Source: Qipengyuania nanhaisediminis (lineage in GTDB: Bacteria > Pseudomonadota > Alphaproteobacteria > Sphingomonadales > Sphingomonadaceae). Taken from it: a stretch of DNA of 64,000 bases. The stretch lies in contig NZ_FOWZ01000002.1 in the NCBI RefSeq assembly GCF_900115585.1, positions 186,001 through 250,000 on the forward strand, in the 5' to 3' direction. Below are positions 1 through 64,000 of the stretch, piece after piece. The notes under the pieces are model-generated. The model saw only the letters and a program-made list of their open reading frames with translations. It was not told where the DNA came from and ran no database searches. Made by a program: the position numbers and the translations under genes. How positions within the stretch are numbered: the stretch's first letter is position 1; each line of letters begins with the position of its first letter.

Positions 1-2
1 AC

Positions 3-1145
3 TATCCGCAGTGGCAGGAGCTGTTCCTTGGACGCGCCGCCGCCGATCTCGACCGCTTTGCCATCGACCAGCGCCCGGGCAGCGAACTTTCACGCCTCCT
101 TCCCCATGCCTATCACTTCGATTCCCTTAGCTACGGTAAGTATCTGCGCAAGGTCGCGGAAAGCCGCGGTGTAAAGCGGACCGAGGGAAAGATTGTCGCC
201 GTCCACCGCGCTTCCGACACGGGGGAAGTCACTGGAATCGGCCTGGATGACGGCGCCACCCTTGAAGCCGACTTCTTCATCGACTGTTCCGGCTTCCGCA
301 GCCTCGTTTTGGGCGAAGCGATGGAAGTGCCCTTCGACGACTGGAGCCATTGGCTGCCTGCAGACCGCGCGCTCGTCGTGCAGACCGAAAACGTGGGCGA
401 GACGATATCTCCGATGACGCGCGCCATCGCCCACAGCGTTGGCTGGCAATGGCGCATCCCGCTTCGGAGCAGGACCGGCAACGGTCACGTCTTCTCGAGC
501 GCGTTTTCAAGCGGGGACGAGGCGACAGAGCGTCTGTTGGCGACTATATCGGGCGATCTGCGCGGCGACCCGCGCATTATCACATTCCGGACCGGCAGGC
601 GGCAGGACGCGTGGTCGGGCAACGTCGTCGGGATCGGTCTCGCCGCCGGCTTCTTGGAGCCCTTGGAGTCGACCAGTATCCATCTGGTCCAGGCCAGCCT
701 CGAACGCTTGGTAGAGCTTTTTCCGACCAAGGCGATCGACCCCGTCCTGCGCGACCGTTTCAACGCGCAGACGCAGCAGGAATGGGAGCAGGTCCGCGAC
801 TTCGTAATCGCGCACTATGCAGTGATGCAGCGCGACGACAGCGAGTTCTGGCGTCATTGCCGCACGATGGAATTGCCGGATACCCTTTCGACGATCCTCG
901 AACTTTGGCGCTCGCACGGAAGCGTGGCCATAGACGGCGGACACCTCTTCCAGCTCGGGTCGTGGACGTCGCTGCTGCTCGGGCAGAACCTTGAACCGGA
1001 TCGGCCCCATCCGGCCACGGCGCGCGCACAGCCGCAACCCATCGCAGACCGGATCGCCCATATTGCAGCCTCGCTGCGCAAGAGCGCAGAGGGGCTGCCC
1101 GATCACGGACAGTTCCTCGCCCGCATGGCCGGGACAGCGTCATAG
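3..1145 (+). CDS. Tryptophan-halogenase-family flavoprotein, 5' truncated by window edge
   Basis: The frame is open from the first bases of the window, so the N-terminus with the FAD-binding GxGxxG lies outside. About 380 residues remain. They match the C-terminal two-thirds of flavin-dependent tryptophan halogenases: an IDCSGFRS segment, the family WxWxIP signature seen as WQWRIPL, and the LEPLESTSIHL segment near the substrate/flavin tunnel. These enzymes use FADH2, O2 and halide to halogenate tryptophan or other aromatic or peptide substrates in the cytoplasm. The lysine that positions hypohalous acid is not covered, so activity cannot be judged. In related bacteria such genes often sit next to TonB-dependent receptors, but the upstream context is not visible. 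The substrate is unknown. Confidence 0.85.
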   Translation, partial: YPQWQELFLGRAAADLDRFAIDQRPGSELSRLLPHAYHFDSLSYGKYLRKVAESRGVKRTEGKIVAVHRASDTGEVTGIGLDDGATLEADFFIDCSGFRSLVLGEAMEVPFDDWSHWLPADRALVVQTENVGETISPMTRAIAHSVGWQWRIPLRSRTGNGHVFSSAFSSGDEATERLLATISGDLRGDPRIITFRTGRRQDAWSGNVVGIGLAAGFLEPLESTSIHLVQASLERLVELFPTKAIDPVLRDRFNAQTQQEWEQVRDFVIAHYAVMQRDDSEFWRHCRTMELPDTLSTILELWRSHGSVAIDGGHLFQLGSWTSLLLGQNLEPDRPHPATARAQPQPIADRIAHIAASLRKSAEGLPDHGQFLARMAGTAS

Positions 1146-1174
1146 GCCCCGGCCACGACAGGCAAGTCACAGCA

Positions 1175-2557
1175 TTACGACGGCAGGAAAATCGCCTTCG
1201 CGTTGACGAATTCCTTCATGCCGAAGCCGCCATGTTCGCGGCCATAACCTGAATCCTTGACCCCGCCGAAAGGCATGTTCGGGTCTGCCGCTCCAAATGA
1301 GTTGATACGGACCATGCCTGTGTCGAAATGATCGCGGGCCAGGCGGATCGCCTTGTCCTCATCCTTGGTGAAGATGCCCCCGCCAAGGCCATAGCGGCTG
1401 TCATTGGCGATCCGCATCGCGTCCTCGTCGTCTTTTGCGCGGATGATCGACGCGACAGGGCCGAATAGCTCGTCGTCATAGGCCGGAGTGCCCGGCTTGC
1501 AGTCGGCGAGGACCGTTGCCGGGTAATAGCACCCTTTCGCGTCCTTGTCCGGATCGCCGCCGCACAGCAGGGTCGCCCCTCCATCGAGGCTCTTGGCTAC
1601 CTGCTCGACCAGCGTGTCGAATTGCTCCTCGCTCGAAACCGGGCCCAGCTGGGTGTCCTCGTCGAAGGGATCGCCCATCTTTACCGATTTCATGCTTTCG
1701 ACGAATGCCGATACGAAATCATCGTAGACGGCGTCGGTCACCACGAACCTCTTGGCCGACACGCAGGTTTCGCCGTTGTTATACAGCCTGCCCTGGACGC
1801 ATGTTTTCACTGCCAGGTCGATGTCCGCATCTTCCAGGACGAGGTAGGCGTCGTTCGAACCGAGCTCCAGCACCGTCTTCTTGAGGTTCTTGGCCGCCAG
1901 TTCGCCGATATGGCTGCCCGCACCATCGCTGCCGGTCATTGTCACTGCGCGGACCAGGTCATGTTCGATGATCTTGTCCGATACGTCGTGGCCGACAAGG
2001 ATCACATCGAACAGCCCCTTGGGCAGTCCGGCTTCGAGACACAGGTCACGCAGCAACAGGCCGCTGCCGGTGCAGATCGATGCGTGTTTCAGGACAACGG
2101 CGTTTCCGGCCATGATGTTCGCCGCCAGCACACGCATGGGCTGGTAGACCGGGAAATTCCACGGCTGCACGCTGTAGATCACGCCGATCGGCGAATAGGT
2201 GACGATGCCGCGCTTCTTGCCGCCGCTGTGCTGGCGTTCTTCATCGGCGAGCGCATCGGGTCCATTGTCGGCCGTGTACTCGCAAATGCGGGCGCAAATC
2301 TCGATTTCGGTTTTGCCGTCCTTGTAGAGCTTGCCCATTTCCTTGGTCATGAGCTCGGAAAACTTGTCCGCATTATCTCTCAGAACTTCGGCGATTTTGC
2401 GCAGATATGGCGCGCGTTCCTCGTGGGACTTCTTGCGCCAGTCCAGAAACGCCTCATGCGCAGCCTCGACGATCCCAAACGCCTCGCTTTCGCTCATCAG
2501 GTCATAGGTCTGCAGATTTTCCCCGGTCGCAGGGTTCTTGGTCTGGATGGTGCTCAT
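1175..2557 (-). CDS. NAD(P)-dependent succinate-semialdehyde-type aldehyde dehydrogenase
   Basis: A 460-residue aldehyde dehydrogenase, the usual length for the short Sad/GabD-like group. The Rossmann/active-site signatures are clear: PWNFPVYQP near residue 132, general base Glu in LELGSND near 231, and the catalytic Cys in NNGETCVSAKR near 265. It oxidises succinate semialdehyde or a similar aldehyde to the acid. The start at 2557 (MSTIQTKNPATG) is preferred because the extra 21 residues of the longer frame do not resemble the family. It is transcribed convergently toward the halogenase and away from the next gene. No link to metal resistance is evident; it looks like ordinary core metabolism. 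The exact substrate is inferred from family resemblance only. Confidence 0.88.
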   Translation of the reverse strand: MSTIQTKNPATGENLQTYDLMSESEAFGIVEAAHEAFLDWRKKSHEERAPYLRKIAEVLRDNADKFSELMTKEMGKLYKDGKTEIEICARICEYTADNGPDALADEERQHSGGKKRGIVTYSPIGVIYSVQPWNFPVYQPMRVLAANIMAGNAVVLKHASICTGSGLLLRDLCLEAGLPKGLFDVILVGHDVSDKIIEHDLVRAVTMTGSDGAGSHIGELAAKNLKKTVLELGSNDAYLVLEDADIDLAVKTCVQGRLYNNGETCVSAKRFVVTDAVYDDFVSAFVESMKSVKMGDPFDEDTQLGPVSSEEQFDTLVEQVAKSLDGGATLLCGGDPDKDAKGCYYPATVLADCKPGTPAYDDELFGPVASIIRAKDDEDAMRIANDSRYGLGGGIFTKDEDKAIRLARDHFDTGMVRINSFGAADPNMPFGGVKDSGYGREHGGFGMKEFVNAKAIFLPS

Positions 2558-2768
2558 GGGAGGGACTTTCTGGTCGTTGGGCAAGCGCTCTGGGACGTCG
2601 CTCGCGAGGTTGGACTTCACGTGGCCAACGGTGACGGCACTGCCGTGTTCCGAGACGCTCCTTCCCCGCTCGCAGCGAACACGGATGTCGAAACGATCAA
2701 GCGTCGGCTGCGTTCAGCCTTCGAACAAGCATTCTTTCCAACCCCGATTTCCAGACTGTAGGCACTTC

Positions 2769-3368
2769 ATGAAAATTCTTATCGCCGGCTCGACCGGCAA
2801 CACCGGACTCCGCCTCACCCGCCAGCTTATGGAGGCAGGTCATGAACCGATCGCGATGCATCGCGCCTCTTCCGACACGTCGGAATTGCCTGAAGGTGTT
2901 GCGACGCGCGAAGCCGATCTGACGCAATTGGACGGCAATGTTTGCTCAGATGTCGATGCGGTGGTCTTTGCAGCGGGCTCGGGCGGCGACACGAGCGAGG
3001 AAATGACCGAAAAGGTCGATCGCGACGGGGCCATCAAGCTGATCGACCAGGCAAAGGCCGCCAATGTCAGCCGCTTCGTCATGCTGAGTTCGGTAGGAGC
3101 GGACAATCCCGACCCCGATTCCGAGCTATATCACTATCTGAAAGCGAAAAATGCCGCAGACGAGCATCTCGAGGCCTCGGGTCTCGATTATTCGATTGTG
3201 CGTCCCGTCGCACTCACTGACGACGATGGCGATCGCGACGTGAAGCTGAGCGACGATGTAGATCCCAAGGGCAAGGCGGCACGCGGTGATGTGGCAGCCG
3301 TCCTGCTGCGCGCTATCAGCGACGACAGCCTGCGCAACAAAGCGTATTTGATGGAAAGTGTCTGCTAA
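2769..3368 (+). CDS. NAD(P)H-binding atypical SDR family protein
   Basis: A 199-residue protein beginning MKILIAGSTGNTG, the glycine-rich dinucleotide-binding motif GxxGxxG of NmrA/atypical short-chain dehydrogenases. The middle carries VSRFVMLSSVGA and a YHYLKAKNAADE segment, the equivalent of the Tyr-x3-Lys region, followed by SGLDYSIVRPVAL, typical of YwnB/NAD(P)-binding sugar-epimerase-like proteins. It is probably a soluble oxidoreductase or redox sensor of unknown substrate. It stands alone, divergent from the aldehyde dehydrogenase, and stops about 16 bp before the att-like core described next. It is the last ordinary gene before the surface-protein block. Confidence 0.8.
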   Translation: MKILIAGSTGNTGLRLTRQLMEAGHEPIAMHRASSDTSELPEGVATREADLTQLDGNVCSDVDAVVFAAGSGGDTSEEMTEKVDRDGAIKLIDQAKAANVSRFVMLSSVGADNPDPDSELYHYLKAKNAADEHLEASGLDYSIVRPVALTDDDGDRDVKLSDDVDPKGKAARGDVAAVLLRAISDDSLRNKAYLMESVC

Positions 3369-3670
3369 AGGCACGATGCCGTTTTGGTAGCGGAGGAGGG
3401 ATACAAATGACTCAAGTAACTCTCAGAGAATTATAGGATCTTCCCCCCGTACTTCCTGACGATACCCCCATGGATACCCCTTGTGCCGTGACATCTCGTG
3501 TGTTGTCCTCAAGTTTCCTATTCTTCGTACCAGGGCGACGCGGCTGTACGGTCTCAGTTGAAGGTTACAGCGTTCCTTATGCCGCTCTTCAATGACTTCT
3601 TTGTAGGACTGCTAATGAGTGCTTCCTTACTGTGTCCACCAAGCGATGCATTCGCATAAAACCCAGTGTA
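3369..3670. other. Intergenic region holding att-like site A; no gene seen
   Basis: Lower GC than its neighbours. It contains the tRNA-3'-like core and the ATACCCC pair described separately. The remaining approximately 190 bp up to the stop of the surface-protein operon shows no convincing reading frame with a ribosome-binding site, no tRNA and no clear terminator. It is the 3' side of the minus-strand operon. Confidence 0.5.
3385..3480. repeat. Candidate attachment-site remnant A (tRNA 3'-end-like core plus paired ATACCCC motifs)
   Basis: Positions 3385-3401 read TGGTAGCGGAGGAGGGA, the reverse complement of a CCA-terminated tRNA 3' end. The sequence does not continue as a tRNA. At 3462-3480 lies ATACCCCCATGGATACCCC, a paired motif 60 bp beyond the core. 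The same core and the same kind of paired motif at almost the same distance occur at 14280-14375. Cores at tRNA 3' ends with short direct arm repeats are typical of tyrosine-recombinase att sites. No integrase gene is visible in the window. Confidence 0.55.
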
Positions 3671-5911
3671 CTACTCAATTTTATAGCGCACCCTGATCGT
3701 GAAACTCCCGCCGCCGGAGAAGGCCCCGCTGGGCACCACGCGGAAATCGGTAATTGCCTGGTCGCAGCCGTCCGCGTCGGCGGTTGGGGTGTAGTTGAAT
3801 GTCGCGGCATTATCGTTTGAGAATGCGATGCTATCCGTGGCCGACGCCAGACTGCTGAAGGTATAGCTAACGTTCGAACTGCCCGCGCCGAAGATCACCG
3901 GTCCGCCAGTCCTGGAAACAAGACACATTTTTGCATCCGCGGGGCCGTCGTCGGTTACAACCACGCTGTTGGCATCGGTCGCTACGCCACCGGTATTCGA
4001 CACCGTAATCAGATATTCGATGATCGCGCCGGGGATAGCCTTCGGGTTCGAATCATCGTTGATCGGGTCGGAAATCACCGAGCTGACCTTCGTCACCGAC
4101 AAGGTCGTCGACGGATTGCACACCGTAATGTCGTGGAGGCCGATGCCCTGTTGCCCAGGATCGACCGGGGCGCTGGCCGCATTGCCGTAAGTCAGGACGA
4201 TTGTGTCCACCGCCTGATTAAAGGTCACGACGACGTTGCCGAGTGCCTGATCCGAATTCGACGCGCCGGTTCCGGTGGCGGTGTTGCCGGACACCGTGTT
4301 GACGTTGCCGTTGGTAAGGATCGGATTGACTGTAGTGCCGGAATTCCTGCCCGTGACCTGCACACGATCGGTGAACTGGCCCGCTGCGAAATCGACATCG
4401 TAGATTGAGAACTGCACCCCGGTGAACGCGCGGGGGAGCGTGATGGTCACCTGCACCACACCGCTGCGGTTCGGCTGATCGGCCAAAACGGTGAGGCTGC
4501 TTTGCGCAGGCTGCAACCCGCCGGTAAATACATTGGCAACGGTAGGGGATTGCCCTCCGAAGGCAGCATTATTGATGTAGGCTCCATTGTTGGTCAGCTG
4601 GAACCTGACATTCCCGAAGGCTGAGAAAGCGTAGGAATTGTCCACGCTTCCCGGCGTCCATGTGGTTATGCGATCCCAATCGAAGACCGAACTTCCCGCG
4701 GAACAAGAGAGTGTCGGCGGGATGCCAGGGGGATTTCCGCTCTGCACGACGAAGCTGAAAGAAGCGTAGTCGTCTTCGGTGGTCACGCCGTTGTTCACTG
4801 TCGAATCCGGATCGTTGGCGCTGCTAGCCGTTATCTGGGCAGTATTGGTTATCGTAGTGCCTGCCGCCGATGAGACGGTGCCCGTGATCGTCAGGCTGAC
4901 GCTGTTGCCCGGCGCTAGCGAACCGACCGACCAGTCCCCTGTTGCGGAATTGAAACTCCCCGTCCCGCTGGAGGAGACGAAACTGAAACCCGCCGGCAAA
5001 GTGTCGCGCACGACGATACCTGTTGGCGTTTGGGTGGAAGTGACGCTGTTCGAAACCGTCAGCCGCCAGGTAGCCGTTCCCCCCTGGACAGGAGGCGATC
5101 CCACGAGCGCCTTGCTAAGGGAAAGGTCTGCTCCAGGCCCCTGGTAGGTCAGGTCGGAGAGGCCGAGATACTGGTTCCCCGGATTGCCCGTACCCGTGTA
5201 ACTGTAGTAGACGACGCGGATCCGGCGTACCGCCTGCTCGCCGAATGCGAACGAGATGGTACCGTCGCTTGCAAACTGGTCCGATGCTCCGACGCCGCGC
5301 CAGCCATTGACGGTCGCGTCATTGGTGCGCGCGACGGAGCTGCCGATGGACCAGAAAGCGGGATTGCTCGCAGCGTTGGACATCACGCCCGCAGTGTCGT
5401 CGTCGTAATAGACTTCGATCGCATCGACGTAATTGCCGGCGTCGATATCGTCCAAGGAGAACCGCAGGTTGCCGACCGCACGGCTCAGCGTGATGGTGAC
5501 GGTTATCTTGTCACCCGGATCATACGACGCATTGTTGAAGCCGACGAACAGGGGCGATTGCCCATTCCCGATCTGTCCCGCGAAATAGCTGACGTAATCG
5601 GTTGCAAACGCAGGCGTGAACGAGCCCGATCCGTTCAGCGTCACACCCCAGTCTACCGTAGCAGTCGTGCCATCCGAGCCCGCCACCGTGGTGCCGCTCG
5701 GCAGGGATGTCAGCGAAACCGCGTTCGCATTCGCCCAATCCACAGTCGCATCCTGTGCGCTGGCGGTCGCTGGCATGAGAATGGCGATAACAAGCGCCAG
5801 CCAAGCCATGGCGATCTTGCGGAAAGATTTCGCGGCAGTCCAAACCATGCCTTCGAGATAGGCAGACATGGTAAACAGTGTGTTTACCGAACCGGATTTG
5901 CCGGTGCTCAT
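3671..5911 (-). CDS. Secreted DUF11/conserved-repeat surface protein, 746 aa
   Basis: Last gene of a five-gene minus-strand operon. The start is fixed by a 4-nt ATGA overlap with the stop of the upstream 1735-aa gene, implying translational coupling. A hydrophobic stretch at about residues 35-52 ending in ATASAQD is an export signal, preceded by an unusually long N-terminal tail; an internal Met at about residue 22 is the alternative start. Two beta-rich modules carrying acidic GxxxD segments and RIRVVYYSYTG-like strands surround a DUF11 repeat (ADLSLSKALVG to TITNTAQIT). The C-terminal module (SDPxNxxxNPKAIPGAxIxY) is shared with the 11135-12241 protein. DUF11 repeats are Ig-like and typical of cell-surface or secreted proteins. 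Probably a surface or extracellular structural protein; the precise role is unknown. Confidence 0.75.
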   Translation of the reverse strand: MSTGKSGSVNTLFTMSAYLEGMVWTAAKSFRKIAMAWLALVIAILMPATASAQDATVDWANANAVSLTSLPSGTTVAGSDGTTATVDWGVTLNGSGSFTPAFATDYVSYFAGQIGNGQSPLFVGFNNASYDPGDKITVTITLSRAVGNLRFSLDDIDAGNYVDAIEVYYDDDTAGVMSNAASNPAFWSIGSSVARTNDATVNGWRGVGASDQFASDGTISFAFGEQAVRRIRVVYYSYTGTGNPGNQYLGLSDLTYQGPGADLSLSKALVGSPPVQGGTATWRLTVSNSVTSTQTPTGIVVRDTLPAGFSFVSSSGTGSFNSATGDWSVGSLAPGNSVSLTITGTVSSAAGTTITNTAQITASSANDPDSTVNNGVTTEDDYASFSFVVQSGNPPGIPPTLSCSAGSSVFDWDRITTWTPGSVDNSYAFSAFGNVRFQLTNNGAYINNAAFGGQSPTVANVFTGGLQPAQSSLTVLADQPNRSGVVQVTITLPRAFTGVQFSIYDVDFAAGQFTDRVQVTGRNSGTTVNPILTNGNVNTVSGNTATGTGASNSDQALGNVVVTFNQAVDTIVLTYGNAASAPVDPGQQGIGLHDITVCNPSTTLSVTKVSSVISDPINDDSNPKAIPGAIIEYLITVSNTGGVATDANSVVVTDDGPADAKMCLVSRTGGPVIFGAGSSNVSYTFSSLASATDSIAFSNDNAATFNYTPTADADGCDQAITDFRVVPSGAFSGGGSFTIRVRYKIE

Positions 5912-8900
5912 TGCGCGTCCCTCCCAAGGCCGAGGCCGCGGAAGGTGTTGGCATCGAATTTTATCCGAACGGCTGCGTAGAAACCCTGCTCGGAATTGCG
6001 CGCGGCAGAGAAATCGGCATCGCGAAAGCCGTCGACATTATAGCCGACCGTAAGCAGTACGTCGTCCGCAGGTGTGAACCCGACTTGGGGACCATAGGAG
6101 AAGCTGTAAACTTCATCATCAAGGTTTGCCCGGACCGTTGCGGTGGCACCGATTTCGAAACGATCGGTGATGCCGAAAAGCGCACCAGCTCCTGCAAGCA
6201 GGGTCGTCCCCGAAAACTCCGTGCCTTCGAACTGGTCGAAATTGTACCGGCCACCAAGGAAGAGGGTGTATTCGTCGCGGCGCGTCTCGTGCTCCATGCC
6301 GCCTTCGTCCAAGTCAGTGCCGCGCGGCGACCAATTGGTGGACCAGCTGGCGACCAGGCGTCGCGAAATGGCATCGCCGTCGACGGTAAGCGCTGTCCGG
6401 CCGGCCGCGCCGGCCTGGCCCGCAATCGCGCCCGTGACCCGGTCGCTACGATACTCAAGCTTTCCCAGCATCGCCACTTCCGAGGCGGCAGGGCGATGCG
6501 CAATGGCAATGCCCGCGTCGATAACTTCGGTCGTGGCGCCGCCTTCGGTCTCGGCACGTGTCCACGTGGCGCCCGAGCCGACGATGCTGCCTTCTCCCAA
6601 CTGGCGGATTGCCCCAAAAATTGCTCCGGCGCGGTCTGCTTCTTCACCATCCCGGTATTCGCCGCGAGCAGTGACGCTCCAGCGATCCTTGCGCCAGGCA
6701 GCACCCAGTGTAAGCGCCGTGAAATCTTCGAACAAGGCGTTGCCGGTGAGCTGGCCGCCACTGGCGACAGGTTGTGCGGCATTGATGACATCGGCAATAT
6801 CGGGCGAACCACCGAGAGTGCGATTGCCGTCGATCGTCGCATCGAGCGTCAGTTCCTTGCTGATCTGCAAAGCCTGCGAAAGCCCGTAGGCGGCAAAGGC
6901 GCGATTGCCGAACTCGTTGATGCTTTCCTGGCCCAGCGTCGTCACGATCTGGCCACCCTGCCACGGCGTAAATTCGATGCCGCCGCGCAGCTGGCGGGCG
7001 CTGACGTTTTCGCCATCGGCAATCTCGTAGGCACCCACCAAGCGGACATCCGGTGTGATCGCATAACGCACACCGAGGCGGTGACGCGCGGGCAGGTCGA
7101 CGCTTTCCGCATCGTCCAGCGCGATGGCGCTGGCGGCGCTCAATTCGAGCTTGTTGTTCAGCAGCCGCTGCGTGACACCGCCTTCCAGCAGCGTCGAGCT
7201 GTTTGTCGAGCCATCGCTGAGCCGGTCGTTGAAGTGCGAAAGGCCGAGGCGGAAGTCGGTGTTCTGGCGAGTCAGATTGAGCTGGGTCTGGACCGCCCGG
7301 CGGCGAGTGTCGTCGGTGAGGCTGTTGTCCTGCCAGACGCTTCCGAGAATGCTGAGGTGGTCAGCCAGCAGCACGCGCCCATCCACGCCGACCTTGCGGC
7401 GGCCAAGCTCGGCCCCGTTCTGCTGGCCTATGCCGTAATCGGCATCGAGCTGGTGGGCGTAAGCGAGAAGGTCGATATTCTTGGTCTGGTGCTGGGCTTC
7501 GACAAGCCAACCGGTGGCGGTGTCCCCTTCGCTGCGGCTTACGGCGATCTCGCCGCGAACTTCGGTGGAGTTTGCGATCCGCGCGCGCACATCGACAGCC
7601 CCGATCTCGGTGCGGGCTCCGTCGCCCTTGTCGCTGATGACCGTCGCGCCGACGCGGACATCGCCGTCATCGCTGCTCCAATCGGCGCGGACACCGGCAT
7701 TGAGTTTCGCCTCGCCCAGGCCATCCGTTTCGTATTCGACGACGATGAATTGCGGATTGAGGTTCTCGTCGCGGCTGAGAACAGGGCGCGCGAAACTGAT
7801 CGTGCCGGACAGCAGGTCGATGTCGTAGTCGATAAAGCGCGTCAGCGTTTGCGACGACACGATCAGCTCGGAACGGAAGCGGTCGCGTGTCTCAATAGTC
7901 ACCCGCTCGCTGTTGGCCAGGATCCGGCGGCTGCCGAGCTGGTACGGTCCGGAGATGCCCTGCCCCTGAATTTCCTCGCGCTGCAGGCGACTGGAAATCT
8001 CTGCGGCAAAGCCCTGCGCCTTGACCTGCCCAAGCCGCCCCTCGCCCTTCACGCCGGTGGCGGCGCGATTGTAGCGCGCCAGCCTGGTTTGATCGAAACC
8101 GGTCTCGAAATCACCGTAGAGAGCGTAAAAAGTCGAAGTCTCGATGCGGACATAGAGCTTTTCGCGGCTGGCGGCATCGAACCGGCGGAGCGAACCGTCG
8201 GCGAAAACGGTGTAATAGGCTTGCGGATCGATAGTTCCCAACACGCGCTGTTCTTCGCGCTGCTTGGCACTGTCGTAAGCCAGGGTGACGAGATATTTCC
8301 CGAGAACCCGCCCCTTGGCATAAAGCGCGACGCGGGCATCGTCGCCGAGGTCGCTGTCAAAGCGCCCTGCGCGTTCCATGTTATCGGCGACCGAACGCGC
8401 CCCGACCGTCCCCTCTACCAGGCCGATCACCGTCCATTCGATATCGCCGGGCTCGATCCATGCTTCCACTTCCTGACGACGCGCGATCTCGCCGTCGTCG
8501 AAAACGAAATCGAGTTGCAGCGACCCGCTCACCATGGTCGGAGCGAGTTCGATGAGAGCGATGCCGTCAGTACCGGTGACGGTCCAGCGCGCAGAACTGG
8601 GCGCAAGGCCGGTGAGCTGGTTGAGCTGCTGGCGATCGAGCTGTTCGGCGCTTTCATAGGGAGCGCTCAACTGGAAATTGCCGGAAACCCCCTCGCGCAG
8701 GGGCTTGTCGTTTCGGTCGAGAACGCGAATGGCGACCACCGGCCGAGTGCGTCCATCGGCAACCAGATTGGAAAGCTCGGGTACAAGCTCGACCCGGGTC
8801 GGCATGGTAGTGAAGAAGACTTCGCGGGCAAACGCCTTCGTCGGCTCGCCGAACGAATTGACCACTTCAGCGGTCAGGATGGATTTCTCGTTGAGGAGCG

Positions 8901-11115
8901 GGACGCCGCGCCAGGTGCTGACGGCGAAACCGCCCCTCTCGGGAGTAAGCGTGCCGTCGAAGGCGAGCGGATTTACCGGTTCGCCGTCGATCTTGAGATT
9001 GATCGTCTGGCCGCGGCGGTGACGCACAGCGACGCGAATAGCGGGAGCGCGGGGATTGGCATTGACACCCGGCGTCAGGAAACCGTCTTCTCCGTCACCT
9101 AGGGCGATCCAATCGGTGTTTGGTGCGAGGCTGTTCGGCGCGCTGGCTGCATTCGCGACCGGCAGGAGGACAACCTGCTGCACCAGTTCGTCGGCGCCAT
9201 CCAGTACCGCATCCGATGCGATGGCCTCAATCGCGCGCGCCCCTGCTCCCTCGGGTCGTGTTTCCGCGAACCTGGCGACGTCCTCTAGGGCGCCTTCGGG
9301 GACGATCGCGTGGAAATCTGCGACCTGGAGACTGCCGCCCTGCCCGATAACGAAGCGGGAATTCGTGCTGCCGGCATTGCGAGTGCCACGATGGCAGTCG
9401 ACGAGCTCCGCGCCTTCAGGCAGCGTCATCTGCGACACCTGCACGACGTGCGTGCCCGGCACGACGCCTTCGAAATGATAGCGGCCGTCGGCATCGGTTA
9501 TCGCATAGCTGCCGTCTTCCATCATCACGCGCACGCCGGGAATGCCCGGGCGCGGATCGTCCAGATCCTCGAGCCGGGTACATGGACCGGCCGTGATGCG
9601 CCCGATGATGGTCAGGCGGTCGGCGATGGTTTCGCGTTCGATGTCGATTGCGGCGCTTGCCCGCGCAGCACGGCCGAGCGAATCGGTCGCGAGCGCATCG
9701 TTCAGCGCACGGCCCGGTGCTGCATCGGGGCGCACGCTCATGGCATAGGTTACCCGGCGGGTTGCACCGCCGGCAATATCGCCCAACGCGATCGTCAGCT
9801 TGCTGCCATCGGGCGCGATGGTGATCCTGTCGGCAGCCTCCTCGCCGTCGATGCGGATCGTGTCGGGGCGAAGCCTCAGCTCCGGCGCTGGCGTGTCGGT
9901 CAGGACGACCGCGCGCTTCACCCGGCTCGGGTCGGCATTGCGAGCCGTAACCGTGTAGAACACGACATCGCCGGGCACCACGCGCTGGCGCGATGCCGTC
10001 TTGGTCAAACCGATCTCGAGGCTGGGCCTGTCGAGAGGGATGTCGACCTGTACCGGTACGGGAGTATCGAGTGCGAAAGGCGCACCATACGACGAATCGC
10101 TGATAAGGAAGCTGCCGCCATCGGGACGCGTAAGCCGTGCCAGATCTTCGGGCGAAACAGCCGAAGGAGCGGAATAGGGCTCGGGCGGCACGATCTCGAT
10201 GCGATAGCGTCCGAGAAAGGTCAGCGGGAACCAGTACTCGCCCGGCCCCAGCTCTACGACATTGCCGGCGCCGTCGGTTGCGGGCTGGCCGGATATGACC
10301 GTCGAAGGCCACGGGGTCACGCCATCTTCGGCAAATACCGTTGCCGGCAGTCCGGTGACATCGTCGATCAGCGTCACGCGAGCACCATCGACGGGCTCGC
10401 CTGTCTCACTGTCGAAAACCACCCCGAACGGATCAGCCAGCACGTCAACGGTGGTGCTGGCGATCGTTGCGTCACCGCCGGGCGTGAAAGCGGTGATTTC
10501 GATGGTGCTGCCGTCGGAAAGGCTGAGGCGGCAATCGTCGCGAGTAGGTGCGGGTGCAATACGAACCGTGCCGATCCGCCCGACAAATATCCCGGTATCC
10601 GGTCCCGTTTCGTAAATGGTCTGCTGTTCGCGATCGCCGCTGGACGTGGTTATTACGACATCAAGGGTATCGATCGCTGCAGGATCGCGGTTCGCCAATC
10701 GCGCGACGACATCGAAAAGCAGCGGCTGGCCGACGCGTATGATACTGGTCTCGTCAGCCTCCAATTGATTTCTGCCGTCCCTTCCGCCGCTCGTGTCCGA
10801 ATTCCCGGCAAGTGGCCTCTGCTCGCCCGCAGCGGCGCAGACAGGCGCCTGGAAATCGAGATCGAAGCTTCCCCCCGGAACGGGACGGAAAGTCCGGATC
10901 TCGGGAGCCGGTGCAGCAACATCGAACGTCACCGTGTTGGACGCCGTTTCCCGTTCCCGGCCAGCGAACTGCCAGCTTGCGGTTGCGGTGTTGGAAATGG
11001 TCCGGGCAGGTTCTGCCACGACCTGTGCGAGTACCCCCTCCGCGAGCAGGACCAAAGGCAGCAGTACTGCGAGGAGTACTGCTGCCATCTGCCCGAGAGA
11101 GGGGGTGGAACGCAA
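5908..11115 (-). CDS. Giant outer-membrane protein: DUF11, carboxypeptidase-regulatory-like, Ig-like domains and C-terminal beta-barrel, 1735 aa
   Basis: The N-terminal signal peptide ends ...LAEGVLA-QVVAEPARTISNTATASW. Domains in rough order: beta-sandwich region (40-350), a DUF11 repeat (about 375-490, LTKTASRQRVVPGDVVFY), a regulatory-like B domain (about 510-590, PGIPGVRVMMEDG...DADGRYHFEGV), an Ig/invasin-like region (about 750-900), then about 800 residues of alternating polar/hydrophobic strands with YALYGDFETGFDQTRLARYNR and repeated dyad-rich strands. The last part looks like a large outer-membrane barrel. No TonB box or plug domain is visible. It is the central gene of the operon: four smaller secreted proteins flank it, two of which share its DUF11 character. 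It could be a secretion pore or anchor for them. Function is inferred from architecture only. Confidence 0.72.
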   Translation of the reverse strand: MRSTPSLGQMAAVLLAVLLPLVLLAEGVLAQVVAEPARTISNTATASWQFAGRERETASNTVTFDVAAPAPEIRTFRPVPGGSFDLDFQAPVCAAAGEQRPLAGNSDTSGGRDGRNQLEADETSIIRVGQPLLFDVVARLANRDPAAIDTLDVVITTSSGDREQQTIYETGPDTGIFVGRIGTVRIAPAPTRDDCRLSLSDGSTIEITAFTPGGDATIASTTVDVLADPFGVVFDSETGEPVDGARVTLIDDVTGLPATVFAEDGVTPWPSTVISGQPATDGAGNVVELGPGEYWFPLTFLGRYRIEIVPPEPYSAPSAVSPEDLARLTRPDGGSFLISDSSYGAPFALDTPVPVQVDIPLDRPSLEIGLTKTASRQRVVPGDVVFYTVTARNADPSRVKRAVVLTDTPAPELRLRPDTIRIDGEEAADRITIAPDGSKLTIALGDIAGGATRRVTYAMSVRPDAAPGRALNDALATDSLGRAARASAAIDIERETIADRLTIIGRITAGPCTRLEDLDDPRPGIPGVRVMMEDGSYAITDADGRYHFEGVVPGTHVVQVSQMTLPEGAELVDCHRGTRNAGSTNSRFVIGQGGSLQVADFHAIVPEGALEDVARFAETRPEGAGARAIEAIASDAVLDGADELVQQVVLLPVANAASAPNSLAPNTDWIALGDGEDGFLTPGVNANPRAPAIRVAVRHRRGQTINLKIDGEPVNPLAFDGTLTPERGGFAVSTWRGVPLLNEKSILTAEVVNSFGEPTKAFAREVFFTTMPTRVELVPELSNLVADGRTRPVVAIRVLDRNDKPLREGVSGNFQLSAPYESAEQLDRQQLNQLTGLAPSSARWTVTGTDGIALIELAPTMVSGSLQLDFVFDDGEIARRQEVEAWIEPGDIEWTVIGLVEGTVGARSVADNMERAGRFDSDLGDDARVALYAKGRVLGKYLVTLAYDSAKQREEQRVLGTIDPQAYYTVFADGSLRRFDAASREKLYVRIETSTFYALYGDFETGFDQTRLARYNRAATGVKGEGRLGQVKAQGFAAEISSRLQREEIQGQGISGPYQLGSRRILANSERVTIETRDRFRSELIVSSQTLTRFIDYDIDLLSGTISFARPVLSRDENLNPQFIVVEYETDGLGEAKLNAGVRADWSSDDGDVRVGATVISDKGDGARTEIGAVDVRARIANSTEVRGEIAVSRSEGDTATGWLVEAQHQTKNIDLLAYAHQLDADYGIGQQNGAELGRRKVGVDGRVLLADHLSILGSVWQDNSLTDDTRRRAVQTQLNLTRQNTDFRLGLSHFNDRLSDGSTNSSTLLEGGVTQRLLNNKLELSAASAIALDDAESVDLPARHRLGVRYAITPDVRLVGAYEIADGENVSARQLRGGIEFTPWQGGQIVTTLGQESINEFGNRAFAAYGLSQALQISKELTLDATIDGNRTLGGSPDIADVINAAQPVASGGQLTGNALFEDFTALTLGAAWRKDRWSVTARGEYRDGEEADRAGAIFGAIRQLGEGSIVGSGATWTRAETEGGATTEVIDAGIAIAHRPAASEVAMLGKLEYRSDRVTGAIAGQAGAAGRTALTVDGDAISRRLVASWSTNWSPRGTDLDEGGMEHETRRDEYTLFLGGRYNFDQFEGTEFSGTTLLAGAGALFGITDRFEIGATATVRANLDDEVYSFSYGPQVGFTPADDVLLTVGYNVDGFRDADFSAARNSEQGFYAAVRIKFDANTFRGLGLGRDAQ

Positions 11116-11134
11116 AGGTTTGCTTCCGGCGTGG

Positions 11135-12241
11135 TTAGTTGATGGTCACGCGGAAGTAGAGCGAACGCGTCGCGCCCGCTGCGATGTCGCTCAGATTGCC
11201 GAGCACCTGGTTTTCACCAGCATCGCCGGTCCCGGCACCGTAGGTTCCGCCTGCCGAACCGTCGGCGTTGCAGCTCGCAACCGGTTCTGCGCCCGAACTG
11301 TCGATCGTTGCGGTCCCATCGACAAAAATGCCGAAGGCCGACAGGTAGGTCACATCGAAGGGCAGGTCGTCGGTCACGGCGATATTGGTCGCGGTGGCAC
11401 TGCCGGTCGCGTTGGAGACTGCGATGCAGTACTGAATCGTCGCGCCCGGGATCGCTTTCGGATTGGTCGTACCGTTTACCGGGTCACTGATAATGCTGCT
11501 CGACTTGACGACCGTGACATTCGCACCGGACACAGCAAAGGTGCCTTCGTCCGAAAACGCGCCGTCATTGTCGATTTCCTCGCCGGTACCGCCGTTACCG
11601 TCGGCGAGAACGGTGTCGATGCCCGCGGTATTCGCGCCGGCGGTAGCGTCGATATTCGCACCAAGGCTACCAATAGTCCCGCTTTCATGCGCATCGGCCA
11701 CAAGGGCGACGTCAAATGTGTTGGTATTGACGGCATCGAGCGTGATATCGGCGACAACCAGAACTGCGATCGTCTCGTCCCCGGTTCCATCGTCTGCGAG
11801 AACTTCGTCGAGGTAATTGATCGGACCTGCGGCAAGTTCATCGGCATCGAGTACACCGTTGCCGTTGCCGTCGAGATAAATCTCGAAGTTCTCGATGTTG
11901 GCGCCGGTGCCTGCGGTCAGGACTGCCGTCAGATCGAGGTCGACGGTGGCGTTCGACAGGTTGGTGACGTCGAATGCCAGGGCGACATTTTCTTCACCAG
12001 GCGACACGGAAACGGGCGTCGCGCCAGTGAAGTTGACGTTCACATCGATCTTGCGGTCGACAGTGAACGTGTCGCTATCGGTCACGGCCACCTGATCGAC
12101 GCCGCCGACCCGGTAATCAACCGTCACATTGTTGGTGATCGAACTTCCGGCGGTGGTCCCTTCGGCCATTGCCGGAGCGCTGGAAAGTGCAATAAGCGCA
12201 GCCGAGCTTACCGCACCCAGCAACTGGGAGGTAGGTTTCAT
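11135..12241 (-). CDS. Secreted DUF11-domain protein, 368 aa
   Basis: Signal peptide MKPTSQLLGAVSSAALIALSSAPAMA. The mature start (GTTAGSSITNNVTVDYRVGG) parallels the GTLIENTATATFD start of the 12842-13822 protein. The middle holds an acidic DGNGNGVLDADEL loop resembling an EF-hand or dockerin calcium site. The C-terminus carries the module SSIISDPVNGTTNPKAIPGA, shared with the 3671-5911 protein, and ends in a beta-strand (SLYFRVTIN), a pattern seen in self-assembling or barrel-recognised proteins. It lies 19 bp upstream of the giant outer-membrane gene in the same operon. A secreted structural subunit is plausible; nothing enzymatic is visible. Confidence 0.75.
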   Translation of the reverse strand: MKPTSQLLGAVSSAALIALSSAPAMAEGTTAGSSITNNVTVDYRVGGVDQVAVTDSDTFTVDRKIDVNVNFTGATPVSVSPGEENVALAFDVTNLSNATVDLDLTAVLTAGTGANIENFEIYLDGNGNGVLDADELAAGPINYLDEVLADDGTGDETIAVLVVADITLDAVNTNTFDVALVADAHESGTIGSLGANIDATAGANTAGIDTVLADGNGGTGEEIDNDGAFSDEGTFAVSGANVTVVKSSSIISDPVNGTTNPKAIPGATIQYCIAVSNATGSATATNIAVTDDLPFDVTYLSAFGIFVDGTATIDSSGAEPVASCNADGSAGGTYGAGTGDAGENQVLGNLSDIAAGATRSLYFRVTIN

Positions 12242-12311
12242 TGAAGTGTCCTCTGCGTTTGCCCCGCGCTACACACACCGCCCGCGAGACCTGGCGGCTA
12301 TCCTTCGCTTG

Positions 12312-12818
12312 TCAGCGGATGATGGCGGGGTACTCGAGCCGTCCGCTTGCGCCCGGCGCGATCGACGCGATTGTCCAGCGGACATGCGTTACATCGGCGT
12401 GGGTGGCGGAACGGACAGAGCCGTCGTCTTCGGTGATGCTCAGACTGGAAAGCATGCCCCAGCTAGCGCCATCATCGACGGAAACCGTCAGTCCTGCGTC
12501 GGCATCCGAAGCAAGGCGGACTGCCGAGGGAAGCGGATTGGTCACGACGAAATCGGTCACCGCTTCGGCGCCCTCGTTCGCGTAATCGGTACCGAATACG
12601 AGCCTGTCGCCAGGCACGATAAGGTCCGGCTTGACGAGCTCTGTGCGCTCTGCCCCGGTGTCGTCAGCGATGACCTTGACGGCCATCACATCGCCGGAAA
12701 GCTTAACCGAGCCATTCGGAGAAGGCGCTTCCGTGAGCGTATCTTCTTGCGCCAGCACCTGGGTAGGAGCGAAAGCAAGAATGGATACGCTTGCGACCAT
12801 TTTTATGAGCGTGTTCAT
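12312..12818 (-). CDS. Small secreted beta-rich protein of the DUF11 operon, 168 aa
   Basis: Signal peptide MNTLIKMVASVSILAFAPTQVLAQ, then one Ig-like/DUF11-like module: the segment PGDRLVFGTDYANEGAEAV...FVVTNPLPSAVRL matches the DUF11 pattern in which a growing difference between speech-like repeats is followed by non-conserved ends. It ends SIAPGASGRLEYPAIIR. It lies between the two larger secreted proteins, 70 bp before the next gene. The size of one repeat suggests a minor subunit or cap. I do not recognise a more specific family. Confidence 0.68.
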   Translation of the reverse strand: MNTLIKMVASVSILAFAPTQVLAQEDTLTEAPSPNGSVKLSGDVMAVKVIADDTGAERTELVKPDLIVPGDRLVFGTDYANEGAEAVTDFVVTNPLPSAVRLASDADAGLTVSVDDGASWGMLSSLSITEDDGSVRSATHADVTHVRWTIASIAPGASGRLEYPAIIR

Positions 12819-12841
12819 TATGTTATAATCCCAACCTAGAA

Positions 12842-13822
12842 TTAATCTATGGTAACGTTAAAGGATATGGACTGAGTTGCGGGTGCGCTGACCGATCCAA
12901 GATCGACCGCAATCCCATCCGCATCGGAAGCCTCGCCCGCATCGTCGCCTGCAGCGTCCGTTAGCGGGTTGCCATCGAGGGCGAGCGACCCGGTGACATA
13001 GGTGGTGCCGTCCGGAATGATGTCGGCGACGACCAGATCGCTTACCGAGCCGCTACCGGAGACTTCGGCAACGATCGTGAATGTCACGATGGAACCGGGA
13101 ACCGCGCTCTCCCCCCCGAACGGATCGACGATGGAAGCGGATTTCGTCAGGTCGACGGACGTCAGGCCAACCTGGATAGCTCCAGTCGCTGTCGCGCTTG
13201 CGCCGGTCGTGCCGACTATAGCGTCGCCGCCATCGACACCCTGCCCGGCGAAAGTGTCGCCCGGCGCGCCCGTGCCAGTCGCGGCTTCTGCAATAAGTTC
13301 GACATTGGTTTGCTGCCCGTCCGTCACACTGTCGGGCACCGTGACGATCACGAATACGGTCACAGCCTCGTCAGCGGCGAGCGGCTCAAGCGCTTGAGGG
13401 GCAGTGAGAATTTCGTCGACACCCGGATCGTAGACCCCGTTTCCGTTAGTATCGACGGCGATGCTTTCGACGAGCACCTCAAAGTCGTTGCCGGCCACCG
13501 CGGTGTTCGGAGTCAGCGTAAACGCTTCCGGGCCGTTTCCGGTATTGGTCACTTCGAAAGTAAGCACAGCCTCGCCAGGCGTCGCGCCGATCGCACCTGC
13601 ATCCAGCGAGGTGACGGTGACGTCGAGGAGTTCATCGACCCGCACGACCACCGTATTTGACTCGATCGTCTGCGGCCCGTCGCCTGCGTCGAAGGTCGCA
13701 GTAGCCGTGTTTTCGATCAGCGTGCCTGCATCGACACCGTCGGCGAAAGCTGGCGAAGCAATTGCACAAAGCGCGACCGCCGAACCGATAGCGAGATGCC
13801 TAATGATTGTATGCGTGTTCAT
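12842..13822 (-). CDS. Secreted DUF11-like surface protein, first gene of operon, 326 aa
   Basis: Signal peptide MNTHTIIRHLAIGSAVALCAIASPAFA. The mature N-terminus DAGTLIENTATATFDAGDG is the same type as in the 11135-12241 protein. A DTNGNGVYDPGVDE acidic loop could bind calcium. The C-terminal half (LTKSASIVDPFGGESAVPG...) is a DUF11 repeat, ending with a strand SISFNVTID. It is the promoter-proximal gene of the five-gene surface operon, and the 5' UTR carries an inverted repeat four bases before the start codon. It is likely secreted to the periplasm or surface. It is a paralogue-like sister of the third gene, so the operon probably encodes several related building blocks. Confidence 0.74.
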   Translation of the reverse strand: MNTHTIIRHLAIGSAVALCAIASPAFADGVDAGTLIENTATATFDAGDGPQTIESNTVVVRVDELLDVTVTSLDAGAIGATPGEAVLTFEVTNTGNGPEAFTLTPNTAVAGNDFEVLVESIAVDTNGNGVYDPGVDEILTAPQALEPLAADEAVTVFVIVTVPDSVTDGQQTNVELIAEAATGTGAPGDTFAGQGVDGGDAIVGTTGASATATGAIQVGLTSVDLTKSASIVDPFGGESAVPGSIVTFTIVAEVSGSGSVSDLVVADIIPDGTTYVTGSLALDGNPLTDAAGDDAGEASDADGIAVDLGSVSAPATQSISFNVTID

Positions 13823-13825
13823 ACT

Positions 13826-13843
13826 TACCGCGATTAGGCGGTA
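13826..13843 (-). promoter_or_regulatory. Inverted repeat over the ribosome-binding region of the DUF11 operon
   Basis: TACCGC-GATTAG-GCGGTA, a perfect 6-bp stem with a 6-nt loop, ends 4 nt before the ATG at 13822. On the mRNA the weak Shine-Dalgarno-like GGTAAG would lie in the stem, so the structure could limit translation. It could equally be an operator. Confidence 0.35.
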
Positions 13844-14279
13844 AAGGTTACCAAGATGTAAGCGAATTGGCGGAAACCGCTGATTTCTGCGGATAGCTGG
13901 TCACGTAGCGAGTTGGAAAATAGTTAATGTGACCAAGTTTTTTTAATACGCAAAACGTACTCAAGCAGGAGATTGCGTCTTGCCACAATCCCAAGAGAGA
14001 CTCTGCATTCATAACGAAAGCAGCAGCCCGACATCCGCAGCGAGTGAACCTGGGTAGCGCTGGTGACTGACCTGCGAGTATTTTCCTTCATACTCACTCT
14101 TGAGAAGTTCTATTTCGAGACGACAATAACTCGCCTCGTGAACGTGCGTGCGGTCGTTTTCCTAGAGCTCAAGGCCTCGCGCGAGGAAATCCCAATGGGA
14201 TCTCGAGCTAGCTTCTCTTCAGAGTTGGTGCTTCATGCCGGGATCGGGGCGCATCCTAACCTTTACGAACGCAATTTTC

Positions 14280-14375
14280 TGGTAGCGGAGGAGGGAAATA
14301 CAGGGAGCCTATAACGTGCTGATTTACCTTATCAACTTTTTGGATCGCCATGCAAATACCCCCATCAATACCCCC
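14280..14375. repeat. Candidate attachment-site remnant B (second copy of core and ATACCCC pair)
   Basis: Positions 14280-14296 repeat the 17-bp core TGGTAGCGGAGGAGGGA exactly, in the same orientation as site A. ATACCCCCATCAATACCCCC follows from 14356, 60 bp beyond the core, against 60 bp in site A, while the intervening sequences differ. The copies bracket 10.9 kb that contains only the DUF11 operon. Same-orientation cores both followed by arm-like motifs suggest tandem insertions at one tRNA site, with integrases since lost. Confidence 0.55.
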
Positions 14376-14488
14376 AAAATCGGACAGATGAGATAAAGCG
14401 CCTTTGGCAAACGACGACATGTTATTCGTAGTGACAGGTGAAATGAGCGTCGGCCGTTTTTGGGCCGATCAGAAGGCGAAACGCCAGG

Positions 14489-14899
14489 TCATGAACCATC
14501 CGCCCGATTGTACATCGAGGACATGTCATGGTCTGGCATGGACTGTATATTGTGGCCCGCATGCGGATCGGGTGTGTCGCTAGGCTTCGCATTCATCGGC
14601 GGGGGAGTGGCCGCAGGTGACGGCGCTACTACCGGAGTGCTCGCCGGTCGGTCTGGTTGCCTACCGGCAGTCGCAGCTTCACCCGACCGGTTCGTGTTGG
14701 CCTCTCCAGCGGGAGAGGCAGCGTTGTCTCTTTCGCCTTCACCAGCACCTGTGCTCTCGGTCGGCGGGGCCGTATACAGTGGCAAGGCTTCAGCTTCTGA
14801 TGAAGTGTCCTGCGTCTGATGACATGCAGCGAGCCCTAGCCCCAGTGCCGCCGCAGCAAGGGGGGCAACAAACGCGTTCCGATTCGATCTACGCATCAT
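14489..14899 (-). CDS. Small lipoprotein with His/Met-rich C-terminus
   Basis: The start at 14899 (MMRRSNRNAF) has an AAGGA Shine-Dalgarno site 5 nt upstream. The signal ends in the lipobox LAAC (about residues 19-22), so it is a predicted lipoprotein of 136 aa. A low-complexity Ala/Pro/Thr spacer is followed by a C-terminal DPHAGHNIQSMPDHDMSSM, a His/Met pattern typical of periplasmic copper or silver binding segments. It lies 8 bp after the DUF2231 gene and is probably co-transcribed with it. No catalytic domain is visible. A copper-scavenging role is inferred from composition and neighbours. Confidence 0.68.
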   Translation of the reverse strand: MMRRSNRNAFVAPLAAAALGLGLAACHQTQDTSSEAEALPLYTAPPTESTGAGEGERDNAASPAGEANTNRSGEAATAGRQPDRPASTPVVAPSPAATPPPMNAKPSDTPDPHAGHNIQSMPDHDMSSMYNRADGS

Positions 14900-14907
14900 T
14901 CTATCCT

Positions 14908-15537
14908 TCAAAGCCAGGAGATACCAAGATGATTGGCACCGTGCGCAAGCTCGCCGCCCAGAAACCCCTGCACCAGCACGAGAGCGGCCATGGAAAAGAT
15001 TGCGGCGCGAAGCAGGGTCCGGCTCGCGGAAGCACGGCTCGCAAGATAGGCCATCGCCAGACCGAGGACGGCGATCAGCATTCCGTTCCAGCGATGAACC
15101 TGCATCGCAGTATCTCCGCCGAACCAGAGACCGGTATGGATCCAACCGAATAGGGCCGCCACGACCGCCCCGGCGGCACCGCCATAAACAAGTACGCGCA
15201 CTGCCGGCTCTAGGCCTGTGCCCTTCCGTGCGATGATGAATAGCTCGGTGAGAGCTGCCATAAAGAACAAAGCGATCGGAAAGTGTACGGTGGCGGGATG
15301 CAGCGATTTGAGCACACCGACCACGCCCTTGTCGCCTTCGCCTGCATCCTGTCCATTCGCCCCGTCATGATCAGCAGCCGTATCGCCGTGCCCCTGCGCA
15401 GACTGGATATCTTCTGACGCCGCATCGGAGACGACAGCACTGGCCGCTTCACCATGTTCTTCGTCGCCATGGGCCTGGGCCGGACTTATCGAGAGCAGAC
15501 TGGCGGCCACAATAGCCATGAATTGGATTGGTTTCAT
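14908..15537 (-). CDS. DUF2231-type membrane protein with His-rich periplasmic N-terminus
   Basis: A 209-residue protein with signal peptide (MKPIQFMAIVAASLLSISPAQA), then an acidic/His linker (HGDEEHGEAAS...HGDTAADHDG), then four membrane helices starting at SLHPATVHFPIALFFMAALTELF, the DUF2231 signature. DUF2231 proteins are found near copper oxidases and cytochromes; their biochemical role is not established. The conserved HxxxVHFPI histidines and the HRWNG motif on the third helix could ligate heme or copper. It precedes the lipoprotein gene by 8 bp. A weak match to the ECF promoter lies 44 bp upstream. Confidence 0.72.
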   Translation of the reverse strand: MKPIQFMAIVAASLLSISPAQAHGDEEHGEAASAVVSDAASEDIQSAQGHGDTAADHDGANGQDAGEGDKGVVGVLKSLHPATVHFPIALFFMAALTELFIIARKGTGLEPAVRVLVYGGAAGAVVAALFGWIHTGLWFGGDTAMQVHRWNGMLIAVLGLAMAYLASRASASRTLLRAAIFSMAALVLVQGFLGGELAHGANHLGISWL

Positions 15538-15580
15538 TCTCTTTGGGCTCCGGTCTTAGCGACAGTCGTGCGACCTATTG

Positions 15581-15606
15581 TATCGGTAGTGCTCTGCGAA
15601 CCCTCA
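15581..15606 (-). promoter_or_regulatory. Weak match to the ECF promoter upstream of the DUF2231 gene
   Basis: On the minus strand this reads TGAGGG-N16-GATA, 44 bp before the ATG at 15537. The -35 hexamer and spacing match the five strong sites, but the -10 differs (GATA, not CGTA) and the TT before the -35 is absent. It is placed where a promoter is needed. Confidence 0.3.
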
Positions 15607-15665
15607 TCTCTCGCGGTAATGCAGCGAGGCGAACGACGGCGCGTTAGGGTTCAAATATAAATCAC

Positions 15666-15750
15666 GAGATGGTCGGGCCTCCTGCCTTGCACAGCGCTTT
15701 GGTGAGGGTGGCCAGCCTCAGGTACGAAGCGAAAGCCCGGCCACCATCTC
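15666..15750 (-). terminator. Long imperfect inverted repeat directly after the Met-rich gene (terminator or structured RNA)
   Basis: The outer arms are 15666-15678 (GAGATGGTCGGGC) and 15735-15750 (GCCCGGCCACCATCTC), which pair over about 13 bp. Inner arms GGTGGCC and GGCCACC offer an alternative stem. It starts at the base after the stop codon of the Met-rich protein, so it would fold at the 3' end of that mRNA. An AT-rich stretch follows on the minus strand, but there is no long T-run. Confidence 0.45.
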
Positions 15751-16140
15751 CTAATCGTCTTGCGCCATGTTCTCGTGAGCCGCCATCTGCTCCATCATGT
15801 CGTGCATCATCATCATGCGCTGGTGACAGGCCGCCATCATATCGGCATTGCCGCCCTGCATCATGCCCGCCATGTGCTCCTGCATTTTTGCACGATGTTC
15901 GGCCATCAGCCTTTGGCGTTCGGCAGGATCGCCCGCCGCGTGGGCCTGCTGCATCAGCGCGCGCATTTCTGCCATCTTTTCACGATGGGCCGCCATAGCG
16001 TCGGAATCCTGCATCATATGGCCAGCGTGTGACTGCTGCTGCGCCGCCGCTTGATCTCCGTGGTCATGCTGTTGCTGGGCCATTGCCGGGGTGGCTGCCA
16101 AGCCGGTGGCGAGCGCGAAAGCTAGAACTGTCCGTTTCAT
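15751..16140 (-). CDS. Met/His-rich periplasmic metal-binding protein, 129 aa
   Basis: Signal peptide MKRTVLAFALATGLAATPAMAQ. The mature protein contains HDHGDQ, SHAGHMMQ, HMAGMMQGGNADMMAACHQRMMMMHDMMEQM and is helical. Clustered Met, His and one Cys are characteristic of periplasmic Cu(I)/Ag(I) binding proteins. It could also be a distant Spy/CpxP-like helical chaperone, but the LTxxQ motifs are missing. It is a single-gene unit with its own strong ECF-type promoter 55 bp upstream and a large inverted repeat after the stop. A copper-storage role is inferred from composition and context. Confidence 0.75.
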   Translation of the reverse strand: MKRTVLAFALATGLAATPAMAQQQHDHGDQAAAQQQSHAGHMMQDSDAMAAHREKMAEMRALMQQAHAAGDPAERQRLMAEHRAKMQEHMAGMMQGGNADMMAACHQRMMMMHDMMEQMAAHENMAQDD

Positions 16141-16194
16141 GGTCGATTTCCTTTAGTCGGTCTTGCGGTGGATGCTGTGTGCATTCATCTTCTT

Positions 16195-16221
16195 TACGCA
16201 GCCGACATCTCTTCCCCTCAA
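16195..16221 (-). promoter_or_regulatory. Predicted ECF sigma promoter of the Met-rich periplasmic protein
   Basis: On the minus strand: TTGAGGG, 16 bp, CGTA, identical in both boxes and spacing to the sites before the sigma operon, copA, the methyltransferase and the APC permease. CGTA lies 55 bp before the ATG at 16140. Confidence 0.72.
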
Positions 16222-16363
16222 ACAATCCGCAGCAGCGGTGGGGCTGGTGGGCCGAAGCACGGCCGGTTGCAGCGGTGCTGTTTTTCGGCCACCTTTTTGA
16301 GAGAAGCTGATAACGACGAATGGGGAGTATCATGGTGCCAGCAGAGCCGTCGGAGAAGCAGTC

Positions 16364-16651
16364 GTGAGCACGGTCAATGAGGACGGCAGCTGGGATGTTC
16401 CGGAGCCCGATCATGCCGAGCTGGTGCAAATGCGCATTCGCCTCATAACTCTCGAGAACATAGTTCTCGGCCTCTTGTCCGGGGCGAGCGACGAACAGAT
16501 CGAACAGATCAGGAAACGTGCGGACATGATCGAACCGCGTCCCGATGCGAGCCGGCATCCGCTTACCGAACTGGCAGCAGGTGACATGCGGAAATTTCTC
16601 GAACGCGCTGCTCGCATGGCCAAAACCGAGAGCCGCGAAGACCGTGACTGA
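16364..16651 (+). CDS. Small hypothetical protein, 95 aa
   Basis: GTG start with a good Shine-Dalgarno GGAGAAG at 16352-16358, spacing 5. Soluble, charged: the central part has LITLENIVLGLLSGASDEQIEQIRKRADMI, predicted helical, and the end is highly charged (ARMAKTESREDRD). The family is not recognised. It is divergent from the Met-rich gene and 93 bp upstream of a membrane protein. It may be a small regulator or accessory; nothing in the sequence decides. Confidence 0.55.
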   Translation: MSTVNEDGSWDVPEPDHAELVQMRIRLITLENIVLGLLSGASDEQIEQIRKRADMIEPRPDASRHPLTELAAGDMRKFLERAARMAKTESREDRD

Positions 16652-16744
16652 TCCAGGCTTTGGGGCAGCAAAGGCGTTATGCAGGACGTGGAACTCCGGC
16701 CCGCCGCTATTTCCTTGCGCACATCATTCCGGCGTATCCGAAGC

Positions 16745-17185
16745 ATGACCAGAACCCATTGGCTGATCTTTGTTTGCGGGAGCCTGATCGCGTTCGTCTG
16801 GGAGATTTTCCAGATGCCATTCTTCGAACCGGGTGATCTCGAACCCTTCGAGCGGACCATTCGCTGCGGCATTGCAAGCCTGGGCGATGGCGTGATCCTG
16901 CTGACAGGTTATAGCCTTGCAGCATTACGTGGCGGGCACGCATGGCTCTGGCAAGCCGCCAAAATGCCCTATGCGGTCTATTTCGGCTTCGGGCTTGTCG
17001 TCGCAATCGCCGTCGAAATGATCGCCACATCGCTTCCGGCAAACAGTTTCCTGAGCTGGCGCTACAGCGAGTTGATGCCGCACGAGCCAGTGACGGGACT
17101 AGCGCTGATCCCGATCGCGATGTGGACGGTCGTGCCGGCGCTAACGATCCTTCTGGTCCGCTTTGCCCGAGCCGAACCTGATTAA
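16745..17185 (+). CDS. Hypothetical four-helix integral membrane protein, 146 aa
   Basis: Start chosen at ATG 16745 (MTRTHWLIFVCGSLIAFVWEIFQM); the longer frame adds 22 residues without membrane or signal character. Four hydrophobic stretches are visible, at about residues 5-22, 45-62, 76-96 and 113-137, with a conserved-looking WEIFQMPFF after the first helix. The protein is not recognised, but similar short membrane proteins are common next to copper genes. It is convergent with the PepSY protein, whose gene ends 13 bp downstream on the other strand. Confidence 0.6.
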   Translation: MTRTHWLIFVCGSLIAFVWEIFQMPFFEPGDLEPFERTIRCGIASLGDGVILLTGYSLAALRGGHAWLWQAAKMPYAVYFGFGLVVAIAVEMIATSLPANSFLSWRYSELMPHEPVTGLALIPIAMWTVVPALTILLVRFARAEPD

Positions 17186-17198
17186 ACTGGGAGCGGCT

Positions 17199-17933
17199 TC
17201 AGGGTGCATTCGGCACATGTTTCGCCCGCCGCCTGATCCTGGGAAACCGGTTCGCAAGCAGGACAAAGCCCGAAACCGCGATAATCGTCCCGCCGATCCC
17301 GAACAGTAGCAGCCACCAGCTGTTGATGCGGTCGCGCTGCGTCCAGTCCATGATATGCAGCCCCCAGATAAAATCGAACAGGCGCCAGGTGTCGCTGCGG
17401 GCAGCGAGCACCGAGCCACTCGATGCATCGATGTAGACGCGGGTATTGTCCTCATCGCCGTAGGTGATCTGCCACGCCGGAAACGGACCCCGGAATTCGG
17501 TCCCGACAGCGTCTTCGATGAGGCGTGTGGTCGCTATGGTGGTCGATGGCCCGGTCCAGGCACGTCGGGCGATGGCCCGTGCACTCGCGGCGGGAAGGGG
17601 CGAGAGGAGCATCCCGCTATCCGGGTCGCGGAGCGTGACGCTTCCATCGTCCCGGCGGACCTCGGTTACTGCCCTGCCGCCGACCGCGCGCGTCGCAAGG
17701 GAAACCACCCCCTCGCTGCTATCGAGCCATTGGGGCATGACAGCATCAGCGGGCAGGACCTCCGGCGCGCGCGAAACGACATGTTCGGACCGAACCTCTT
17801 CGATGTCGAGAAACGACATCAGCGCCCCGGTGATCATCCACAGGAGCACCTGGACGCCGACAAAGATCGCCAGCCATTTGTGAAGCTTGCTGCCCAGCAC
17901 ATGAAGACGCAGCTTGAAAGAGCGTAACGCCAA
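17199..17933 (-). CDS. PepSY-domain membrane protein
   Basis: A 244-residue protein with an N-terminal membrane helix (KLHKWLAIFVGVQVLLWMITGALMSF), a periplasmic PepSY domain (about 100-190, including WQITYGDEDNTRVYIDASSG, the PepSY consensus strand), and a C-terminal helix with HIMDWTQRDRINSWWLLLFGIGG. PepSY_TM proteins are often partners of iron or copper reduction or uptake systems; the His and Trp residues near the helices could ligate heme. It is the last gene of the copAB operon on the minus strand, 20 bp after the NTF2-like gene. Role in copper handling is inferred from context. Confidence 0.78.
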   Translation of the reverse strand: MALRSFKLRLHVLGSKLHKWLAIFVGVQVLLWMITGALMSFLDIEEVRSEHVVSRAPEVLPADAVMPQWLDSSEGVVSLATRAVGGRAVTEVRRDDGSVTLRDPDSGMLLSPLPAASARAIARRAWTGPSTTIATTRLIEDAVGTEFRGPFPAWQITYGDEDNTRVYIDASSGSVLAARSDTWRLFDFIWGLHIMDWTQRDRINSWWLLLFGIGGTIIAVSGFVLLANRFPRIRRRAKHVPNAP

Positions 17934-17953
17934 TCGGTGTTCCCCCGATCAAA

Positions 17954-18514
17954 TCAGTTGTTACGCGGTGCGCGTGACGATGAATGGTACAGAACGATCT
18001 TCCAGCCATCTGCATCATGAGCGAGGACCGAGGTCGCAACCCCTTCGCGGTCGATTACGCGGCCGTCGGCCAGTTCGATCCGATAGGTGTACGTTTCGCG
18101 GCCATAAGCCATATGTCCCATCCGGGTGACTGCGAGCGTCGGTTCGCCGAAGGTGAAGCTGGTTATTGCATCGAGTTCCGGTCCCAGGTGATGCTCCATG
18201 TAATGCGTGAAGCTGCCTTCCGCCTTGCCGTTTTCGTAAACGAAGGATTCCTCGGCAAACAGCGCGGCCATGGCCTCTGCATCGCGCGACGTCAGGGCAT
18301 CGCGATATGATGTCAGAACCGCTTCTGCCCCAGCGACGTCGTCGTTCATCGCAGCCATATGCTCGGCATGGTTCATGCCCTGCTCCGTATGGTCCATCGG
18401 CGTTGATACCGAATGTTCCGAATGCGCCGAATGGTCCATGGATTGTGCCAGGGCGGGAGTGCCCCCTGCAGCCAAGGCCAGGGCGACCGCGCTTAGGGAT
18501 AGTCTTGTCCTCAT
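17954..18514 (-). CDS. Secreted SnoaL/DUF4440 (NTF2-like) protein with His/Met-rich N-terminus
   Basis: Signal peptide MRTRLSLSAVALALAAGGTPALAQ, then MDHSAHSEHSVSTPMDHTEQGMNHAEHMAAMN, a His/Met-rich metal-binding segment like those in CopA and CopB. The rest (about 60-180) is an NTF2-like cone fold: YRDALTSRDAEAMAALFAEESFVYENGK and DGWKIVLYHSSSR are the typical first helix and last strands. No catalytic residues are certain. It follows copB by 16 bp in the same operon, so it is likely a periplasmic copper-related factor. A carrier or chaperone role is possible. Confidence 0.75.
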   Translation of the reverse strand: MRTRLSLSAVALALAAGGTPALAQSMDHSAHSEHSVSTPMDHTEQGMNHAEHMAAMNDDVAGAEAVLTSYRDALTSRDAEAMAALFAEESFVYENGKAEGSFTHYMEHHLGPELDAITSFTFGEPTLAVTRMGHMAYGRETYTYRIELADGRVIDREGVATSVLAHDADGWKIVLYHSSSRAPRNN

Positions 18515-18530
18515 TGTATATTTCCTTCTC

Positions 18531-19688
18531 TTAAAACCAGAATCGAATTCCCACGACGTAATTCGTCACGCTAGAGTCTTCCCCTGCGGCGCGGGCATAA
18601 TCGGCGCTGTCACCGATCCGCCATTCCTGGGATACGCCAACATAGGGCGCGAATTCGCGTGCGAACTCGTAGCGAAGACGCAGACCTGCCTCGATCCGGT
18701 CGAGGCCAGCGCCAATGCCGAGTTCGGGAATATCCTGCACCGAAAGTGCGATTTCGGCACGCGGCTGGAGGATCAGCCGCTGCGTGATGCGCTGATCAAG
18801 CTCGCCCTCAAAACGCGCCGTCACATTGCCTTTGTTCGATACGAACGCTGCAACGTCTACCTCGAACTGGTAGGGAGCAATGCCCTGTATGCCAATGACC
18901 GCATGGGTGCGCTCGGGCCCTGTCAGATCCTGGCGGACACCGGCTTGGAAATCGAAGAAGGGAGCGATCGCCCGGCTCCAGAGCGCCTGGACTTCGGCGC
19001 CCTCGACAGGCTCACCGAAGCTGCCTTCACCCTCGGACTTGAACCAGAACTTGTCGATATCACCGCCATAATAGCCCTGGATATCCCAAAGATATCCATC
19101 CGCTCCCTCGCGGGCGCGGTATTCGAGCCGGTCGCCCTGAAACCAGAAGCGCATCCCGCCGTCGGTCTCGCGGACAAGTTCGCGCCGCGCTTCGTTCATG
19201 GCTTCCTCGCCCCAGATCGCAACCGCCGCGCGCGCGGGACCGCTCCCGGCTTCGGGAGGAGGCGGCAGCAGCGGGATATCGTCGTTCGAGCCCATCTGCA
19301 TCGACGAATGGTCCATGCCCTGCATGTCCTGCGATCCCGTCTGCCCGTGGTTCATCTGGCTGTGATCCATCTGCCCATGGTCTGTCGACGAGCCGCTGGC
19401 TTCCGCCTGCCCCATGTCGCCGTGATTCATCTGCGAATGATCCATCGTCGAATGGTCCATCGCAGCTTCAGGCTGGGCAGTACGTTCGCACGCCCCCTCT
19501 GTTACCGGATGCCCCATCGCACGATGGCGCGCGGCTTCCTCCTCGCACTTTACCTTGGCGTCAGCCTGCGCCTCGGCGCTCTGCTGCGGCTCCGCCGGCG
19601 AGTGACCGGCGTGCTGGGCTGCGGCGGGCGAAGCGAGGACTGCACCTGCTGCGACGGAGGCGAAGAAGCTGAAATTGAAAGTCTTCAT
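18531..19688 (-). CDS. copB: Copper resistance protein CopB (outer-membrane barrel)
   Basis: The signal peptide ends ASPAAAQHAGH. Residues about 25-125 are a His/Met-rich region with repeated MDHSTMDHSQMNHG units, followed by the conserved CopB domain: a 12-stranded-type barrel with WDIQGYYGGDIDKFWFKSEGEG and a C-terminal ...NYVVGIRFWF aromatic end, as for outer-membrane proteins. The 385-aa length fits the family. The start codon overlaps the copA stop by four bases (ATGA). CopB is thought to sequester or export copper across the outer membrane, working with CopA. Confidence 0.93.
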   Translation of the reverse strand: MKTFNFSFFASVAAGAVLASPAAAQHAGHSPAEPQQSAEAQADAKVKCEEEAARHRAMGHPVTEGACERTAQPEAAMDHSTMDHSQMNHGDMGQAEASGSSTDHGQMDHSQMNHGQTGSQDMQGMDHSSMQMGSNDDIPLLPPPPEAGSGPARAAVAIWGEEAMNEARRELVRETDGGMRFWFQGDRLEYRAREGADGYLWDIQGYYGGDIDKFWFKSEGEGSFGEPVEGAEVQALWSRAIAPFFDFQAGVRQDLTGPERTHAVIGIQGIAPYQFEVDVAAFVSNKGNVTARFEGELDQRITQRLILQPRAEIALSVQDIPELGIGAGLDRIEAGLRLRYEFAREFAPYVGVSQEWRIGDSADYARAAGEDSSVTNYVVGIRFWF

Positions 19689-21496
19689 GCTTCGCTCCCG
19701 TCCGGATTGGCAACCGTGACAATCTGAAACATCCCGGCATGCATGTGGTAGAGAAGGTGGCAGTGGAAGGCCCAGTCGCCCGGCTCGTCCGCCGTCAGGT
19801 CGAACTGCGCGCTGCCACCCGGCTGCAGGATAACTGTGTGCTTGAGCGGTTGACGGTCGGCCGGGGCGCCATTGACCAGCTCGAAGAAGTGCCCGTGCAA
19901 GTGGATCGGGTGCGCCATCATCGTGTCGTTGATGAGCTTCACGCGCACGCGTTCGTTATAGGCGAACCGGATCGGCTCGTCGGAGACGGCGGAAAACTTC
20001 TTGCCGTCAAACGACCACATGTAGCGTTCCATGTTCCCGGTGAGATGGATTTCCATCCGCCGCGAGGGAGTCCGGCCCTCCCGATGAGGTGTCAGCGAGC
20101 GGAGCTTGCGATAGTCGAGCGTGCGGTGAGGGACATCGGCGAGGCCGATGCCGGGATCGCCCATTCGGTCGACCGGGTTCATCGAGACCATGTCTAGCCC
20201 GGGTCCGACCTTCACATCGGGAGGCAAGCGCGAGATATCACGCATCTGCATGCCTCCCGCCATTCCGGCCATGCCCGCCATATCCGAATCGCCGGACGAA
20301 CCATGGTCCATTCCCGCCATGTCACCGCCACTGCTGTGGTCCATTCCGGTCTTGCCGGCATCGCCGCCGGAGCCATGGTCCATGCCGCTCATGCCCATAT
20401 CGGCCATGGTCAGCAGCGGGGGATCGCGCAGCGGAGGTATGGCGGCGCGCGCGCCGGGTGTGCTCGCAAGTGTGGCAATACCCATGCCGGAGCGGTCCAT
20501 GGACTCTGCCACCAGCGTGTAAGCCTGTTGCTCGCCCGGCGTCACGACGACATCGTAGGTTTCGGCAACGCCGATCTGGAACTCGTCGACCTCGACCGGT
20601 TCGACATCCTTCCCGTCCGCCTGCACGACAGTCATCGGTAAGCCGGGAATACGGATATTGAAAAAGGTCATGGCTCCGGCATTGATGAAGCGCAGGCGTA
20701 CGCGCTCGCCGGGGCGGAAGAGATATTCCAGGTTGTCGAGCGGGCCGTGACCATTGAGGAGGTAAGTGTAGGCAGCGCTCGACACATCGAGGATGTCGGT
20801 CGGCATCATGCGCATCCTCGCCCACATCCGGCGGTCCCCGCCCGAAAGCGGATAATCGTCGGTCCAGGTGTTCTGGTTGTAGTTGAAGTAGCCTTCGCCC
20901 TTCTTGAGCTTGTCGAAGATCGTGTGGGGCGACATATCGCTGAATTCGCTCAGCACCACGATATATTCGCGGTCGGCCTGCACCGGATCGGGTCCGGCGG
21001 GATCGACCACGATAGCGCCGTAGTGCCCGGCCTGTTCCTGCAACCCGCTATGCGAGTGCCACCAATAAGTTCCTGCCTGCCGCACGGGAAATTCCGCTGT
21101 GAATGTCTCGCCTGGTTTGACGCCGGGAAAGCTCACGCCGGGTACACCGTCCAGTTGGAACGGCACGAGCAGACCGTGCCAGTGAATTGAGGTATCTTCC
21201 TCGAGCTGATTATGAACGTTCAACCGCACGGTCGTGCCCTCTTGCAAACGCAACAGCGGACCGGGGATCGTGCCGTTGACGGCGATGGCGCCGCCGCGCC
21301 TGTTACCCGTCGCGAAGGCAGAACGTGCGACAGTGAGGTCGATATTCAGCCCCGCTACCTCGTCCAGTCCTTTCCTAGCGTTACCCGCCAGGATGTCCGC
21401 GCCGCGCGCCCAGGCCGGCATGGCACCGGAGAGACCAAGCAGGCCCAGCCCGCTAGCACTTGTTCCAAGGAATTTTCGGCGATTGAGGGCAGGCAT
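19685..21496 (-). CDS. copA: Copper resistance protein CopA (multicopper oxidase)
   Basis: A 603-residue Tat-exported protein: NRRKFLGTSASGLGLLG is the twin-arginine signal. All copper-binding motifs are present: IHWHG (site 1), WWHSHSG (site 2), HPIHLHGHFFE, and HCHLLYHMHAGMF (T1 and trinuclear site). A Met/His-rich loop at about 345-420 (MDHGSGGDAGKTGMDHS) is the expected Cu(I) binding insert of PcoA/CopA. It oxidises Cu(I) to Cu(II) in the periplasm. It begins 48 bp after the sigma gene but has its own ECF-type promoter, whose -35 lies in the last sigma codons. The Shine-Dalgarno is AGGAGCC. Confidence 0.95.
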   Translation of the reverse strand: MPALNRRKFLGTSASGLGLLGLSGAMPAWARGADILAGNARKGLDEVAGLNIDLTVARSAFATGNRRGGAIAVNGTIPGPLLRLQEGTTVRLNVHNQLEEDTSIHWHGLLVPFQLDGVPGVSFPGVKPGETFTAEFPVRQAGTYWWHSHSGLQEQAGHYGAIVVDPAGPDPVQADREYIVVLSEFSDMSPHTIFDKLKKGEGYFNYNQNTWTDDYPLSGGDRRMWARMRMMPTDILDVSSAAYTYLLNGHGPLDNLEYLFRPGERVRLRFINAGAMTFFNIRIPGLPMTVVQADGKDVEPVEVDEFQIGVAETYDVVVTPGEQQAYTLVAESMDRSGMGIATLASTPGARAAIPPLRDPPLLTMADMGMSGMDHGSGGDAGKTGMDHSSGGDMAGMDHGSSGDSDMAGMAGMAGGMQMRDISRLPPDVKVGPGLDMVSMNPVDRMGDPGIGLADVPHRTLDYRKLRSLTPHREGRTPSRRMEIHLTGNMERYMWSFDGKKFSAVSDEPIRFAYNERVRVKLINDTMMAHPIHLHGHFFELVNGAPADRQPLKHTVILQPGGSAQFDLTADEPGDWAFHCHLLYHMHAGMFQIVTVANPDGSEA

Positions 21497-21528
21497 AGGG
21501 GGCTCCTGAAAATGCGTATACCGTCACA

Positions 21529-21555
21529 TACGCGGTCAGCTGCCCTACCCCTCAA
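21529..21555 (-). promoter_or_regulatory. Predicted ECF sigma promoter of copAB
   Basis: Minus strand TTGAGGG-N16-CGTA. CGTA (21529-21532) lies 33 bp before the copA ATG. The -35 box sits inside the last codons and stop of the sigma gene, so copAB can be transcribed separately from the sigma operon. Confidence 0.75.
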
Positions 21556-22111
21556 ACTTTTCGAACCGCTCCTTCAGCCGGTTGCGCGCACGATAGATGC
21601 GCGTCTCGACGGCTTTCTCGGTGGTGCCGAGCAGCTCGGCAGCCTCGGCCTGGCTGTACCCCTCGACAGTGACCAGCACGAGCGCCTCTTGTAGGCGCAC
21701 CGGCAAGCGCCCGATTTCGGCCTGGACCAGCCGCAGCTGTTCGCGGGCTCCGGCAACATTTTCGGGATTAGGGGCATCGTCGGCAACGGCGTCGGCTTCC
21801 CGCCCATCCGGCAAACCAAGGAAGCCAATAACTTTCCTGCGGCGGAGCTTGTCGCGGCACCGGTTGAGAACGATTGTCGTCAAATAGGGACCGATGGGCT
21901 TGCTCGGATCGAGGCGATGACGTGTCAGCCAGACCGACGCGAGACCGTCCTGAACGACATCTTCGGCCCGCGATGGTGAACCCAGCATGCGCGTGGCAAG
22001 CGCAATCAACCGGGCGATCTCGCTCTCGACGAGAGCTGTGAACGCCCGCTTGTCACCGGCTATCGCCCGCCCGATCAGAGCTTCATCCGAAGTGTCATCC
22101 ACCGCTGCCAA
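21545..22111 (-). CDS. ECF-type RNA polymerase sigma factor, CnrH-like
   Basis: A 188-residue sigma factor: region 2 (ALIGRAIAGDKRAFTALVE...ATRMLGSPSRAEDVVQDGLASVWLTRH, about 10-65) and region 4 (LPVRLQEALVLVTVEGYSQAEAAELLGTTEKAVETRIYRARNRLKE, about 128-180) are intact. The order anti-sigma, periplasmic sensor, sigma equals cnrYXH of Cupriavidus. The start shown is TTG; no strong Shine-Dalgarno is seen, so translation is probably coupled to the upstream gene, and a GTG nine bases further is an alternative. Five TTGAGGG-N16-CGTA sites nearby, one of them before its own operon, are its likely targets. Confidence 0.88.
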   Translation of the reverse strand: MAAVDDTSDEALIGRAIAGDKRAFTALVESEIARLIALATRMLGSPSRAEDVVQDGLASVWLTRHRLDPSKPIGPYLTTIVLNRCRDKLRRRKVIGFLGLPDGREADAVADDAPNPENVAGAREQLRLVQAEIGRLPVRLQEALVLVTVEGYSQAEAAELLGTTEKAVETRIYRARNRLKERFEKFEG

Positions 22112-22117
22112 GGCTGG

Positions 22118-22552
22118 TCAGTCACGCGGATCGCGCGTGAGGGCCGCGGACACTTTCCGGTCGAACTGGAGCTGCTGATCGGAATCGAGAATTTCCCGCA
22201 TGTCGAAGACGTGGCGCACGGTCGCTTTTTGCAAATCGCCCATGCGCGCATGCACCTCGTCGATCGCGGCACTGACTTCGGGCCCGTATTCGTGCTCGGT
22301 TTCCATTGCCTGGGCGAGCTGGGCGTTGGCTGCGCGCGCAGAGGCTTCGAGCCTTGCCTGTTCTACCGCGAAACGCGCTTCGAGCGCATCGAGCCGCTGC
22401 TCCTGGTCAGCCGTGAGCGACAGCTCATCGTGCACGAACTGGTGCAGGCCGCCCTCGGCATCGTTGTTGGCCCAGCGATCGGCGGCAAGCGCTCCTAGGC
22501 ATCCGGCGAGCGCCGCCAGCAGGACCGCAAGGACAAGGTGAAACTTCTTCAA
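22118..22552 (-). CDS. CnrX-like periplasmic metal sensor
   Basis: A 144-residue protein, membrane-anchored by residues 5-24, with a helical hairpin periplasmic domain (DELSLTADQEQRLDALEARF...). The five Ni/Co ligands of CnrX (His42, His46, Glu63, His119, Met123) have exact counterparts at the same spacing: His37, His41, Glu58, His114 and Met118. In CnrX, metal binding changes the interaction with CnrY and releases the sigma factor CnrH. The gene lies 3 bp after the anti-sigma and 6 bp before the sigma gene. What metal is sensed here is not decided by sequence; the neighbours suggest copper. Confidence 0.85.
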   Translation of the reverse strand: MKKFHLVLAVLLAALAGCLGALAADRWANNDAEGGLHQFVHDELSLTADQEQRLDALEARFAVEQARLEASARAANAQLAQAMETEHEYGPEVSAAIDEVHARMGDLQKATVRHVFDMREILDSDQQLQFDRKVSAALTRDPRD

Positions 22553-22555
22553 CGT

Positions 22556-22852
22556 CTATGACCCCACATGAAGCAATGCAGCGGGTGACAGGGATTCTCC
22601 GCCAACGAGGCTCTCGCCAACAATTTCTGTAGGAGCGCCATATTCGGAAGGCCATCCGCTGGTCCCTGCGCCAGCTGCCAGCCCGACGACAAACAGACCG
22701 GCGAACAAGGCCATTCTGCGTCGCTGATCGGCAATTTCCCCCAGCTGCCCTGCGCGCTGCCAGACGCCGTTCATGAAGTCGGGCGGCACGTCGCCAGCCT
22801 TCTGCGAGGCCATGGTGCCGAGCATCGCATCGAGTGTCTGATTGTCACGCAT
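22556..22852 (-). CDS. CnrY-like membrane anti-sigma factor, 98 aa
   Basis: The first gene of the operon, with Shine-Dalgarno AGGAG before the ATG. Residues 1-45 are cytoplasmic and would wrap the sigma factor (MRDNQTLDAMLGTMASQKAGDVPPDF...VWQRAGQLGEIADQRRR). A single membrane helix follows at about 47-66 (MALFAGLFVVGLAAGAG), then about 30 periplasmic residues. Size, topology and position equal CnrY (95 aa) of the cnrYXH operon, though primary sequence similarity is expected to be low. It probably holds the ECF sigma inactive until the sensor binds metal. Confidence 0.75.
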   Translation of the reverse strand: MRDNQTLDAMLGTMASQKAGDVPPDFMNGVWQRAGQLGEIADQRRRMALFAGLFVVGLAAGAGTSGWPSEYGAPTEIVGESLVGGESLSPAALLHVGS

Positions 22853-22882
22853 CCCTTGCTCCTGTCGGTTGCACGGTTCCTA

Positions 22883-22909
22883 TACGCGATGCTTCGCGCA
22901 AACCCTCAA
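22883..22909 (-). promoter_or_regulatory. Predicted autoregulated ECF promoter of the anti-sigma/sensor/sigma operon
   Basis: Minus strand TTGAGGG-N16-CGTA; CGTA is 31 bp before the ATG at 22852. Its -35 box faces that of the divergent methyltransferase promoter 9 bp away, so the two form the inverted repeat CCCTCAA-N9-TTGAGGG. Confidence 0.78.
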
Positions 22910-22918
22910 GTTTCTTTT

Positions 22919-22945
22919 TTGAGGGGTGCGGGTCGGCGACGCGTA
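22919..22945 (+). promoter_or_regulatory. Predicted ECF promoter of the methyltransferase/DUF411 operon
   Basis: TTGAGGG (22919-22925), 16 bp, CGTA (22942-22945), 56 bp before the ATG at 23001. It is divergent from, and back-to-back with, the sigma-operon promoter. Confidence 0.78.
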
Positions 22946-23000
22946 AGAGGAGTAAGTCAAGCAACAGCGGCAAGTACCAGCGTCGAATAGGAGCCATGGC

Positions 23001-23686
23001 ATGAAAAGCGCGGCAGTTCCGCCAAAAGAGCGCGAGTTCACTCCGCCGCTGGGCAAAAGCTGGCTCACGCCGTTCTATGATCGCGCGATCGCAGTCTTTA
23101 CGCGCGAGAGACGGTGGCGCCGCGCAATCGTCGAAAAGGCCGCATTGCTGCCCGGCGACAAGGTCATCGATGTCGGGTGCGGCACCGGGACCTTGCTCAG
23201 GGCGCTGATGGCCAACTGCCCCGAAGCCGGCTTCATCGGCGTTGAGCCCGACCCCGCAGCGCTGGCTATCGCGCAGCGCAAGTTCGGTGCCGGAGCCGAT
23301 ATGGTCCGGTGGCACAACGGCTTTCTCGATAGTCTCGAGCTTTCCGACGGCTGGCGGCCAAACAAGATCGTCAGCAGCCTCGTCCTTCACCAGGTCCCCG
23401 TATCGCAAAAGCGCGCGATCCTCGACCAGATCGAGAACCTGCTCGCCCCCGGGGGCATGGCGCTGATTGCCGACTATATGCGGCAGGATGCTCCACTCAT
23501 GCGCGCGCTGTTCCGTTCGAGCGTTCAGCTTCTCGACGGCGTCAAGGACACCCAGCCGAGCGCCGACGGAGCCGTCGAGAAATTGCTCGCCGAGATTTTC
23601 GCGGACGCCGAATTGCTCGATCGTATCCATACCGCGACCGGAACCATTTCTCTCTGGGCGGCATCAAGAAAGGCAATGCTCAATGA
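23001..23686 (+). CDS. SAM-dependent class I methyltransferase with probable 3' frameshift
   Basis: Shine-Dalgarno AGGAG at 22989-22993. Rossmann methyltransferase: motif I VIDVGCGTGTLL (about 54-65), GVEPDPAALAIAQRKF, then LLAPGGMALIADYM. The domain ends at SLWAASRK near 23670. As read, the frame does not stop there but continues to 24098, through the whole DUF411 gene in another frame, giving an Arg-rich tail that looks non-coding. One extra base in the G-run at 23656-23658 would give ...SLWGGIKKGNAQ and a stop at 23684-23686, in an ATGA overlap with the next gene. A recent frameshift or sequencing error is likely. Substrate unknown. Confidence 0.72.
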
Positions 23687-24150
23687 ACCTCATGAAAGAT
23701 TCGAGACCGCTACGCCGTTCGCTGGCGGCCTCGCTCCTCCTCGCCATTGCAGCCTGCTCGAATGCGGCCCAGGCCGCGACCTACACCATGTTCCGCGACG
23801 CAGGGTGCGGCTGCTGTCTCAATTGGGCCGGTCACGTAGAACACGGACTCGAAGCAGAGGTCGCCTCGGTCGACACCGACGACATGGCTGCGCTCAAGAC
23901 AGCCAGGGGTGTGTCGCAGGATCTGTGGTCGTGCCACACGATGGAAGTCGATGGCTATATCATCGAAGGCCACGTGCCCGCCGATGCCATCGCGAAACTA
24001 TTACGCGAAAGCCCCGAAGGCGTGGCAGGCCTGGCTGTGCCCGGAATGCCGCTTGGCTCGCCCGGAATGGAAGCCGGGGACCGGGTGCAGCCGTATGATG
24101 TCATCGCCTTCGGCTCAGGCGGGCAGCGCGTTTTCGCATCCTACCCGTGA
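23683..24150 (+). CDS. DUF411 metal-binding protein (CopG-like)
   Basis: A 155-residue protein with signal peptide MNLMKDSRPLRRSLAASLLLAIAACSNAAQA; the AAC could also act as lipobox. The conserved DUF411 core is complete: DAGCGCCLNWAGHVE (about 39-53), SCHTMEVDGYIIEGHVPADAI and GLAVPGMPLGSPGME. DUF411/CopG proteins bind Cu(I) through the CGCC motif and are part of proteobacterial copper/silver resistance, possibly as a periplasmic redox or chaperone component. It is under the same ECF-type promoter as the methyltransferase. Confidence 0.9.
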   Translation: MNLMKDSRPLRRSLAASLLLAIAACSNAAQAATYTMFRDAGCGCCLNWAGHVEHGLEAEVASVDTDDMAALKTARGVSQDLWSCHTMEVDGYIIEGHVPADAIAKLLRESPEGVAGLAVPGMPLGSPGMEAGDRVQPYDVIAFGSGGQRVFASYP

Positions 24151-24194
24151 CCATGGACAAGCCATCTCAGCGCCAACTCTAACGGAGGACCATC

Positions 24195-24470
24195 ATGTCA
24201 GACTATTCGGTCAAAACCTCAATACTGATATGGGGCTGGACACTCAGCCTCTTCCTGCTTTTCAGCTACCTGATCTGCATCGGTTTCGGCCTGCTCGCGC
24301 CCGAACAGGCGCACATGCACGAAGCGTGGGCGCCGCTGCTTCCCGGGTTCGAATGGCTGACCATCTCGGGCTTTCTGGCAGGCGCTCTCGGCAGCTTTTT
24401 GTACGGTTGGTACATCGCGATCATTGGGGTGCCAATGCTGCGATTTTTCCGGAACCGATTCAGGACGTAG
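24195..24470 (+). CDS. Small two-helix membrane protein, DUF5676-like
   Basis: A 91-residue protein with Shine-Dalgarno GGAGG at 24183. Two membrane helices (about 12-34 and 54-77) flank a loop with HMHEAWAPLLPGFEW. The C-terminal half ALGSFLYGWYIAIIGVPMLRFF resembles DUF5676 membrane proteins, found in metal-resistance clusters. The match is by eye, so the family is tentative. It lies 44 bp after the DUF411 gene, so it is probably the third gene of that operon. Function unknown. Confidence 0.65.
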   Translation: MSDYSVKTSILIWGWTLSLFLLFSYLICIGFGLLAPEQAHMHEAWAPLLPGFEWLTISGFLAGALGSFLYGWYIAIIGVPMLRFFRNRFRT

Positions 24471-24605
24471 CAGATCGGCGGCGATGGCCGCTTGCCTTGA
24501 AACTCGCGGAGCGTTTTTCGGTCGCGCAGGCAGTCCGCTTTAGGCCGCAATTTGCTCGAGCGCCCCGAGCAAAACGCAACTCTCCGGCTTTGTCCTGAAA
24601 GTTTT

Positions 24606-24632
24606 TTGAGGGACGCGGCAAGGGCGAACGTA
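24606..24632 (+). promoter_or_regulatory. Predicted ECF promoter of the APC permease operon
   Basis: TTGAGGG (24606-24612), 16 bp, CGTA (24629-24632), 51 bp before the TTG start at 24683. The AAGTTTTTTGAGGG context also resembles the copA and methyltransferase sites. Confidence 0.75.
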
Positions 24633-24682
24633 CTGGTCGACATAATCTTTCTTTCACGGGAGACCATCGACAGGGGAAAGTC

Positions 24683-26035
24683 TTGCAAGACCATGAGCAC
24701 GAGAATCAAAGCGAAACGGCTGGCTCGATAACCCTGCTGGGCGGCGTTGCGATGGGTACCGGCGTCATGATCGGTGCCGGCATATTCGCGCTGACCGGGC
24801 AGATCGCCGAGCTCGCCGGTCCGCTCTTCCCCCTGTCTTTCATCGCCGGCGCGCTGGTAACTTCGCTGGCGGCCTACAGCTATATCAAGATGTCGAACAA
24901 ATGGCCGTCTTCGGGCGGCATCGCGATGATCTTGCAGAAGGCCTACGGACCCGGCGTCATTGCCGCGTCGGCATCGCTCCTGATGGCTCTGTCGATGGTC
25001 ATCAATGAAAGCCTCGTGGCCCGCACCTTTGCGACTTACGCGCTGCGCCCGTTTGGCCTCGAAAGCAGCGGGTGGCTCGTTTCGCTGGCAGCGCTTGCAC
25101 TCATCATCTTCGCCTATCTCGTCAATGCAGCGGGCAACAAGTCGGTAAGCGGCTTCTCGCTCATCATGTCCGCCATCAAGATCGGCGGTATCGCGCTGTT
25201 CGCAGTCGCGGCGATCTGGGCCAGCGGATTTTCATCAGGCGCATTTTCGCAGTCCGTTTCGCTGACCAATGCAGAAGCCCTGCTCGCCTCGGTTGCTTTC
25301 TCGATCCTCGCCTTCAAAGGCTTCACCACGATTACCAATAGCGGCGGCGAAATCGTTGACCCGCACAAGAATGTCGGCCGAACCATCATGATCTCGATAG
25401 CCGTCTGCATCGTGATCTATCTGCTTGTCGCAGTGGCGGTGGGTTCGAGCCTGAGCATATCCGAGATCGTCGAGGCGCGCGATTATTCGCTCGCGGCTGC
25501 GGCGCGTCCGGCGCTGGGAGAACTGGGCTTCTATTTCACCGTGGCGATCGCGATCGCCGCCACCACTTCGGGCGTGATAGCGAGCGTATTTGCCGTGTCG
25601 CGCATGCTTGCGATGCTGACCGACATGAAGATGATCCCGCACAGCCATTTCGGCATGAGCGGCGGGATTCGCAGCCACATGCTGGTCTATACGGTGGTCA
25701 TTGCCGGGACGCTTGCGGTCCTGTTCGATCTGTCAAGGATCGCCTCGCTGGGCGCCTTCTTCTACCTCGTCATGGATATGCTGGTTCACTGGGGCGTCCT
25801 GCGCCACCTGCGCAAGGAAGTCGGCGCGCGCGCAACAATACTTCTGACAGCGCTCGCGGCAGATGGCGTGGTCCTCGCAGCCTTTACCGCGGCCAAATTG
25901 CGCAGCGATCCTGCCGTTGTCGCCTACGCGGCGATCGGCATCGTCGCAGTCTTCGTGGGAGAATGGATCTACCTCTCGCGCAATTCCGAAGCGCCCGCAT
26001 CTCCTGAAGATGATGGGTCAGGAGAGAAAAGGTGA
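24683..26035 (+). CDS. APC-superfamily permease
   Basis: A 450-residue integral membrane protein with about 12 helices. TTG start with Shine-Dalgarno AGGGGAAAG just upstream. The first helix region ITLLGGVAMGTGVMIGAGIFALTGQIAEL is the APC signature (G-x-G-x-x-I-G-x-G-I-F). SSGGIAMILQKAYGP and KGFTTITNSGGEIVDPHKNVGRTI are the typical conserved loops of amino-acid permeases of the basic/amine type. Residues 4-9 are His-rich (HEHENQ). It transports an amino acid, amine or related organic cation; the substrate is unknown. It is the first gene of an ECF-controlled operon with glutaredoxin-MauE, channel and DUF305 genes. Confidence 0.85.
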   Translation: MQDHEHENQSETAGSITLLGGVAMGTGVMIGAGIFALTGQIAELAGPLFPLSFIAGALVTSLAAYSYIKMSNKWPSSGGIAMILQKAYGPGVIAASASLLMALSMVINESLVARTFATYALRPFGLESSGWLVSLAALALIIFAYLVNAAGNKSVSGFSLIMSAIKIGGIALFAVAAIWASGFSSGAFSQSVSLTNAEALLASVAFSILAFKGFTTITNSGGEIVDPHKNVGRTIMISIAVCIVIYLLVAVAVGSSLSISEIVEARDYSLAAAARPALGELGFYFTVAIAIAATTSGVIASVFAVSRMLAMLTDMKMIPHSHFGMSGGIRSHMLVYTVVIAGTLAVLFDLSRIASLGAFFYLVMDMLVHWGVLRHLRKEVGARATILLTALAADGVVLAAFTAAKLRSDPAVVAYAAIGIVAVFVGEWIYLSRNSEAPASPEDDGSGEKR

Positions 26036-26147
26036 TGGCAACTTCTTCAACCAGCTTTGCCGCTTTTACGCCGGGCTTTTTCGAAACCGTTCACCGAAAA
26101 CCGGCGTTGAGCACGAGAAACGTCAGGCAAAACAGATGGAGCGATTC

Positions 26148-26897
26148 ATGACGACCCGAACAGCGGCGGTCTACCGTATGGTCATGGAGGACCATGTCTG
26201 TCCCTATGGCATCAAGACGGTCGATCTCCTCACACGGCAAGGCTTCGAGGTCGAGGATCATCACCTGACCAGCAGGGAGGAAACCGACGCATTCAAGGAC
26301 AAGCACAACGTCGAGACCACCCCGCAGACCTTTATCGAAGACAAGCGCATTGGCGGCTATGACGATGTCCGCGAGTTCTTCGGCAAGAGCCGTTCGCAGC
26401 CAGAGGAAGGCGAGACCAGCTATCAGCCGGTCATTGCGATTTTCGCGGTCGCGCTGCTGCTCGCGCTAGGGCTGAGCTGGGCGTTTTTTGACGATCTGTT
26501 CACCGTCCGGGCCGCGGAATGGTTCGTCAGCCTGTCGATGACCCTGCTCGCCGTCCAGAAGCTTCAGGACGTGCGCAGTTTCTCGACAATGTTCCTCAAC
26601 TACGATCTGCTCGCACGGCGCTGGGTGCCCTATGGCTTCGTCTACCCGTTCGGCGAAGCCGCTGCCGGCATTCTGATGACCGCAGGCGCGCTGACCTGGC
26701 TCTCGGCCCCGCTGGCATTGTTCATTGGCACCGTCGGCACTGTCAGCGTCTTCAAGGCTGTCTACATCGACAAGCGTGAGCTCAAATGCGCTTGCGTCGG
26801 TGGGGGCAGCAATGTGCCGCTCGGCTTCGTCTCGCTGACCGAAAATCTGTTCATGATCGGAATGGGTCTGTGGATGGGCGCGAAGCTTCTCGCATGA
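26148..26897 (+). CDS. Glutaredoxin-MauE fusion membrane protein
   Basis: The start at 26148 (MTTRTAAVYRMVMEDHVCPYG) has GGAG 6 nt upstream; in-frame sequence before it belongs to the overlap with the permease gene. Residues about 5-80 form a glutaredoxin domain with CPYG in place of the usual CPYC, so only the nucleophilic cysteine remains. The C-terminal half (95-249) has four helices with a MauE/DoxX-like pattern (YPFGEAAAGILMTAG) and a conserved CACVGGGSNVPLGF pair of cysteines. MauE-type proteins help disulphide formation or electron transfer in the periplasm. It is probably a membrane thiol-redox protein; direct substrate unknown. Confidence 0.82.
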   Translation: MTTRTAAVYRMVMEDHVCPYGIKTVDLLTRQGFEVEDHHLTSREETDAFKDKHNVETTPQTFIEDKRIGGYDDVREFFGKSRSQPEEGETSYQPVIAIFAVALLLALGLSWAFFDDLFTVRAAEWFVSLSMTLLAVQKLQDVRSFSTMFLNYDLLARRWVPYGFVYPFGEAAAGILMTAGALTWLSAPLALFIGTVGTVSVFKAVYIDKRELKCACVGGGSNVPLGFVSLTENLFMIGMGLWMGAKLLA

Positions 26898-27307
26898 TCA
26901 CCGCGCTCCTTCTCGCCGTCTTTCTGTTCCTTGCAGCCGTCGCTTCCCACCTTGCCATTCTGGGTGTCGGCCACCGGCTTCTCGATCGCCGCCGCGATAC
27001 GCTGGGAAAGCTTGCAGTCTCGCTACTCGTGCTCGCGTCGCATTTCCTGGTCGCGATCCTTTTTGCCGCAGGTTTCTGGCTGGGCGCGCAATGGGGCCTG
27101 GGAGGGTTCGACAAGGCGCCTTCCATGGACTGGATGGACTACTTCTATTTCTCGCTCATCAACGTGACCACACTGGGCCTGGGCGACATTTATCCGACCG
27201 AGCACCTGAGAGTTCTCGCCGGCGTCGAGGCCCTTACCGGCTTCGCTCTCATCAGCTGCTCGGCGCAGCTATTCTGGACCATGATGCAAAAAGGAGAAAA
27301 AGCATGA
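26894..27307 (+). CDS. Two-helix potassium-channel-like protein
   Basis: A 137-residue protein that starts in ATGA overlap with the MauE gene. Two or three membrane helices flank a pore loop NVTTLGLGDIYPTEH, the K+ channel filter with GLG instead of GYG, followed by the P-x-x-x-x-R-x-x-x motif of Ion_trans_2 proteins. The GLG change may alter selectivity or abolish conduction. There is no RCK domain. Single-subunit two-helix channels act as tetramers in the inner membrane. Its position in a redox/metal operon suggests ion balance during stress, which is inference. Confidence 0.78.
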   Translation: MITALLLAVFLFLAAVASHLAILGVGHRLLDRRRDTLGKLAVSLLVLASHFLVAILFAAGFWLGAQWGLGGFDKAPSMDWMDYFYFSLINVTTLGLGDIYPTEHLRVLAGVEALTGFALISCSAQLFWTMMQKGEKA

Positions 27308-27831
27308 CCGAAAAGACCTCCCACTCGGACAAGGGAGGGGGCGGCAGCTACTGGCGATTCATGGCCATGGTGTCGACCTCGACCGTGATCATGTTCTTCC
27401 TGATGTATGCCAACACCTTTACCGTCGATGATCTTTTCTGGAGCGAAACGCGCTTCTGGATGATGTTCGTCATGGGCGCGATGATGATGGTTGTCATGCT
27501 GCTCTTCATGTGGGGCATGTACAAGGACCGGACCAAGAACTTGATCATCCTGGGCGTCGGGGCCTTTGTGTTCGCGCTCGCACTATGGCTGGTGCGCAGC
27601 CAGACCACCGTTGACGATACCGAATATATGGCAGCAATGATCCCGCACCACTCAATCGCGATCATGACCAGCGAACGCGCGAGCCTGAAAGATCCTCGCG
27701 TGCGCGAACTCGCGCAGGCCATCATTGTCGCACAGCGCCGCGAAATCGCCGAGATGAAATACCTCATAGACGATATCGAGCAGAACGGTCCTCGAACCGA
27801 AGAACGCCTGCCCGAGGAGATGCAGCCATGA
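27304..27831 (+). CDS. DUF305 membrane-associated metal-stress protein
   Basis: 175 residues, starting in ATGA overlap with the channel gene. Three hydrophobic segments (about 17-35, 50-70 and 79-98), rich in Met (MMFVMGAMMMVVMLLFMWGM), precede the DUF305 signature MIPHHSIAIMTSERAS...ELAQAIIVAQRREIAEM (about 115-158). DUF305 is a four-helix, His/Met-containing domain common near copper and silver genes. The His-His pair and Met cluster suggest copper binding at the membrane. Confidence 0.85.
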   Translation: MTEKTSHSDKGGGGSYWRFMAMVSTSTVIMFFLMYANTFTVDDLFWSETRFWMMFVMGAMMMVVMLLFMWGMYKDRTKNLIILGVGAFVFALALWLVRSQTTVDDTEYMAAMIPHHSIAIMTSERASLKDPRVRELAQAIIVAQRREIAEMKYLIDDIEQNGPRTEERLPEEMQP

Positions 27832-28316
27832 ACAAGATAGCTTTCACGGCGCTCATCGCGCTGCCGCTTGCCGCCTGCAATTCGAACACCGCTCCGGGCA
27901 ACGACCGCGAAGCCCAGCTCGACCCGCCTGCCACTGCCGCGCCGATCGAGGACGCGGCCAGTGCACTGGCAAATGTTGACCCGGGCCTCATGCTTCCCGG
28001 GACCATGAATGACGCGGACCTTGCTGCTCTGGGCGCAGGACAGGCCTGCCAGTTCCGCCTGACCGAAGTGGCCTTTCCCTCGTTTGTCTATGACGGTGAC
28101 GGGGGCGGAGCGATCAAGATCAATGGCAAATTGATCCCCGTGACCGCCGATGGCCCTGGCAGCTATGCGAACGGCGAGCTTCGGATCAAAACCCGCATGC
28201 TGGATGATGAAGGCGATGCGGGCCTGCAAATGCAGGAGATGATCGTGGCAGCACCAAGAGCCAAGGATGAGTTCGGCTTTTGGGGTTATACCACCTGTCC
28301 GGCCGACGGAGCCTGA
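27828..28316 (+). CDS. Small lipoprotein, 162 aa, ATGA-coupled to DUF305
   Basis: Lipobox LPLAAC at residues 12-17 after MNKIAFTALIA. The mature part (about 55-160) has GQACQFRLTEVAFPSFVYDGDGGGAIKINGKLIPV and MQEMIVAAPRAKDEFGFWGYTTCPADGA: two cysteines near the ends and beta-strands resembling small periplasmic DUF6692-like lipoproteins; no firm family. Last gene of the APC operon before a hairpin. Envelope location is clear; the function is not. Confidence 0.72.
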   Translation: MNKIAFTALIALPLAACNSNTAPGNDREAQLDPPATAAPIEDAASALANVDPGLMLPGTMNDADLAALGAGQACQFRLTEVAFPSFVYDGDGGGAIKINGKLIPVTADGPGSYANGELRIKTRMLDDEGDAGLQMQEMIVAAPRAKDEFGFWGYTTCPADGA

Positions 28317-28324
28317 TACTGGCA

Positions 28325-28361
28325 GGGCGCATGGGCGGGCCGTCGGCTAACCCATGCGCCC
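28325..28361 (+). terminator. Strong hairpin after the APC operon
   Basis: A perfect 11-bp inverted repeat (GGGCGCATGGG, 28325-28335; CCCATGCGCCC, 28351-28361) with a 15-nt loop, beginning 8 bp after the lipoprotein stop. There is no T-run after it, so it may be a terminator that needs Rho, or an mRNA-stabilising hairpin between operon parts. Confidence 0.55.
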
Positions 28362-28408
28362 GCGCCTCCGCCCTTCGTCGCCCTCACCATTTTTACAGGA
28401 ACAAGCAG

Positions 28409-29113
28409 ATGACCGATACGAGGCCCATCGCTGTCTTCGGCGCAGGCGGGAAGACCGGCACCGAGCTCTTGAGGCGTGCCATTGCCCGAGACATACCGAT
28501 CCGCGCCTTTGAACACACCGTGCCTGGGCCAGGCGAGCGGGTGGGCGACTTCGAATATATCGAATGCGATGTGCTGTCGGATAATTTCGCGGGCGATCTC
28601 GATGGCTGCCGCGCGGTTATCTCGACCCTCGGTGTCGCTTTCGGTCCGGGCAATGCGATCGATCCACCGCCGCTCTATACCGATGGCACGCGCAACCTGC
28701 TCGAGGCGATGGCACAAGCGAAGATCGACCGCATTGCCGTAATCTCCGCTGCCTTCGTCGAACATCAGTCGAGCGTCCCGGCCTGGTTTGAACTCACTGC
28801 CAAGCCTGCATTGTTCAATATACTCGAGCAGATGCGCTCCATGGAAGTGATGCTCAGCGACGCCCAAGGTATTAAATGGACGGCCGCACGGCCGGGCTGG
28901 CTGCTGGATGAGCCTTACACTGGCGACGCCGTGATTACGGACGAGCGGCTGGCGGAAGGCTGTTTCCGGTGCCGTCATGCTGATCTCGCGGCGAGCCTGC
29001 TTGAATTCGTGTGCGAAGACACCTGGATCAACGCAAAGCCTGCCATCGGCAGGCCCGAAGCCGAACGTTTCGAAAGTCCTGGTGCCATCAAGGCCGAACT
29101 CGGTATCGATTGA
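28409..29113 (+). CDS. NAD(P)H-binding SDR-like protein
   Basis: Start at 28409 with Shine-Dalgarno AGGAA. 234 residues; N-terminal GAGGKTGTELLRRA is the dinucleotide motif. Continues with RAVISTLGVAFGPGN and IDRIAVISAAFVEHQ, typical of NmrA-like/atypical SDR reductases of the same broad class as the 2769-3368 protein. It is not clear that it is catalytic. It sits between the APC operon hairpin and the persulfide-dioxygenase gene. Confidence 0.75.
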   Translation: MTDTRPIAVFGAGGKTGTELLRRAIARDIPIRAFEHTVPGPGERVGDFEYIECDVLSDNFAGDLDGCRAVISTLGVAFGPGNAIDPPPLYTDGTRNLLEAMAQAKIDRIAVISAAFVEHQSSVPAWFELTAKPALFNILEQMRSMEVMLSDAQGIKWTAARPGWLLDEPYTGDAVITDERLAEGCFRCRHADLAASLLEFVCEDTWINAKPAIGRPEAERFESPGAIKAELGID

Positions 29114-29134
29114 GCGTCGTATCATTTATCGTTC

Positions 29135-29156
29135 TGTAACAAGCCCGAACGTTACA
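29135..29156 (+). promoter_or_regulatory. Inverted repeat TGTAAC-N10-GTTACA, candidate operator
   Basis: A perfect 6-bp palindrome with half-sites 16 bp apart, 30 bp before the ATG of the persulfide-dioxygenase-like gene. The geometry suits a dimeric repressor. The regulator is unknown and no adjacent regulator gene is seen. Confidence 0.45.
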
Positions 29157-29185
29157 AGTTTTGAGCAACAGACAAGGAAAATTGT

Positions 29186-30538
29186 ATGTTTCTGGAGAAG
29201 ATCAAAACCCCTGGCCTCTCGCACCTTTCCTACATCATCGGTTCGGGCGGACAGGCAGCGGTCATCGATCCGCGCCGGGACTTCGAGGTCTATGTCGAAA
29301 GGGCCCGGGCTGAAGGGCTGGAGATAACGCATATCTTCGAAACCCATCGCAATGAGGATCTGCTCAGCGGCTCGCCGATCCTTGCGGACTTGACTGGTGC
29401 GACGGTTCACCACGGTCCCAATCCGGCCGGAAACGTGGCCTTCGCCAACACTACGCGCGAAGGCGATTGTTTCGAGCTGGGTCAATTGAAGATCGAAGTG
29501 CTTGAAACACCTGGACACACCGACGATCATCTCGCTTTCGTCATCCATGACAGCGAATATTCCGAGGGACCGGTCGGCGTCTTTACCGGCGATGCCTTGT
29601 TCGTCGGCGATGTCGGACGCACCGATTTCTATCCCGAGCGCAAGGAAGAAGTCGCGGGCCTTCTTTTCGACTCCCTGCAGAAACTTTGCCGCCTCGGCGA
29701 CCAGGCGATCATCTACCCGGCGCATGGTGCGGGCTCGGTCTGCGGGTCGGGAATGGCGGACCGGGAATTCTCGACAATCGGCCACGAGCGGCGCAACAAC
29801 CCGCGCCTGCGCATCTCCGACCGCGATGAGTTCATCAAGGCGAAGGTAGCAGAACACCACTACCAACCTCCCTATTTCCGGCTGATGGAACGGCTTAACC
29901 TCGAAGGGGCCGATGCCGCGCCGCGGATTATGCGGCCAAGGCGTCTGGGGCTGGACGACCTTCGCGAGAGCGGCGCCGATCACCTGGTCGATGTGCGCGA
30001 GCCGCTCGCCTATGCCGCCGGTCATATGCCGGGTGCCATGTGCCTTCCGGTGGGAATGATACCGGCCTTTGCCGGATGGTTCCTCGGTGAAGGCGACAGG
30101 ATTGCCCTCGTCGCTTCCGAGGAAGACCAGCTAGCCCACGCCATGGCCCATCTGGTGCGCATCGGTCTCGATAATGTTGTCGGCGGCTATGTCGGCGTGG
30201 TTCCAGCCGCTGCTCAGGGCAAAGCGATGCGCAGCATTCCCATGATTGGCACCGAGGAAGTCGCGCGCAGGCTCGATCAAGACAGCTGCGAATGGACTTT
30301 GCTCGACGTGCGCGACGCGGACGAACGACAAGATGCAAGCATCGACGGGTCAGAGCATATCTATGTTGGCGAGCTCAACAAGCGATGGAAAGAGCTCGAC
30401 CGCGACCGCCACTACACGCTGATGTGCGCGAGCGGCATGCGGGCGAGCGTTGCGGCAGGCTGGCTCGCAAGCCAGGGCTTCAAGCGCCTCGACATCTATC
30501 TCGGTTCCATGGGCGCTTGGAAAAACGCGCATGGCTGA
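29186..30538 (+). CDS. MBL-fold persulfide dioxygenase-rhodanese fusion
   Basis: 450 residues. N-terminal metallo-beta-lactamase fold (1-240) with metal motif THRNEDLLSG (an HxNxD variant of HxHxDH), LETPGHTDDHLAF, FTGDALFVGDVGRTDF and YPAHGAGS, as in ETHE1/BlhSDO-type persulfide dioxygenases. Then two rhodanese domains (about 265-350 and 360-450). The first has lost its cysteine (LVASEEDQ at the active loop); the second keeps CASGMRAS with Cys about 414. It detoxifies persulfide or sulfide, which would help restore thiols that heavy metals attack. It is preceded by its own inverted-repeat operator. Confidence 0.85.
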   Translation: MFLEKIKTPGLSHLSYIIGSGGQAAVIDPRRDFEVYVERARAEGLEITHIFETHRNEDLLSGSPILADLTGATVHHGPNPAGNVAFANTTREGDCFELGQLKIEVLETPGHTDDHLAFVIHDSEYSEGPVGVFTGDALFVGDVGRTDFYPERKEEVAGLLFDSLQKLCRLGDQAIIYPAHGAGSVCGSGMADREFSTIGHERRNNPRLRISDRDEFIKAKVAEHHYQPPYFRLMERLNLEGADAAPRIMRPRRLGLDDLRESGADHLVDVREPLAYAAGHMPGAMCLPVGMIPAFAGWFLGEGDRIALVASEEDQLAHAMAHLVRIGLDNVVGGYVGVVPAAAQGKAMRSIPMIGTEEVARRLDQDSCEWTLLDVRDADERQDASIDGSEHIYVGELNKRWKELDRDRHYTLMCASGMRASVAAGWLASQGFKRLDIYLGSMGAWKNAHG

Positions 30539-30549
30539 AGTTTGGCCTG

Positions 30550-32880
30550 TCAGACTTCGAGGCGCAGACCCCGCAGCCGCAGCGCATTGCCTATCACCGA
30601 TACGGAAGAGAGGCTCATGGCTGCGGCCGCAATCATCGGGCTGAGCAGCACTCCGAAGAAGGGATACAGCACGCCTGCCGCGACCGGAATGCCGAGTGTG
30701 TTGTAAGCGAAGGCGAAAAACAGGTTCTGCCGGATGTTGCGCATCGTCCCACGCGACAGCACGATGGCCTGCACCACTCCTGTCAGGTCGCCGCGAACCA
30801 GCGTCACGCCTGCGCTTTCGATTGCGACATCGGTGCCGGTCCCCATCGCAATACCAACATCGGCGGCAGCCAGCGCAGGAGCATCGTTGATCCCGTCCCC
30901 GGCCATGCCGACCCGGCGACCTTGCGCTTTCAGCTCTTCGATCTTGCGGTGCTTGTCTTCGGGCGAGACATTCGCATGCACTTCGTCGATTCCCATTTCA
31001 CGGGCGACCGCTTCGGCAGTGCCGCGGCTGTCGCCCGTGAGCATAACGACCCGGATGTCGCGCTTATGCAGCGCCGCAATGACCGCTGCACTGGTAGGCT
31101 TGATCGGATCGGCCACCGCGATGAGCCCTGCCGGACGGCCATCGAATGCCACGAACATCACTGTTTGACCCTGCCTGCGGCCACTTTCGGCCGTGCCGAG
31201 CCAGGCCTCGTCATCGATCCCGACGCGCCGCATCATCTTCTCATTGCCGATCGCAACCCGGCGGCCCTGGACATTGGCTTCAACACCTTCCCCGGTCGTC
31301 GAAGCGAGATCCGTGGCATTGGCGGGCGAGACCCCGCGCGTCCGCGCACCTTCGACGATGGCGTGGGCCAGCGGATGTTCGCTCCCCATTTCGACGCCTG
31401 CAACCGCAGCCAGGAAATCGGCTTCGTCGATTCCTTCTGCTGGCGTCACCGCCACCAGATCGGGCTTGCCCATCGTCAACGTGCCGGTCTTGTCGACCAC
31501 TAGCGTATCGATCTTCTCGAGTGTCTCCAGCGCCTCGGCATTGCGGATCAGGATGCCATGCTGGGCACCCTTGCCCGTGCCGGTCATGATCGACATCGGC
31601 GTAGCGAGACCAAGCGCGCAGGGACAAGCGATGATCAGGACCGCAATGGCATTGACCAGCGCATAGGCAAGCGCAGGTGCGGGACCCCAGATTCCCCAGA
31701 CCACGAAGGTGGCGATGGCTATCACCACCACCGCAGGCACAAACCAGCCCGCCACCTGATCCGCCAGTCGCTGGATCGGTGCGCGGCTGCGCTGCGCCTC
31801 GGCCACCATCTGGACGATCTTGGACAGCATCGTGTCCTTGCCCACGCCGGTTGCGCGCATAATGAACCCACCAGTCTGGTTGACTGTGCCGCCGATGACT
31901 GTGTCGCCAGCCTGTTTGGCGACCGGAAGCGGTTCGCCGCTGATCATGGATTCATCGATCGCGCTCGATCCCTCCTCGATTTCTCCATCGACCGGAACCT
32001 TATCGCCGGGGCGGACGCGCAGACGATCGCCTGTGGCCAGCTGGTCGAGCGGCACCTCGCGCTCATCGCCGGAGCCGAAGATCTTGACCGCGCTGGGCGG
32101 TGCCAGCTCGAGCAATGCGCGCAAGGCGCTCGAGGTCGAGCCCCTGGCCTTGAGCTCGAGGACCTGTCCGAGCAGGACAAGCGTGGTTATGACCGCTGCC
32201 GCCTCGAAATAGACCCCGACCCGTCCCGAATGGTCGCGGAACGCTGCAGGGAACAGATCGGGCGCGACCGTCGCCACCACGCTGAACAGATAGGCGATGG
32301 CAACGCCAAACCCGATCAGCGTGAACATGTTGAGATTGCGCGTCTTGAGCGACTGGATGGCCCGAACGAAGAACGGCCAGGCTCCCCAAAGAACAACCGG
32401 TGTGGCAAGGGCAAACTGCGCCCATTGCGCCCAGGCAGGTTCGATCAGCCCGTCGAAACTGAGCCCCGGTGCCATGTCGCTCATCGCGTAGACGAACAGC
32501 GGCAGCGTAAGCAGTGCGCTCCACCAGAACCTACGCCGCATGTCGACCAGTTCGGGGTCGGGGCCATCGCCCAGCGAAACCGTTTCCGGTTCGAGCGCCA
32601 TGCCGCAAATCGGGCATGAACCTGGCCCGGGCTGGCGGATTTCAGGGTGCATCGGGCAGGTGTAGATCGTGCCTTCGGGCACATCCTCGACCGCGTCGAG
32701 ATGCGCGCCCGAGAGATAGAGCTCGGGATCGGTGACGAACTTGTCGTGACAGCGCGGCGAACAGAAATAGTGTTTCGCGCCATCATGCGTCGCGATATGC
32801 TGAGCCCCGTCGATTGCAACGCTCATGCCGCAAACCGGGTCGATCGCAGTACCCTCGATTACGCTCTCGTTCTTGCTCAT
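30550..32880 (-). CDS. Copper-exporting P1B-type ATPase with YHS domain
   Basis: 776 residues. N-terminal YHS-like domain ([12 protein letters not shown]...[13 protein letters not shown], about 14-50), then a heavy-metal-binding domain [22 protein letters not shown] (about 72-93), the SilP/CopF arrangement. Core: CPC motif [11 protein letters not shown] in helix 6 (Cu/Ag class), DKTGTLT phosphorylation site, SEHPLA, and [10 protein letters not shown]. It exports Cu(I)/Ag(I) from the cytoplasm. It is the last gene of the cus operon, 12 bp after the second multicopper oxidase. The name copA is avoided because the oxidase at 19685-21496 uses it. Confidence 0.93.
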
Positions 32881-32892
32881 CGCCTGTCCTTC

Positions 32893-34437
32893 CTAGCTCT
32901 TCACGACTACGAACTGCCCCATCATGCCTGCATCCTCGTGTTCGAGAATGTGGCAGTGATACATGTAGGGCAGGTCTGGGTCGGTGTGTTCTTCAAAACG
33001 CAGGAGAAGGCGTACCTGCTCGCGCGGGTTGACGATCACGGTATCCTTCAAACTGGTTTCCAATGGTGGGGGCGCTCGGCCATCGCGGTCGATCACACGA
33101 AACTGGACGTTATGGATATGAAACGGGTGGGCCATCATGGAAGCGCTGGCGATCTCCCAGATTTCCCATTGGCCGACGGGCACACGTTCGTTGATCACAT
33201 CCATGTCCATCGCCGCACCGTTAATGGACATTCCGCCGCCCATCATGCCCATGTCGAGAACGAAACGCCGGGTTCGGACGGCTGACGACAGGTCGGGTGG
33301 AGCAAGCGATGCCAGTTGTGTCGGCACCCTGATGCGCTGGGCCGAACTTGCCGGCCTGATATCGAGGATTTGAAACACGTCTGCGGAAGCATCGCCGCTA
33401 TCGCCGCGCCCCGTCATCCCGCCGCCCATCATTCCGCGTCCGCCCATCATGTCCATGGCGTTTTCGGGACTGCTGGCAAGAAGGCGAAGCGGGCGTCCTT
33501 CCGAGAGATCGATAATTACCTGCGCGCGCTCCCCCGGGGCGAGCCTGACCGAGCGGACGATGTGCGGACGATCGAGCAAGCCGCCATCGCTCGCGATCAG
33601 TTGCATCGAACGATCACCTTCGAGCGAAAGATCGTAAAGGCGGGCGTTCGATCCATTGAGGATGCGCAGCCGCAATTGGCCTGTCTGTGCGTCGAACACA
33701 GCGTTTTCAGTGCCGTTGACGAATATCCGGCTCCCGCGCACGCCCATCATCCGCGTGTGCATGCTCAGCGGGTACACCAAGCGGCCGGATCCATCGATGA
33801 CGCGGTCCTGCACGATCAGCGGAATGTCGTCGACGCCATAGTCGCTCGGCAAGTCGAGGCGCTCTTCCTCGTCATCGCGAACAAAAATCGGCGCGGCAAG
33901 CCCGGCATAGACCTGCGGCCCGGCTTCGCGTTCCAAATGCGAATGACACCAGTAGAGCGAAGCCCGCTGGCGAACTTCGAAAGAGGGGCTCCAGCGTTCG
34001 CCGGGACGGATCAACTGATGCGGTCCGCCATCGGCTGCGGCAGGAAGTTCGAAACCATGCCAATGGACCGTAGCGCCTTCGGCCAGCTTGTTGTCGATAT
34101 GAAACTGCACCCACTCGCCCCGGCGCATTTCAAGCGTCGGTCCCAGATAGGGTGCGTCGATGCCGATGGTGGGCGAAGCAACACCGGGGACGAATTCCTT
34201 CTGGCCCGGTGTCAAAGACAGGCGGAAAACCCGTGCGCCCTGCTCAATCTCGCCACGCTGCAAGGGCGGTATAGCGAGCGGATTGGACCCTGGAGTGCTG
34301 TCCAGCATCGATGCGTCTTGCGCCTTGCATCCCGCAAGCGGGAACGCGGCAAAGCCTGCAGCAGCAAAACCAGCGCTTTTGATCAGTGTGCGGCGGTCCA
34401 CGGGGAATGCCTGGGTGATGCGCGGTATCCGGATCAT
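32893..34437 (-). CDS. Second multicopper oxidase (CueO-like)
   Basis: 514 residues; start at 34437 with a perfect AGGAGG Shine-Dalgarno. Tat signal RRTLIKSAGFAAAGFAAFPLAGCKAQ, which also shows an LAGC lipobox, so it may be lipid-anchored. Copper motifs: TVHWHGFELP, YWCHSHLE, HPFHIHNVQF and YMYHCHILEHEDAGMM. A short Met-rich insert (MDMMGGRGMMGGGMTGRG, about 335-355) matches the CueO copper loop and is much shorter than that of CopA. Cuprous oxidase role in the periplasm is likely. It belongs to the cus operon between CusF and the ATPase. Confidence 0.92.
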   Translation of the reverse strand: MIRIPRITQAFPVDRRTLIKSAGFAAAGFAAFPLAGCKAQDASMLDSTPGSNPLAIPPLQRGEIEQGARVFRLSLTPGQKEFVPGVASPTIGIDAPYLGPTLEMRRGEWVQFHIDNKLAEGATVHWHGFELPAAADGGPHQLIRPGERWSPSFEVRQRASLYWCHSHLEREAGPQVYAGLAAPIFVRDDEEERLDLPSDYGVDDIPLIVQDRVIDGSGRLVYPLSMHTRMMGVRGSRIFVNGTENAVFDAQTGQLRLRILNGSNARLYDLSLEGDRSMQLIASDGGLLDRPHIVRSVRLAPGERAQVIIDLSEGRPLRLLASSPENAMDMMGGRGMMGGGMTGRGDSGDASADVFQILDIRPASSAQRIRVPTQLASLAPPDLSSAVRTRRFVLDMGMMGGGMSINGAAMDMDVINERVPVGQWEIWEIASASMMAHPFHIHNVQFRVIDRDGRAPPPLETSLKDTVIVNPREQVRLLLRFEEHTDPDLPYMYHCHILEHEDAGMMGQFVVVKS

Positions 34438-34493
34438 GCTCCTCCTGTTTCGCGATGGGCGGCACCAGATTTGCCTGGCACCACCCAACCGAT

Positions 34494-34877
34494 TTACTCC
34501 TTCGTGATCGACGTGATCACACTGCCTTCAGAACCAGTACGAAATTCAAAGGCAATTCCCTCACCGACGCTTACTTCGCTGCGCAGTTGCTCATCGGCTT
34601 CGAACGCCATGGTCATTGCCGGCCATTCGATTGCGGGAACCGGGCCGTGGTCGACGGTGATCGTACCCGCTTCGGCGTCGATGGCGGTGACGGTGCCTTG
34701 CGCACTCGCGGACTGCATTGCGTTGCCGGTATCCGCCATCGGCATATCCTGGCCGTCCATCATCATTGCATCTTCAGCCATCGGCATGTCCTCCATCTCG
34801 GCAGTGTCCTGGCCAGAATCGCAGGCTGCCAGCGCCAGCGGCGCGGCCAATAGGGTTATGAGGGTTGTGTGACGCAT
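34494..34877 (-). CDS. cusF: CusF-like periplasmic copper chaperone (lipoprotein)
   Basis: 127 residues. Signal with lipobox LAAC (about 16-19), then an acidic Met-rich linker ([20 protein letters not shown]), then the CusF domain with [15 protein letters not shown], which holds the Trp-Met copper site (E-W-P-A-M-T-M). It delivers Cu(I)/Ag(I) to CusB/CusA. The start overlaps the cusA stop by 22 nt. A second copy of the same domain is fused to CusB. Confidence 0.9.
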
Positions 34878-37800
34878 TCTTCTTCTCCTTGGGGTTGGGT
34901 TGGCCGTTCCGGCCGGGGACGACGCAGCAACAGATAGGCTGCGGGAAGCACGAACATGGACAGGAGCGGCGCGGTGATCATCCCGCCGATCATCGGCGCG
35001 GCGATGCGGCTCATCACTTCGGAGCCAGCCCCAGTGCCGATCAGGATCGGAAACAGGCCGGCGAGGATGACCGCGACGGTCATTGCCTTGGGCCGGACGC
35101 GCAACAATGCCCCTTCACGGATGGCGGCGGAGACTTCCTCCGCATCCGGGTCCTCACCGCGCCGCTCCAGCGCAGCTTTCAGATAGATCAGCATGATGAC
35201 GCCAAATTCGGCTGACACCCCGGCCAGCGCGATGAAGCCGACGGCGGTCGCGACCGACTGGTTGTATCCCATCAGGTAAAGCAGCCAGAAGCCGCCTGTC
35301 AGCGCGAACGGCAAGGTGCCCATGATGAGCAGCGCCTCGTCGAACCGGCGGAAGATCAGGTAAAGCAGCAGGAATATGATCGCGAGCGTAGCCGGAACGA
35401 CGATCTGCAGACGTTCGTAGGCCCGCGTGAGATATTCAAACTGCCCGGCATAGGACAGGCTGACGCCCGGAGGCAGATCGACCTCGGCCGCGATAACCTC
35501 CTGCAGATCGCCAACCACAGAAGACAGATCGCGCCCGCGCACATCGATATAGACATAGCTTGTGGGACGGCCCTGTTCGCTCTTGAGCATGGGCGGGCCG
35601 CTGGTCACACGCACCTGCGCAACGGTACCAAGCGTGATCTGCTGACCAGACGGGGTCAGCACCGGCAGATTGCGCAGCTCGTCGACACTGTCGCGGATCT
35701 CGCGCGGATAGCGAACATTGATCGGGTATCTTGCGAGGCCTTCGACTGTACGGGCCACATTGGCACCGCCAATTGCGCCGGAGACGATCTGCTGCACGTC
35801 GGCGATGTTGAGACCGTAGCGGGCCGCTTCCAGCCGGTCGATATCGACATCGACATAGCGGCCTCCCGACAGCCTTTCAGCCAGCGCAGAACTGACGCCG
35901 GGAATGTTCTTTGCCGCCTGTTCGATCTGGAGCGCGACGCGTTCCAGCTCGCCGAGATCTTCGCCCGAAACCTTGACCCCGATCGGGCTCTTGATCCCGG
36001 TTGCGAGCATGTCGATCCGGTTGCGGATCGGCGGCACCCAGACATTGGCAAGGCCAGGCACCTGCACGGCGCGGTCCAGTTCCTCGACCAGCATATCCGG
36101 TGTCATGCCCTCGCGCCACTCATCGCGTGGTTTGAAGCGGATGGTCGTCTCGAACATTGTGAGAGGGGCGGGATCGGTGGCGGTATCGGCGCGCCCGGCC
36201 TTGCCGAACACGGTTTCGACTTCCGGTACGGTCATGATCAGCCGGTCGGTGCGCTGTAGCAGCGCTGACGCCTCTCCGGGAGACAATCCAGGCAGGGCGC
36301 TGGGCATGTAGAGCAGGTCGCCTTCGTCGAGCGGCGGCAGGAATTCGCCGCCAAGCCGCGAGAAGGGAACGAGCGTGGTCAGGAAGACCAGCCCAGCGAT
36401 GACCAAAGCGGTCTTCGGGCGGCGCATCACCCAGTCTAGCCCGGGCCGATAGGCCCGGGTCAGCACGCGATTGACCGGGTTGCTGTCCTCTGCCGGAATC
36501 TTTCCGCGCACCAGCCATCCCATCAGCACCGGAACCAGAGTGATCGACAGGATCGCAGCAGCCGCCATGGCATAGGTCTTGGTAAAGGCCAGCGGTGCGA
36601 ACAGCCGTCCCTCCTGCGCCTGCAAGGTGAACACCGGCAGAAACGACAAGGTGATGATCAGCAGGCTGAAAAACAGCGCCGGGCCGACTTCCTTCGAGGC
36701 ATCCGCGACGATCCGCCAGCGCTCCTGGACGGACAGAACCGTGTCAGGGTTCTCCTCGGCCCAGCGCTCCAGATGCTTGTGGGCGTTCTCGATCATCACC
36801 ACCGCAGCATCGACCATCGCGCCGACCGCGATGGCGATCCCGCCAAGAGACATGATGTTCGCGTTTACGCCCTGAAAGCGCATCACGATGAAGGCCGCGA
36901 GCACGCCGAGCGGAAGGGTGACGACCGCGACGAGTGCCGAGCGCGCGTGCCACAGGAACAGCAGGCACACCAGGGCAACGACAATGAATTCCTCGATGAG
37001 CTTGGAGGTCAGGTTTTCGACCGAAGCATCGATCAATTGCGAACGGTCGTAGGTGGTGACGATCTCGACCCCTTCGGGCAGGCTTGCCTGCAATTGTTCG
37101 AGCTTCGCTTCGACCGCCGCAATTGCGCTGCGCGCATCGGCGCCCTGGCGCAGAATGACGATACCGCCGGCAACCTCGCCTTCGCCGTTGAGTTCCGCAA
37201 TGCCGCGCCGCAGCTCCGGGCCGATCTGGATATTGGCCACATCGTCCAGCGTTACCGGAGTGCCGCCCGCTTGGGCGCGCAAGGGTATGCTGCGAAAATC
37301 CGCCAGCGTGCCGAGATAGCCCGAGGCACGGACCATATATTCGGCCTCGCCCATTTCGACGATAGAGCCCCCGGTTTCCTGATTGCCTGCCTGCACCGCG
37401 CGGACCACTTGCGCGTGCGTCACGCCCAGCGAAGCCATGCGATAGGGGTCGAGCACGATCTGGTACTGCTTGACCATGCCGCCCACGCTGGCGACTTCGG
37501 CGATGCCGGGAATGGTTTTCAGCTCGTAGCGCAGGAACCAGTCCTGCAGGCTCCTGAGCCCGGCCAAGTCGTGACCGCCGCTGCGGTCGACCAGCGCATA
37601 TTCGTAGATCCAGCCCACCCCGGTTGCATCAGGGCCGAGTGTGCTCTGAACCCCGTCGGGCAAGCGGTTCTGGACCTGGTTCAGATACTCCAGAACGCGA
37701 GAGCGCGCCCAGTAGAGGTCGGTCCCGTCCTCGAAGATCACATAGACGTAGCTGTCTCCGAAAAAGGAATAGCCGCGCACGGTCTTGGCACCGGGGACCG

Positions 37801-38023
37801 ACAGCATGGTCGTGGCCATCGGATAGGTCACCTGGTCCTCGACGATACGGGGCGCCTGACCTGGATAGTTCGAGCGGATCACCACCTGTACATCGGAAAG
37901 GTCCGGCAGGGCATCGACGGGCGTTGTCCGTACCGCCCAGAAACCGGCCAGCGCCAACCCTATCGCTGCCAGCACCACGAAAAAGCGATTGGCGATCGAG
38001 CTATCGATAATGCGCGCGATCAT
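34856..38023 (-). CDS. cusA: CusA-type heavy-metal RND efflux pump
   Basis: 1055 residues, start at 38023 in ATGA overlap with cusB. RND permease with 12 helices and two large periplasmic loops; [20 protein letters not shown] is the HME-RND N-terminal motif. [15 protein letters not shown] and [16 protein letters not shown] are the helix-4/10 proton-relay regions with Asp/Glu. It pumps Cu(I)/Ag(I) from periplasm to outside through CusB and CusC. Monovalent specificity is inferred from the CusF neighbours and the CPC ATPase; the Met triad of CusA was not located residue by residue. Confidence 0.93.
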
Positions 38024-39531
38024 TGCCCGGTTTTCCGGATCGAGACGATGCGCGGACCCGTACTGGCTTGCACAAATGTGAAGGAGACCCGGTCGCCGCG
38101 CGCGAAACCGCGCAGCTGTTCCGGTCCTTCGCTGGCGAAGGGCATGGTCATCGCCGGCCATTCGAGCGCAGGCACCGGACCGTGGCGCAAGGTCACGCTG
38201 TTGGCGTTTATGCGCTCGATCGTCCCGGTCGCGCGATAAGTCTGTGGCTCATCTGCATCGTCCGATCCTCGGTCTTCGCTCGCACCGGATGGTGCCTGAT
38301 CGACGGGACGCACGTCGATGCCGGCAAGGCTGGCTTCGGAATCGAGCAGGAACTGGCCCGAGGTGACCACTCTCTCTCCTGCAGCCAGCCCGGCAAGGAC
38401 TTCGGTCCGTCCGTTCGCTTCGCGGCCGATACGGATTTCGGCGGGCCGATAGCCGCCGCCTTCCTGCGCGATCATCACCAGGGTCCGCTCGCCGGTGCGA
38501 ATGACAGCTTCCGAAGGGGCCAGCAGCGCTTCGCGCCGTTCAGGCGCGAGCATCACTTGGGCAAACATGCCAGGCTTGAGCCGCAGGCCCGGATTGGGCA
38601 TCGCTGCCCGCACGGTGATCGTGCGGCTCGCATCCTGCGCGCTCGGCAGAATGGCGATGATGCGTCCGGCAAACCGTTCGCCGGGAAAGGCAGTGAGCGT
38701 GGCGCTCACCGGCTGCCCGACACGCGCGTTGCCAGCCAGTGCCTCGGGTACCGCCGCCTCGAGCCAGATCGGACTGTACCCGCTGATCTCGGCCAGCGAT
38801 TGGCCCGCCGCCACGGTCATGCCCGGCCTTACCCCGAGCGACGTGATCGCGCCCGATTGCGGTGCAGTGACGGTGATGATCGTTTGCGGCCGTCCGCTTC
38901 GGGCGACCGAGGCGATCATCGAGTCCGGCATGCCAAGCAGCCGCAGGCGCTCGCGAGCGGCCCGGGTCAACGCTTCGTCGCCGGTTGCGGCAACAGCAAG
39001 ATACTCGTTTTGTGCGCCGCCCCATTCGGGCACCAGAATGTCGACGATCGGAGCGCCTCTGGCAATCAGGTCCTGCGGTGCATGGCCGTAGGTCCGCTGA
39101 ACATAGCCGCCGGCGCGCGGCTGAACGATCGCCATCTCGCTGCCGTTATAAGCGAGCGTGCCGGTGACGCTGATTTCGGGCTCCAGCACGCCATATTCCG
39201 CTTCAGCAGTCCGGATCCCGAAATTCTGGACGAGCGTCGAATCGATGCTCACACCCCCGGCGCCCTGCGCGTCGCCGCCCGCACATTTGGGAACAAGCTG
39301 CATGTCCATGAAAGGAGATTTGCCCGGCTCGTCGAAGCGCTGATCAGGGACCATCGGATCGTACCAGTAGAGCACGTCCTCGCAGCCCGTATCGGTCGCT
39401 GCATCGCCGCCGCCGCTCTCGCCGCCGAGCGTGGACAAACCATAGCCCGCCAACAAACTGACCAGAGCAATGCCAAGCCCAGCCGCATACATGCGCTGGC
39501 GCGGTGTGAATCGTTCGAGCGCGGAGTTCAT
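38020..39531 (-). CDS. cusB: CusB periplasmic adaptor with C-terminal CusF domain
   Basis: 503 residues; start in ATGA overlap with cusC. N-terminal membrane anchor ([21 protein letters not shown]), heavy-metal binding segment [20 protein letters not shown], then membrane-fusion beta-barrel and hairpin domains. From about residue 430 a CusF module follows ([18 protein letters not shown]), so this adaptor carries its own copper chaperone. The separate cusF gene downstream encodes a nearly identical motif. The adaptor bridges CusA and CusC. Confidence 0.92.
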
Positions 39532-40763
39532 GGCCTGCTCTCCCCGTAGGTGAGTCGCAGCCTCACCGCCGCCTCGACAGCTGCCTGTTCGCGCTCGAGT
39601 ATCTCCAGTTCGAGCAGCGCGAGCGCGGATTTCGCCGCAATGACATCGACGAGATCGGCACGCCCGGCCGCGAAGCTGGCTGTCTCGAGGTCGGCGCGGT
39701 CGCGCGCCAGCGGGAGAAGCTCGTCACGCGCGCGTTCCCATTGCCGCACTGTGCTGCGCCAAGTGGCCAGATCGGCTTCGAAGCCGGCAACCAAGGCGCG
39801 CCTGCGATCCTCGCGCTCGGCCGATGCGGCGGCGGCCTCGGATTCGGCTGCGGCAATGCGCGGATTCTGCCGCCGGTCGGTAAAGATCGGTAGTGTAATG
39901 GACCCCATGATCGACACCGCATCGCCGAAATCGGGGTTGCGGCGACCATAGGTGGCGCTCACGCCGAAATCGGGTCGTTTCTCGGCGCGTGCGAGCGCGA
40001 CACCGGCTTCGGCCCGGCCTCGTTCGGCATCGGCCAGCAGGATTTCGGGATTGCTCTCGAGCTCGAACCGCAGCCGTTCCTGATCGAGGACAGCCGATGG
40101 CGCGGCACCCAGAGCAACCGGATCTGCGAGCGGTACATATCGGGAAATCTGCGCTTGCGCCGCGTCGCGCTCGGCTTCGATAGCGGTAATCGCATCCTCA
40201 ATTCCGAGTAGCTCGCGCCGGATGGCCAGACTCTCTGCCGGGCGGGCCGACCCCGAAGCGACAGCACTGTTGGCCACCGGAACGAATGCTCTCAGTTCGT
40301 CGAGCGCGCCTTGGGCAAGATGAAGCCGCGCTTGCGCATAATGGAGCCGGACCCAGGCCGTTCCCGCATCGGCGAGAAGAATACGCTCGGCCATGCCAAG
40401 GCGTGCCTCGGCGAGGCGCACTTCCGAACTGGCAACGCCGAACCTCGCCCGTCGACGGGCGAGATTGGGGATTTCCTGCTCGATACCGATTGCGATCTGC
40501 GTGGGGAGTTGCCGGTCTGGGTCGAACGCGGCAGGTCCGGTCACAGGAAGGTTCATGATCCCTGCACGCACACGCGGATCGGGAAGCTCGTCCGCCGCCT
40601 CTGCTGCTTCGCGCCGTGATTGAACACGCAGCGCGCCAGCTTCCAGAACGGGCTGTTCGCCCCGTACCGCTGCAAGTGCTTCCTCGTATCCGACAGACTG
40701 TGCTTGTGCAGTCTGCGCGGCGAGCAGGGCCGAAAACGGCACCCAGCCAATTCGCCAATCCAT
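39528..40763 (-). CDS. cusC: CusC-type outer-membrane efflux channel (TolC family)
   Basis: 411 residues; start at 40763 (MDWRIGWVPFSALLAAQTAQAQ signal). TolC-family helical repeats (ALAAVRGEQPVLEAGALRVQSRREA, about 25-50; EREDRRRALVAGFEADLATWRS in the second half). The start leaves no strong Shine-Dalgarno, so expression may depend on the upstream small gene. It forms the outer-membrane exit of the Cus pump, and its stop overlaps the cusB start. Confidence 0.9.
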   Translation of the reverse strand: MDWRIGWVPFSALLAAQTAQAQSVGYEEALAAVRGEQPVLEAGALRVQSRREAAEAADELPDPRVRAGIMNLPVTGPAAFDPDRQLPTQIAIGIEQEIPNLARRRARFGVASSEVRLAEARLGMAERILLADAGTAWVRLHYAQARLHLAQGALDELRAFVPVANSAVASGSARPAESLAIRRELLGIEDAITAIEAERDAAQAQISRYVPLADPVALGAAPSAVLDQERLRFELESNPEILLADAERGRAEAGVALARAEKRPDFGVSATYGRRNPDFGDAVSIMGSITLPIFTDRRQNPRIAAAESEAAAASAEREDRRRALVAGFEADLATWRSTVRQWERARDELLPLARDRADLETASFAAGRADLVDVIAAKSALALLELEILEREQAAVEAAVRLRLTYGESRP

Positions 40764-40886
40764 AATTCTCACTCTTTCAAAGCAAGCTGACCGGGAAGGT
40801 CCACGGCGCACGCGGTCAATCGACCGGGCGCTGGGCCTGTTTATCCGTCAAGCTCGCAAGCGATGCGATGCACCGCCCGGGAAATG

Positions 40887-41297
40887 CTAGATGGTGAGCT
40901 GGCGTTGTGGAGGTGGCGATTCCGGCGGTAGCGGCTGGCTCTCGAGCCTGCTGGCACTCGCGGAAAGGTACTGAGGCGCAACAAAAAGCGGTTCTGTATG
41001 CGCCAGTCCCGAGCCGGTAAGCGCCAGGGGCGGAAAACAATTCATCGCAACGAGACAATCGAGTGTCATCTCGCAGCAAGGCCCGTGCTGCTCGGCATTG
41101 TCCTTATCGGCCATCACCTGCTCGGGCATTGTGTGATTGGGCATGCCTTGCACCATTTCAGCGCAATCAGTCGTTCCGGCCACTTCAATCTGCGGAACAG
41201 CTGCCTGTGCTGCGTCCTGCACAAACAGGCCGAAGCTGAAGCAGATCAAAGTAAGAGCACGAATATACGTCACCGGTTTGGGATAGTCCGAACGCAT
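40887..41297 (-). CDS. Met/Cys-rich secreted protein upstream of cusC
   Basis: 136 residues with start at 41297 (MRSDYPKPVTYIRALTLICFSFGLFVQDAAQA signal); a TTG 63 bp upstream is an alternative. The mature protein has CAEMVQGMPNHTMPEQVM and HGPCCEMTLDCLVAMNC: six cysteines with Met/His in about 50 residues, suggesting copper or silver binding, then a Pro-rich tail. The family is not recognised. It lies 123 bp before cusC on the same strand and could be the first gene of that operon. CzcI/CopZ-like small periplasmic proteins are a functional analogy, not a homology. Confidence 0.65.
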   Translation of the reverse strand: MRSDYPKPVTYIRALTLICFSFGLFVQDAAQAAVPQIEVAGTTDCAEMVQGMPNHTMPEQVMADKDNAEQHGPCCEMTLDCLVAMNCFPPLALTGSGLAHTEPLFVAPQYLSASASRLESQPLPPESPPPQRQLTI

Positions 41298-41392
41298 ACG
41301 ATGTGCAAGTCGGTTATCAGGCTGAAGACAAAGGTCAGATTTATGTTTTCGCTTCAGCAAACCCGAAGCCCAAACCTATTGCTCAAATTTGC

Positions 41393-41836
41393 CTAACAGC
41401 AACCTGACTTTGACGCTTCCTCGGTGGGTTCCGATACCTCACGCACCAGATCGCCGGTCTCTTTTTCGTTCGCGTGCCGAGCAATGTCGGCTTGTGAAAC
41501 GATGCCGCAACATTTGCCACTCTCGTCCACAACAGGAAGCCGCCGAACTTTGTTGTCCTCCATTTTGCTGCGACAATCATCGACACTCGTGTCGGGTGTG
41601 ACAGTAATCGGAGAGCTTGTCATCACGTCTTCTACCGACGTGTCAGAAGACTTGCCGTCTGCGACGCAGCGACAAGCAATGTCACGATCGGTAATCACTC
41701 CGACCAGTGTGCCGGAATCATCTACAACCGGAATTTCGCCGCAGTCGTTTTTCACCATGAGATTAGCGGCCTCCCGTACCCTGGTCGAAGGATTGCAGCA
41801 TGCAGGATTCGAGGTCATCACATTCTTGGCTTCCAT
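41393..41836 (-). CDS. Two-CBS-domain protein with cysteine-rich tail
   Basis: 147 residues; start at 41836 with GGAGA Shine-Dalgarno. Two CBS domains (about 5-60 and 70-130): VMTSNPACCNPSTRVREAANLMVKNDCGEIPVVDDSG and VMTSSPITVTPDTSVDDCRSKMEDNKVRRLPVVDESG. CBS pairs bind adenosyl nucleotides. Cysteines in and near the domains (NPACC, GKCCG, and a C-terminal SGCC) are unusual and could make it metal- or redox-sensitive. It has no partner domain, as in stand-alone BON/CBS stress proteins. Confidence 0.82.
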   Translation of the reverse strand: MEAKNVMTSNPACCNPSTRVREAANLMVKNDCGEIPVVDDSGTLVGVITDRDIACRCVADGKSSDTSVEDVMTSSPITVTPDTSVDDCRSKMEDNKVRRLPVVDESGKCCGIVSQADIARHANEKETGDLVREVSEPTEEASKSGCC

Positions 41837-42266
41837 GATATGTCTCCAATTTCTATTAAATACCTGAATATTTGCGTACCATTGCAACGGCGAGGCGCCG
41901 GATAATGTTCCTCTCGCATTTCCGGATGAAATCGATATGGACGAACGGGCACGGTCATGCCGAACGAAAGCTGTAGAATGGCATTCGCCACCTCATGGAA
42001 GGCGCTAGCATCTGAATAGGCCTTACCCAGAAGCCCAGGAATACAGAAGTATGGGTCCGCCGAGAGGCGTGAGGCACAGGCACCGGCCCGCTTCATTGCT
42101 CTTCACAGTCTCCGCAGCGATAGCCGCCCTAATGCAAGTGTCTGCCCGCTTTATGAAGAATTCGCGGCCATCTCTCGTCTCAGTCTTCATGATGTTGAAG
42201 ATCGGGTAGCAGCGATAAGTAACTGCTTTTTCAATAGTCCGTGTGCGGGACAATCATCGAACGCTC
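41837..42266. other. Intergenic region with possible degenerate gene remnant
   Basis: An AGGAG site before an ATG at 42258-42256 (minus strand) leads into an 8-codon frame that stops. One base shift continues as ...TIEKAVTYRCYPIFNIMKTETRDGREFFIKRADT... (to about 42023), and another frame reads ...SDASAFHEVANAILQLSFGMTVPV... to 41818. This looks like a decayed small gene with frameshifts, or chance. No other gene is evident. Confidence 0.3.
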
Positions 42267-43673
42267 CTATCGATCTGATCGAAAACCATCCTCTGGCCAG
42301 TTCCAGACGGCCATTTTCTCAAGGCTCATATCCTCCATCGTATAGGCGATCCCGCCGACGCCAAGCCCGGAGCGGCGCAGCCCTGCAAAAGGCATCCAGT
42401 CGACGCGGAATGCCGTATGGTCGTTCACCATCACAGCCGATCCCGCCAGAGACTGTATGCAATGATTGGCGATTGACAGCCGATCGGTGAATATAGCGGC
42501 CTGAAAGGCGTAAGGCAGGGCATTGGCCTGCTCGATAGCCAGGTCGATATCGTCATAGCCATACACGCAGATCACGGGGCCGAAGATTTCTTCCTGGGAT
42601 ACCTTGGCACTTTCGGGAGGATCGACAATGACGGTCGGGGAGAAAAGAGTGTCACTCAGACGGCTTCCCCCGCACACCAGGGTACCGCCTGCTGCGATGG
42701 CTTCATCGACCCAGCGTTCGACGCGGTCGACTTCCTCCGTCCGGATCAAGGGGCCGCATTGGGTTTCAGCATCGGCGGGATCGCCCACGACCAGCTTTTC
42801 GGCAGCTCGCCCCAGGTCATTGGCGAAGTCTTTCAATTCTGCAGCAGGGACGAATACGCGCTGCACGGAAACGCAGACCTGACCCGAATGATAGAACCCG
42901 CCTTTGAGCAACGAGGCGATCACTGCTGCGCGCTCCACGCCGCTGTCCACGATGACCGGCGCCGCGCCGCCGTTCTCGAGAGCAATGCGGGTTCCCGGCG
43001 CCAGCTTCGAGCGAAGCATCCAGCCGATTTTCGCAGAACCGATGAATGAGAAGAACGCCGTGCGCGGATCGGTTGCCATTTTTTCGGCGACATCGTTGCT
43101 GCACGGAGCGAACCGGCACCAGGCCTCGGGCAGGCCGGCTTCATGGAGAATGCTCACGAAGCTCTGGCATGACAGAGGCGTTTCCAGCGCAGGCTTGATG
43201 AGAACGGGGGACCCGGCTGCTACCGCCGGTCCGACCTGATGGACGATCAGGTTGAGGGGGTGATTGAATGCCGAGATCGCCGCGACAGGACCGATCGGTT
43301 CGCGGAAGGTATACGCCGTCCGTCCCGCACCCGCGTCTGTCAGGTCCATGGGGATCTCGTGGCCGCCGCCATCGCTGAGCGCCTGAACGCACAAGTCGAC
43401 GCTGTTGATCGCGCGACCGGCTTCCACGCGCGCATCGACCAAGGGCTTGCCGCCCTCCCTGACGATCTGGAGAGCCAGTTCTTCGGCTCGTTCGCGCATG
43501 ATATCCGCCGCCCGCCGGAGGATGGCGATACGCTCGTGCACGGCAAGCCAGCAACTGCGGTCGCGGTGGAGCAACTGCGCTTCATTCAGCCATTCATCGA
43601 TTTGAGCCCAGTCAACAAGCGGTACTTCTGCAATCGGCGAGCGGTCGAAAGGATTGTGAACGATCGTTTTCAT
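42267..43673 (-). CDS. Aldehyde dehydrogenase (non-phosphorylating GAPDH-like group)
   Basis: 468 residues; start at 43673 in ATGA overlap with the ThDP-enzyme gene. NAD(P)-binding ISAFNHPLNLIVHQ (about 137-150), FSFIGSAKIGWML, LENGGAAPVIV (catalytic Glu) and GGFYHSGQVCVSVQR (catalytic Cys). Similar to the ALDH partners of acetolactate-synthase-like proteins. The pair suggests that an aldehyde produced or bound by the ThDP enzyme is oxidised here. Substrate unknown. Confidence 0.85.
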   Translation of the reverse strand: MKTIVHNPFDRSPIAEVPLVDWAQIDEWLNEAQLLHRDRSCWLAVHERIAILRRAADIMRERAEELALQIVREGGKPLVDARVEAGRAINSVDLCVQALSDGGGHEIPMDLTDAGAGRTAYTFREPIGPVAAISAFNHPLNLIVHQVGPAVAAGSPVLIKPALETPLSCQSFVSILHEAGLPEAWCRFAPCSNDVAEKMATDPRTAFFSFIGSAKIGWMLRSKLAPGTRIALENGGAAPVIVDSGVERAAVIASLLKGGFYHSGQVCVSVQRVFVPAAELKDFANDLGRAAEKLVVGDPADAETQCGPLIRTEEVDRVERWVDEAIAAGGTLVCGGSRLSDTLFSPTVIVDPPESAKVSQEEIFGPVICVYGYDDIDLAIEQANALPYAFQAAIFTDRLSIANHCIQSLAGSAVMVNDHTAFRVDWMPFAGLRRSGLGVGGIAYTMEDMSLEKMAVWNWPEDGFRSDR

Positions 43674-45310
43674 AGCTCGCACACCTTCGCGCCGAGTTCG
43701 TCGATCAGCACCTTCTTGTTTTCGGAATAGTCGACGGGCAGATCGACGATATGCACGCCGCCCGCCTCGAATGCGTCGTTCAGGACCGCCACAAGATCTG
43801 CGCTCCGTTCGACCCGGTGACCGGTCGCTCCATAGCTTTGTGCGTAGGTGACGAAGTCGGGATTGGAAAAGGTCAGGCCGTAGTCCGGAAAGCCGAGCTG
43901 GTCCTGCTTCCAGCGGATCATGCCGTATGCCGCATCGTTCAGGACGAGTACGACGAGGTTCAGGCCCAGCCTGACGGCCGTTTCCAGCTCCTGCGAGTTC
44001 ATCATGAACCCGCCATCGCCGCATACCGCGAGAACTCTGCGCCCGGGCGACAGCATCGCCGCCATCATGGCGGATGGAAGGCCCGCGCCCATCGTCGCCA
44101 ATGCATTGTCGAGAAGGATGGTGCCCGGTTCATTCGCAATGTAGTTTCTGGCGAACCAGATCTTGTAGATACCGTTGTCGAGCGCAACGATATCATCGCG
44201 CGCCATTACGCTGCGTACGTCGGCAACCACGCGCTGGGGGACCATCGGAAAACGTTCGTCGTCGCTGGTTTCGGAAATGTGCGAAGCAATCTCGTGATGC
44301 AGGGCGGTATAATAGCTGCGATCGCACTGCAGCTTGCCATCCAGGCGGTTTCCCAGCCGCTCGACCGAACCGGCAATGTCACCGATTACCTCCAGCTGCG
44401 GGAAATAGACCTGATCGACTTCGGCCGCCTTGTAATTGATATGGATGACGGTCTGCCCGCCCGGCTCCATGAAGAAGGGCGGCTTCTCCACCACGTCGTG
44501 ACCGATATTGACGATCAGATCGGCCTTCTCGATCGCGCAGTGAACATAATCGCCCGACGATAGCGCCGCGGTGCCCAGATAGAGCTCGTTATCTTCATCG
44601 ACCACGCCCTTGCCCATCTGGGTGTCGAAGAAGGGAAAGCCGGTATCGGCCACGAATTTGCGCAACGCCTTCGAAGCGCGGCGGCGGTTTGCTCCGGCTC
44701 CGATCAGCAGTAATGGCCGCTCAGCCGCGATGATCCGCTCGGCCGCTTCGTCGAGCGCCGCATCTCCGGCGACCGCATAACGCCTGTGATGCGGCGGTAT
44801 GACCGGTTCGATCGTTTCCTCTTCAGCGATATCTTCCGGAAGCTCGAGCAGCACAGCGCCCGGTCTTTCTTCCTGCGCCAGGCGGAAACCCTCGCGAACG
44901 AGCGAGGGGATGCGATTGCCGTTCACGATCTGGGTCGAAGCCTTGCATAGCGGCGTAAACAGCGAAACAACGTCGACAATTTGGAACTGCGCCTGTTTCG
45001 ATGTCTTTATCGGTTTCTGCCCGGTGATGATGATGAGCGGAAAGGCCCCGAGCGCGGCATAGGCTGCCGGAGTTGTCAGGTTCGTCGCACCAGGCCCGAG
45101 AGTTGCGAGGCAAACCCCCGCCTTGCCGGTCAGACGGCCATAGGTCGCCGCCATGAAGCCCGCACCTTGCTCATGGCGCGTCAATACCAATTCGATTGAG
45201 GACGTGCGCAGGGATTCCAGCAGGTCGAGGTTTTCTTCGCCGGGAACGGCAAAGATGTATTCCACCTCTTCAGCCTCTAATGCAGCGATAAACAAGTCAG
45301 AGGCTTTCAT
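43670..45310 (-). CDS. Acetolactate-synthase-like ThDP-dependent enzyme
   Basis: 546 residues. ThDP catalytic Glu region VPGEENLDLLES (about 24-35), TRHEQGAGFMAATYGRLTGKAGVC, central FAD/nucleotide-like domain (about 190-325), and ThDP-binding GDGGFMMNSQELETAVRLGLNLVVLVLNDAAYGMIRWKQ (GDG-x24-28-NN type, with Asn about 457). It resembles acetolactate synthase large subunits but lies with an aldehyde dehydrogenase and without a small subunit or ilv genes, so it is probably not for branched-chain amino acids. Such pairs occur in stress islands of proteobacteria. Confidence 0.85.
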   Translation of the reverse strand: MKASDLFIAALEAEEVEYIFAVPGEENLDLLESLRTSSIELVLTRHEQGAGFMAATYGRLTGKAGVCLATLGPGATNLTTPAAYAALGAFPLIIITGQKPIKTSKQAQFQIVDVVSLFTPLCKASTQIVNGNRIPSLVREGFRLAQEERPGAVLLELPEDIAEEETIEPVIPPHHRRYAVAGDAALDEAAERIIAAERPLLLIGAGANRRRASKALRKFVADTGFPFFDTQMGKGVVDEDNELYLGTAALSSGDYVHCAIEKADLIVNIGHDVVEKPPFFMEPGGQTVIHINYKAAEVDQVYFPQLEVIGDIAGSVERLGNRLDGKLQCDRSYYTALHHEIASHISETSDDERFPMVPQRVVADVRSVMARDDIVALDNGIYKIWFARNYIANEPGTILLDNALATMGAGLPSAMMAAMLSPGRRVLAVCGDGGFMMNSQELETAVRLGLNLVVLVLNDAAYGMIRWKQDQLGFPDYGLTFSNPDFVTYAQSYGATGHRVERSADLVAVLNDAFEAGGVHIVDLPVDYSENKKVLIDELGAKVCEL

Positions 45311-45811
45311 TTTCGATATTCCCTTTTCAGAAGCATGAATGCCCTACGGCAATGCTTTCTCACTACAACCGCAAAGAGAGTCACAGACGCAAGGAGCCCC
45401 GCCTCATTCGCACCATGCCGTTCAGCGAATGTTCTGAAATGCGCGTAGCCGCAAAAAGTATCCTAAAAATCATAGCCCTTGGGTTTGGTAGGAAGGTAGG
45501 GACTGCGTTTCTTGACATTCCCACCGCCGCAGTATGAGTCCGCGATCCACCTTGTGTGCCCCCACGCGAAACCGGTGCAATTTGCGACATCGGCGAAAAT
45601 GTTTTGCTTGCCCATCAAGGCATGGCGGAGACAGATATTTTCCCGCGCTGGAATCACGTGCCGATGACATTCGGATGCCTGAATGGCTAGGCCAGTGATC
45701 GGCGGTGCAGTTGACCTATCTGCATTGACATGATCGACGAGTACCGGGCCCAGACCTGATTTCTATCGTCCAGAGAATCAGAGATATCTGCCGATCATCC
45801 AAGGAACCAAT
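45311..45811. other. 500-bp gap with a long open frame but no clear gene
   Basis: On the minus strand a frame stays open from about 45762 to 45463, ending GGGNVKKRSPYLPTKPKGYDF, with Cys/Trp-rich middle (VANCTGFAWGHTRWIADSYC). It has only a GTG at 45657 and no good ribosome-binding site, so it may be a decayed gene end. The right end must hold the promoter of lspA. No tRNA or transposase remnant is recognised. Confidence 0.35.
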
Positions 45812-46303
45812 ATGTACCGAAGTCTTGGTCTTTCGATCGCCGTTGCAGTCTTCGCGAGCGATCTCATTTCAAAATGGCTTATTGTGAATGTGGTCATGGA
45901 CCCTGCCCGCACGATAGATGTTTTTCCATTCTTCAATCTGGTGCTCGGATATAATCGCGGTGTTACATTCGGCCTTCTGAGTTCCGGCAATCCAATCGCG
46001 CCCTATTTGCTGTCCGGGTTCGCGCTTCTTGTCGTGGGCGTTCTGGCCAGATGGCTCTGGCGCAGTACCGTACGCCTCGAATCCGCCGCGATAGGTTCGA
46101 TCATTGGCGGTGCATTGGGTAACGTTGCCGACCGACTGGCGGACGGAGCGGTCACCGATTTTCTCGACTTCTATGTCGGCGGCTATCACTGGCCGGCGTT
46201 CAATCTCGCAGATGTCGGAATAGTCCTTGGAGTGGCATTGCTTCTCGTTACCTGGTGGTCCGGAGAAACGCAGCGCGACGATGGCACCGCGCCGAAAGTG
46301 TAG
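45812..46303 (+). CDS. lspA: Signal peptidase II (LspA), metal-island copy
   Basis: 163 residues, four membrane helices. Catalytic aspartates: GGALGNVADRLADGAVTDFLDF and YHWPAFNLADVGI match the conserved GNxxDR and FNxAD motifs of lipoprotein signal peptidases. An lspA paralogue is usual beside Pb/Cd resistance genes (PbrC-type in the pbr operon). It is convergent with the MerR gene, whose end lies 26 bp downstream. It probably serves lipoproteins of the island rather than being the housekeeping enzyme. Confidence 0.92.
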   Translation: MYRSLGLSIAVAVFASDLISKWLIVNVVMDPARTIDVFPFFNLVLGYNRGVTFGLLSSGNPIAPYLLSGFALLVVGVLARWLWRSTVRLESAAIGSIIGGALGNVADRLADGAVTDFLDFYVGGYHWPAFNLADVGIVLGVALLLVTWWSGETQRDDGTAPKV

Positions 46304-46329
46304 ATTCTGCGCTTTTGCCGAGGCAATCT

Positions 46330-46725
46330 TTAGGCGGATTTTCTAGCAAGCCCGCCGATGATGCCGCAGTCGGTGGCAGTGCCCCCATCGCAGGCCCGTG
46401 CCAGGCCGATCAGTTCCTGTCTCATCGCCTGCAGCTGTTCGATCTGCTCTTCCACCCGGCGCAAATGATTTCGTGCCAAATTCGCAGCGTCCTTGCAATC
46501 CCGGTTTGGTGCGTCCGACACTTCGAGCAGCGAGCGAACTTCGGACACCGAAAAGCCCAAACCCCGAGCCCGCCGGATGAATACGAGCCGTTCGACATCG
46601 GCGTCTGCGTAAATCCTTCGTCCCGACTGGGAGCGCGGAGCGGGCTTCAGAAGACCGATCTCTTCATAATAGCGAACGGTGTTGACTTTGGTCCCGGTCG
46701 CGCGGGCAATTTTTCCTATCTGCAT
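46330..46725 (-). CDS. MerR-family metal regulator, CadR/PbrR type
   Basis: 131 residues. N-terminal winged helix MQIGKIARATGTKVNTVRYYEEIGLLKPAPRSQSGRR. Cysteines at 77, 112 and 120 match the three metal-binding Cys of PbrR/CadR (about 78/77, 113/112 and 122/119). The long His-rich tail of CadR is absent, so PbrR-like. It is transcribed divergently from the CDF/FTR1 genes and controls them through the palindrome at 46824-46854. Confidence 0.9.
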   Translation of the reverse strand: MQIGKIARATGTKVNTVRYYEEIGLLKPAPRSQSGRRIYADADVERLVFIRRARGLGFSVSEVRSLLEVSDAPNRDCKDAANLARNHLRRVEEQIEQLQAMRQELIGLARACDGGTATDCGIIGGLARKSA

Positions 46726-46793
46726 TCTTTAATCCTCGATGATGGCCATCGCAGGGTGTGTGTCTCCGCGACGCAATCGCACATCGGCCGTCA

Positions 46794-46822
46794 GACTTTC
46801 TGCGAAAAGTTCGCAGAAAGTC
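46794..46822. repeat. Perfect 13-bp inverted repeat next to the MerR operator
   Basis: GACTTTCTGCGAA-AAG-TTCGCAGAAAGTC. Both arms are perfect with a 3-nt spacer. It ends 1 bp before the MerR-type -35. As DNA it could be a second operator; as RNA it would be a strong hairpin in the leader of either divergent transcript. Confidence 0.6.
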
Positions 46823-46823
46823 C

Positions 46824-46854
46824 TTGATCCTCCAGTAACTGGAGATTGTAAAGC
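46824..46854 (+). promoter_or_regulatory. MerR-type promoter of the CDF/FTR1 operon
   Basis: TTGATC (46824-46829) and TAAAGC (46849-46854) have a long 19-bp spacer filled by the palindrome CTCCAGTAACTGGAG (46830-46844), the classic MerR/PbrR/CadR architecture. The ATG at 46864 lies 9 bp beyond. Confidence 0.82.
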
Positions 46855-46863
46855 TTAGAAACC

Positions 46864-47505
46864 ATGAGTTTAGATGATTCGGAAGACTGTGGTTGCACCG
46901 GCGACCCTGAGAGGGCGGTTGACGATCCGCAATACCGCCGCGCGCTTTGGATCGTGATTATCCTCAATGTCGGCTTCGGCATGATCGAGCTGGCCGCCGG
47001 GTTTTTAGCCGCGAGCCAGGCGCTCAAAGCCGACGCGCTAGACTTCCTTGGCGATGGCTCGATCACCTTCATCGGACTGCTTGCGCTCGGATGGACGGCA
47101 TCGACGCGTGCTCGGGTGGCGCTCGCGCAAGGTTTGTTTCTGGCGGCGCTTGGTGTGAGTGTGATCGGCGCGGCGATCTGGCGCATGTTCGATATGGTGC
47201 AGCCGGAAGCCGGCATCATGGGCTGGGTGGGGTTTGTCGCCCTGCTTATCAACCTTGCCGCCGTTTTTGTGCTCGCTCGCTTTCGCAAAGGAGGCGATGC
47301 TCAAGCGCGCGCGATATGGCTATTTTCACGCAACGATGCCCTGGCCAATGTCGCGGTCATCGTCGCAGCCGGTTTGGTTTATTGGTTGGGAAGCGCATGG
47401 CCTGATATCATCGTGGCCGCTGCGATTGCGTTTTTGTTCCTCCATTCGGCTCTCGAAATTATCCGCCATGCGCGCAGCGATATGAAGACGCAGCAGATTG
47501 CATGA
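46864..47505 (+). CDS. Short CDF-like cation transporter
   Basis: 213 residues with six predicted helices and no cytoplasmic C-terminal domain. DALDFLGDG (helix 2) and FSRNDALANV (helix 5) supply the acidic/Asn metal residues, in a variant of the HxxxD/DxxxD CDF pattern. N-terminal CGCTGD could bind metal. It overlaps the FTR1 gene (ATGA). Likely Pb/Cd/Zn export, controlled by the MerR regulator. A second member of the same kind is at 58764-59393. Confidence 0.82.
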   Translation: MSLDDSEDCGCTGDPERAVDDPQYRRALWIVIILNVGFGMIELAAGFLAASQALKADALDFLGDGSITFIGLLALGWTASTRARVALAQGLFLAALGVSVIGAAIWRMFDMVQPEAGIMGWVGFVALLINLAAVFVLARFRKGGDAQARAIWLFSRNDALANVAVIVAAGLVYWLGSAWPDIIVAAAIAFLFLHSALEIIRHARSDMKTQQIA

Positions 47506-49418
47506 TGAAATATTTGGCGCGCCTGTCCGGCATTTGCCTGGCCCTTCTGTTGTCGTTCGGCAGCGCGCAAGCGTTGGCGGCAGAACCCAACACGATCTGG
47601 CGCTTGCTCGATTACATGGCGGTAGATTATGCAGCTGCCGTCGAGGACGGCGAAGTCGTCAACGAACTCGAATATGAGGAAATGGTCGAATTCGCCGGTT
47701 CGGTACGATCGGGTATTGCGGAATTGCCTGAAAGCCCCGGTCGCGTTCGGCTAGAGGCAAACGCGAAGCAACTTGAAGCCGATATCCTCTCGATGGCCCC
47801 CGTTGATCAAGTTGCCACGGCAGCCAGAAAGCTCGCTGCGGATCTCCTAGCCATCTATCCGATCACGCTCTCGCCTTCGAGGGCGCCCGATCTTGAGCGC
47901 GGAAGACTGCTGTACCAGGAGACTTGTGCCAGTTGCCACGGGGTGTCAGGAAACGGTCGCGGGCCGGCGTCTGCGGGCCTTGATCCACCGCCGATCGCAT
48001 TTACCGACGTCGATCGCGCGCGCCAGCGTAGCATTATGGGTCTCTATCAGGTTATCGACCAAGGGATCGATGGCACCGCCATGCCCGGTTTCTCACAGCT
48101 CTCCTCCGACGATCGTTGGGCCCTGGCCTTCTATTCGGGATCCGTCGCCTTTGAGGCGGCGGACGAAGGGGCGCGTCTATGGAAGTCAGATTCCGAACTA
48201 CGTAAACGCTTTCCCGATCTTGCCGCTCTCACGAAGATCACGCCGGACGAACTGGCAGGAGAGATCGGGCAAGAGCGCGCGGACGCGCTCATGGCCTATC
48301 TTCGGGCCAACCCGTCGGCGATCGCCGATGCAGCGGGGCCTCTTGGCATCACACGTACCCGGCTCGCAGAAGCTGAACGCGCCCACGCGAACGGGAATAT
48401 TTCCCGGGCCAAGGAGCTCGCACTGTCGGCATATTTGGACGGGTTCGAACCCGTCGAACCGATATTGGCGACACGCAATCCGGATCTTCTGGTGCGTATC
48501 GAGAGCGGGATGATGGACTTGCGTGCAGCCATCGACGCAGATCTGCCGACCTCTGCGATAAGCGAACGGATCCGGGCCATCGAGGGTTTGCTCGTACAGG
48601 CTGAAAATGTCCTTACGCCGGAATCTGCGACGGGATGGTCAACCTTTGTGGCATCTTTCGCGATCCTCCTCCGCGAGGGTCTGGAGGCATTGCTGATCGT
48701 GATCGCCATGATCGCTTTCGTGAGGAAGGCGGGACAGGATCGGGCATTGCGATTTGTCCATGGCGGGTGGACCGGTGCGCTGGTAGCAGGCGCGTTTACT
48801 TGGCTTGCGGCGACCTATCTTCTCGACATCAGCGGTGCCGGCCGGGAATCGATCGAGGCATTCGGTTCGCTGATTGCAGCGCTGGTCCTTCTGTCGGTTG
48901 GCGTCTGGATGCACGGAAAATCACAGGCAGACAATTGGCAGCGCTATATCCGCGACAAGCTTGGCAAGGCGCTTTCGCGCGGATCGCTCTGGTTCCTGTT
49001 CGGGATCGTATTCCTTGTCGTCTATAGAGAGGTCTTCGAAACCATCCTTTTTTACGCTGCGCTGTCCGCTCAGGGAAGTACGGGCTATCTGCTGGCGGGC
49101 GCTGCCACGGCCGGTTTGCTCCTTGTCGTCATCGCCTGGCTGCTGCTGCGCTACAGCCGGACGCTGCCGATCGGAAAGTTCTTTGCCTACAGTTCGGTGC
49201 TCATCGCCCTGCTTGCGATTGTCCTGATTGGCAAAGGGATCGCGGGCTTGCAGGAAGCGGGTGTGATCGGAATTGCACCGATAGCCGGCGGTCCGCGACT
49301 AAGTATGCTTGGAGTTTATCCGACGTTCCAAGTGATTGGCGCTCAATTTGCAATGGCATCCGCACTTTTACTTGGTTTCTGGATTAATCACACCCGAGCA
49401 TCAAACAATGACCGGTAA
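47502..49418 (+). CDS. FTR1-family permease with cytochrome c domain (PbrT-like)
   Basis: 638 residues. Signal peptide (to AAEPNTIW), a c-type heme domain with CASCHG (142-147), then about seven membrane helices with REGLEALLIVIAM and REVFETILFY, the REXXE motifs of Fe/Pb permeases. Fusion of a cytochrome c to FTR1 is known in PbrT-like proteins. In Cupriavidus pbr operons the permease with PbrR, LspA-type PbrC and a CDF/ATPase gives lead resistance. Redox cycling of the metal before transport is a plausible role of the heme domain. Confidence 0.85.
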   Translation: MMKYLARLSGICLALLLSFGSAQALAAEPNTIWRLLDYMAVDYAAAVEDGEVVNELEYEEMVEFAGSVRSGIAELPESPGRVRLEANAKQLEADILSMAPVDQVATAARKLAADLLAIYPITLSPSRAPDLERGRLLYQETCASCHGVSGNGRGPASAGLDPPPIAFTDVDRARQRSIMGLYQVIDQGIDGTAMPGFSQLSSDDRWALAFYSGSVAFEAADEGARLWKSDSELRKRFPDLAALTKITPDELAGEIGQERADALMAYLRANPSAIADAAGPLGITRTRLAEAERAHANGNISRAKELALSAYLDGFEPVEPILATRNPDLLVRIESGMMDLRAAIDADLPTSAISERIRAIEGLLVQAENVLTPESATGWSTFVASFAILLREGLEALLIVIAMIAFVRKAGQDRALRFVHGGWTGALVAGAFTWLAATYLLDISGAGRESIEAFGSLIAALVLLSVGVWMHGKSQADNWQRYIRDKLGKALSRGSLWFLFGIVFLVVYREVFETILFYAALSAQGSTGYLLAGAATAGLLLVVIAWLLLRYSRTLPIGKFFAYSSVLIALLAIVLIGKGIAGLQEAGVIGIAPIAGGPRLSMLGVYPTFQVIGAQFAMASALLLGFWINHTRASNNDR

Positions 49419-49592
49419 CGCGATGCAGTGTGATAATATATCTTTCTATTACGGCGTTTGTGTCGACCCAGGTCGGTACATGAATAGCGCATTTGTTCGT
49501 TCTTATGCATTGAGCTGCGCGACGGCTTCGGCATTCGAAGAGAATATCGACTTGTGCCATGTGATTGGTCCTGCTAGCGGGGCCAAAGTGTC

Positions 49593-49937
49593 ATGACCCT
49601 CCGTATGCCCCTTCTTGCCTTGAAGCCGGTTTTCGCCATGCTGATTCTCTTCGGCCTGGTGTTCAGCGTAAGCGTGGACGCGGCGGTATGCGGGCCTGAA
49701 ATTGGCGAACTTACAAGTGTCAAAGCTGCAAGTAGCGAGACTGGTCAAGACTTGCCGGACAGCCCGAATGAGCAGCATGGCATCTGCGCCCACGGCCATT
49801 GCCATCATGGAGTCCAATTTGCAGGCAATGCGGATATCGGGGCCGGTGAGCGTTCATCCGGTGCACAGCATTTCTTCGAACCCGTCGGCCTGACTGCAGT
49901 CCAGCAAGCGATTTTGACGCCCCCTCCTCGAATCTGA
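49593..49937 (+). CDS. Small secreted CzcI-like protein of the czc operon
   Basis: 114 residues with an N-terminal hydrophobic segment (about 10-31). Then ICAHGHCHHGVQ, a His/Cys metal-binding motif. It lies directly upstream of czcC on the same strand, the place where CzcI/CzcE-type small proteins occur. No firm family. A 62-codon frame (49408-49596) overlaps its start by ATGA but has no clear merit. Confidence 0.62.
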   Translation: MTLRMPLLALKPVFAMLILFGLVFSVSVDAAVCGPEIGELTSVKAASSETGQDLPDSPNEQHGICAHGHCHHGVQFAGNADIGAGERSSGAQHFFEPVGLTAVQQAILTPPPRI

Positions 49938-50001
49938 CGTCCAGTATTGCCGCCGCAATGTCGGCGCGCATTCGGCATGTCAGTAGAGGAAAAATCAATT
50001 C

Positions 50002-51255
50002 ATGTTTGCCATTATTTGGCGAGGCGCCCTTTTTGCAGGGCTGAGCCTCGCAGTACTGCCCGGTGCGGTGCGTGCACAAGAACGCGCGGTGTTGACGCTC
50101 GACGAAGCTCTCGCGCGTGCGGGGGTGGACGAAAGCGCGCAGGTGCAATCAGACAATCCGCGTTTGATCGGGCCGCAGGCCGAAACGGACGCGGCACGCG
50201 CGCTTATCGATCAGGCACGGCTTCGGCCAAATCCTGAGCTTGCCTTTGAAGCGGAGAACATCGCAGGAAGCGGTGCCTTTTCAGGGCTGCAAGCAACCGA
50301 ATATACGCTGTCTTTGAGTCAGCGCCTCGAGCTAGGCGGCAAGCGGGGCGCACGCATTCGCTCGGCCGAGGCCGAGGCGCGCGTGGCAATGCTTTCTGGA
50401 GAATTGTCGGTCGCTGAGCTGAGTCGCATGGTGCGCGAACGCTACATCGAGGCGGTCGCTTCAGCTGCGCGACTGGAACTTGCCCGCGACGTAGTCGAAC
50501 GCAATCGCGAACTCGCGCGTATAGCTGGCCTGCTTGTCGAAGTTGGCCGCGAGCCGCCGCTGCGCTCGCTTCGTGCAGAAGCGGCCCTTGCTGAAGCCGA
50601 GGCGGAGTTTGAAGCCGCGCGAGCTTCAGAGATAGCGGCGCGGAGCGCGTTGGTGGCGCTCTGGGGTGAAACGTCCCCTCCCCCGGACGTGCCATCGGCG
50701 TTTCCCGGGATCGAACCTCCTGCGATGCTTCTTGCATCGCCTTCTGCTTTGCGTCTCCAAGTCGCGCGTGCCGAACGCGAGGCGGCGGACGCTGCGATCG
50801 ACAGGGAGCGCTCTTTGGGTGTTCCCGATCCGGCCATCTCCGCCGGTGTCAGGCGGTTCGAGGAAAGCAGGGATCAGGCCTTCCTAGTGGGCGTCTCGAT
50901 TCCCCTTCCTTTCCGCAATCGCAATCAGGGTAACATCGCCGCTGCCGAGGCCCGCTTCCGCGCGGCCTCCGCACGCGAGGCTGTCGCCCGCGCGGATTTC
51001 GAACTCGAAGTAACCCAGGCGCGCGGCCGCTTTCTCGCCGCCGAGGCTCGTGTAGAGACTCTGTCCCAAACCTCCCTGCCTCAAGCGGAAGAAGCCTTGC
51101 GCCTCGTCCGGATTGGGTATCGCAACGGCAGGTTCCCGCTGATCGAGGTTCTGGCTGCGGCCGAAGCCCGCGATGCAATCCGAGAAGCCTTGATCCAAGC
51201 CCAGGAAGATCGCGGTCGCCTGGCGGCGCAGTTGATCTGGCTTGGCGCCCAATGA
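50002..51255 (+). CDS. czcC: CzcC-type outer-membrane efflux protein
   Basis: 417 residues, TolC family with signal peptide (...AVRAQERAVLTLDEALAR). Helical repeats ARALIDQARLRPNPELAFEAENI and SQRLELGGKRGARI are the CzcC-type motif. The stop overlaps a possible czcB start (ATGA). It forms the exit duct for the CzcBA pump. Confidence 0.9.
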   Translation: MFAIIWRGALFAGLSLAVLPGAVRAQERAVLTLDEALARAGVDESAQVQSDNPRLIGPQAETDAARALIDQARLRPNPELAFEAENIAGSGAFSGLQATEYTLSLSQRLELGGKRGARIRSAEAEARVAMLSGELSVAELSRMVRERYIEAVASAARLELARDVVERNRELARIAGLLVEVGREPPLRSLRAEAALAEAEAEFEAARASEIAARSALVALWGETSPPPDVPSAFPGIEPPAMLLASPSALRLQVARAEREAADAAIDRERSLGVPDPAISAGVRRFEESRDQAFLVGVSIPLPFRNRNQGNIAAAEARFRAASAREAVARADFELEVTQARGRFLAAEARVETLSQTSLPQAEEALRLVRIGYRNGRFPLIEVLAAAEARDAIREALIQAQEDRGRLAAQLIWLGAQ

Positions 51256-51266
51256 GGAAAATACCC

Positions 51267-52415
51267 ATGAACCGTAAGCGTTTGGCCGTACTGATCGGCC
51301 TGATCATTCTTGTTTTTGCGGCTGCTGTAATGCTGTGGCCGGACAACGGCGCAGAACCGCACAGCGAAGAGGAAACCGAAGAAAGCGATCTCCCGGAAGG
51401 ACTGGTCCTACTCGGCGAAGAGCAGATTCGAAGCTCCGAAATCATGGTCGAGACCGTTGGTGAGGGCTCGGCGGTAGAGCTAGTGTTCCCAGCCACAATC
51501 GCCGCTAGCCCCACAGGCAGCGCGCGGATCGATGCGCGAGCGGCGGGCGTGGTGCGGAGCGTTCAAAAAACGCTGGGTGATTACGTCCGGCAGGGTGAAA
51601 CCATTGCGCGTATCGAAAGTGCGGAAGCGGCAGCTTTGGCATCGCAATTAAGCGCGGCGCGCGCGCGCGTCAACGAATTGTCAGCCGCCTATGAGCGCGA
51701 ACGCCGGCTTTTCGAAGCCAATGTTACGGCGCGGCAGGATCTCGAAGCGGTGCGCGCCAATCTCCAGGTCGCCCAGTCAGAACTGTCCCGCGCGCAGGCA
51801 GCGGTTGCGGCAGCGGGCGTGAGTGGCGACGGTCGGTCTTTGGCGGTTACCAGCCCTCTTGCAGGACGGGTAACGGCGGCGCCTATTGTCCTTGGTTCGT
51901 TTGTCGATGCGGGAGAGGAACTCTACCAAATCGTGAATCCTAATGCGATGCAGATCGAAGTCGCGCTCCCCTCTGCAGAAGCGAGCCGTATTCAGCCAGG
52001 CGATGAAGCCACGCTGGAACTTGCAGAAAACCGCGAGATCGGAGCGCGGGTCCGCTCCGTCACGCCATCGCTCGATCCTGAGAGCCGCAGCGCGACGGCA
52101 GTCCTTTCGCTCACGCGGTCCATCCCCGGTCTTCAACCAGGTGCCTTCCTGCAAGCGCGCATCCGGCCTTCGGGCGAGGTCGACACGGGCCGCATGTCGG
52201 TGCCCGAAAGCGCGGTGCAGTCACTCGACGGCCAGGAAGTGGTTTTCGTGCGCACGCGCCGCGGCTTCCAGACCCGTCCGGTGGTGACCGGCGCACGTTC
52301 CGCAGGCCGCGTGGTGATCGAATCCGGTCTCGAAGCGAACTGGCGGATCGCAACCGAGAATGCCTTCCTGCTCAAAGCCGAACTCGAAAAAGAGGAAGCC
52401 GAACATGGACACTGA
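51267..52415 (+). CDS. czcB: CzcB-type periplasmic adaptor
   Basis: 382 residues. Start 51267 (MNRKRLAVLIGL) is preferred for its AGGA at 8 nt; 51252 (ATGA overlap with czcC) is the alternative. Membrane anchor, acidic HSEEETEESDLPEG linker that could bind metal, then the membrane-fusion lipoyl and hairpin region (SAARARVNELSAAYERERRLFEANVTARQDLEAV). Overlaps czcA by 11 nt. Confidence 0.9.
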   Translation: MNRKRLAVLIGLIILVFAAAVMLWPDNGAEPHSEEETEESDLPEGLVLLGEEQIRSSEIMVETVGEGSAVELVFPATIAASPTGSARIDARAAGVVRSVQKTLGDYVRQGETIARIESAEAAALASQLSAARARVNELSAAYERERRLFEANVTARQDLEAVRANLQVAQSELSRAQAAVAAAGVSGDGRSLAVTSPLAGRVTAAPIVLGSFVDAGEELYQIVNPNAMQIEVALPSAEASRIQPGDEATLELAENREIGARVRSVTPSLDPESRSATAVLSLTRSIPGLQPGAFLQARIRPSGEVDTGRMSVPESAVQSLDGQEVVFVRTRRGFQTRPVVTGARSAGRVVIESGLEANWRIATENAFLLKAELEKEEAEHGH

Positions 52416-55400
52416 TCGCATGCAGGAAACGGAGCACTCGCACCGCCACGGCCTGATCGGCATGATCCTAGACATGGCCGTGCGTTTTCGCTGGGCCATG
52501 GTCGTTTTGACGATCGGTGTTGCCATCTATGGCGTGATGAACCTTCTTCGGCTTCCCATTGACGCCGTACCCGACATTACGAACGTTCAGGTGCAGATCA
52601 ATACCGAAGCGCCCGCCCTTTCCCCCTCCCAGGTCGAAACGCAGGTAACCTATCCGGTGGAAACCGGTCTCGCCGGGATCGATGGTCTGGAAATGACCCG
52701 TTCGATTTCGCGCAACGGGTTCAGCCAGGTTACTGCAATCTTCGAAGAAGGTACTGACATCTATTTCGCGCGGCAGCAGGTCAATGAGCGCCTGACGCCG
52801 ATCACCGCTTCGCTGCCCGAAGGAGCAGAACCGGTAATGGGACCTATCTCGACCGGTCTGGGCGAAGTACTCATGTATACGATCGAGTTCGAGCATCCGG
52901 GGGGCAAGGAAGCACCGAAGGGCAATGCGGTCGGTTGGCAGTCCGACGGAAGCTTCGTTACCGAACGCGGTGACAGGCTGGATAGCGATGTCGCTAAGGC
53001 TGCTTATCTGCGTACCATTCAGGACTGGGTGGTCGCTCCACTCATGCGGTCGGTCGATGGCGTCGCCGGTGTCGATTCCATCGGGGGTTTCCGAAAGCAA
53101 TATCTCGTACAGCCCGATCCTGCTCGCATGACAGGCTACGGGCTTTCATTCGATGAGGTGATCGATGCGCTGGAAGCCGCCAACCTTGCCGAAGGCGCGA
53201 ATTTCGTCGAGCGATCAGGAGAAGCCCTGCTGGCTCGTGTCGATGCACGGCTCGGCAGTGTCCAGGACATCGAGCAAGCAGTCATATCTACACGTGGAGG
53301 CGTTCCCATTCGCGTGGGAGATGTCGCAACGGTCAGCATTGGCGGTGATCTCAGAACCGGGGCTGCATCGCTGAATGGCGACGAGGCTGTGGTTGGTACC
53401 GTCCTCATGCGGGCAGGAGAAAACAGCCGCACTGTTTCAGCCCAGGCCGCTGAGAGGCTTGACGAAGTCCGCGCCTCCCTGCCGCAAGGTGTGGTAGCCG
53501 AAATCGTCTACAATCGTTCGTCTCTCGTCGATGCAACGATCGCGACCGTCGAGAAGAATCTCGTCGAGGGTGCGCTGCTGGTCATAGCCATCCTGTTCCT
53601 TTTGCTCGGCAACATACGGGCCGCAATTATCGCCGCTCTGGTTATCCCTTTTTCGATGCTGATGGCATCGATCGGCATGAACCGGCTCGGAGTGTCAGGC
53701 AATCTGATGAGTCTGGGCGCGCTTGACTTCGGTCTGATCGTCGATGGGGCCGTGATTATCGTCGAGAATAGTGTGGCACGTCTTGCGGCCAGACAGGAGC
53801 ATGAGGGCCGGCTCCTGACACTTGGCGAACGGCTGACGGAAACGCGGCTTGCCGCGCAGGAGATGATCAAGCCGACTGTCTATGGTCAGGCGATTATCCT
53901 TCTGGTGTTCGCACCGTTGCTGACCTTCACCGGAGTCGAGGGCAAGACGTTCTCGCCGATGGCCATCACGGTCATGCTGGCGCTCGCGTCGGCATTCGTA
54001 CTCTCGCTGACTTTCGTCCCGGCGATGATCGCGATCCTGCTGAACAAAAAACTGACGGAGAAGGAAGTCAAACCGATCCGGATCGCCAAGGAACGCTATG
54101 GGCCTCTTGTCCGCAAAGCCATCGCCCGCCCTTGGCCGGTGATCGGGGCCGGTGCCGGCATTTTTGCCGTTGCTGCTCTGGTGTTCAGTTTCCTTGGCAG
54201 CGAGTTTACACCGCAGCTCGACGAGCGCGATATCGCGGTGCAATCATTGCGAATCCCTTCCACATCTCTCGAGCGGTCTCTGGCGATGCAGCGGCGAGTA
54301 GAAGATCGATTGGAGGAATTTCCGCAAGTGCAGCTTGTATTCTCACGTACCGGTACTGCGGAAGTGGCCAGCGACCCGATGCCGCCCAACGCCTCCGATG
54401 CGTATGTGATCCTGAAGCCGCGCGATGAATGGCCTGACCCGGATCTTTCGAAAGATGATCTGGTGGCAGAAATGGAGAGTGCTCTGGGAGGCCTGGTTGG
54501 CAATCTCTATGAGTTCAGCCAACCAATCGAACTTCGCTTCAACGAACTGATCGCTGGCGTGCGCGGCGATGTCGCGGTCAAGATCTACGGCGACGACCTG
54601 ACCGCCATGACCTCGGCAGCGAACGAGGTCGCCGGGATTTTGCGCGAGGTCGAGGGAGCTGCGGATGTTAAAGTCCAGCAGGTCACCGGTTTCCCAACGC
54701 TTGATATTGCCTTCGATCGTCCAACGATCGCTCGATATGGGCTGAAGGTCGAAGACGTCGCTCAATCCGTCGCAATTGCTTTGGGCGGGCGGCCTGCCGG
54801 GCTGGTCTTTGAAGGCGATCGAAGGTTCGAGGTCGTCGTTCGGCTTTCGGATGCGACACGCGATGATTTCGATCAGCTTGGTGCATTGCCGGTGCTGCTT
54901 CCGAACGGAGCGACCATACCGCTGCGCTCGGTCGCCGAATTCCGGGTTGTGGATGGCCTTGCCGAAGTCCGCCGTGAACAGGGACGCAGGCTGGTGATCG
55001 TTTCCTCCAATGTGCGCGAGCGCGATCTTGGCTCCTTCGTTGAGGAAGCGAGGGCGAATGTCGAGGCGCAGGTCGAATTGCCCGCTGCAGCCTTCATCGA
55101 GTGGGGCGGCCAGTACCAGAACCTTCAGGCTGCGCAGGAACGGTTGCAGATCGTTATCCCGATCGCTTTCGCGGTTATACTCCTGTTGCTCTATATGGCA
55201 GTCGGAGGCTGGGTTCCCGCTCTGGCTGTTTTCAGCGCGATCCCGCTCGCCCTCGCTGGCGGCATCTTCTCGCTGGCTCTGCGCGGAATGCCGTTTTCGG
55301 TTTCGGCGGCAGTCGGGTTCATCGCCCTCTCGGGCGTGGCGACCCTCAACGGTCTCGTGATGGTGACTGCAATACGCCAGCGTCTGGACAAGGGGATGGC

Positions 55401-55716
55401 GCTCGATGAGGCCATCGTGGAAGGCGGACTGGCGCGCTTGCGTCCAGTATTGATGACGGCTCTGGTCGCGTCGCTCGGGTTTGTCCCCATGGCGATCGCG
55501 ACCGGCACTGGAGCGGAGGTTCAACGGCCTCTGGCAACGGTGGTCATTGGCGGTCTGATCACCGCCACTGCGCTCACCTTGTTCGTCCTTCCCGCGATCC
55601 TAAAGCTCGTCTTCGCCACCAGAAAGGATGACCGGACGTGGCGTCAACGCTGGTGGGACCGCCTGCGCCGCAACGTCACTCCCGAGGAACGGCAAGAGCT
55701 GCAAGAGGTTACGTGA
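52405..55716 (+). CDS. czcA: CzcA-type heavy-metal RND pump
   Basis: 1103 residues. Start at 52405 with GAGGAAG Shine-Dalgarno. An HME-RND protein: AVPDITNVQVQINTEAPALSPSQVETQVTYPVE at the N-terminus, LGALDFGLIVDGAVIIVENSV in helix 4 containing the proton-relay Asp/Glu of divalent (Co/Zn/Cd) pumps. It differs from cusA at 34856-38023 in this motif, supporting divalent specificity. Confidence 0.93.
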   Translation: MDTDRMQETEHSHRHGLIGMILDMAVRFRWAMVVLTIGVAIYGVMNLLRLPIDAVPDITNVQVQINTEAPALSPSQVETQVTYPVETGLAGIDGLEMTRSISRNGFSQVTAIFEEGTDIYFARQQVNERLTPITASLPEGAEPVMGPISTGLGEVLMYTIEFEHPGGKEAPKGNAVGWQSDGSFVTERGDRLDSDVAKAAYLRTIQDWVVAPLMRSVDGVAGVDSIGGFRKQYLVQPDPARMTGYGLSFDEVIDALEAANLAEGANFVERSGEALLARVDARLGSVQDIEQAVISTRGGVPIRVGDVATVSIGGDLRTGAASLNGDEAVVGTVLMRAGENSRTVSAQAAERLDEVRASLPQGVVAEIVYNRSSLVDATIATVEKNLVEGALLVIAILFLLLGNIRAAIIAALVIPFSMLMASIGMNRLGVSGNLMSLGALDFGLIVDGAVIIVENSVARLAARQEHEGRLLTLGERLTETRLAAQEMIKPTVYGQAIILLVFAPLLTFTGVEGKTFSPMAITVMLALASAFVLSLTFVPAMIAILLNKKLTEKEVKPIRIAKERYGPLVRKAIARPWPVIGAGAGIFAVAALVFSFLGSEFTPQLDERDIAVQSLRIPSTSLERSLAMQRRVEDRLEEFPQVQLVFSRTGTAEVASDPMPPNASDAYVILKPRDEWPDPDLSKDDLVAEMESALGGLVGNLYEFSQPIELRFNELIAGVRGDVAVKIYGDDLTAMTSAANEVAGILREVEGAADVKVQQVTGFPTLDIAFDRPTIARYGLKVEDVAQSVAIALGGRPAGLVFEGDRRFEVVVRLSDATRDDFDQLGALPVLLPNGATIPLRSVAEFRVVDGLAEVRREQGRRLVIVSSNVRERDLGSFVEEARANVEAQVELPAAAFIEWGGQYQNLQAAQERLQIVIPIAFAVILLLLYMAVGGWVPALAVFSAIPLALAGGIFSLALRGMPFSVSAAVGFIALSGVATLNGLVMVTAIRQRLDKGMALDEAIVEGGLARLRPVLMTALVASLGFVPMAIATGTGAEVQRPLATVVIGGLITATALTLFVLPAILKLVFATRKDDRTWRQRWWDRLRRNVTPEERQELQEVT

Positions 55717-55729
55717 ATGGAGAGTATCA

Positions 55730-56155
55730 ATGATTACTAGCCAGCTCAGAGTGACCCTTGCCGGCGCCCTGATACTTTCAAGTGTTCCAGCATCGGCGCA
55801 GGATCAGAGCACGCTTGTTCCGATCGCCGGTGTCTGGAGCCTTGGTGAAACGCGGTCTTGTGATAGCGGACCGGCCTGGGTGTTTTTCGCAGATGGCTAT
55901 TATGCCGAAGTGCAGCTTCCGGACGGTGCCCCCGCCGCCGTCGGAATTTGGCGAGACGAGGGCGATGCCATCGCTTACACCCACGCGCACATGCCATTTG
56001 AAGGTCATGAACGGCCGATGCGGGTTCGTCATCTTACCATCGAAGAGCGCACCGCCGAAAAACTTACAACCCGCAACTATCGCGGTGTCACGCGCACGTT
56101 TCACCGCTGTCCAGCGAATTCGCTGAAAGTGCCGGCAGGTCAGGACGCACATTGA
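55730..56155 (+). CDS. Small secreted hypothetical protein after czcA
   Basis: 141 residues, start at 55730 with GGAGAG Shine-Dalgarno. Signal peptide (MITSQLRVTLAGALILSSVPASAQ). Two Cys (TRSCDSG, FHRCP), likely a disulphide, and WVFFADGYYAEVQLP: a small beta-sheet fold. It lies 13 bp after czcA, so part of the operon. Not recognised. Confidence 0.65.
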   Translation: MITSQLRVTLAGALILSSVPASAQDQSTLVPIAGVWSLGETRSCDSGPAWVFFADGYYAEVQLPDGAPAAVGIWRDEGDAIAYTHAHMPFEGHERPMRVRHLTIEERTAEKLTTRNYRGVTRTFHRCPANSLKVPAGQDAH

Positions 56156-56271
56156 CGCTTTCTTTACGCAATATGCGGGCTTCGCTAGTCCCTATTCGGG
56201 TTTCGCGAACCTGCAAGCTTACGGGTCTGCGGCACCGGGAGCGGTCAATTTCCAATGGGATGCAATAGGCA

Positions 56272-58767
56272 ATGACACGAACCATCGAACTCGAAGTCTC
56301 ACCGCTCCTTCCCGACATCCCCAGCGAAACCGACCATTGCATCGCTCGCTTGCAGTCTTTGCTCAACTCGCGGATCGGCGTGCACGAAGTCACGATATTG
56401 CCCGGCGAGAAAGATGCATCCGCCCGACTAGCGATATCATACGATGCCGATCGCCTGACTGTCCCCCGCATCAAGGAGTTGGCCCATGTGGCCGGAGCGG
56501 AAATCTCCGAACGCTACGGACACGTTGTCTGGCAAGCCGATGGCATCAATTCCACCCGCCGTGCCCAAACGGTCGCGGACCTGCTGGCGAGCAAACCCGG
56601 TATCCTCGAAGCAAATGCTGATGCGAGCGGGAGGTTCATCGCCGAATACGACCGTCAGCTAACCGATGAGCCTAGGATTGCGGGCGAGCTCAAGAACCTC
56701 GGCGTGTCGGTTCTGGCGGGCGATGTCGTCAGGAACGCCGAGCACTCTTCCAAAGACCATAGTCACGATGATGAAGATCATGCCGGACACAGTCATGGCG
56801 GAATCTTCGGCGCGAACACCGAACTCTATTTCTCGCTCGCCTCGGGCGCATTTCTCGCGACCGGGTTCGGGATTGAGAAACTATGGTCTGGGCATCCCGG
56901 ATGGCTGCCATTCGCGTGCTATCTCGCAGCGTATTTCTTTGGCGGATTCTTTACCGTCCGAGAGGCGTGGGACAATCTGCGCCTCCGCCGGTTCGAAATC
57001 GACAGCCTCATGCTTGTCGCTGCTGCGGGCGCCGCCTTTCTTGGGGAATGGGCCGAAGGCGCGCTTCTGCTGTTCCTGTTCAGTTTCGGCCACGCGCTCG
57101 AACACTACGCGATGGGCCGCGCCAAGAGGGCGATCGAGGCGCTCGCCGAGCTCGCGCCGGAAACGGCACGAGTAAAGCGCGGAACTGACGTCGTTGAGGT
57201 TCCGGTCGAGAAGCTTGCGATTGGCGACGTGGTCATAGTGCGTCCGAATGAACGCCTTCCGGCCGATGGTTTCATCCTGGACGGCGTCAGTGCCATCAAT
57301 CAGGCTCCGGTGACCGGTGAAAGCGTGCCGGTCGACAAGAGCGCGGTTTCGAATATCGCTTCTGCGCGCGCCAATCCTGACAATCTTGCGGATGACAATC
57401 GCGTCTTTGCAGGGACGATCAACGGATCGGGCGCGCTCGAAGTGGAAGTGACCCGGCGATCGAGCGATACGACGCTCGCCAAGGTCGTCCAAATGGTGAG
57501 CGAAGCCGAGGCTCAGCAATCTCCTACCCAGCGTTTCACGCAGCGCTTTGAGCGAATTTTTGTGCCCGCCGTGCTCGCTCTGGCCGGCCTGCTCCTTTTC
57601 GCCTGGGTTGTCATCGACGAGCCGTTCCGCGACAGTTTTTACCGGGCGATGGCGGTGCTTGTGGCTGCCAGCCCCTGCGCTTTGGCGATCGCCACCCCGA
57701 GCGCGGTCTTGTCCGGAGTAGCCAGAGCAGCACGCAGCGGTATTCTGGTAAAAGGCGGAGCGCCGCTCGAAGATCTTGGTGCGCTAAAGGCCATCGCGTT
57801 CGACAAGACGGGTACGCTTACAAAAGGTGAGCCCCGGATTACCGATGTTGTGGCAGCGCCCGGCGTAGCGGAACGAGAGTTGCTTGCGATTGCGTCCGCC
57901 GCCGAAAGCCTGAGCGATCATCCTCTGGCACAGGCGATCGTCAAGGATGGCCGCGAGCAGATCGGCGATGAGACACTACCCAAAGCGCGCGATCTTGAAA
58001 GCTTCACAGGCAAGGGCATCACCGCAATTGTTGGCGGGGAGCGGGTGTGGATCGGCAAGCTCGAAATGTTTGGCCAAGACGGCGTTCCTTCGCTCAGTGA
58101 GGGCCTGTCGGGAGAAATCGAGGCCATGCGCGAGCGTGGGCGGACAACAATGGGCGTTCGTTCGGAAACGCGCGATCTTGGAGCGATCGGTTTGCTCGAC
58201 ACGCCGCGGGCGGCAGCAAAGGCGACGCTCGAAGCGCTGCGCGGCCTCGGGATCACCCGAATGATCATGATCTCGGGCGACGATCAAAGAGTGGCCGATG
58301 CGGTTGGAAAGGATGTCGGCCTCGATGAGGCCTGGGGTAATCTCATGCCCGACGACAAGGTCGAGGCCATCCGCAAGCTTGCCGGTCAGGACAAGGTTGC
58401 GATGGTCGGAGACGGGGTTAACGATGCTCCTGCCATGGCGAATGCCACTGTCGGGATAGCAATGGGCGCTGCAGGCTCGGACGTTGCATTGGAAACAGCC
58501 GATGTCGCCCTTATGGCTGATGATCTTGCCCGGCTGCCTTTCGCCGTCGATCTGAGCCGGCAGACCCGCTCGATCATCCGGCAGAACATGATCGTCAGTC
58601 TCGGAATTGTCGCTGTGCTTATTCCGGCGACTATTTTCGGTCTCGGGATAGGCCCCGCTGTCGCGGTTCATGAAGGTTCGACATTGATCGTGGTCGCCAA
58701 CGCGCTCCGGCTTCTGGCGTATAAAGAGAAGAGCGGTGCAAAGGCGATAATGGAGACGCAAGCATGA
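56272..58767 (+). CDS. P1B-4-type ATPase (Zn/Cd/Co) with His-rich loop
   Basis: 831 residues. N-terminal region about 1-155 resembles two degenerate metal-binding domains without CxxC. Then a His/Asp-rich linker (HSSKDHSHDDEDHAGHSH, about 160-180). Core with SPCALAIATPSA instead of CPC, DKTGTLT, SDHPLA, GDGVNDAPAM, and HEGSTLIVVANAL near the end: SPC plus HEGxT defines the P1B-4 class. These export Co2+, Fe2+, Zn2+ or Cd2+. Coupled by ATGA overlap to the next CDF gene. Confidence 0.9.
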   Translation: MTRTIELEVSPLLPDIPSETDHCIARLQSLLNSRIGVHEVTILPGEKDASARLAISYDADRLTVPRIKELAHVAGAEISERYGHVVWQADGINSTRRAQTVADLLASKPGILEANADASGRFIAEYDRQLTDEPRIAGELKNLGVSVLAGDVVRNAEHSSKDHSHDDEDHAGHSHGGIFGANTELYFSLASGAFLATGFGIEKLWSGHPGWLPFACYLAAYFFGGFFTVREAWDNLRLRRFEIDSLMLVAAAGAAFLGEWAEGALLLFLFSFGHALEHYAMGRAKRAIEALAELAPETARVKRGTDVVEVPVEKLAIGDVVIVRPNERLPADGFILDGVSAINQAPVTGESVPVDKSAVSNIASARANPDNLADDNRVFAGTINGSGALEVEVTRRSSDTTLAKVVQMVSEAEAQQSPTQRFTQRFERIFVPAVLALAGLLLFAWVVIDEPFRDSFYRAMAVLVAASPCALAIATPSAVLSGVARAARSGILVKGGAPLEDLGALKAIAFDKTGTLTKGEPRITDVVAAPGVAERELLAIASAAESLSDHPLAQAIVKDGREQIGDETLPKARDLESFTGKGITAIVGGERVWIGKLEMFGQDGVPSLSEGLSGEIEAMRERGRTTMGVRSETRDLGAIGLLDTPRAAAKATLEALRGLGITRMIMISGDDQRVADAVGKDVGLDEAWGNLMPDDKVEAIRKLAGQDKVAMVGDGVNDAPAMANATVGIAMGAAGSDVALETADVALMADDLARLPFAVDLSRQTRSIIRQNMIVSLGIVAVLIPATIFGLGIGPAVAVHEGSTLIVVANALRLLAYKEKSGAKAIMETQA

Positions 58768-59393
58768 GCGGCGATGATAACTTCAATCTGGATACGTCTG
58801 ACAAGCGCCGCACATTATGGATCGTCTTATGGCTTAACGTTGCGATTGCGGTCGGGTTTTTCGTCATGGGCTACTTTGGCGACTCGAATGCGCTGCTGGC
58901 CAACGGACTCGACAATTCGTCGGACGCGCTTGTCTACGCTCTCAGTCTCCTTGCGCTGAGTCGACCGCGCTCCTGGAAGCGAGGCGCAGCGCGCTTTTCT
59001 GGCGTCATGCTTTTGATCTTTGCCGGCGGAGTGATTGCTGATGCCGTCAGGCGGTTTGTTGAAGGTTCTGAGCCGGGTGGCATCCTGATGATCGCGATGG
59101 CTGCCGTCGCGGGCATAGTGAACCTCTATTGCCTTCGCCTGTTGCAAAAGATGCAGAACAAGGACGTCAACATGCGGGCCGCCACCACATTCAGCTTCAA
59201 TGACTTCATTTCGAACGGCGGGATTATCATCGCTGGCGTCATCGTTATGATCACAGGCGCGAACTGGCCGGACCTTGTGGTCGGCATCGCTGTGGCTGGC
59301 ATAGCTCTTTACGGCGGGATCGATATCCTGCGCGACGCGCACAGTGACAAGCACGACGAAGCGGGAACGGTTCATGGCGAAACACGGGAATGA
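58764..59393 (+). CDS. Short CDF-like cation transporter (second copy)
   Basis: 209 residues, six helices. Resembles 46864-47505: LLANGLDNSSDALVY in helix 2 and TFSFNDFISNGGIIIAG in helix 5. No C-terminal domain. ATGA overlap with the ATPase before it and the membrane protein after it. Likely heavy-metal export or efflux partner of the ATPase. Confidence 0.82.
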   Translation: MSGDDNFNLDTSDKRRTLWIVLWLNVAIAVGFFVMGYFGDSNALLANGLDNSSDALVYALSLLALSRPRSWKRGAARFSGVMLLIFAGGVIADAVRRFVEGSEPGGILMIAMAAVAGIVNLYCLRLLQKMQNKDVNMRAATTFSFNDFISNGGIIIAGVIVMITGANWPDLVVGIAVAGIALYGGIDILRDAHSDKHDEAGTVHGETRE

Positions 59394-60256
59394 GCCTCGT
59401 CCACGAGATATTTGTAACTGAGGATTTGTCGGCGATCCTGACCTTGGCGATGCTGGCAAGCCTCGGCCTGGGTGCTGGCGTTGTCTGGGAAGAAAAGCAC
59501 GGGCCTACCCCGAACGAAAATGGGTTCGCGGCGGCCGTCCACTCTGGCGCCCTTGCCGCACTTGCGCTTGTTTTGACCGGTCCTGCAGTTGGACAAGCAA
59601 GGGGTGACTTCATAGACGCAGCCCTGCTCCCCGCTGGCGGGACTCTCTATCTTCTGGCGGTGCTGATCGGAGGCTGGGCTTCGCATCGCGACTCAGTTGG
59701 AACCCTGTCCGACGCCGTGGGAAGACGCGGGCCGAAGATGACCATTGCGCTTCAAGGCGGTATTGCGCTGGGGTTTGGTGGCATCGCTCTGGGTGCAGCA
59801 GCAGCCGTGTCTGTCTTCGCCGGTTTCGCAGCAACACTAGGGGTTGGAATCACCTTTTTCCTGGTGGGGCGAAAGACAACAGCCGGATTTCGCGACAGCG
59901 CGATGAAACGCATGGATCGTCTGGCGATCCATGTTTTTCTGTCACTCGCCTTTGTTGCCGCAGCGGTAGCCGGGTTTTGGCTTCTCCACGGCATGAGCGA
60001 AACAACCGACGCGCGGTTGGCAATTCTACTCGCAGGATACTTTCTTATCTGGTCGGTTCATTTTTTGCTGCAAATCCCGGGCAGACTGGGAGGTTTGAAT
60101 TTGGCAGCACTCGCGGCCTTCATCTCCGGGCTTGCGATGTTCGGAATGATTGCAGTCGGATTTAACGCCGCGATCGGAGCAATCGATAATTCCGATGCGA
60201 TCCTTCAGCATCCGGATACCGCCGGCAACGAAATCGTAAATAGCGGAGAGAAGTGA
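59390..60256 (+). CDS. Unknown eight-helix membrane protein, 288 aa
   Basis: Starts in ATGA overlap with the CDF gene. Roughly eight hydrophobic segments, with VVWEEKHGPTPNENGF after the first and GGWASHRDSVGTL in a loop. No family recognised. Its place between two cation exporters suggests a role in metal or proton handling. No catalytic motif, no metal-rich tail. Confidence 0.65.
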   Translation: MSLVHEIFVTEDLSAILTLAMLASLGLGAGVVWEEKHGPTPNENGFAAAVHSGALAALALVLTGPAVGQARGDFIDAALLPAGGTLYLLAVLIGGWASHRDSVGTLSDAVGRRGPKMTIALQGGIALGFGGIALGAAAAVSVFAGFAATLGVGITFFLVGRKTTAGFRDSAMKRMDRLAIHVFLSLAFVAAAVAGFWLLHGMSETTDARLAILLAGYFLIWSVHFLLQIPGRLGGLNLAALAAFISGLAMFGMIAVGFNAAIGAIDNSDAILQHPDTAGNEIVNSGEK

Positions 60257-61209
60257 TGGCGCACTCGCACGATCATACTGGCCACAGTCACGGCGAGGAA
60301 AACCTTAGCGATCGTCAGCTGATCCTCGCGGTCGCGATCAATGTCCTCCTGACCCTTGCCCAGATCGTCGGCGGCATCCTTTCGGGGTCACTGGCGCTTA
60401 TCGCGGATGCATTGCACAACTTCAGCGATGCGGCCTCTCTTGGTCTTGCATGGTTTGCGCGGCGCATAGGCCGGCGGCCGGCGGACAAGCTGATGACCTT
60501 CGGCTACGCCCAGGGAGAAGTCGTCGCCGCGCTCATCAATCTGACGACCTTGCTGATCATCGGATTCTATCTGATCGTTGAGGCGATCAACCGTTTCGCC
60601 GCGCCGCAGCCGGTCGAAGGCTGGACCGTGATCTGGGTTGCCGGGATCGCACTTGTCATCGATCTCGTCACCGCATTCATTGTCTATCGCGGCGCGCATG
60701 ACAGCATTAACATGAAGGCTGCCTTCCTGCATAATGTTTCGGACGCGCTGGCCTCGATCGGTGTGATCGTCGCCGGAGTGCTAATCATTCTATACGATCT
60801 CGTCGTCGCCGATCTCATCATCACTCTCATCATCGCGGCCTATGTCATCTGGCAGGGCGCGACGCTCCTACCGCGAACCGTTCGTCTGCTGATGGGAGCA
60901 GTGCCGGACGAGGTGGAATTTGATCAGATGGTTGAAAACCTGCGCGCGCTTGGCGGCGTGCAGGATATTCACCACGTCCATGTCTGGAATCTGGGAGAAC
61001 ATCACCGGGCGCTCGAAGCCCATCTCACTCTTGTTGATTACTCCCAAACAGCATTCGAGGGAGTCAAGCGACGCGCGCGGGCGATGCTGGAAAAGGATTT
61101 CGGCATCGCACATGCCACTTTCGAGCCCTGCCTCGCTACGGACTGCGATGATGCGCTGATCCCTGCCCACCCGGCACCCAACAACGGGAAAGACACGGCC
61201 GGTGATTAA
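60256..61209 (+). CDS. czcD: CzcD-type CDF zinc/cadmium/cobalt exporter
   Basis: 317 residues. N-terminal His cluster MAHSHDHTGHSHGEE. HNFSDAASLG (helix 2) and HNVSDALASIG (helix 5) give the HxxxD zinc site, followed by a cytoplasmic C-terminal domain with IHHVHVWNLGEHHRALEAHL. Start ATG 60256, overlapping the previous stop by one base with GGAGAG Shine-Dalgarno; a GTG 3 bp earlier is possible. Full-length CDF of the CzcD type. Confidence 0.93.
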   Translation: MAHSHDHTGHSHGEENLSDRQLILAVAINVLLTLAQIVGGILSGSLALIADALHNFSDAASLGLAWFARRIGRRPADKLMTFGYAQGEVVAALINLTTLLIIGFYLIVEAINRFAAPQPVEGWTVIWVAGIALVIDLVTAFIVYRGAHDSINMKAAFLHNVSDALASIGVIVAGVLIILYDLVVADLIITLIIAAYVIWQGATLLPRTVRLLMGAVPDEVEFDQMVENLRALGGVQDIHHVHVWNLGEHHRALEAHLTLVDYSQTAFEGVKRRARAMLEKDFGIAHATFEPCLATDCDDALIPAHPAPNNGKDTAGD

Positions 61210-61332
61210 GCTTTCGCTGGCCTGTTCCTGCCCGACCGTTCGCAGACCCTGAGCCCTCATCGCGCGCCGGTCACGGACGGTATTGCTGTCCCCCGTCAGC
61301 ACCTATGGCACAGATTTGAGGTTGTGATTTAA

Positions 61333-61389
61333 GGAGGATTTGGGCTTCGTCGTAGTGACGAAGGAACGAAGATGAAGCCCAAATCCTCC
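61333..61389 (+). promoter_or_regulatory. 16-bp inverted repeat enclosing the orfA start
   Basis: GGAGGATTTGGGCTTC (61333-61348) and its reverse complement (61374-61389) are perfect. The orfA ATG (61372-61374) and AAGGAA ribosome-binding site lie in the loop/edge. In RNA from outside promoters this hairpin would hide the start, like the anti-impinging structures of IS10/IS50. Confidence 0.6.
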
Positions 61390-61746
61390 AATGCAAAATC
61401 GCCTGCCGAGCGGGTGGTCAAGGACATACGCCGCAAGACCCGTCGACACTTCTCTGCCGAAGACAAGATCCGGATCGTTCTTGACGGTTTGCGCGGGGAT
61501 GACTCCATTGCCGAGTTATGCCGCCGCGAAGGCATTGCCCAGAGCCTGTACTATACCTGGTCCAAGGAGTTCATGGAGGCCGGCAAACGCCGCCTGGCTG
61601 GCGATACAGCCCGTGCCGCGACCACGGACGAGGTGAAGGATTTGCGCCGTGAGGCGCGCGATCTGAAGGAATGTGTGGCCGACCTGACGCTGGAGAACCG
61701 TCTGCTCAAAAAAAGCATGATCGCGGATGGGGGAGACGACGAATGA
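61372..61746 (+). CDS. IS3-family transposase OrfA
   Basis: 124 residues. Helix-turn-helix (EDKIRIVLDGLRGDDSIAELCRREGIAQSLYYTWSKEF) and C-terminal leucine-zipper helix (DLRREARDLKECVADLTLENRLLKK), used for end binding and dimerisation. The 3' part carries AAAAAAAG (61708-61715), a -1 frameshift signal. Stop overlaps orfB start (ATGA). Confidence 0.9.
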   Translation: MKPKSSNAKSPAERVVKDIRRKTRRHFSAEDKIRIVLDGLRGDDSIAELCRREGIAQSLYYTWSKEFMEAGKRRLAGDTARAATTDEVKDLRREARDLKECVADLTLENRLLKKSMIADGGDDE

Positions 61747-62723
61747 GGTACCCCGCATCCGAAAAGCTGGAGATTATCCGGATCGTCGAGCAGTCGCACC
61801 TGCCCACCAAACGGACGCTGGACCAGCTCGGCATTGCTCGACGGACCTTTTACCGCTGGTATGATCGTTACCTCGAAGGCGGGCCGGAGGCACTGGCAGA
61901 CCGGCCCTCTGCGCCAAGCCGGGTGTGGAACCGCATCGGTGAGGACATCCAGCAGCAGATCGTCGAGATGGCGCTGGAACAGACCGAGCTGTCCCCTCGC
62001 GAACTGGCGGTGCGCTTCACCGACAAGCGGTGCTACTTCGTGTCCGAAGCCACGGTTTACCGTCTGCTCAAGGCCCATGATCTGATCACCAGCCCGGCCT
62101 ACACGGTGATCAAGGCAGCCGAGGCGTTCCACACAAAGACCACGCGGCCGAACGAGATGTGGCAGACCGACTTTACCTACTTCAAGGTCATCGGGTGGGG
62201 CTGGATGTATCTGTCGACCGTGCTCGACGACTTCTCGCGCTACATCATCGCCTGGCGGCTGTGCGCCACCATGTGCGCCAGCGACGTTACCGACACGCTC
62301 GACATGGCGCTGGAAGCTTCAGGCTGCGACCATGCCAATGTGCTGCACAGGCCGCGCCTGCTCAGCGACAATGGCCCGAGCTACATCGCGGGCGAGCTGG
62401 CCGAATACATCGAGGCCAACAAGATGAGCCACGTGCGCGGCGCGCCCTTCCACCCGCAGACCCAGGGCAAGATCGAACGCTGGCACCAGACCTTGAAGAA
62501 CCGTGTGCTGCTGGAGAACTACTTCCTGCCCGGCGATCTCGAACAGCAGATCGCGGCGTTCGTCGAGCACTACAACCACCGGCGCTATCACGAGAGCCTC
62601 GACAACGTGACGCCTGCCGATGCCTACTTCGGCAGGGCTCCTGCTATCGTGAAGCGACGAGAAAGGATCAAGCGAAAGACACTCGAACATCGGCGCTTGC
62701 AACACCGCAAGCTCGCCGCCTAA
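61743..62723 (+). CDS. IS3-family transposase OrfB (DDE catalytic)
   Basis: 326 residues from the ATG; the same frame is open from 61671, so a -1 shift at 61708-61715 would give OrfAB. DDE residues: WQTDFTYFK (first D), LLSDNGPSYIAGE (second D), and GKIERWHQTLKNRV (E). Complete and apparently intact, so the element may be active. Confidence 0.93.
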   Translation: MRYPASEKLEIIRIVEQSHLPTKRTLDQLGIARRTFYRWYDRYLEGGPEALADRPSAPSRVWNRIGEDIQQQIVEMALEQTELSPRELAVRFTDKRCYFVSEATVYRLLKAHDLITSPAYTVIKAAEAFHTKTTRPNEMWQTDFTYFKVIGWGWMYLSTVLDDFSRYIIAWRLCATMCASDVTDTLDMALEASGCDHANVLHRPRLLSDNGPSYIAGELAEYIEANKMSHVRGAPFHPQTQGKIERWHQTLKNRVLLENYFLPGDLEQQIAAFVEHYNHRRYHESLDNVTPADAYFGRAPAIVKRRERIKRKTLEHRRLQHRKLAA

Positions 62724-62788
62724 ACATCAATCCCAGACGAGGCCCACACTCCGTAAGCCTACGCCGCAAGTTGTGCCAAATGTTCTGA

Positions 62789-64000
62789 CGACGGACAGTT
62801 ACGCAAACGCCCACGGTCGAAAATGCCCTTTCGATCATCGCTGAGACGTCGCGAGTTGTCGGCAAAGCCTATTTCCCGGTTGTGGTTGAGGGATTGGCAA
62901 AGGCCTTGAATGTCCGGTGGGCGTTTGTTTGCCACTTCGATCCGGCAACCCCTCATCAAGCCTCTACCGTAGCTTTCTGGGATCGCGGTCCGGCCGAGAA
63001 CTTCGTATACGAGCTGCTTAACACACCATGCGCTGACGTCGCCTCTCAAGGTGTCTGCTGTTATGCAGACGATATTACAAAGCTCTATCCTTTCGACGAG
63101 ATGCTCGCCGAAATTGGCGCCAAGAGCTATGCGGGTACCGCCCTCAGATCTTTAGATGGTCGCGTCTTAGGCTTGGTCGCCGTAATGGACGACAAACCGT
63201 TTTCCGATCCTGAAATAGTCTCTGAGATAGTCGAGCTTTTTTCAGCGAGGGCGGCTGCCGAGCTAGAACGCTTAGCCAGCGCATCGTTGAATGAGCGGCT
63301 TGGCAAGATAGTCGAAGCGTCAGTTAGCGAAGCTTACGTCTTCGACAGCCGCTCCTTTCGGTTTGAACTCGTGAACCGAGGTGCTCGTGAAAATCTCGGC
63401 TTCACTATGGAGGAGCTCCGGGAGCTTACGCCATGGGATCTCAAACCCGAGTATTCGAAAGAGGATTTTCTCGCTTTTGTAGAGCCACTGCTCAGAGGTG
63501 AGGTTGAAGTTCTTCGGTTCGAAACCGTGCACATGAGAAAAGATGGGTCAACCTATCCCGTATCTGTGCAGCTCCAGTATTTCCCTGATGTAGGGGGTGT
63601 GTTTTTTGCCTCCATCACTGACGAGACAGAGCGGCGGGCGAGAGAAGAGCGCGAGAAATTGATCCTCAACGAGATGAACCATCGTGCGAAGAACGTTTTG
63701 GCGGTCGTTCAGGTTCTGGCCCGGCAAACCGCAAAACAGAATCCAGAGGACTACGTAGCGCAACTCGAGGCCAGGATCGCGGGCCTTTCAGCAAGCCACA
63801 ACGTGCTCGTGCAAAGCTCGTGGCAGGATGTGCCCTTCGAGGAATTGATCAGGTCCCAATTGGGCCATTTCGCGCACTTGCTCGGAAATCGAATCACAGT
63901 TTCCGGCCCACCCACGAGGATTAAAGCGACAGCGGCACAAGGTTTCGGCTTAGCCTTGCACGAACTCGCGACCAATGCTGCGAAGTACGGCGCGCTTTCG
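62789..64000 (+). CDS. HWE-family histidine kinase, lacks start, runs off window
   Basis: Open frame from 62789, eleven bases after the IS end, with an in-frame stop at 62786-62788 and no usable ATG near the beginning; the first in-frame ATG lies well inside the GAF domain. GAF domain (about 15-140 in this reading), PAS domain (about 165-275), then HWE/HisKA_2 NEMNHRAKNVLAVVQVLARQ with the phospho-acceptor His and the start of the ATPase ELATNAAKYGALS. It probably lost its 5' end at the IS insertion. HWE kinases sense light or stress in alphaproteobacteria. The 3' end is beyond the window. Confidence 0.82.

Follow-up and report, generated by a model that had tools for sequence, protein, structure and literature searches.

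A probable CnrYXH-type metal switch and its predicted promoters in a copper-resistance gene region of Qipengyuania nanhaisediminis and other Sphingomonadales

The 64-kb stretch of the Qipengyuania nanhaisediminis genome analysed here (the window) was found to carry five copies of the element TTGAGGG-N16-CGTA, and it is likely, given the sequence evidence and the analogy with CnrYXH, that a CnrYXH-type transmembrane metal switch drives a copper-resistance regulon. The best explanation is that this system resides on both chromosomes and plasmids of Sphingomonadales. Sequence evidence supports the promoter class, the kinship of the sigma factor and the sensor, the gene order and the regulon content. 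The anti-sigma function, the release step and copper as the signal are proposed by analogy with CnrYXH, with copper also suggested by the target genes, and we infer that each of the five promoters depends on the sigma factor in this strain.

A pattern scan of both strands of the window identified exactly five matches to TTGAGGG-N16-CGTA, each exact at the position and on the strand originally reported, and a scan of the whole 2,899,438-base genome recovered these five sites and none outside the window. The reversed-pattern control gave 0 matches in the genome. Shuffling of the window gave an expectation of 0.02 sites (the first-pass annotation had put the chance expectation at about 0.03), and five sites were reached in 0 of 100 shuffles. 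All five sites point toward a start codon 30–55 bases away, and the distances from CGTA (54 bases for the Met-rich protein, 32 for copA, 30 for the anti-sigma gene, 55 for the methyltransferase and 50 for the APC permease, which has a TTG start) are consistent with the 31–56 bp claimed earlier. The promoters had been described as identical, which holds for the 11 fixed bases, to which the likeness is confined, but not for the spacers, which differ among the five sites. The element is very probably a real promoter.

The genetic context of the sites was examined, and promoter 3 (16-base-spaced and exact like the others; coordinates 22883–22909, minus strand), which is predicted to be autoregulatory, was found to precede an operon that encodes a predicted small anti-sigma factor (22556–22852), a periplasmic sensor of the CnrX family (22118–22552; PF13801) and a CnrH-like ECF sigma factor (21545–22111; Pfam regions 2 and 4), all on the minus strand. 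Promoter 2 (21529–21555, minus strand), the -35 element of which overlaps the 3' end of the sigma gene, precedes a minus-strand block (17199–21496) running from copA, a multicopper oxidase gene (19685–21496; NCBIfam TIGR01480), through genes for copB-like (18531–19688), NTF2-like (17954–18514) and PepSY-like (17199–17933) proteins, the last three named solely from the matching annotated order in loci L041 and L043. Promoter 4 (22919–22945, plus strand) is divergent and precedes an operon (23001–24467, plus strand) encoding a class I methyltransferase (from 23001; Pfam), a DUF411 protein (23683–24150; Pfam) and a small membrane protein with a weak DUF5676 match (24195–24467; Pfam). Promoter 5 (24606–24632, plus strand) precedes the APC operon (24683–28316, plus strand), in which the APC permease gene (24683–26035; Pfam) is followed downstream by one for a glutaredoxin-MauE protein (Pfam), and which also includes genes for ion-channel-like, DUF305-like and DUF6692-like proteins, named solely from the matching order in L041. 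Promoter 1 (16195–16221, minus strand) precedes a gene for a Met/His-rich secreted protein (15751–16140, minus strand), for which a Pfam search gave no match better than E 0.01.

The sites had originally been found by reading promoter regions, and the concern over this lack of blinding was answered using 46 non-redundant homologous sigma loci from relatives, as a blind gapped-word search of the sigma gene 3' ends returned TGAGGG-N16-CGTA as the top word, present in 37 of 46 regions (maximum 3 in ten shuffles). The core site was found before copA in 39 of the 46 loci, before the anti-sigma gene in 32 and in the divergent position in 29; it is missing from these positions in 7, 14 and 17 loci, respectively, a few of which are truncated. 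CopA immediately follows the sigma factor in 42 of 46 loci, and the 34 genes after divergent or extra sites include 17 that match DUF2231, three that match DUF411 and three that match CopC. Aligned promoters in sigma-bearing relatives had been named beforehand as potential support; in divergent relatives, the motif lies before the same kinds of gene. Among the 18 close loci (L006–L023), promoter 1 is present in exact form in 16, with five different spacers, the exceptions being L011, which is truncated, and L023, where a G-first variant lies ahead of another ORF. Promoter 5 was found in 16 of the same 18, L011 and L017 being truncated at that place. Across the relatives the fixed core is kept while spacers vary; however, as the island is 89–97% identical among close relatives, those copies do not constitute independent evidence.

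The motif was also found to track the sigma gene. All 34 genomes in which the sigma match reached at least 280 bits had three or more sites, versus 15 of 294 genomes without a match, and two or more were present in 69 of 103 genomes with a match versus 39 of 294 without, genomes being counted irrespective of relatedness. Exact TTGAGGG-N16-CGTA was absent from 8 of 68 genomes with a sigma match of at least 140 bits; seven of these have first-base variants near the sigma gene, and the eighth (G158, locus L095) lacks an exact core. Among sigma-free genomes, the motif was slightly commoner than the control (mean 0.56 vs 0.37), in part because the cut leaves out weaker sigma homologues. In the reverse direction, genes within about 1.5 kb of 30 motif loci in 19 genomes without a strong sigma match were inspected, and sensor and sigma genes were present at 17 of the 30 (14 genomes), with copA at one more.

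The closest solved sigma structure was CnrH (4cxf; phmmer 4.6e-26, next best 6e-13), and the window sigma factor appears from its sequence to belong with CnrH and not with other ECF groups. A 57-row tree, midpoint-rooted and with long branches, is consistent with this, placing CnrH on the same side as the copper-linked sigma factors (support 84/95), where the long-branched L026 joins it. The sensor matched NccX and CnrX (phmmer from 1.9e-18; hhalign to CnrX 99.7%), and its predicted model agrees with the CnrX and NccX structures. Its residues H37, H41, E58, H114 and M118 correspond to the five CnrX metal ligands, which, in CnrX numbering (H42, H46, E63, H119 and M123), are kept in 46, 45, 45, 46 and 45 of 46 aligned sequences including CnrX (L066, in which an ORF search found no sensor, was left out). 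The metal response proposed in the first-pass annotation gains support from this sensor with its ligands kept. For the first gene of the operon, homology to CnrY (class II) was not detected (hhalign probability 0.3%); its product has one hydrophobic segment, and its size, position and hydrophobic segment fit the CnrY slot, so that it is predicted by position and architecture to be the anti-sigma factor.

CnrYXH of Cupriavidus metallidurans pMOL28, which responds to nickel and cobalt, shares with the window the gene order anti-sigma, sensor, sigma and a promoter just 3' of the sigma gene that drives the resistance genes, as well as the CnrX ligands, CnrH as the nearest solved sigma factor and the promoter core AGGG...CGTA. 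However, it drives the CnrCBA pump instead of copAB and accessory genes, its sensor lacks extra conserved His and Met residues found in the window sensor (as does NccX), its promoters space AGGG and CGTA one base further apart, CnrY has no detectable homology to the window anti-sigma factor, and the window host is alphaproteobacterial. The pattern RAGGGG-N16-CGTA has just two matches in 30 kb of pMOL28, one at cnrYp and one at cnrCp, against a shuffle mean of 0.04, though it was set by eye from those two promoters and then tested on the same 30 kb, and is hence post hoc. A matrix trained on alphaproteobacterial sites and run on pMOL28 ranked cnrCp second and left cnrYp outside the 12 best. According to PMC9045368, primer extension mapped the starts of the CnrH promoters, which are reported to lie 24 and 25 bases upstream of the respective genes, and on the pMOL28 sequence these starts would fall about 8 bases after CGTA. 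Allowing for the one-base spacing difference and the post hoc pattern, the operon and its target genes appear to have CnrH-like promoters. The earlier proposal of a metal-responsive ECF sigma regulon is supported by a motif that tracks the sigma gene, by the recurrence of the same kinds of target and by these CnrH-like promoters.

At rest, the sigma factor would be held by the small membrane anti-sigma factor, to which the CnrX-like sensor would bind in the periplasm. A metal, most likely copper and perhaps also silver, would fill the His-His-Glu-His-Met site of the sensor in the periplasm, whereupon the anti-sigma factor would release the sigma factor, which with RNA polymerase would transcribe from TGAGGG-N16-CGTA promoters. 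The predicted targets are the system's own operon, copAB, the APC operon, the gene for the Met-rich protein and the divergent operon, which in the window encodes the methyltransferase and the DUF411 protein and in relatives opens with a gene for a DUF2231, CopC or DUF411 protein.

The same sigma regulon and promoters could instead respond to nickel or cobalt, as CnrX does, or to more than one metal, in which case the copper genes would be co-regulated passengers. All five ligands of the Ni/Co sensor CnrX are kept, and CnrX and NccX are the nearest sensors of solved structure, but this reading is unlikely: the targets look copper-related (42 of 46 loci have CopA after the sigma factor, some divergent operons start with CopC, and that of L040 includes a copper-translocating P-type ATPase), the conserved H87, H101 and M104 (43, 45 and 43 of 45 sequences) are missing from CnrX and NccX, and a copper-bound CnrX structure exists (3epv, according to its title). 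The repeated element, being bipartite, could also be an operator bound by another regulator, such as a dimeric activator, but its asymmetric halves, TGAGGG and CGTA, lie 16 bases apart with all five copies directed at a start codon 30–55 bases off, a similar element stands at the mapped CnrH promoters and the motif co-occurs with the sigma gene, making this very improbable. That recent duplication, or chance in a G-rich region, produced the five copies has hardly any credibility. The 89–97% identity of the island among close relatives would suit this, but the fixed bases stay while relatives' spacers change and the motif was recovered blind in diverged loci. Chance was rejected on the shuffles, the genome-wide uniqueness and the blind recovery in relatives, and duplication because the spacers of the five sites differ.

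Returning to the copper-linked CnrYXH-type switch, it is tentatively suggested that it represents a widespread, undescribed branch in which the metal changed from nickel/cobalt to copper on the same five ligands with H87, H101 and M104 added, and which has a fixed-promoter copper regulon in Sphingomonadales and in a small number of other alphaproteobacteria, the sigma stop codon often lying inside the copA -35 element. No CnrYXH-type copper system in Sphingomonadales was found in the titles and abstract openings of the literature searched, though a group assignment or promoter prediction covering this sigma factor may already have been published.

Other ECF sigma factors are linked to copper. 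CorE is named as the copper ECF sigma factor in a review of marine bacterial copper signalling published in 2023 (PMC10141476); in Myxococcus xanthus (PMC3107203) it is copper-dependent and, as is predicted here, activates a multicopper oxidase gene, but it senses copper through its own Cys-rich C-terminal domain and has no linked anti-sigma gene. No such extension is present in the window sigma factor, in which region 4 extends to residue 179 of 188 and no Cys follows. SigAb-AabA-AabB of Acinetobacter (PMC12153292) likewise includes a copper-induced sigma factor and a small membrane anti-sigma factor modelled to bind in a CnrY-like manner. However, its promoter differs (-35 GTCAAC, -10 CGTT, 17-base spacer), its anti-sigma genes follow the sigma gene, and its direct regulon comprises sigAb, relA and an sRNA, with copper genes affected only indirectly. 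Caulobacter SigF-NrsF (PMC3511200, PMC8224329) is also alphaproteobacterial with a copper-induced regulon, but its promoter is GTAACC-N16-CGAA, its targets are DUF2282, DUF692 and DoxX, and the sections seen do not mention a CnrX-type sensor.

If the proposed system is real, it would provide many natural cases to compare in asking how one and the same CnrX site in the periplasm distinguishes copper from nickel and cobalt, the predicted promoter TGAGGG-N16-CGTA would locate it from DNA alone, genes of unknown function (DUF411, DUF2231, the APC permease and the methyltransferase) would be tied to copper, and the compact sigma/promoter pair might serve in copper biosensors.

When the first base was freed, TGAGGG-N16-CGTA gave seven sites in the genome versus five control matches. 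One of the two added sites falls within the window (34538–34563, minus strand), before a second multicopper-oxidase-like ORF and inside a small upstream ORF. It may be a sixth regulon site or a coding coincidence, and coding constraint is equally likely because the spacer is nearly constant in 16 of 17 relatives.

All five TTGAGGG-N16-CGTA promoters that the first-pass annotation had assigned to an ECF sigma factor were found to be exact and in their claimed places, at 16195–16221 (-) before the Met-rich protein, 21529–21555 (-) before copA, 22883–22909 (-) before the anti-sigma/sensor/sigma operon, 22919–22945 (+) before the divergent methyltransferase/DUF411 operon and 24606–24632 (+) before the APC operon (shuffle mean 0.02 in the window). 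In the whole genome (2,899,438 bases, 12 contigs; the window is C2:186001–250000), the pattern was present at those five sites only, and the reversed pattern, used as a control over all 2,899,438 bases, gave 0 matches. Relaxed to TGAGGG-N16-CGTA, it was found at 7 sites in the genome versus 5 control matches, the two added sites being at 34538–34563 in the window and, outside it, at C5:912176–912201.

The three-gene operon (22852–21545, minus strand) encodes a 98-aa protein, a 144-aa Metal_resist protein and an ECF sigma factor, the same order as in cnrYXH on pMOL28. The 144-aa sensor was assigned to Metal_resist (PF13801, 2.2e-15), and all seven of its phmmer matches among solved structures are NccX or CnrX forms (best 1.9e-18), with hhalign giving 99.7% against CnrX. 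A predicted model of the sensor (pLDDT 78.6, built on a 7-row alignment) had 15 structure matches at E up to 0.001, all to NccX/CnrX. The best solved relative of the sigma factor is CnrH (4.6e-26; next 6e-13), and CopA was identified as TIGR01480 (1.7e-232). The 98-aa protein has a single hydrophobic segment and no match in a Pfam search, and hhalign detected no homology between this predicted anti-sigma (22556–22852) and CnrY. Most predicted anti-sigma proteins, in the window and in relatives, end in a C-terminal SPxxLL-like motif in which P and the last L are invariant in 40 rows, and CnrY, compared by eye, has a similar short ending, SPFGLLIG. This ending could be a sensor-binding tail.

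Across 397 genomes of the family, TTGAGGG-N16-CGTA occurred 449 times versus 152 for the reversed control, and 103 genomes had a sigma match at E up to 1e-30. At least three exact sites were present in all 34 genomes with a sigma match of at least 280 bits, in 14 of 34 with 140–280 bits (at least one site in 26), in 9 of 35 with 107–140 bits (at least one in 27) and in 15 of 294 with no sigma match (at least one in 103); the control reached three sites in 3 of these 294 genomes and in no genome that had a sigma match. At least two exact sites were found in 69/103 genomes with the sigma versus 39/294 without (Fisher p 3.7e-24, without a correction for relatedness). In the reverse direction, 24 genomes had at least three sites and no sigma match of 140 bits or more; 19 were taken, 4 of them with weaker matches, the other five being already covered via a weaker sigma. 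Among the 30 motif loci listed, a sensor and a sigma homologue were found within about 1.5 kb in 17 (14 genomes), copA only in 1, and neither in 12.

A blind search was made in diverged loci. From 131 loci with a sigma match, 115 regions were kept; those left out had a sigma identity below 39%, were short ends, or belonged to locus L033 or to three copies that overlap the window. Removal of regions at least 75% identical left 46, in which all words of a 6-mer, a gap and a 4-mer were counted. The top word was TGAGGG-N16-CGTA, in 37 of the 46 regions (at most 3 in ten composition shuffles), and 41 regions contained a site that departs from the core at no more than one base. When aligned by their core, these 41 sites gave 1.7–2.0 bits per base in the core and 0.1–0.9 in the spacer (at most 0.5 at 12 of 16 positions); as they were selected by the core, the scores show freedom of the spacer, not independent conservation of the core. 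The base before the core need not be T: it is T at 24 of these sites, C at 8, G at 5 and A at 4. In the ten outgroup ECF loci listed (sigma identity 28–34%), the same region had at least three mismatches.

When the core had to be exact and the gap 16 or 17 bases long, the copA site was present in 39 of the 46 loci, the autoregulatory site in 32, the divergent site in 29, all three in 19 and none in one (L095), and CopA was encoded directly 3' of the sigma gene in 42. Counting sites that end 23 bases after the sigma stop, the copA -35 element takes its TGA from the stop codon of the sigma gene in 24 of the 46 non-redundant loci (e.g. L082, L103 and L046); the window sigma gene stops with TAG, a few bases downstream of the TGA in that element. 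Pfam analysis of genes following divergent or extra sites covered 34 genes (33 of 39 candidate ORFs and the window methyltransferase), including 17 with DUF2231, 3 with DUF411, 3 CopC, 3 methyltransferases (the window's included) and 2 APC permeases. Annotated plasmids carry the same sensor-sigma-copA-copB core, with DUF411, CopC, CopD, a copper P-type ATPase, an APC permease or glutaredoxin variously on the divergent side. Locus L045 has a different divergent neighbour.

A sigma scan of genome contigs identified 34 loci, 18 (L006–L023) with 72–100% identity and 16 under 50%; the identical sigma protein was encoded in five loci from five genera. Aligned pieces longer than 400 bases in 11 close loci (which include 8-kb flanks only) share 89–97% DNA identity with the window, suggesting recent horizontal spread, and L023 shares 71–76%. 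Judged from this sequence identity, the region at about 14280–30110 may be a recently mobile metal-resistance island. Long pieces of this region are 89–97% identical to loci of several Erythrobacteraceae genera, some with identical sigma proteins. The core was found at the copA and divergent sites in 18/18 of L006–L023, at the autoregulatory site in 17/18 (TTAAGGG in L023), at the Met-rich position in 17 (a first-base variant preceding a different ORF in L023) and at the APC site in 16 (L011 and L017 are truncated), with 2 to 6 spacer forms per site. L014 and L016 lack the methyltransferase stretch, yet still have a divergent site, with a different spacer. In the window, as in L006, the methyltransferase frame (23001–24098, +) runs across the DUF411 gene without a stop, for 365 codons; in L008, L010, L012, L020 and L021 the protein is 228 residues long and has another C-terminus. 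The two frames suggest an indel near 23650.

RAGGGG-N16-CGTA, chosen post hoc once both cnr promoters had been viewed, occurs twice in 30 kb of pMOL28, once ahead of cnrY and once ahead of cnrC (shuffle mean 0.04). According to PMC9045368, the cnrYp and cnrCp starts are 24 and 25 bases upstream of the genes, which, counted on the sequence, is about 8 bases 3' of CGTA. With a matrix built from alphaproteobacterial sites, cnrCp ranked second and cnrYp was not among the 12 best. KAVETRIYRAR in the window sigma factor resembles KAVEGRIGRAR in CnrH, a stretch presumed to be the recognition helix. Outside the family, the sensor was found at E up to 1e-15 in at least 3 of 385 genomes of the class (with up to ten candidates scored in each genome). 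Their loci, from other alphaproteobacterial families (L177, L178 and L179), each have homologues of sigma and copA next to GAGGG-N16-CGTA, and the base that precedes it is never T. The preceding base is C at both L177 sites, G at all three L178 sites and A or G in L179; it is uniform within two of the three loci and different between loci, hinting that promoter and sigma factor change together.

In an alignment of 46 sensors including CnrX (L066 dropped), H42, H46, E63, H119 and M123 (CnrX numbering) were kept in 46, 45, 45, 46 and 45 sequences. H87, H101 and M104 (window numbering) were present in 43, 45 and 43 of 45 sensors, and are absent from CnrX in this alignment and from NccX in the phmmer alignment. 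In the predicted fold, E58 would be early in a long helix (48–85), H114 and M118 late in helix 91–121 with H101 and M104 nearer its start, and H87 in a turn. We infer by analogy with CnrYXH which metal is the signal, how release occurs and that each promoter depends on the sigma factor. A literature search, with some key papers outside its reach, found no description of a CnrYXH-type copper system in Sphingomonadales.

The sixth core site in the window (34538–34563, -), with G as first base, is within an ORF (34494–34877) and precedes a second multicopper-oxidase-like ORF (32893–34488) and a P-type ATPase. As its spacer is almost constant in 16 of 17 relatives, this core match may be a coding coincidence.
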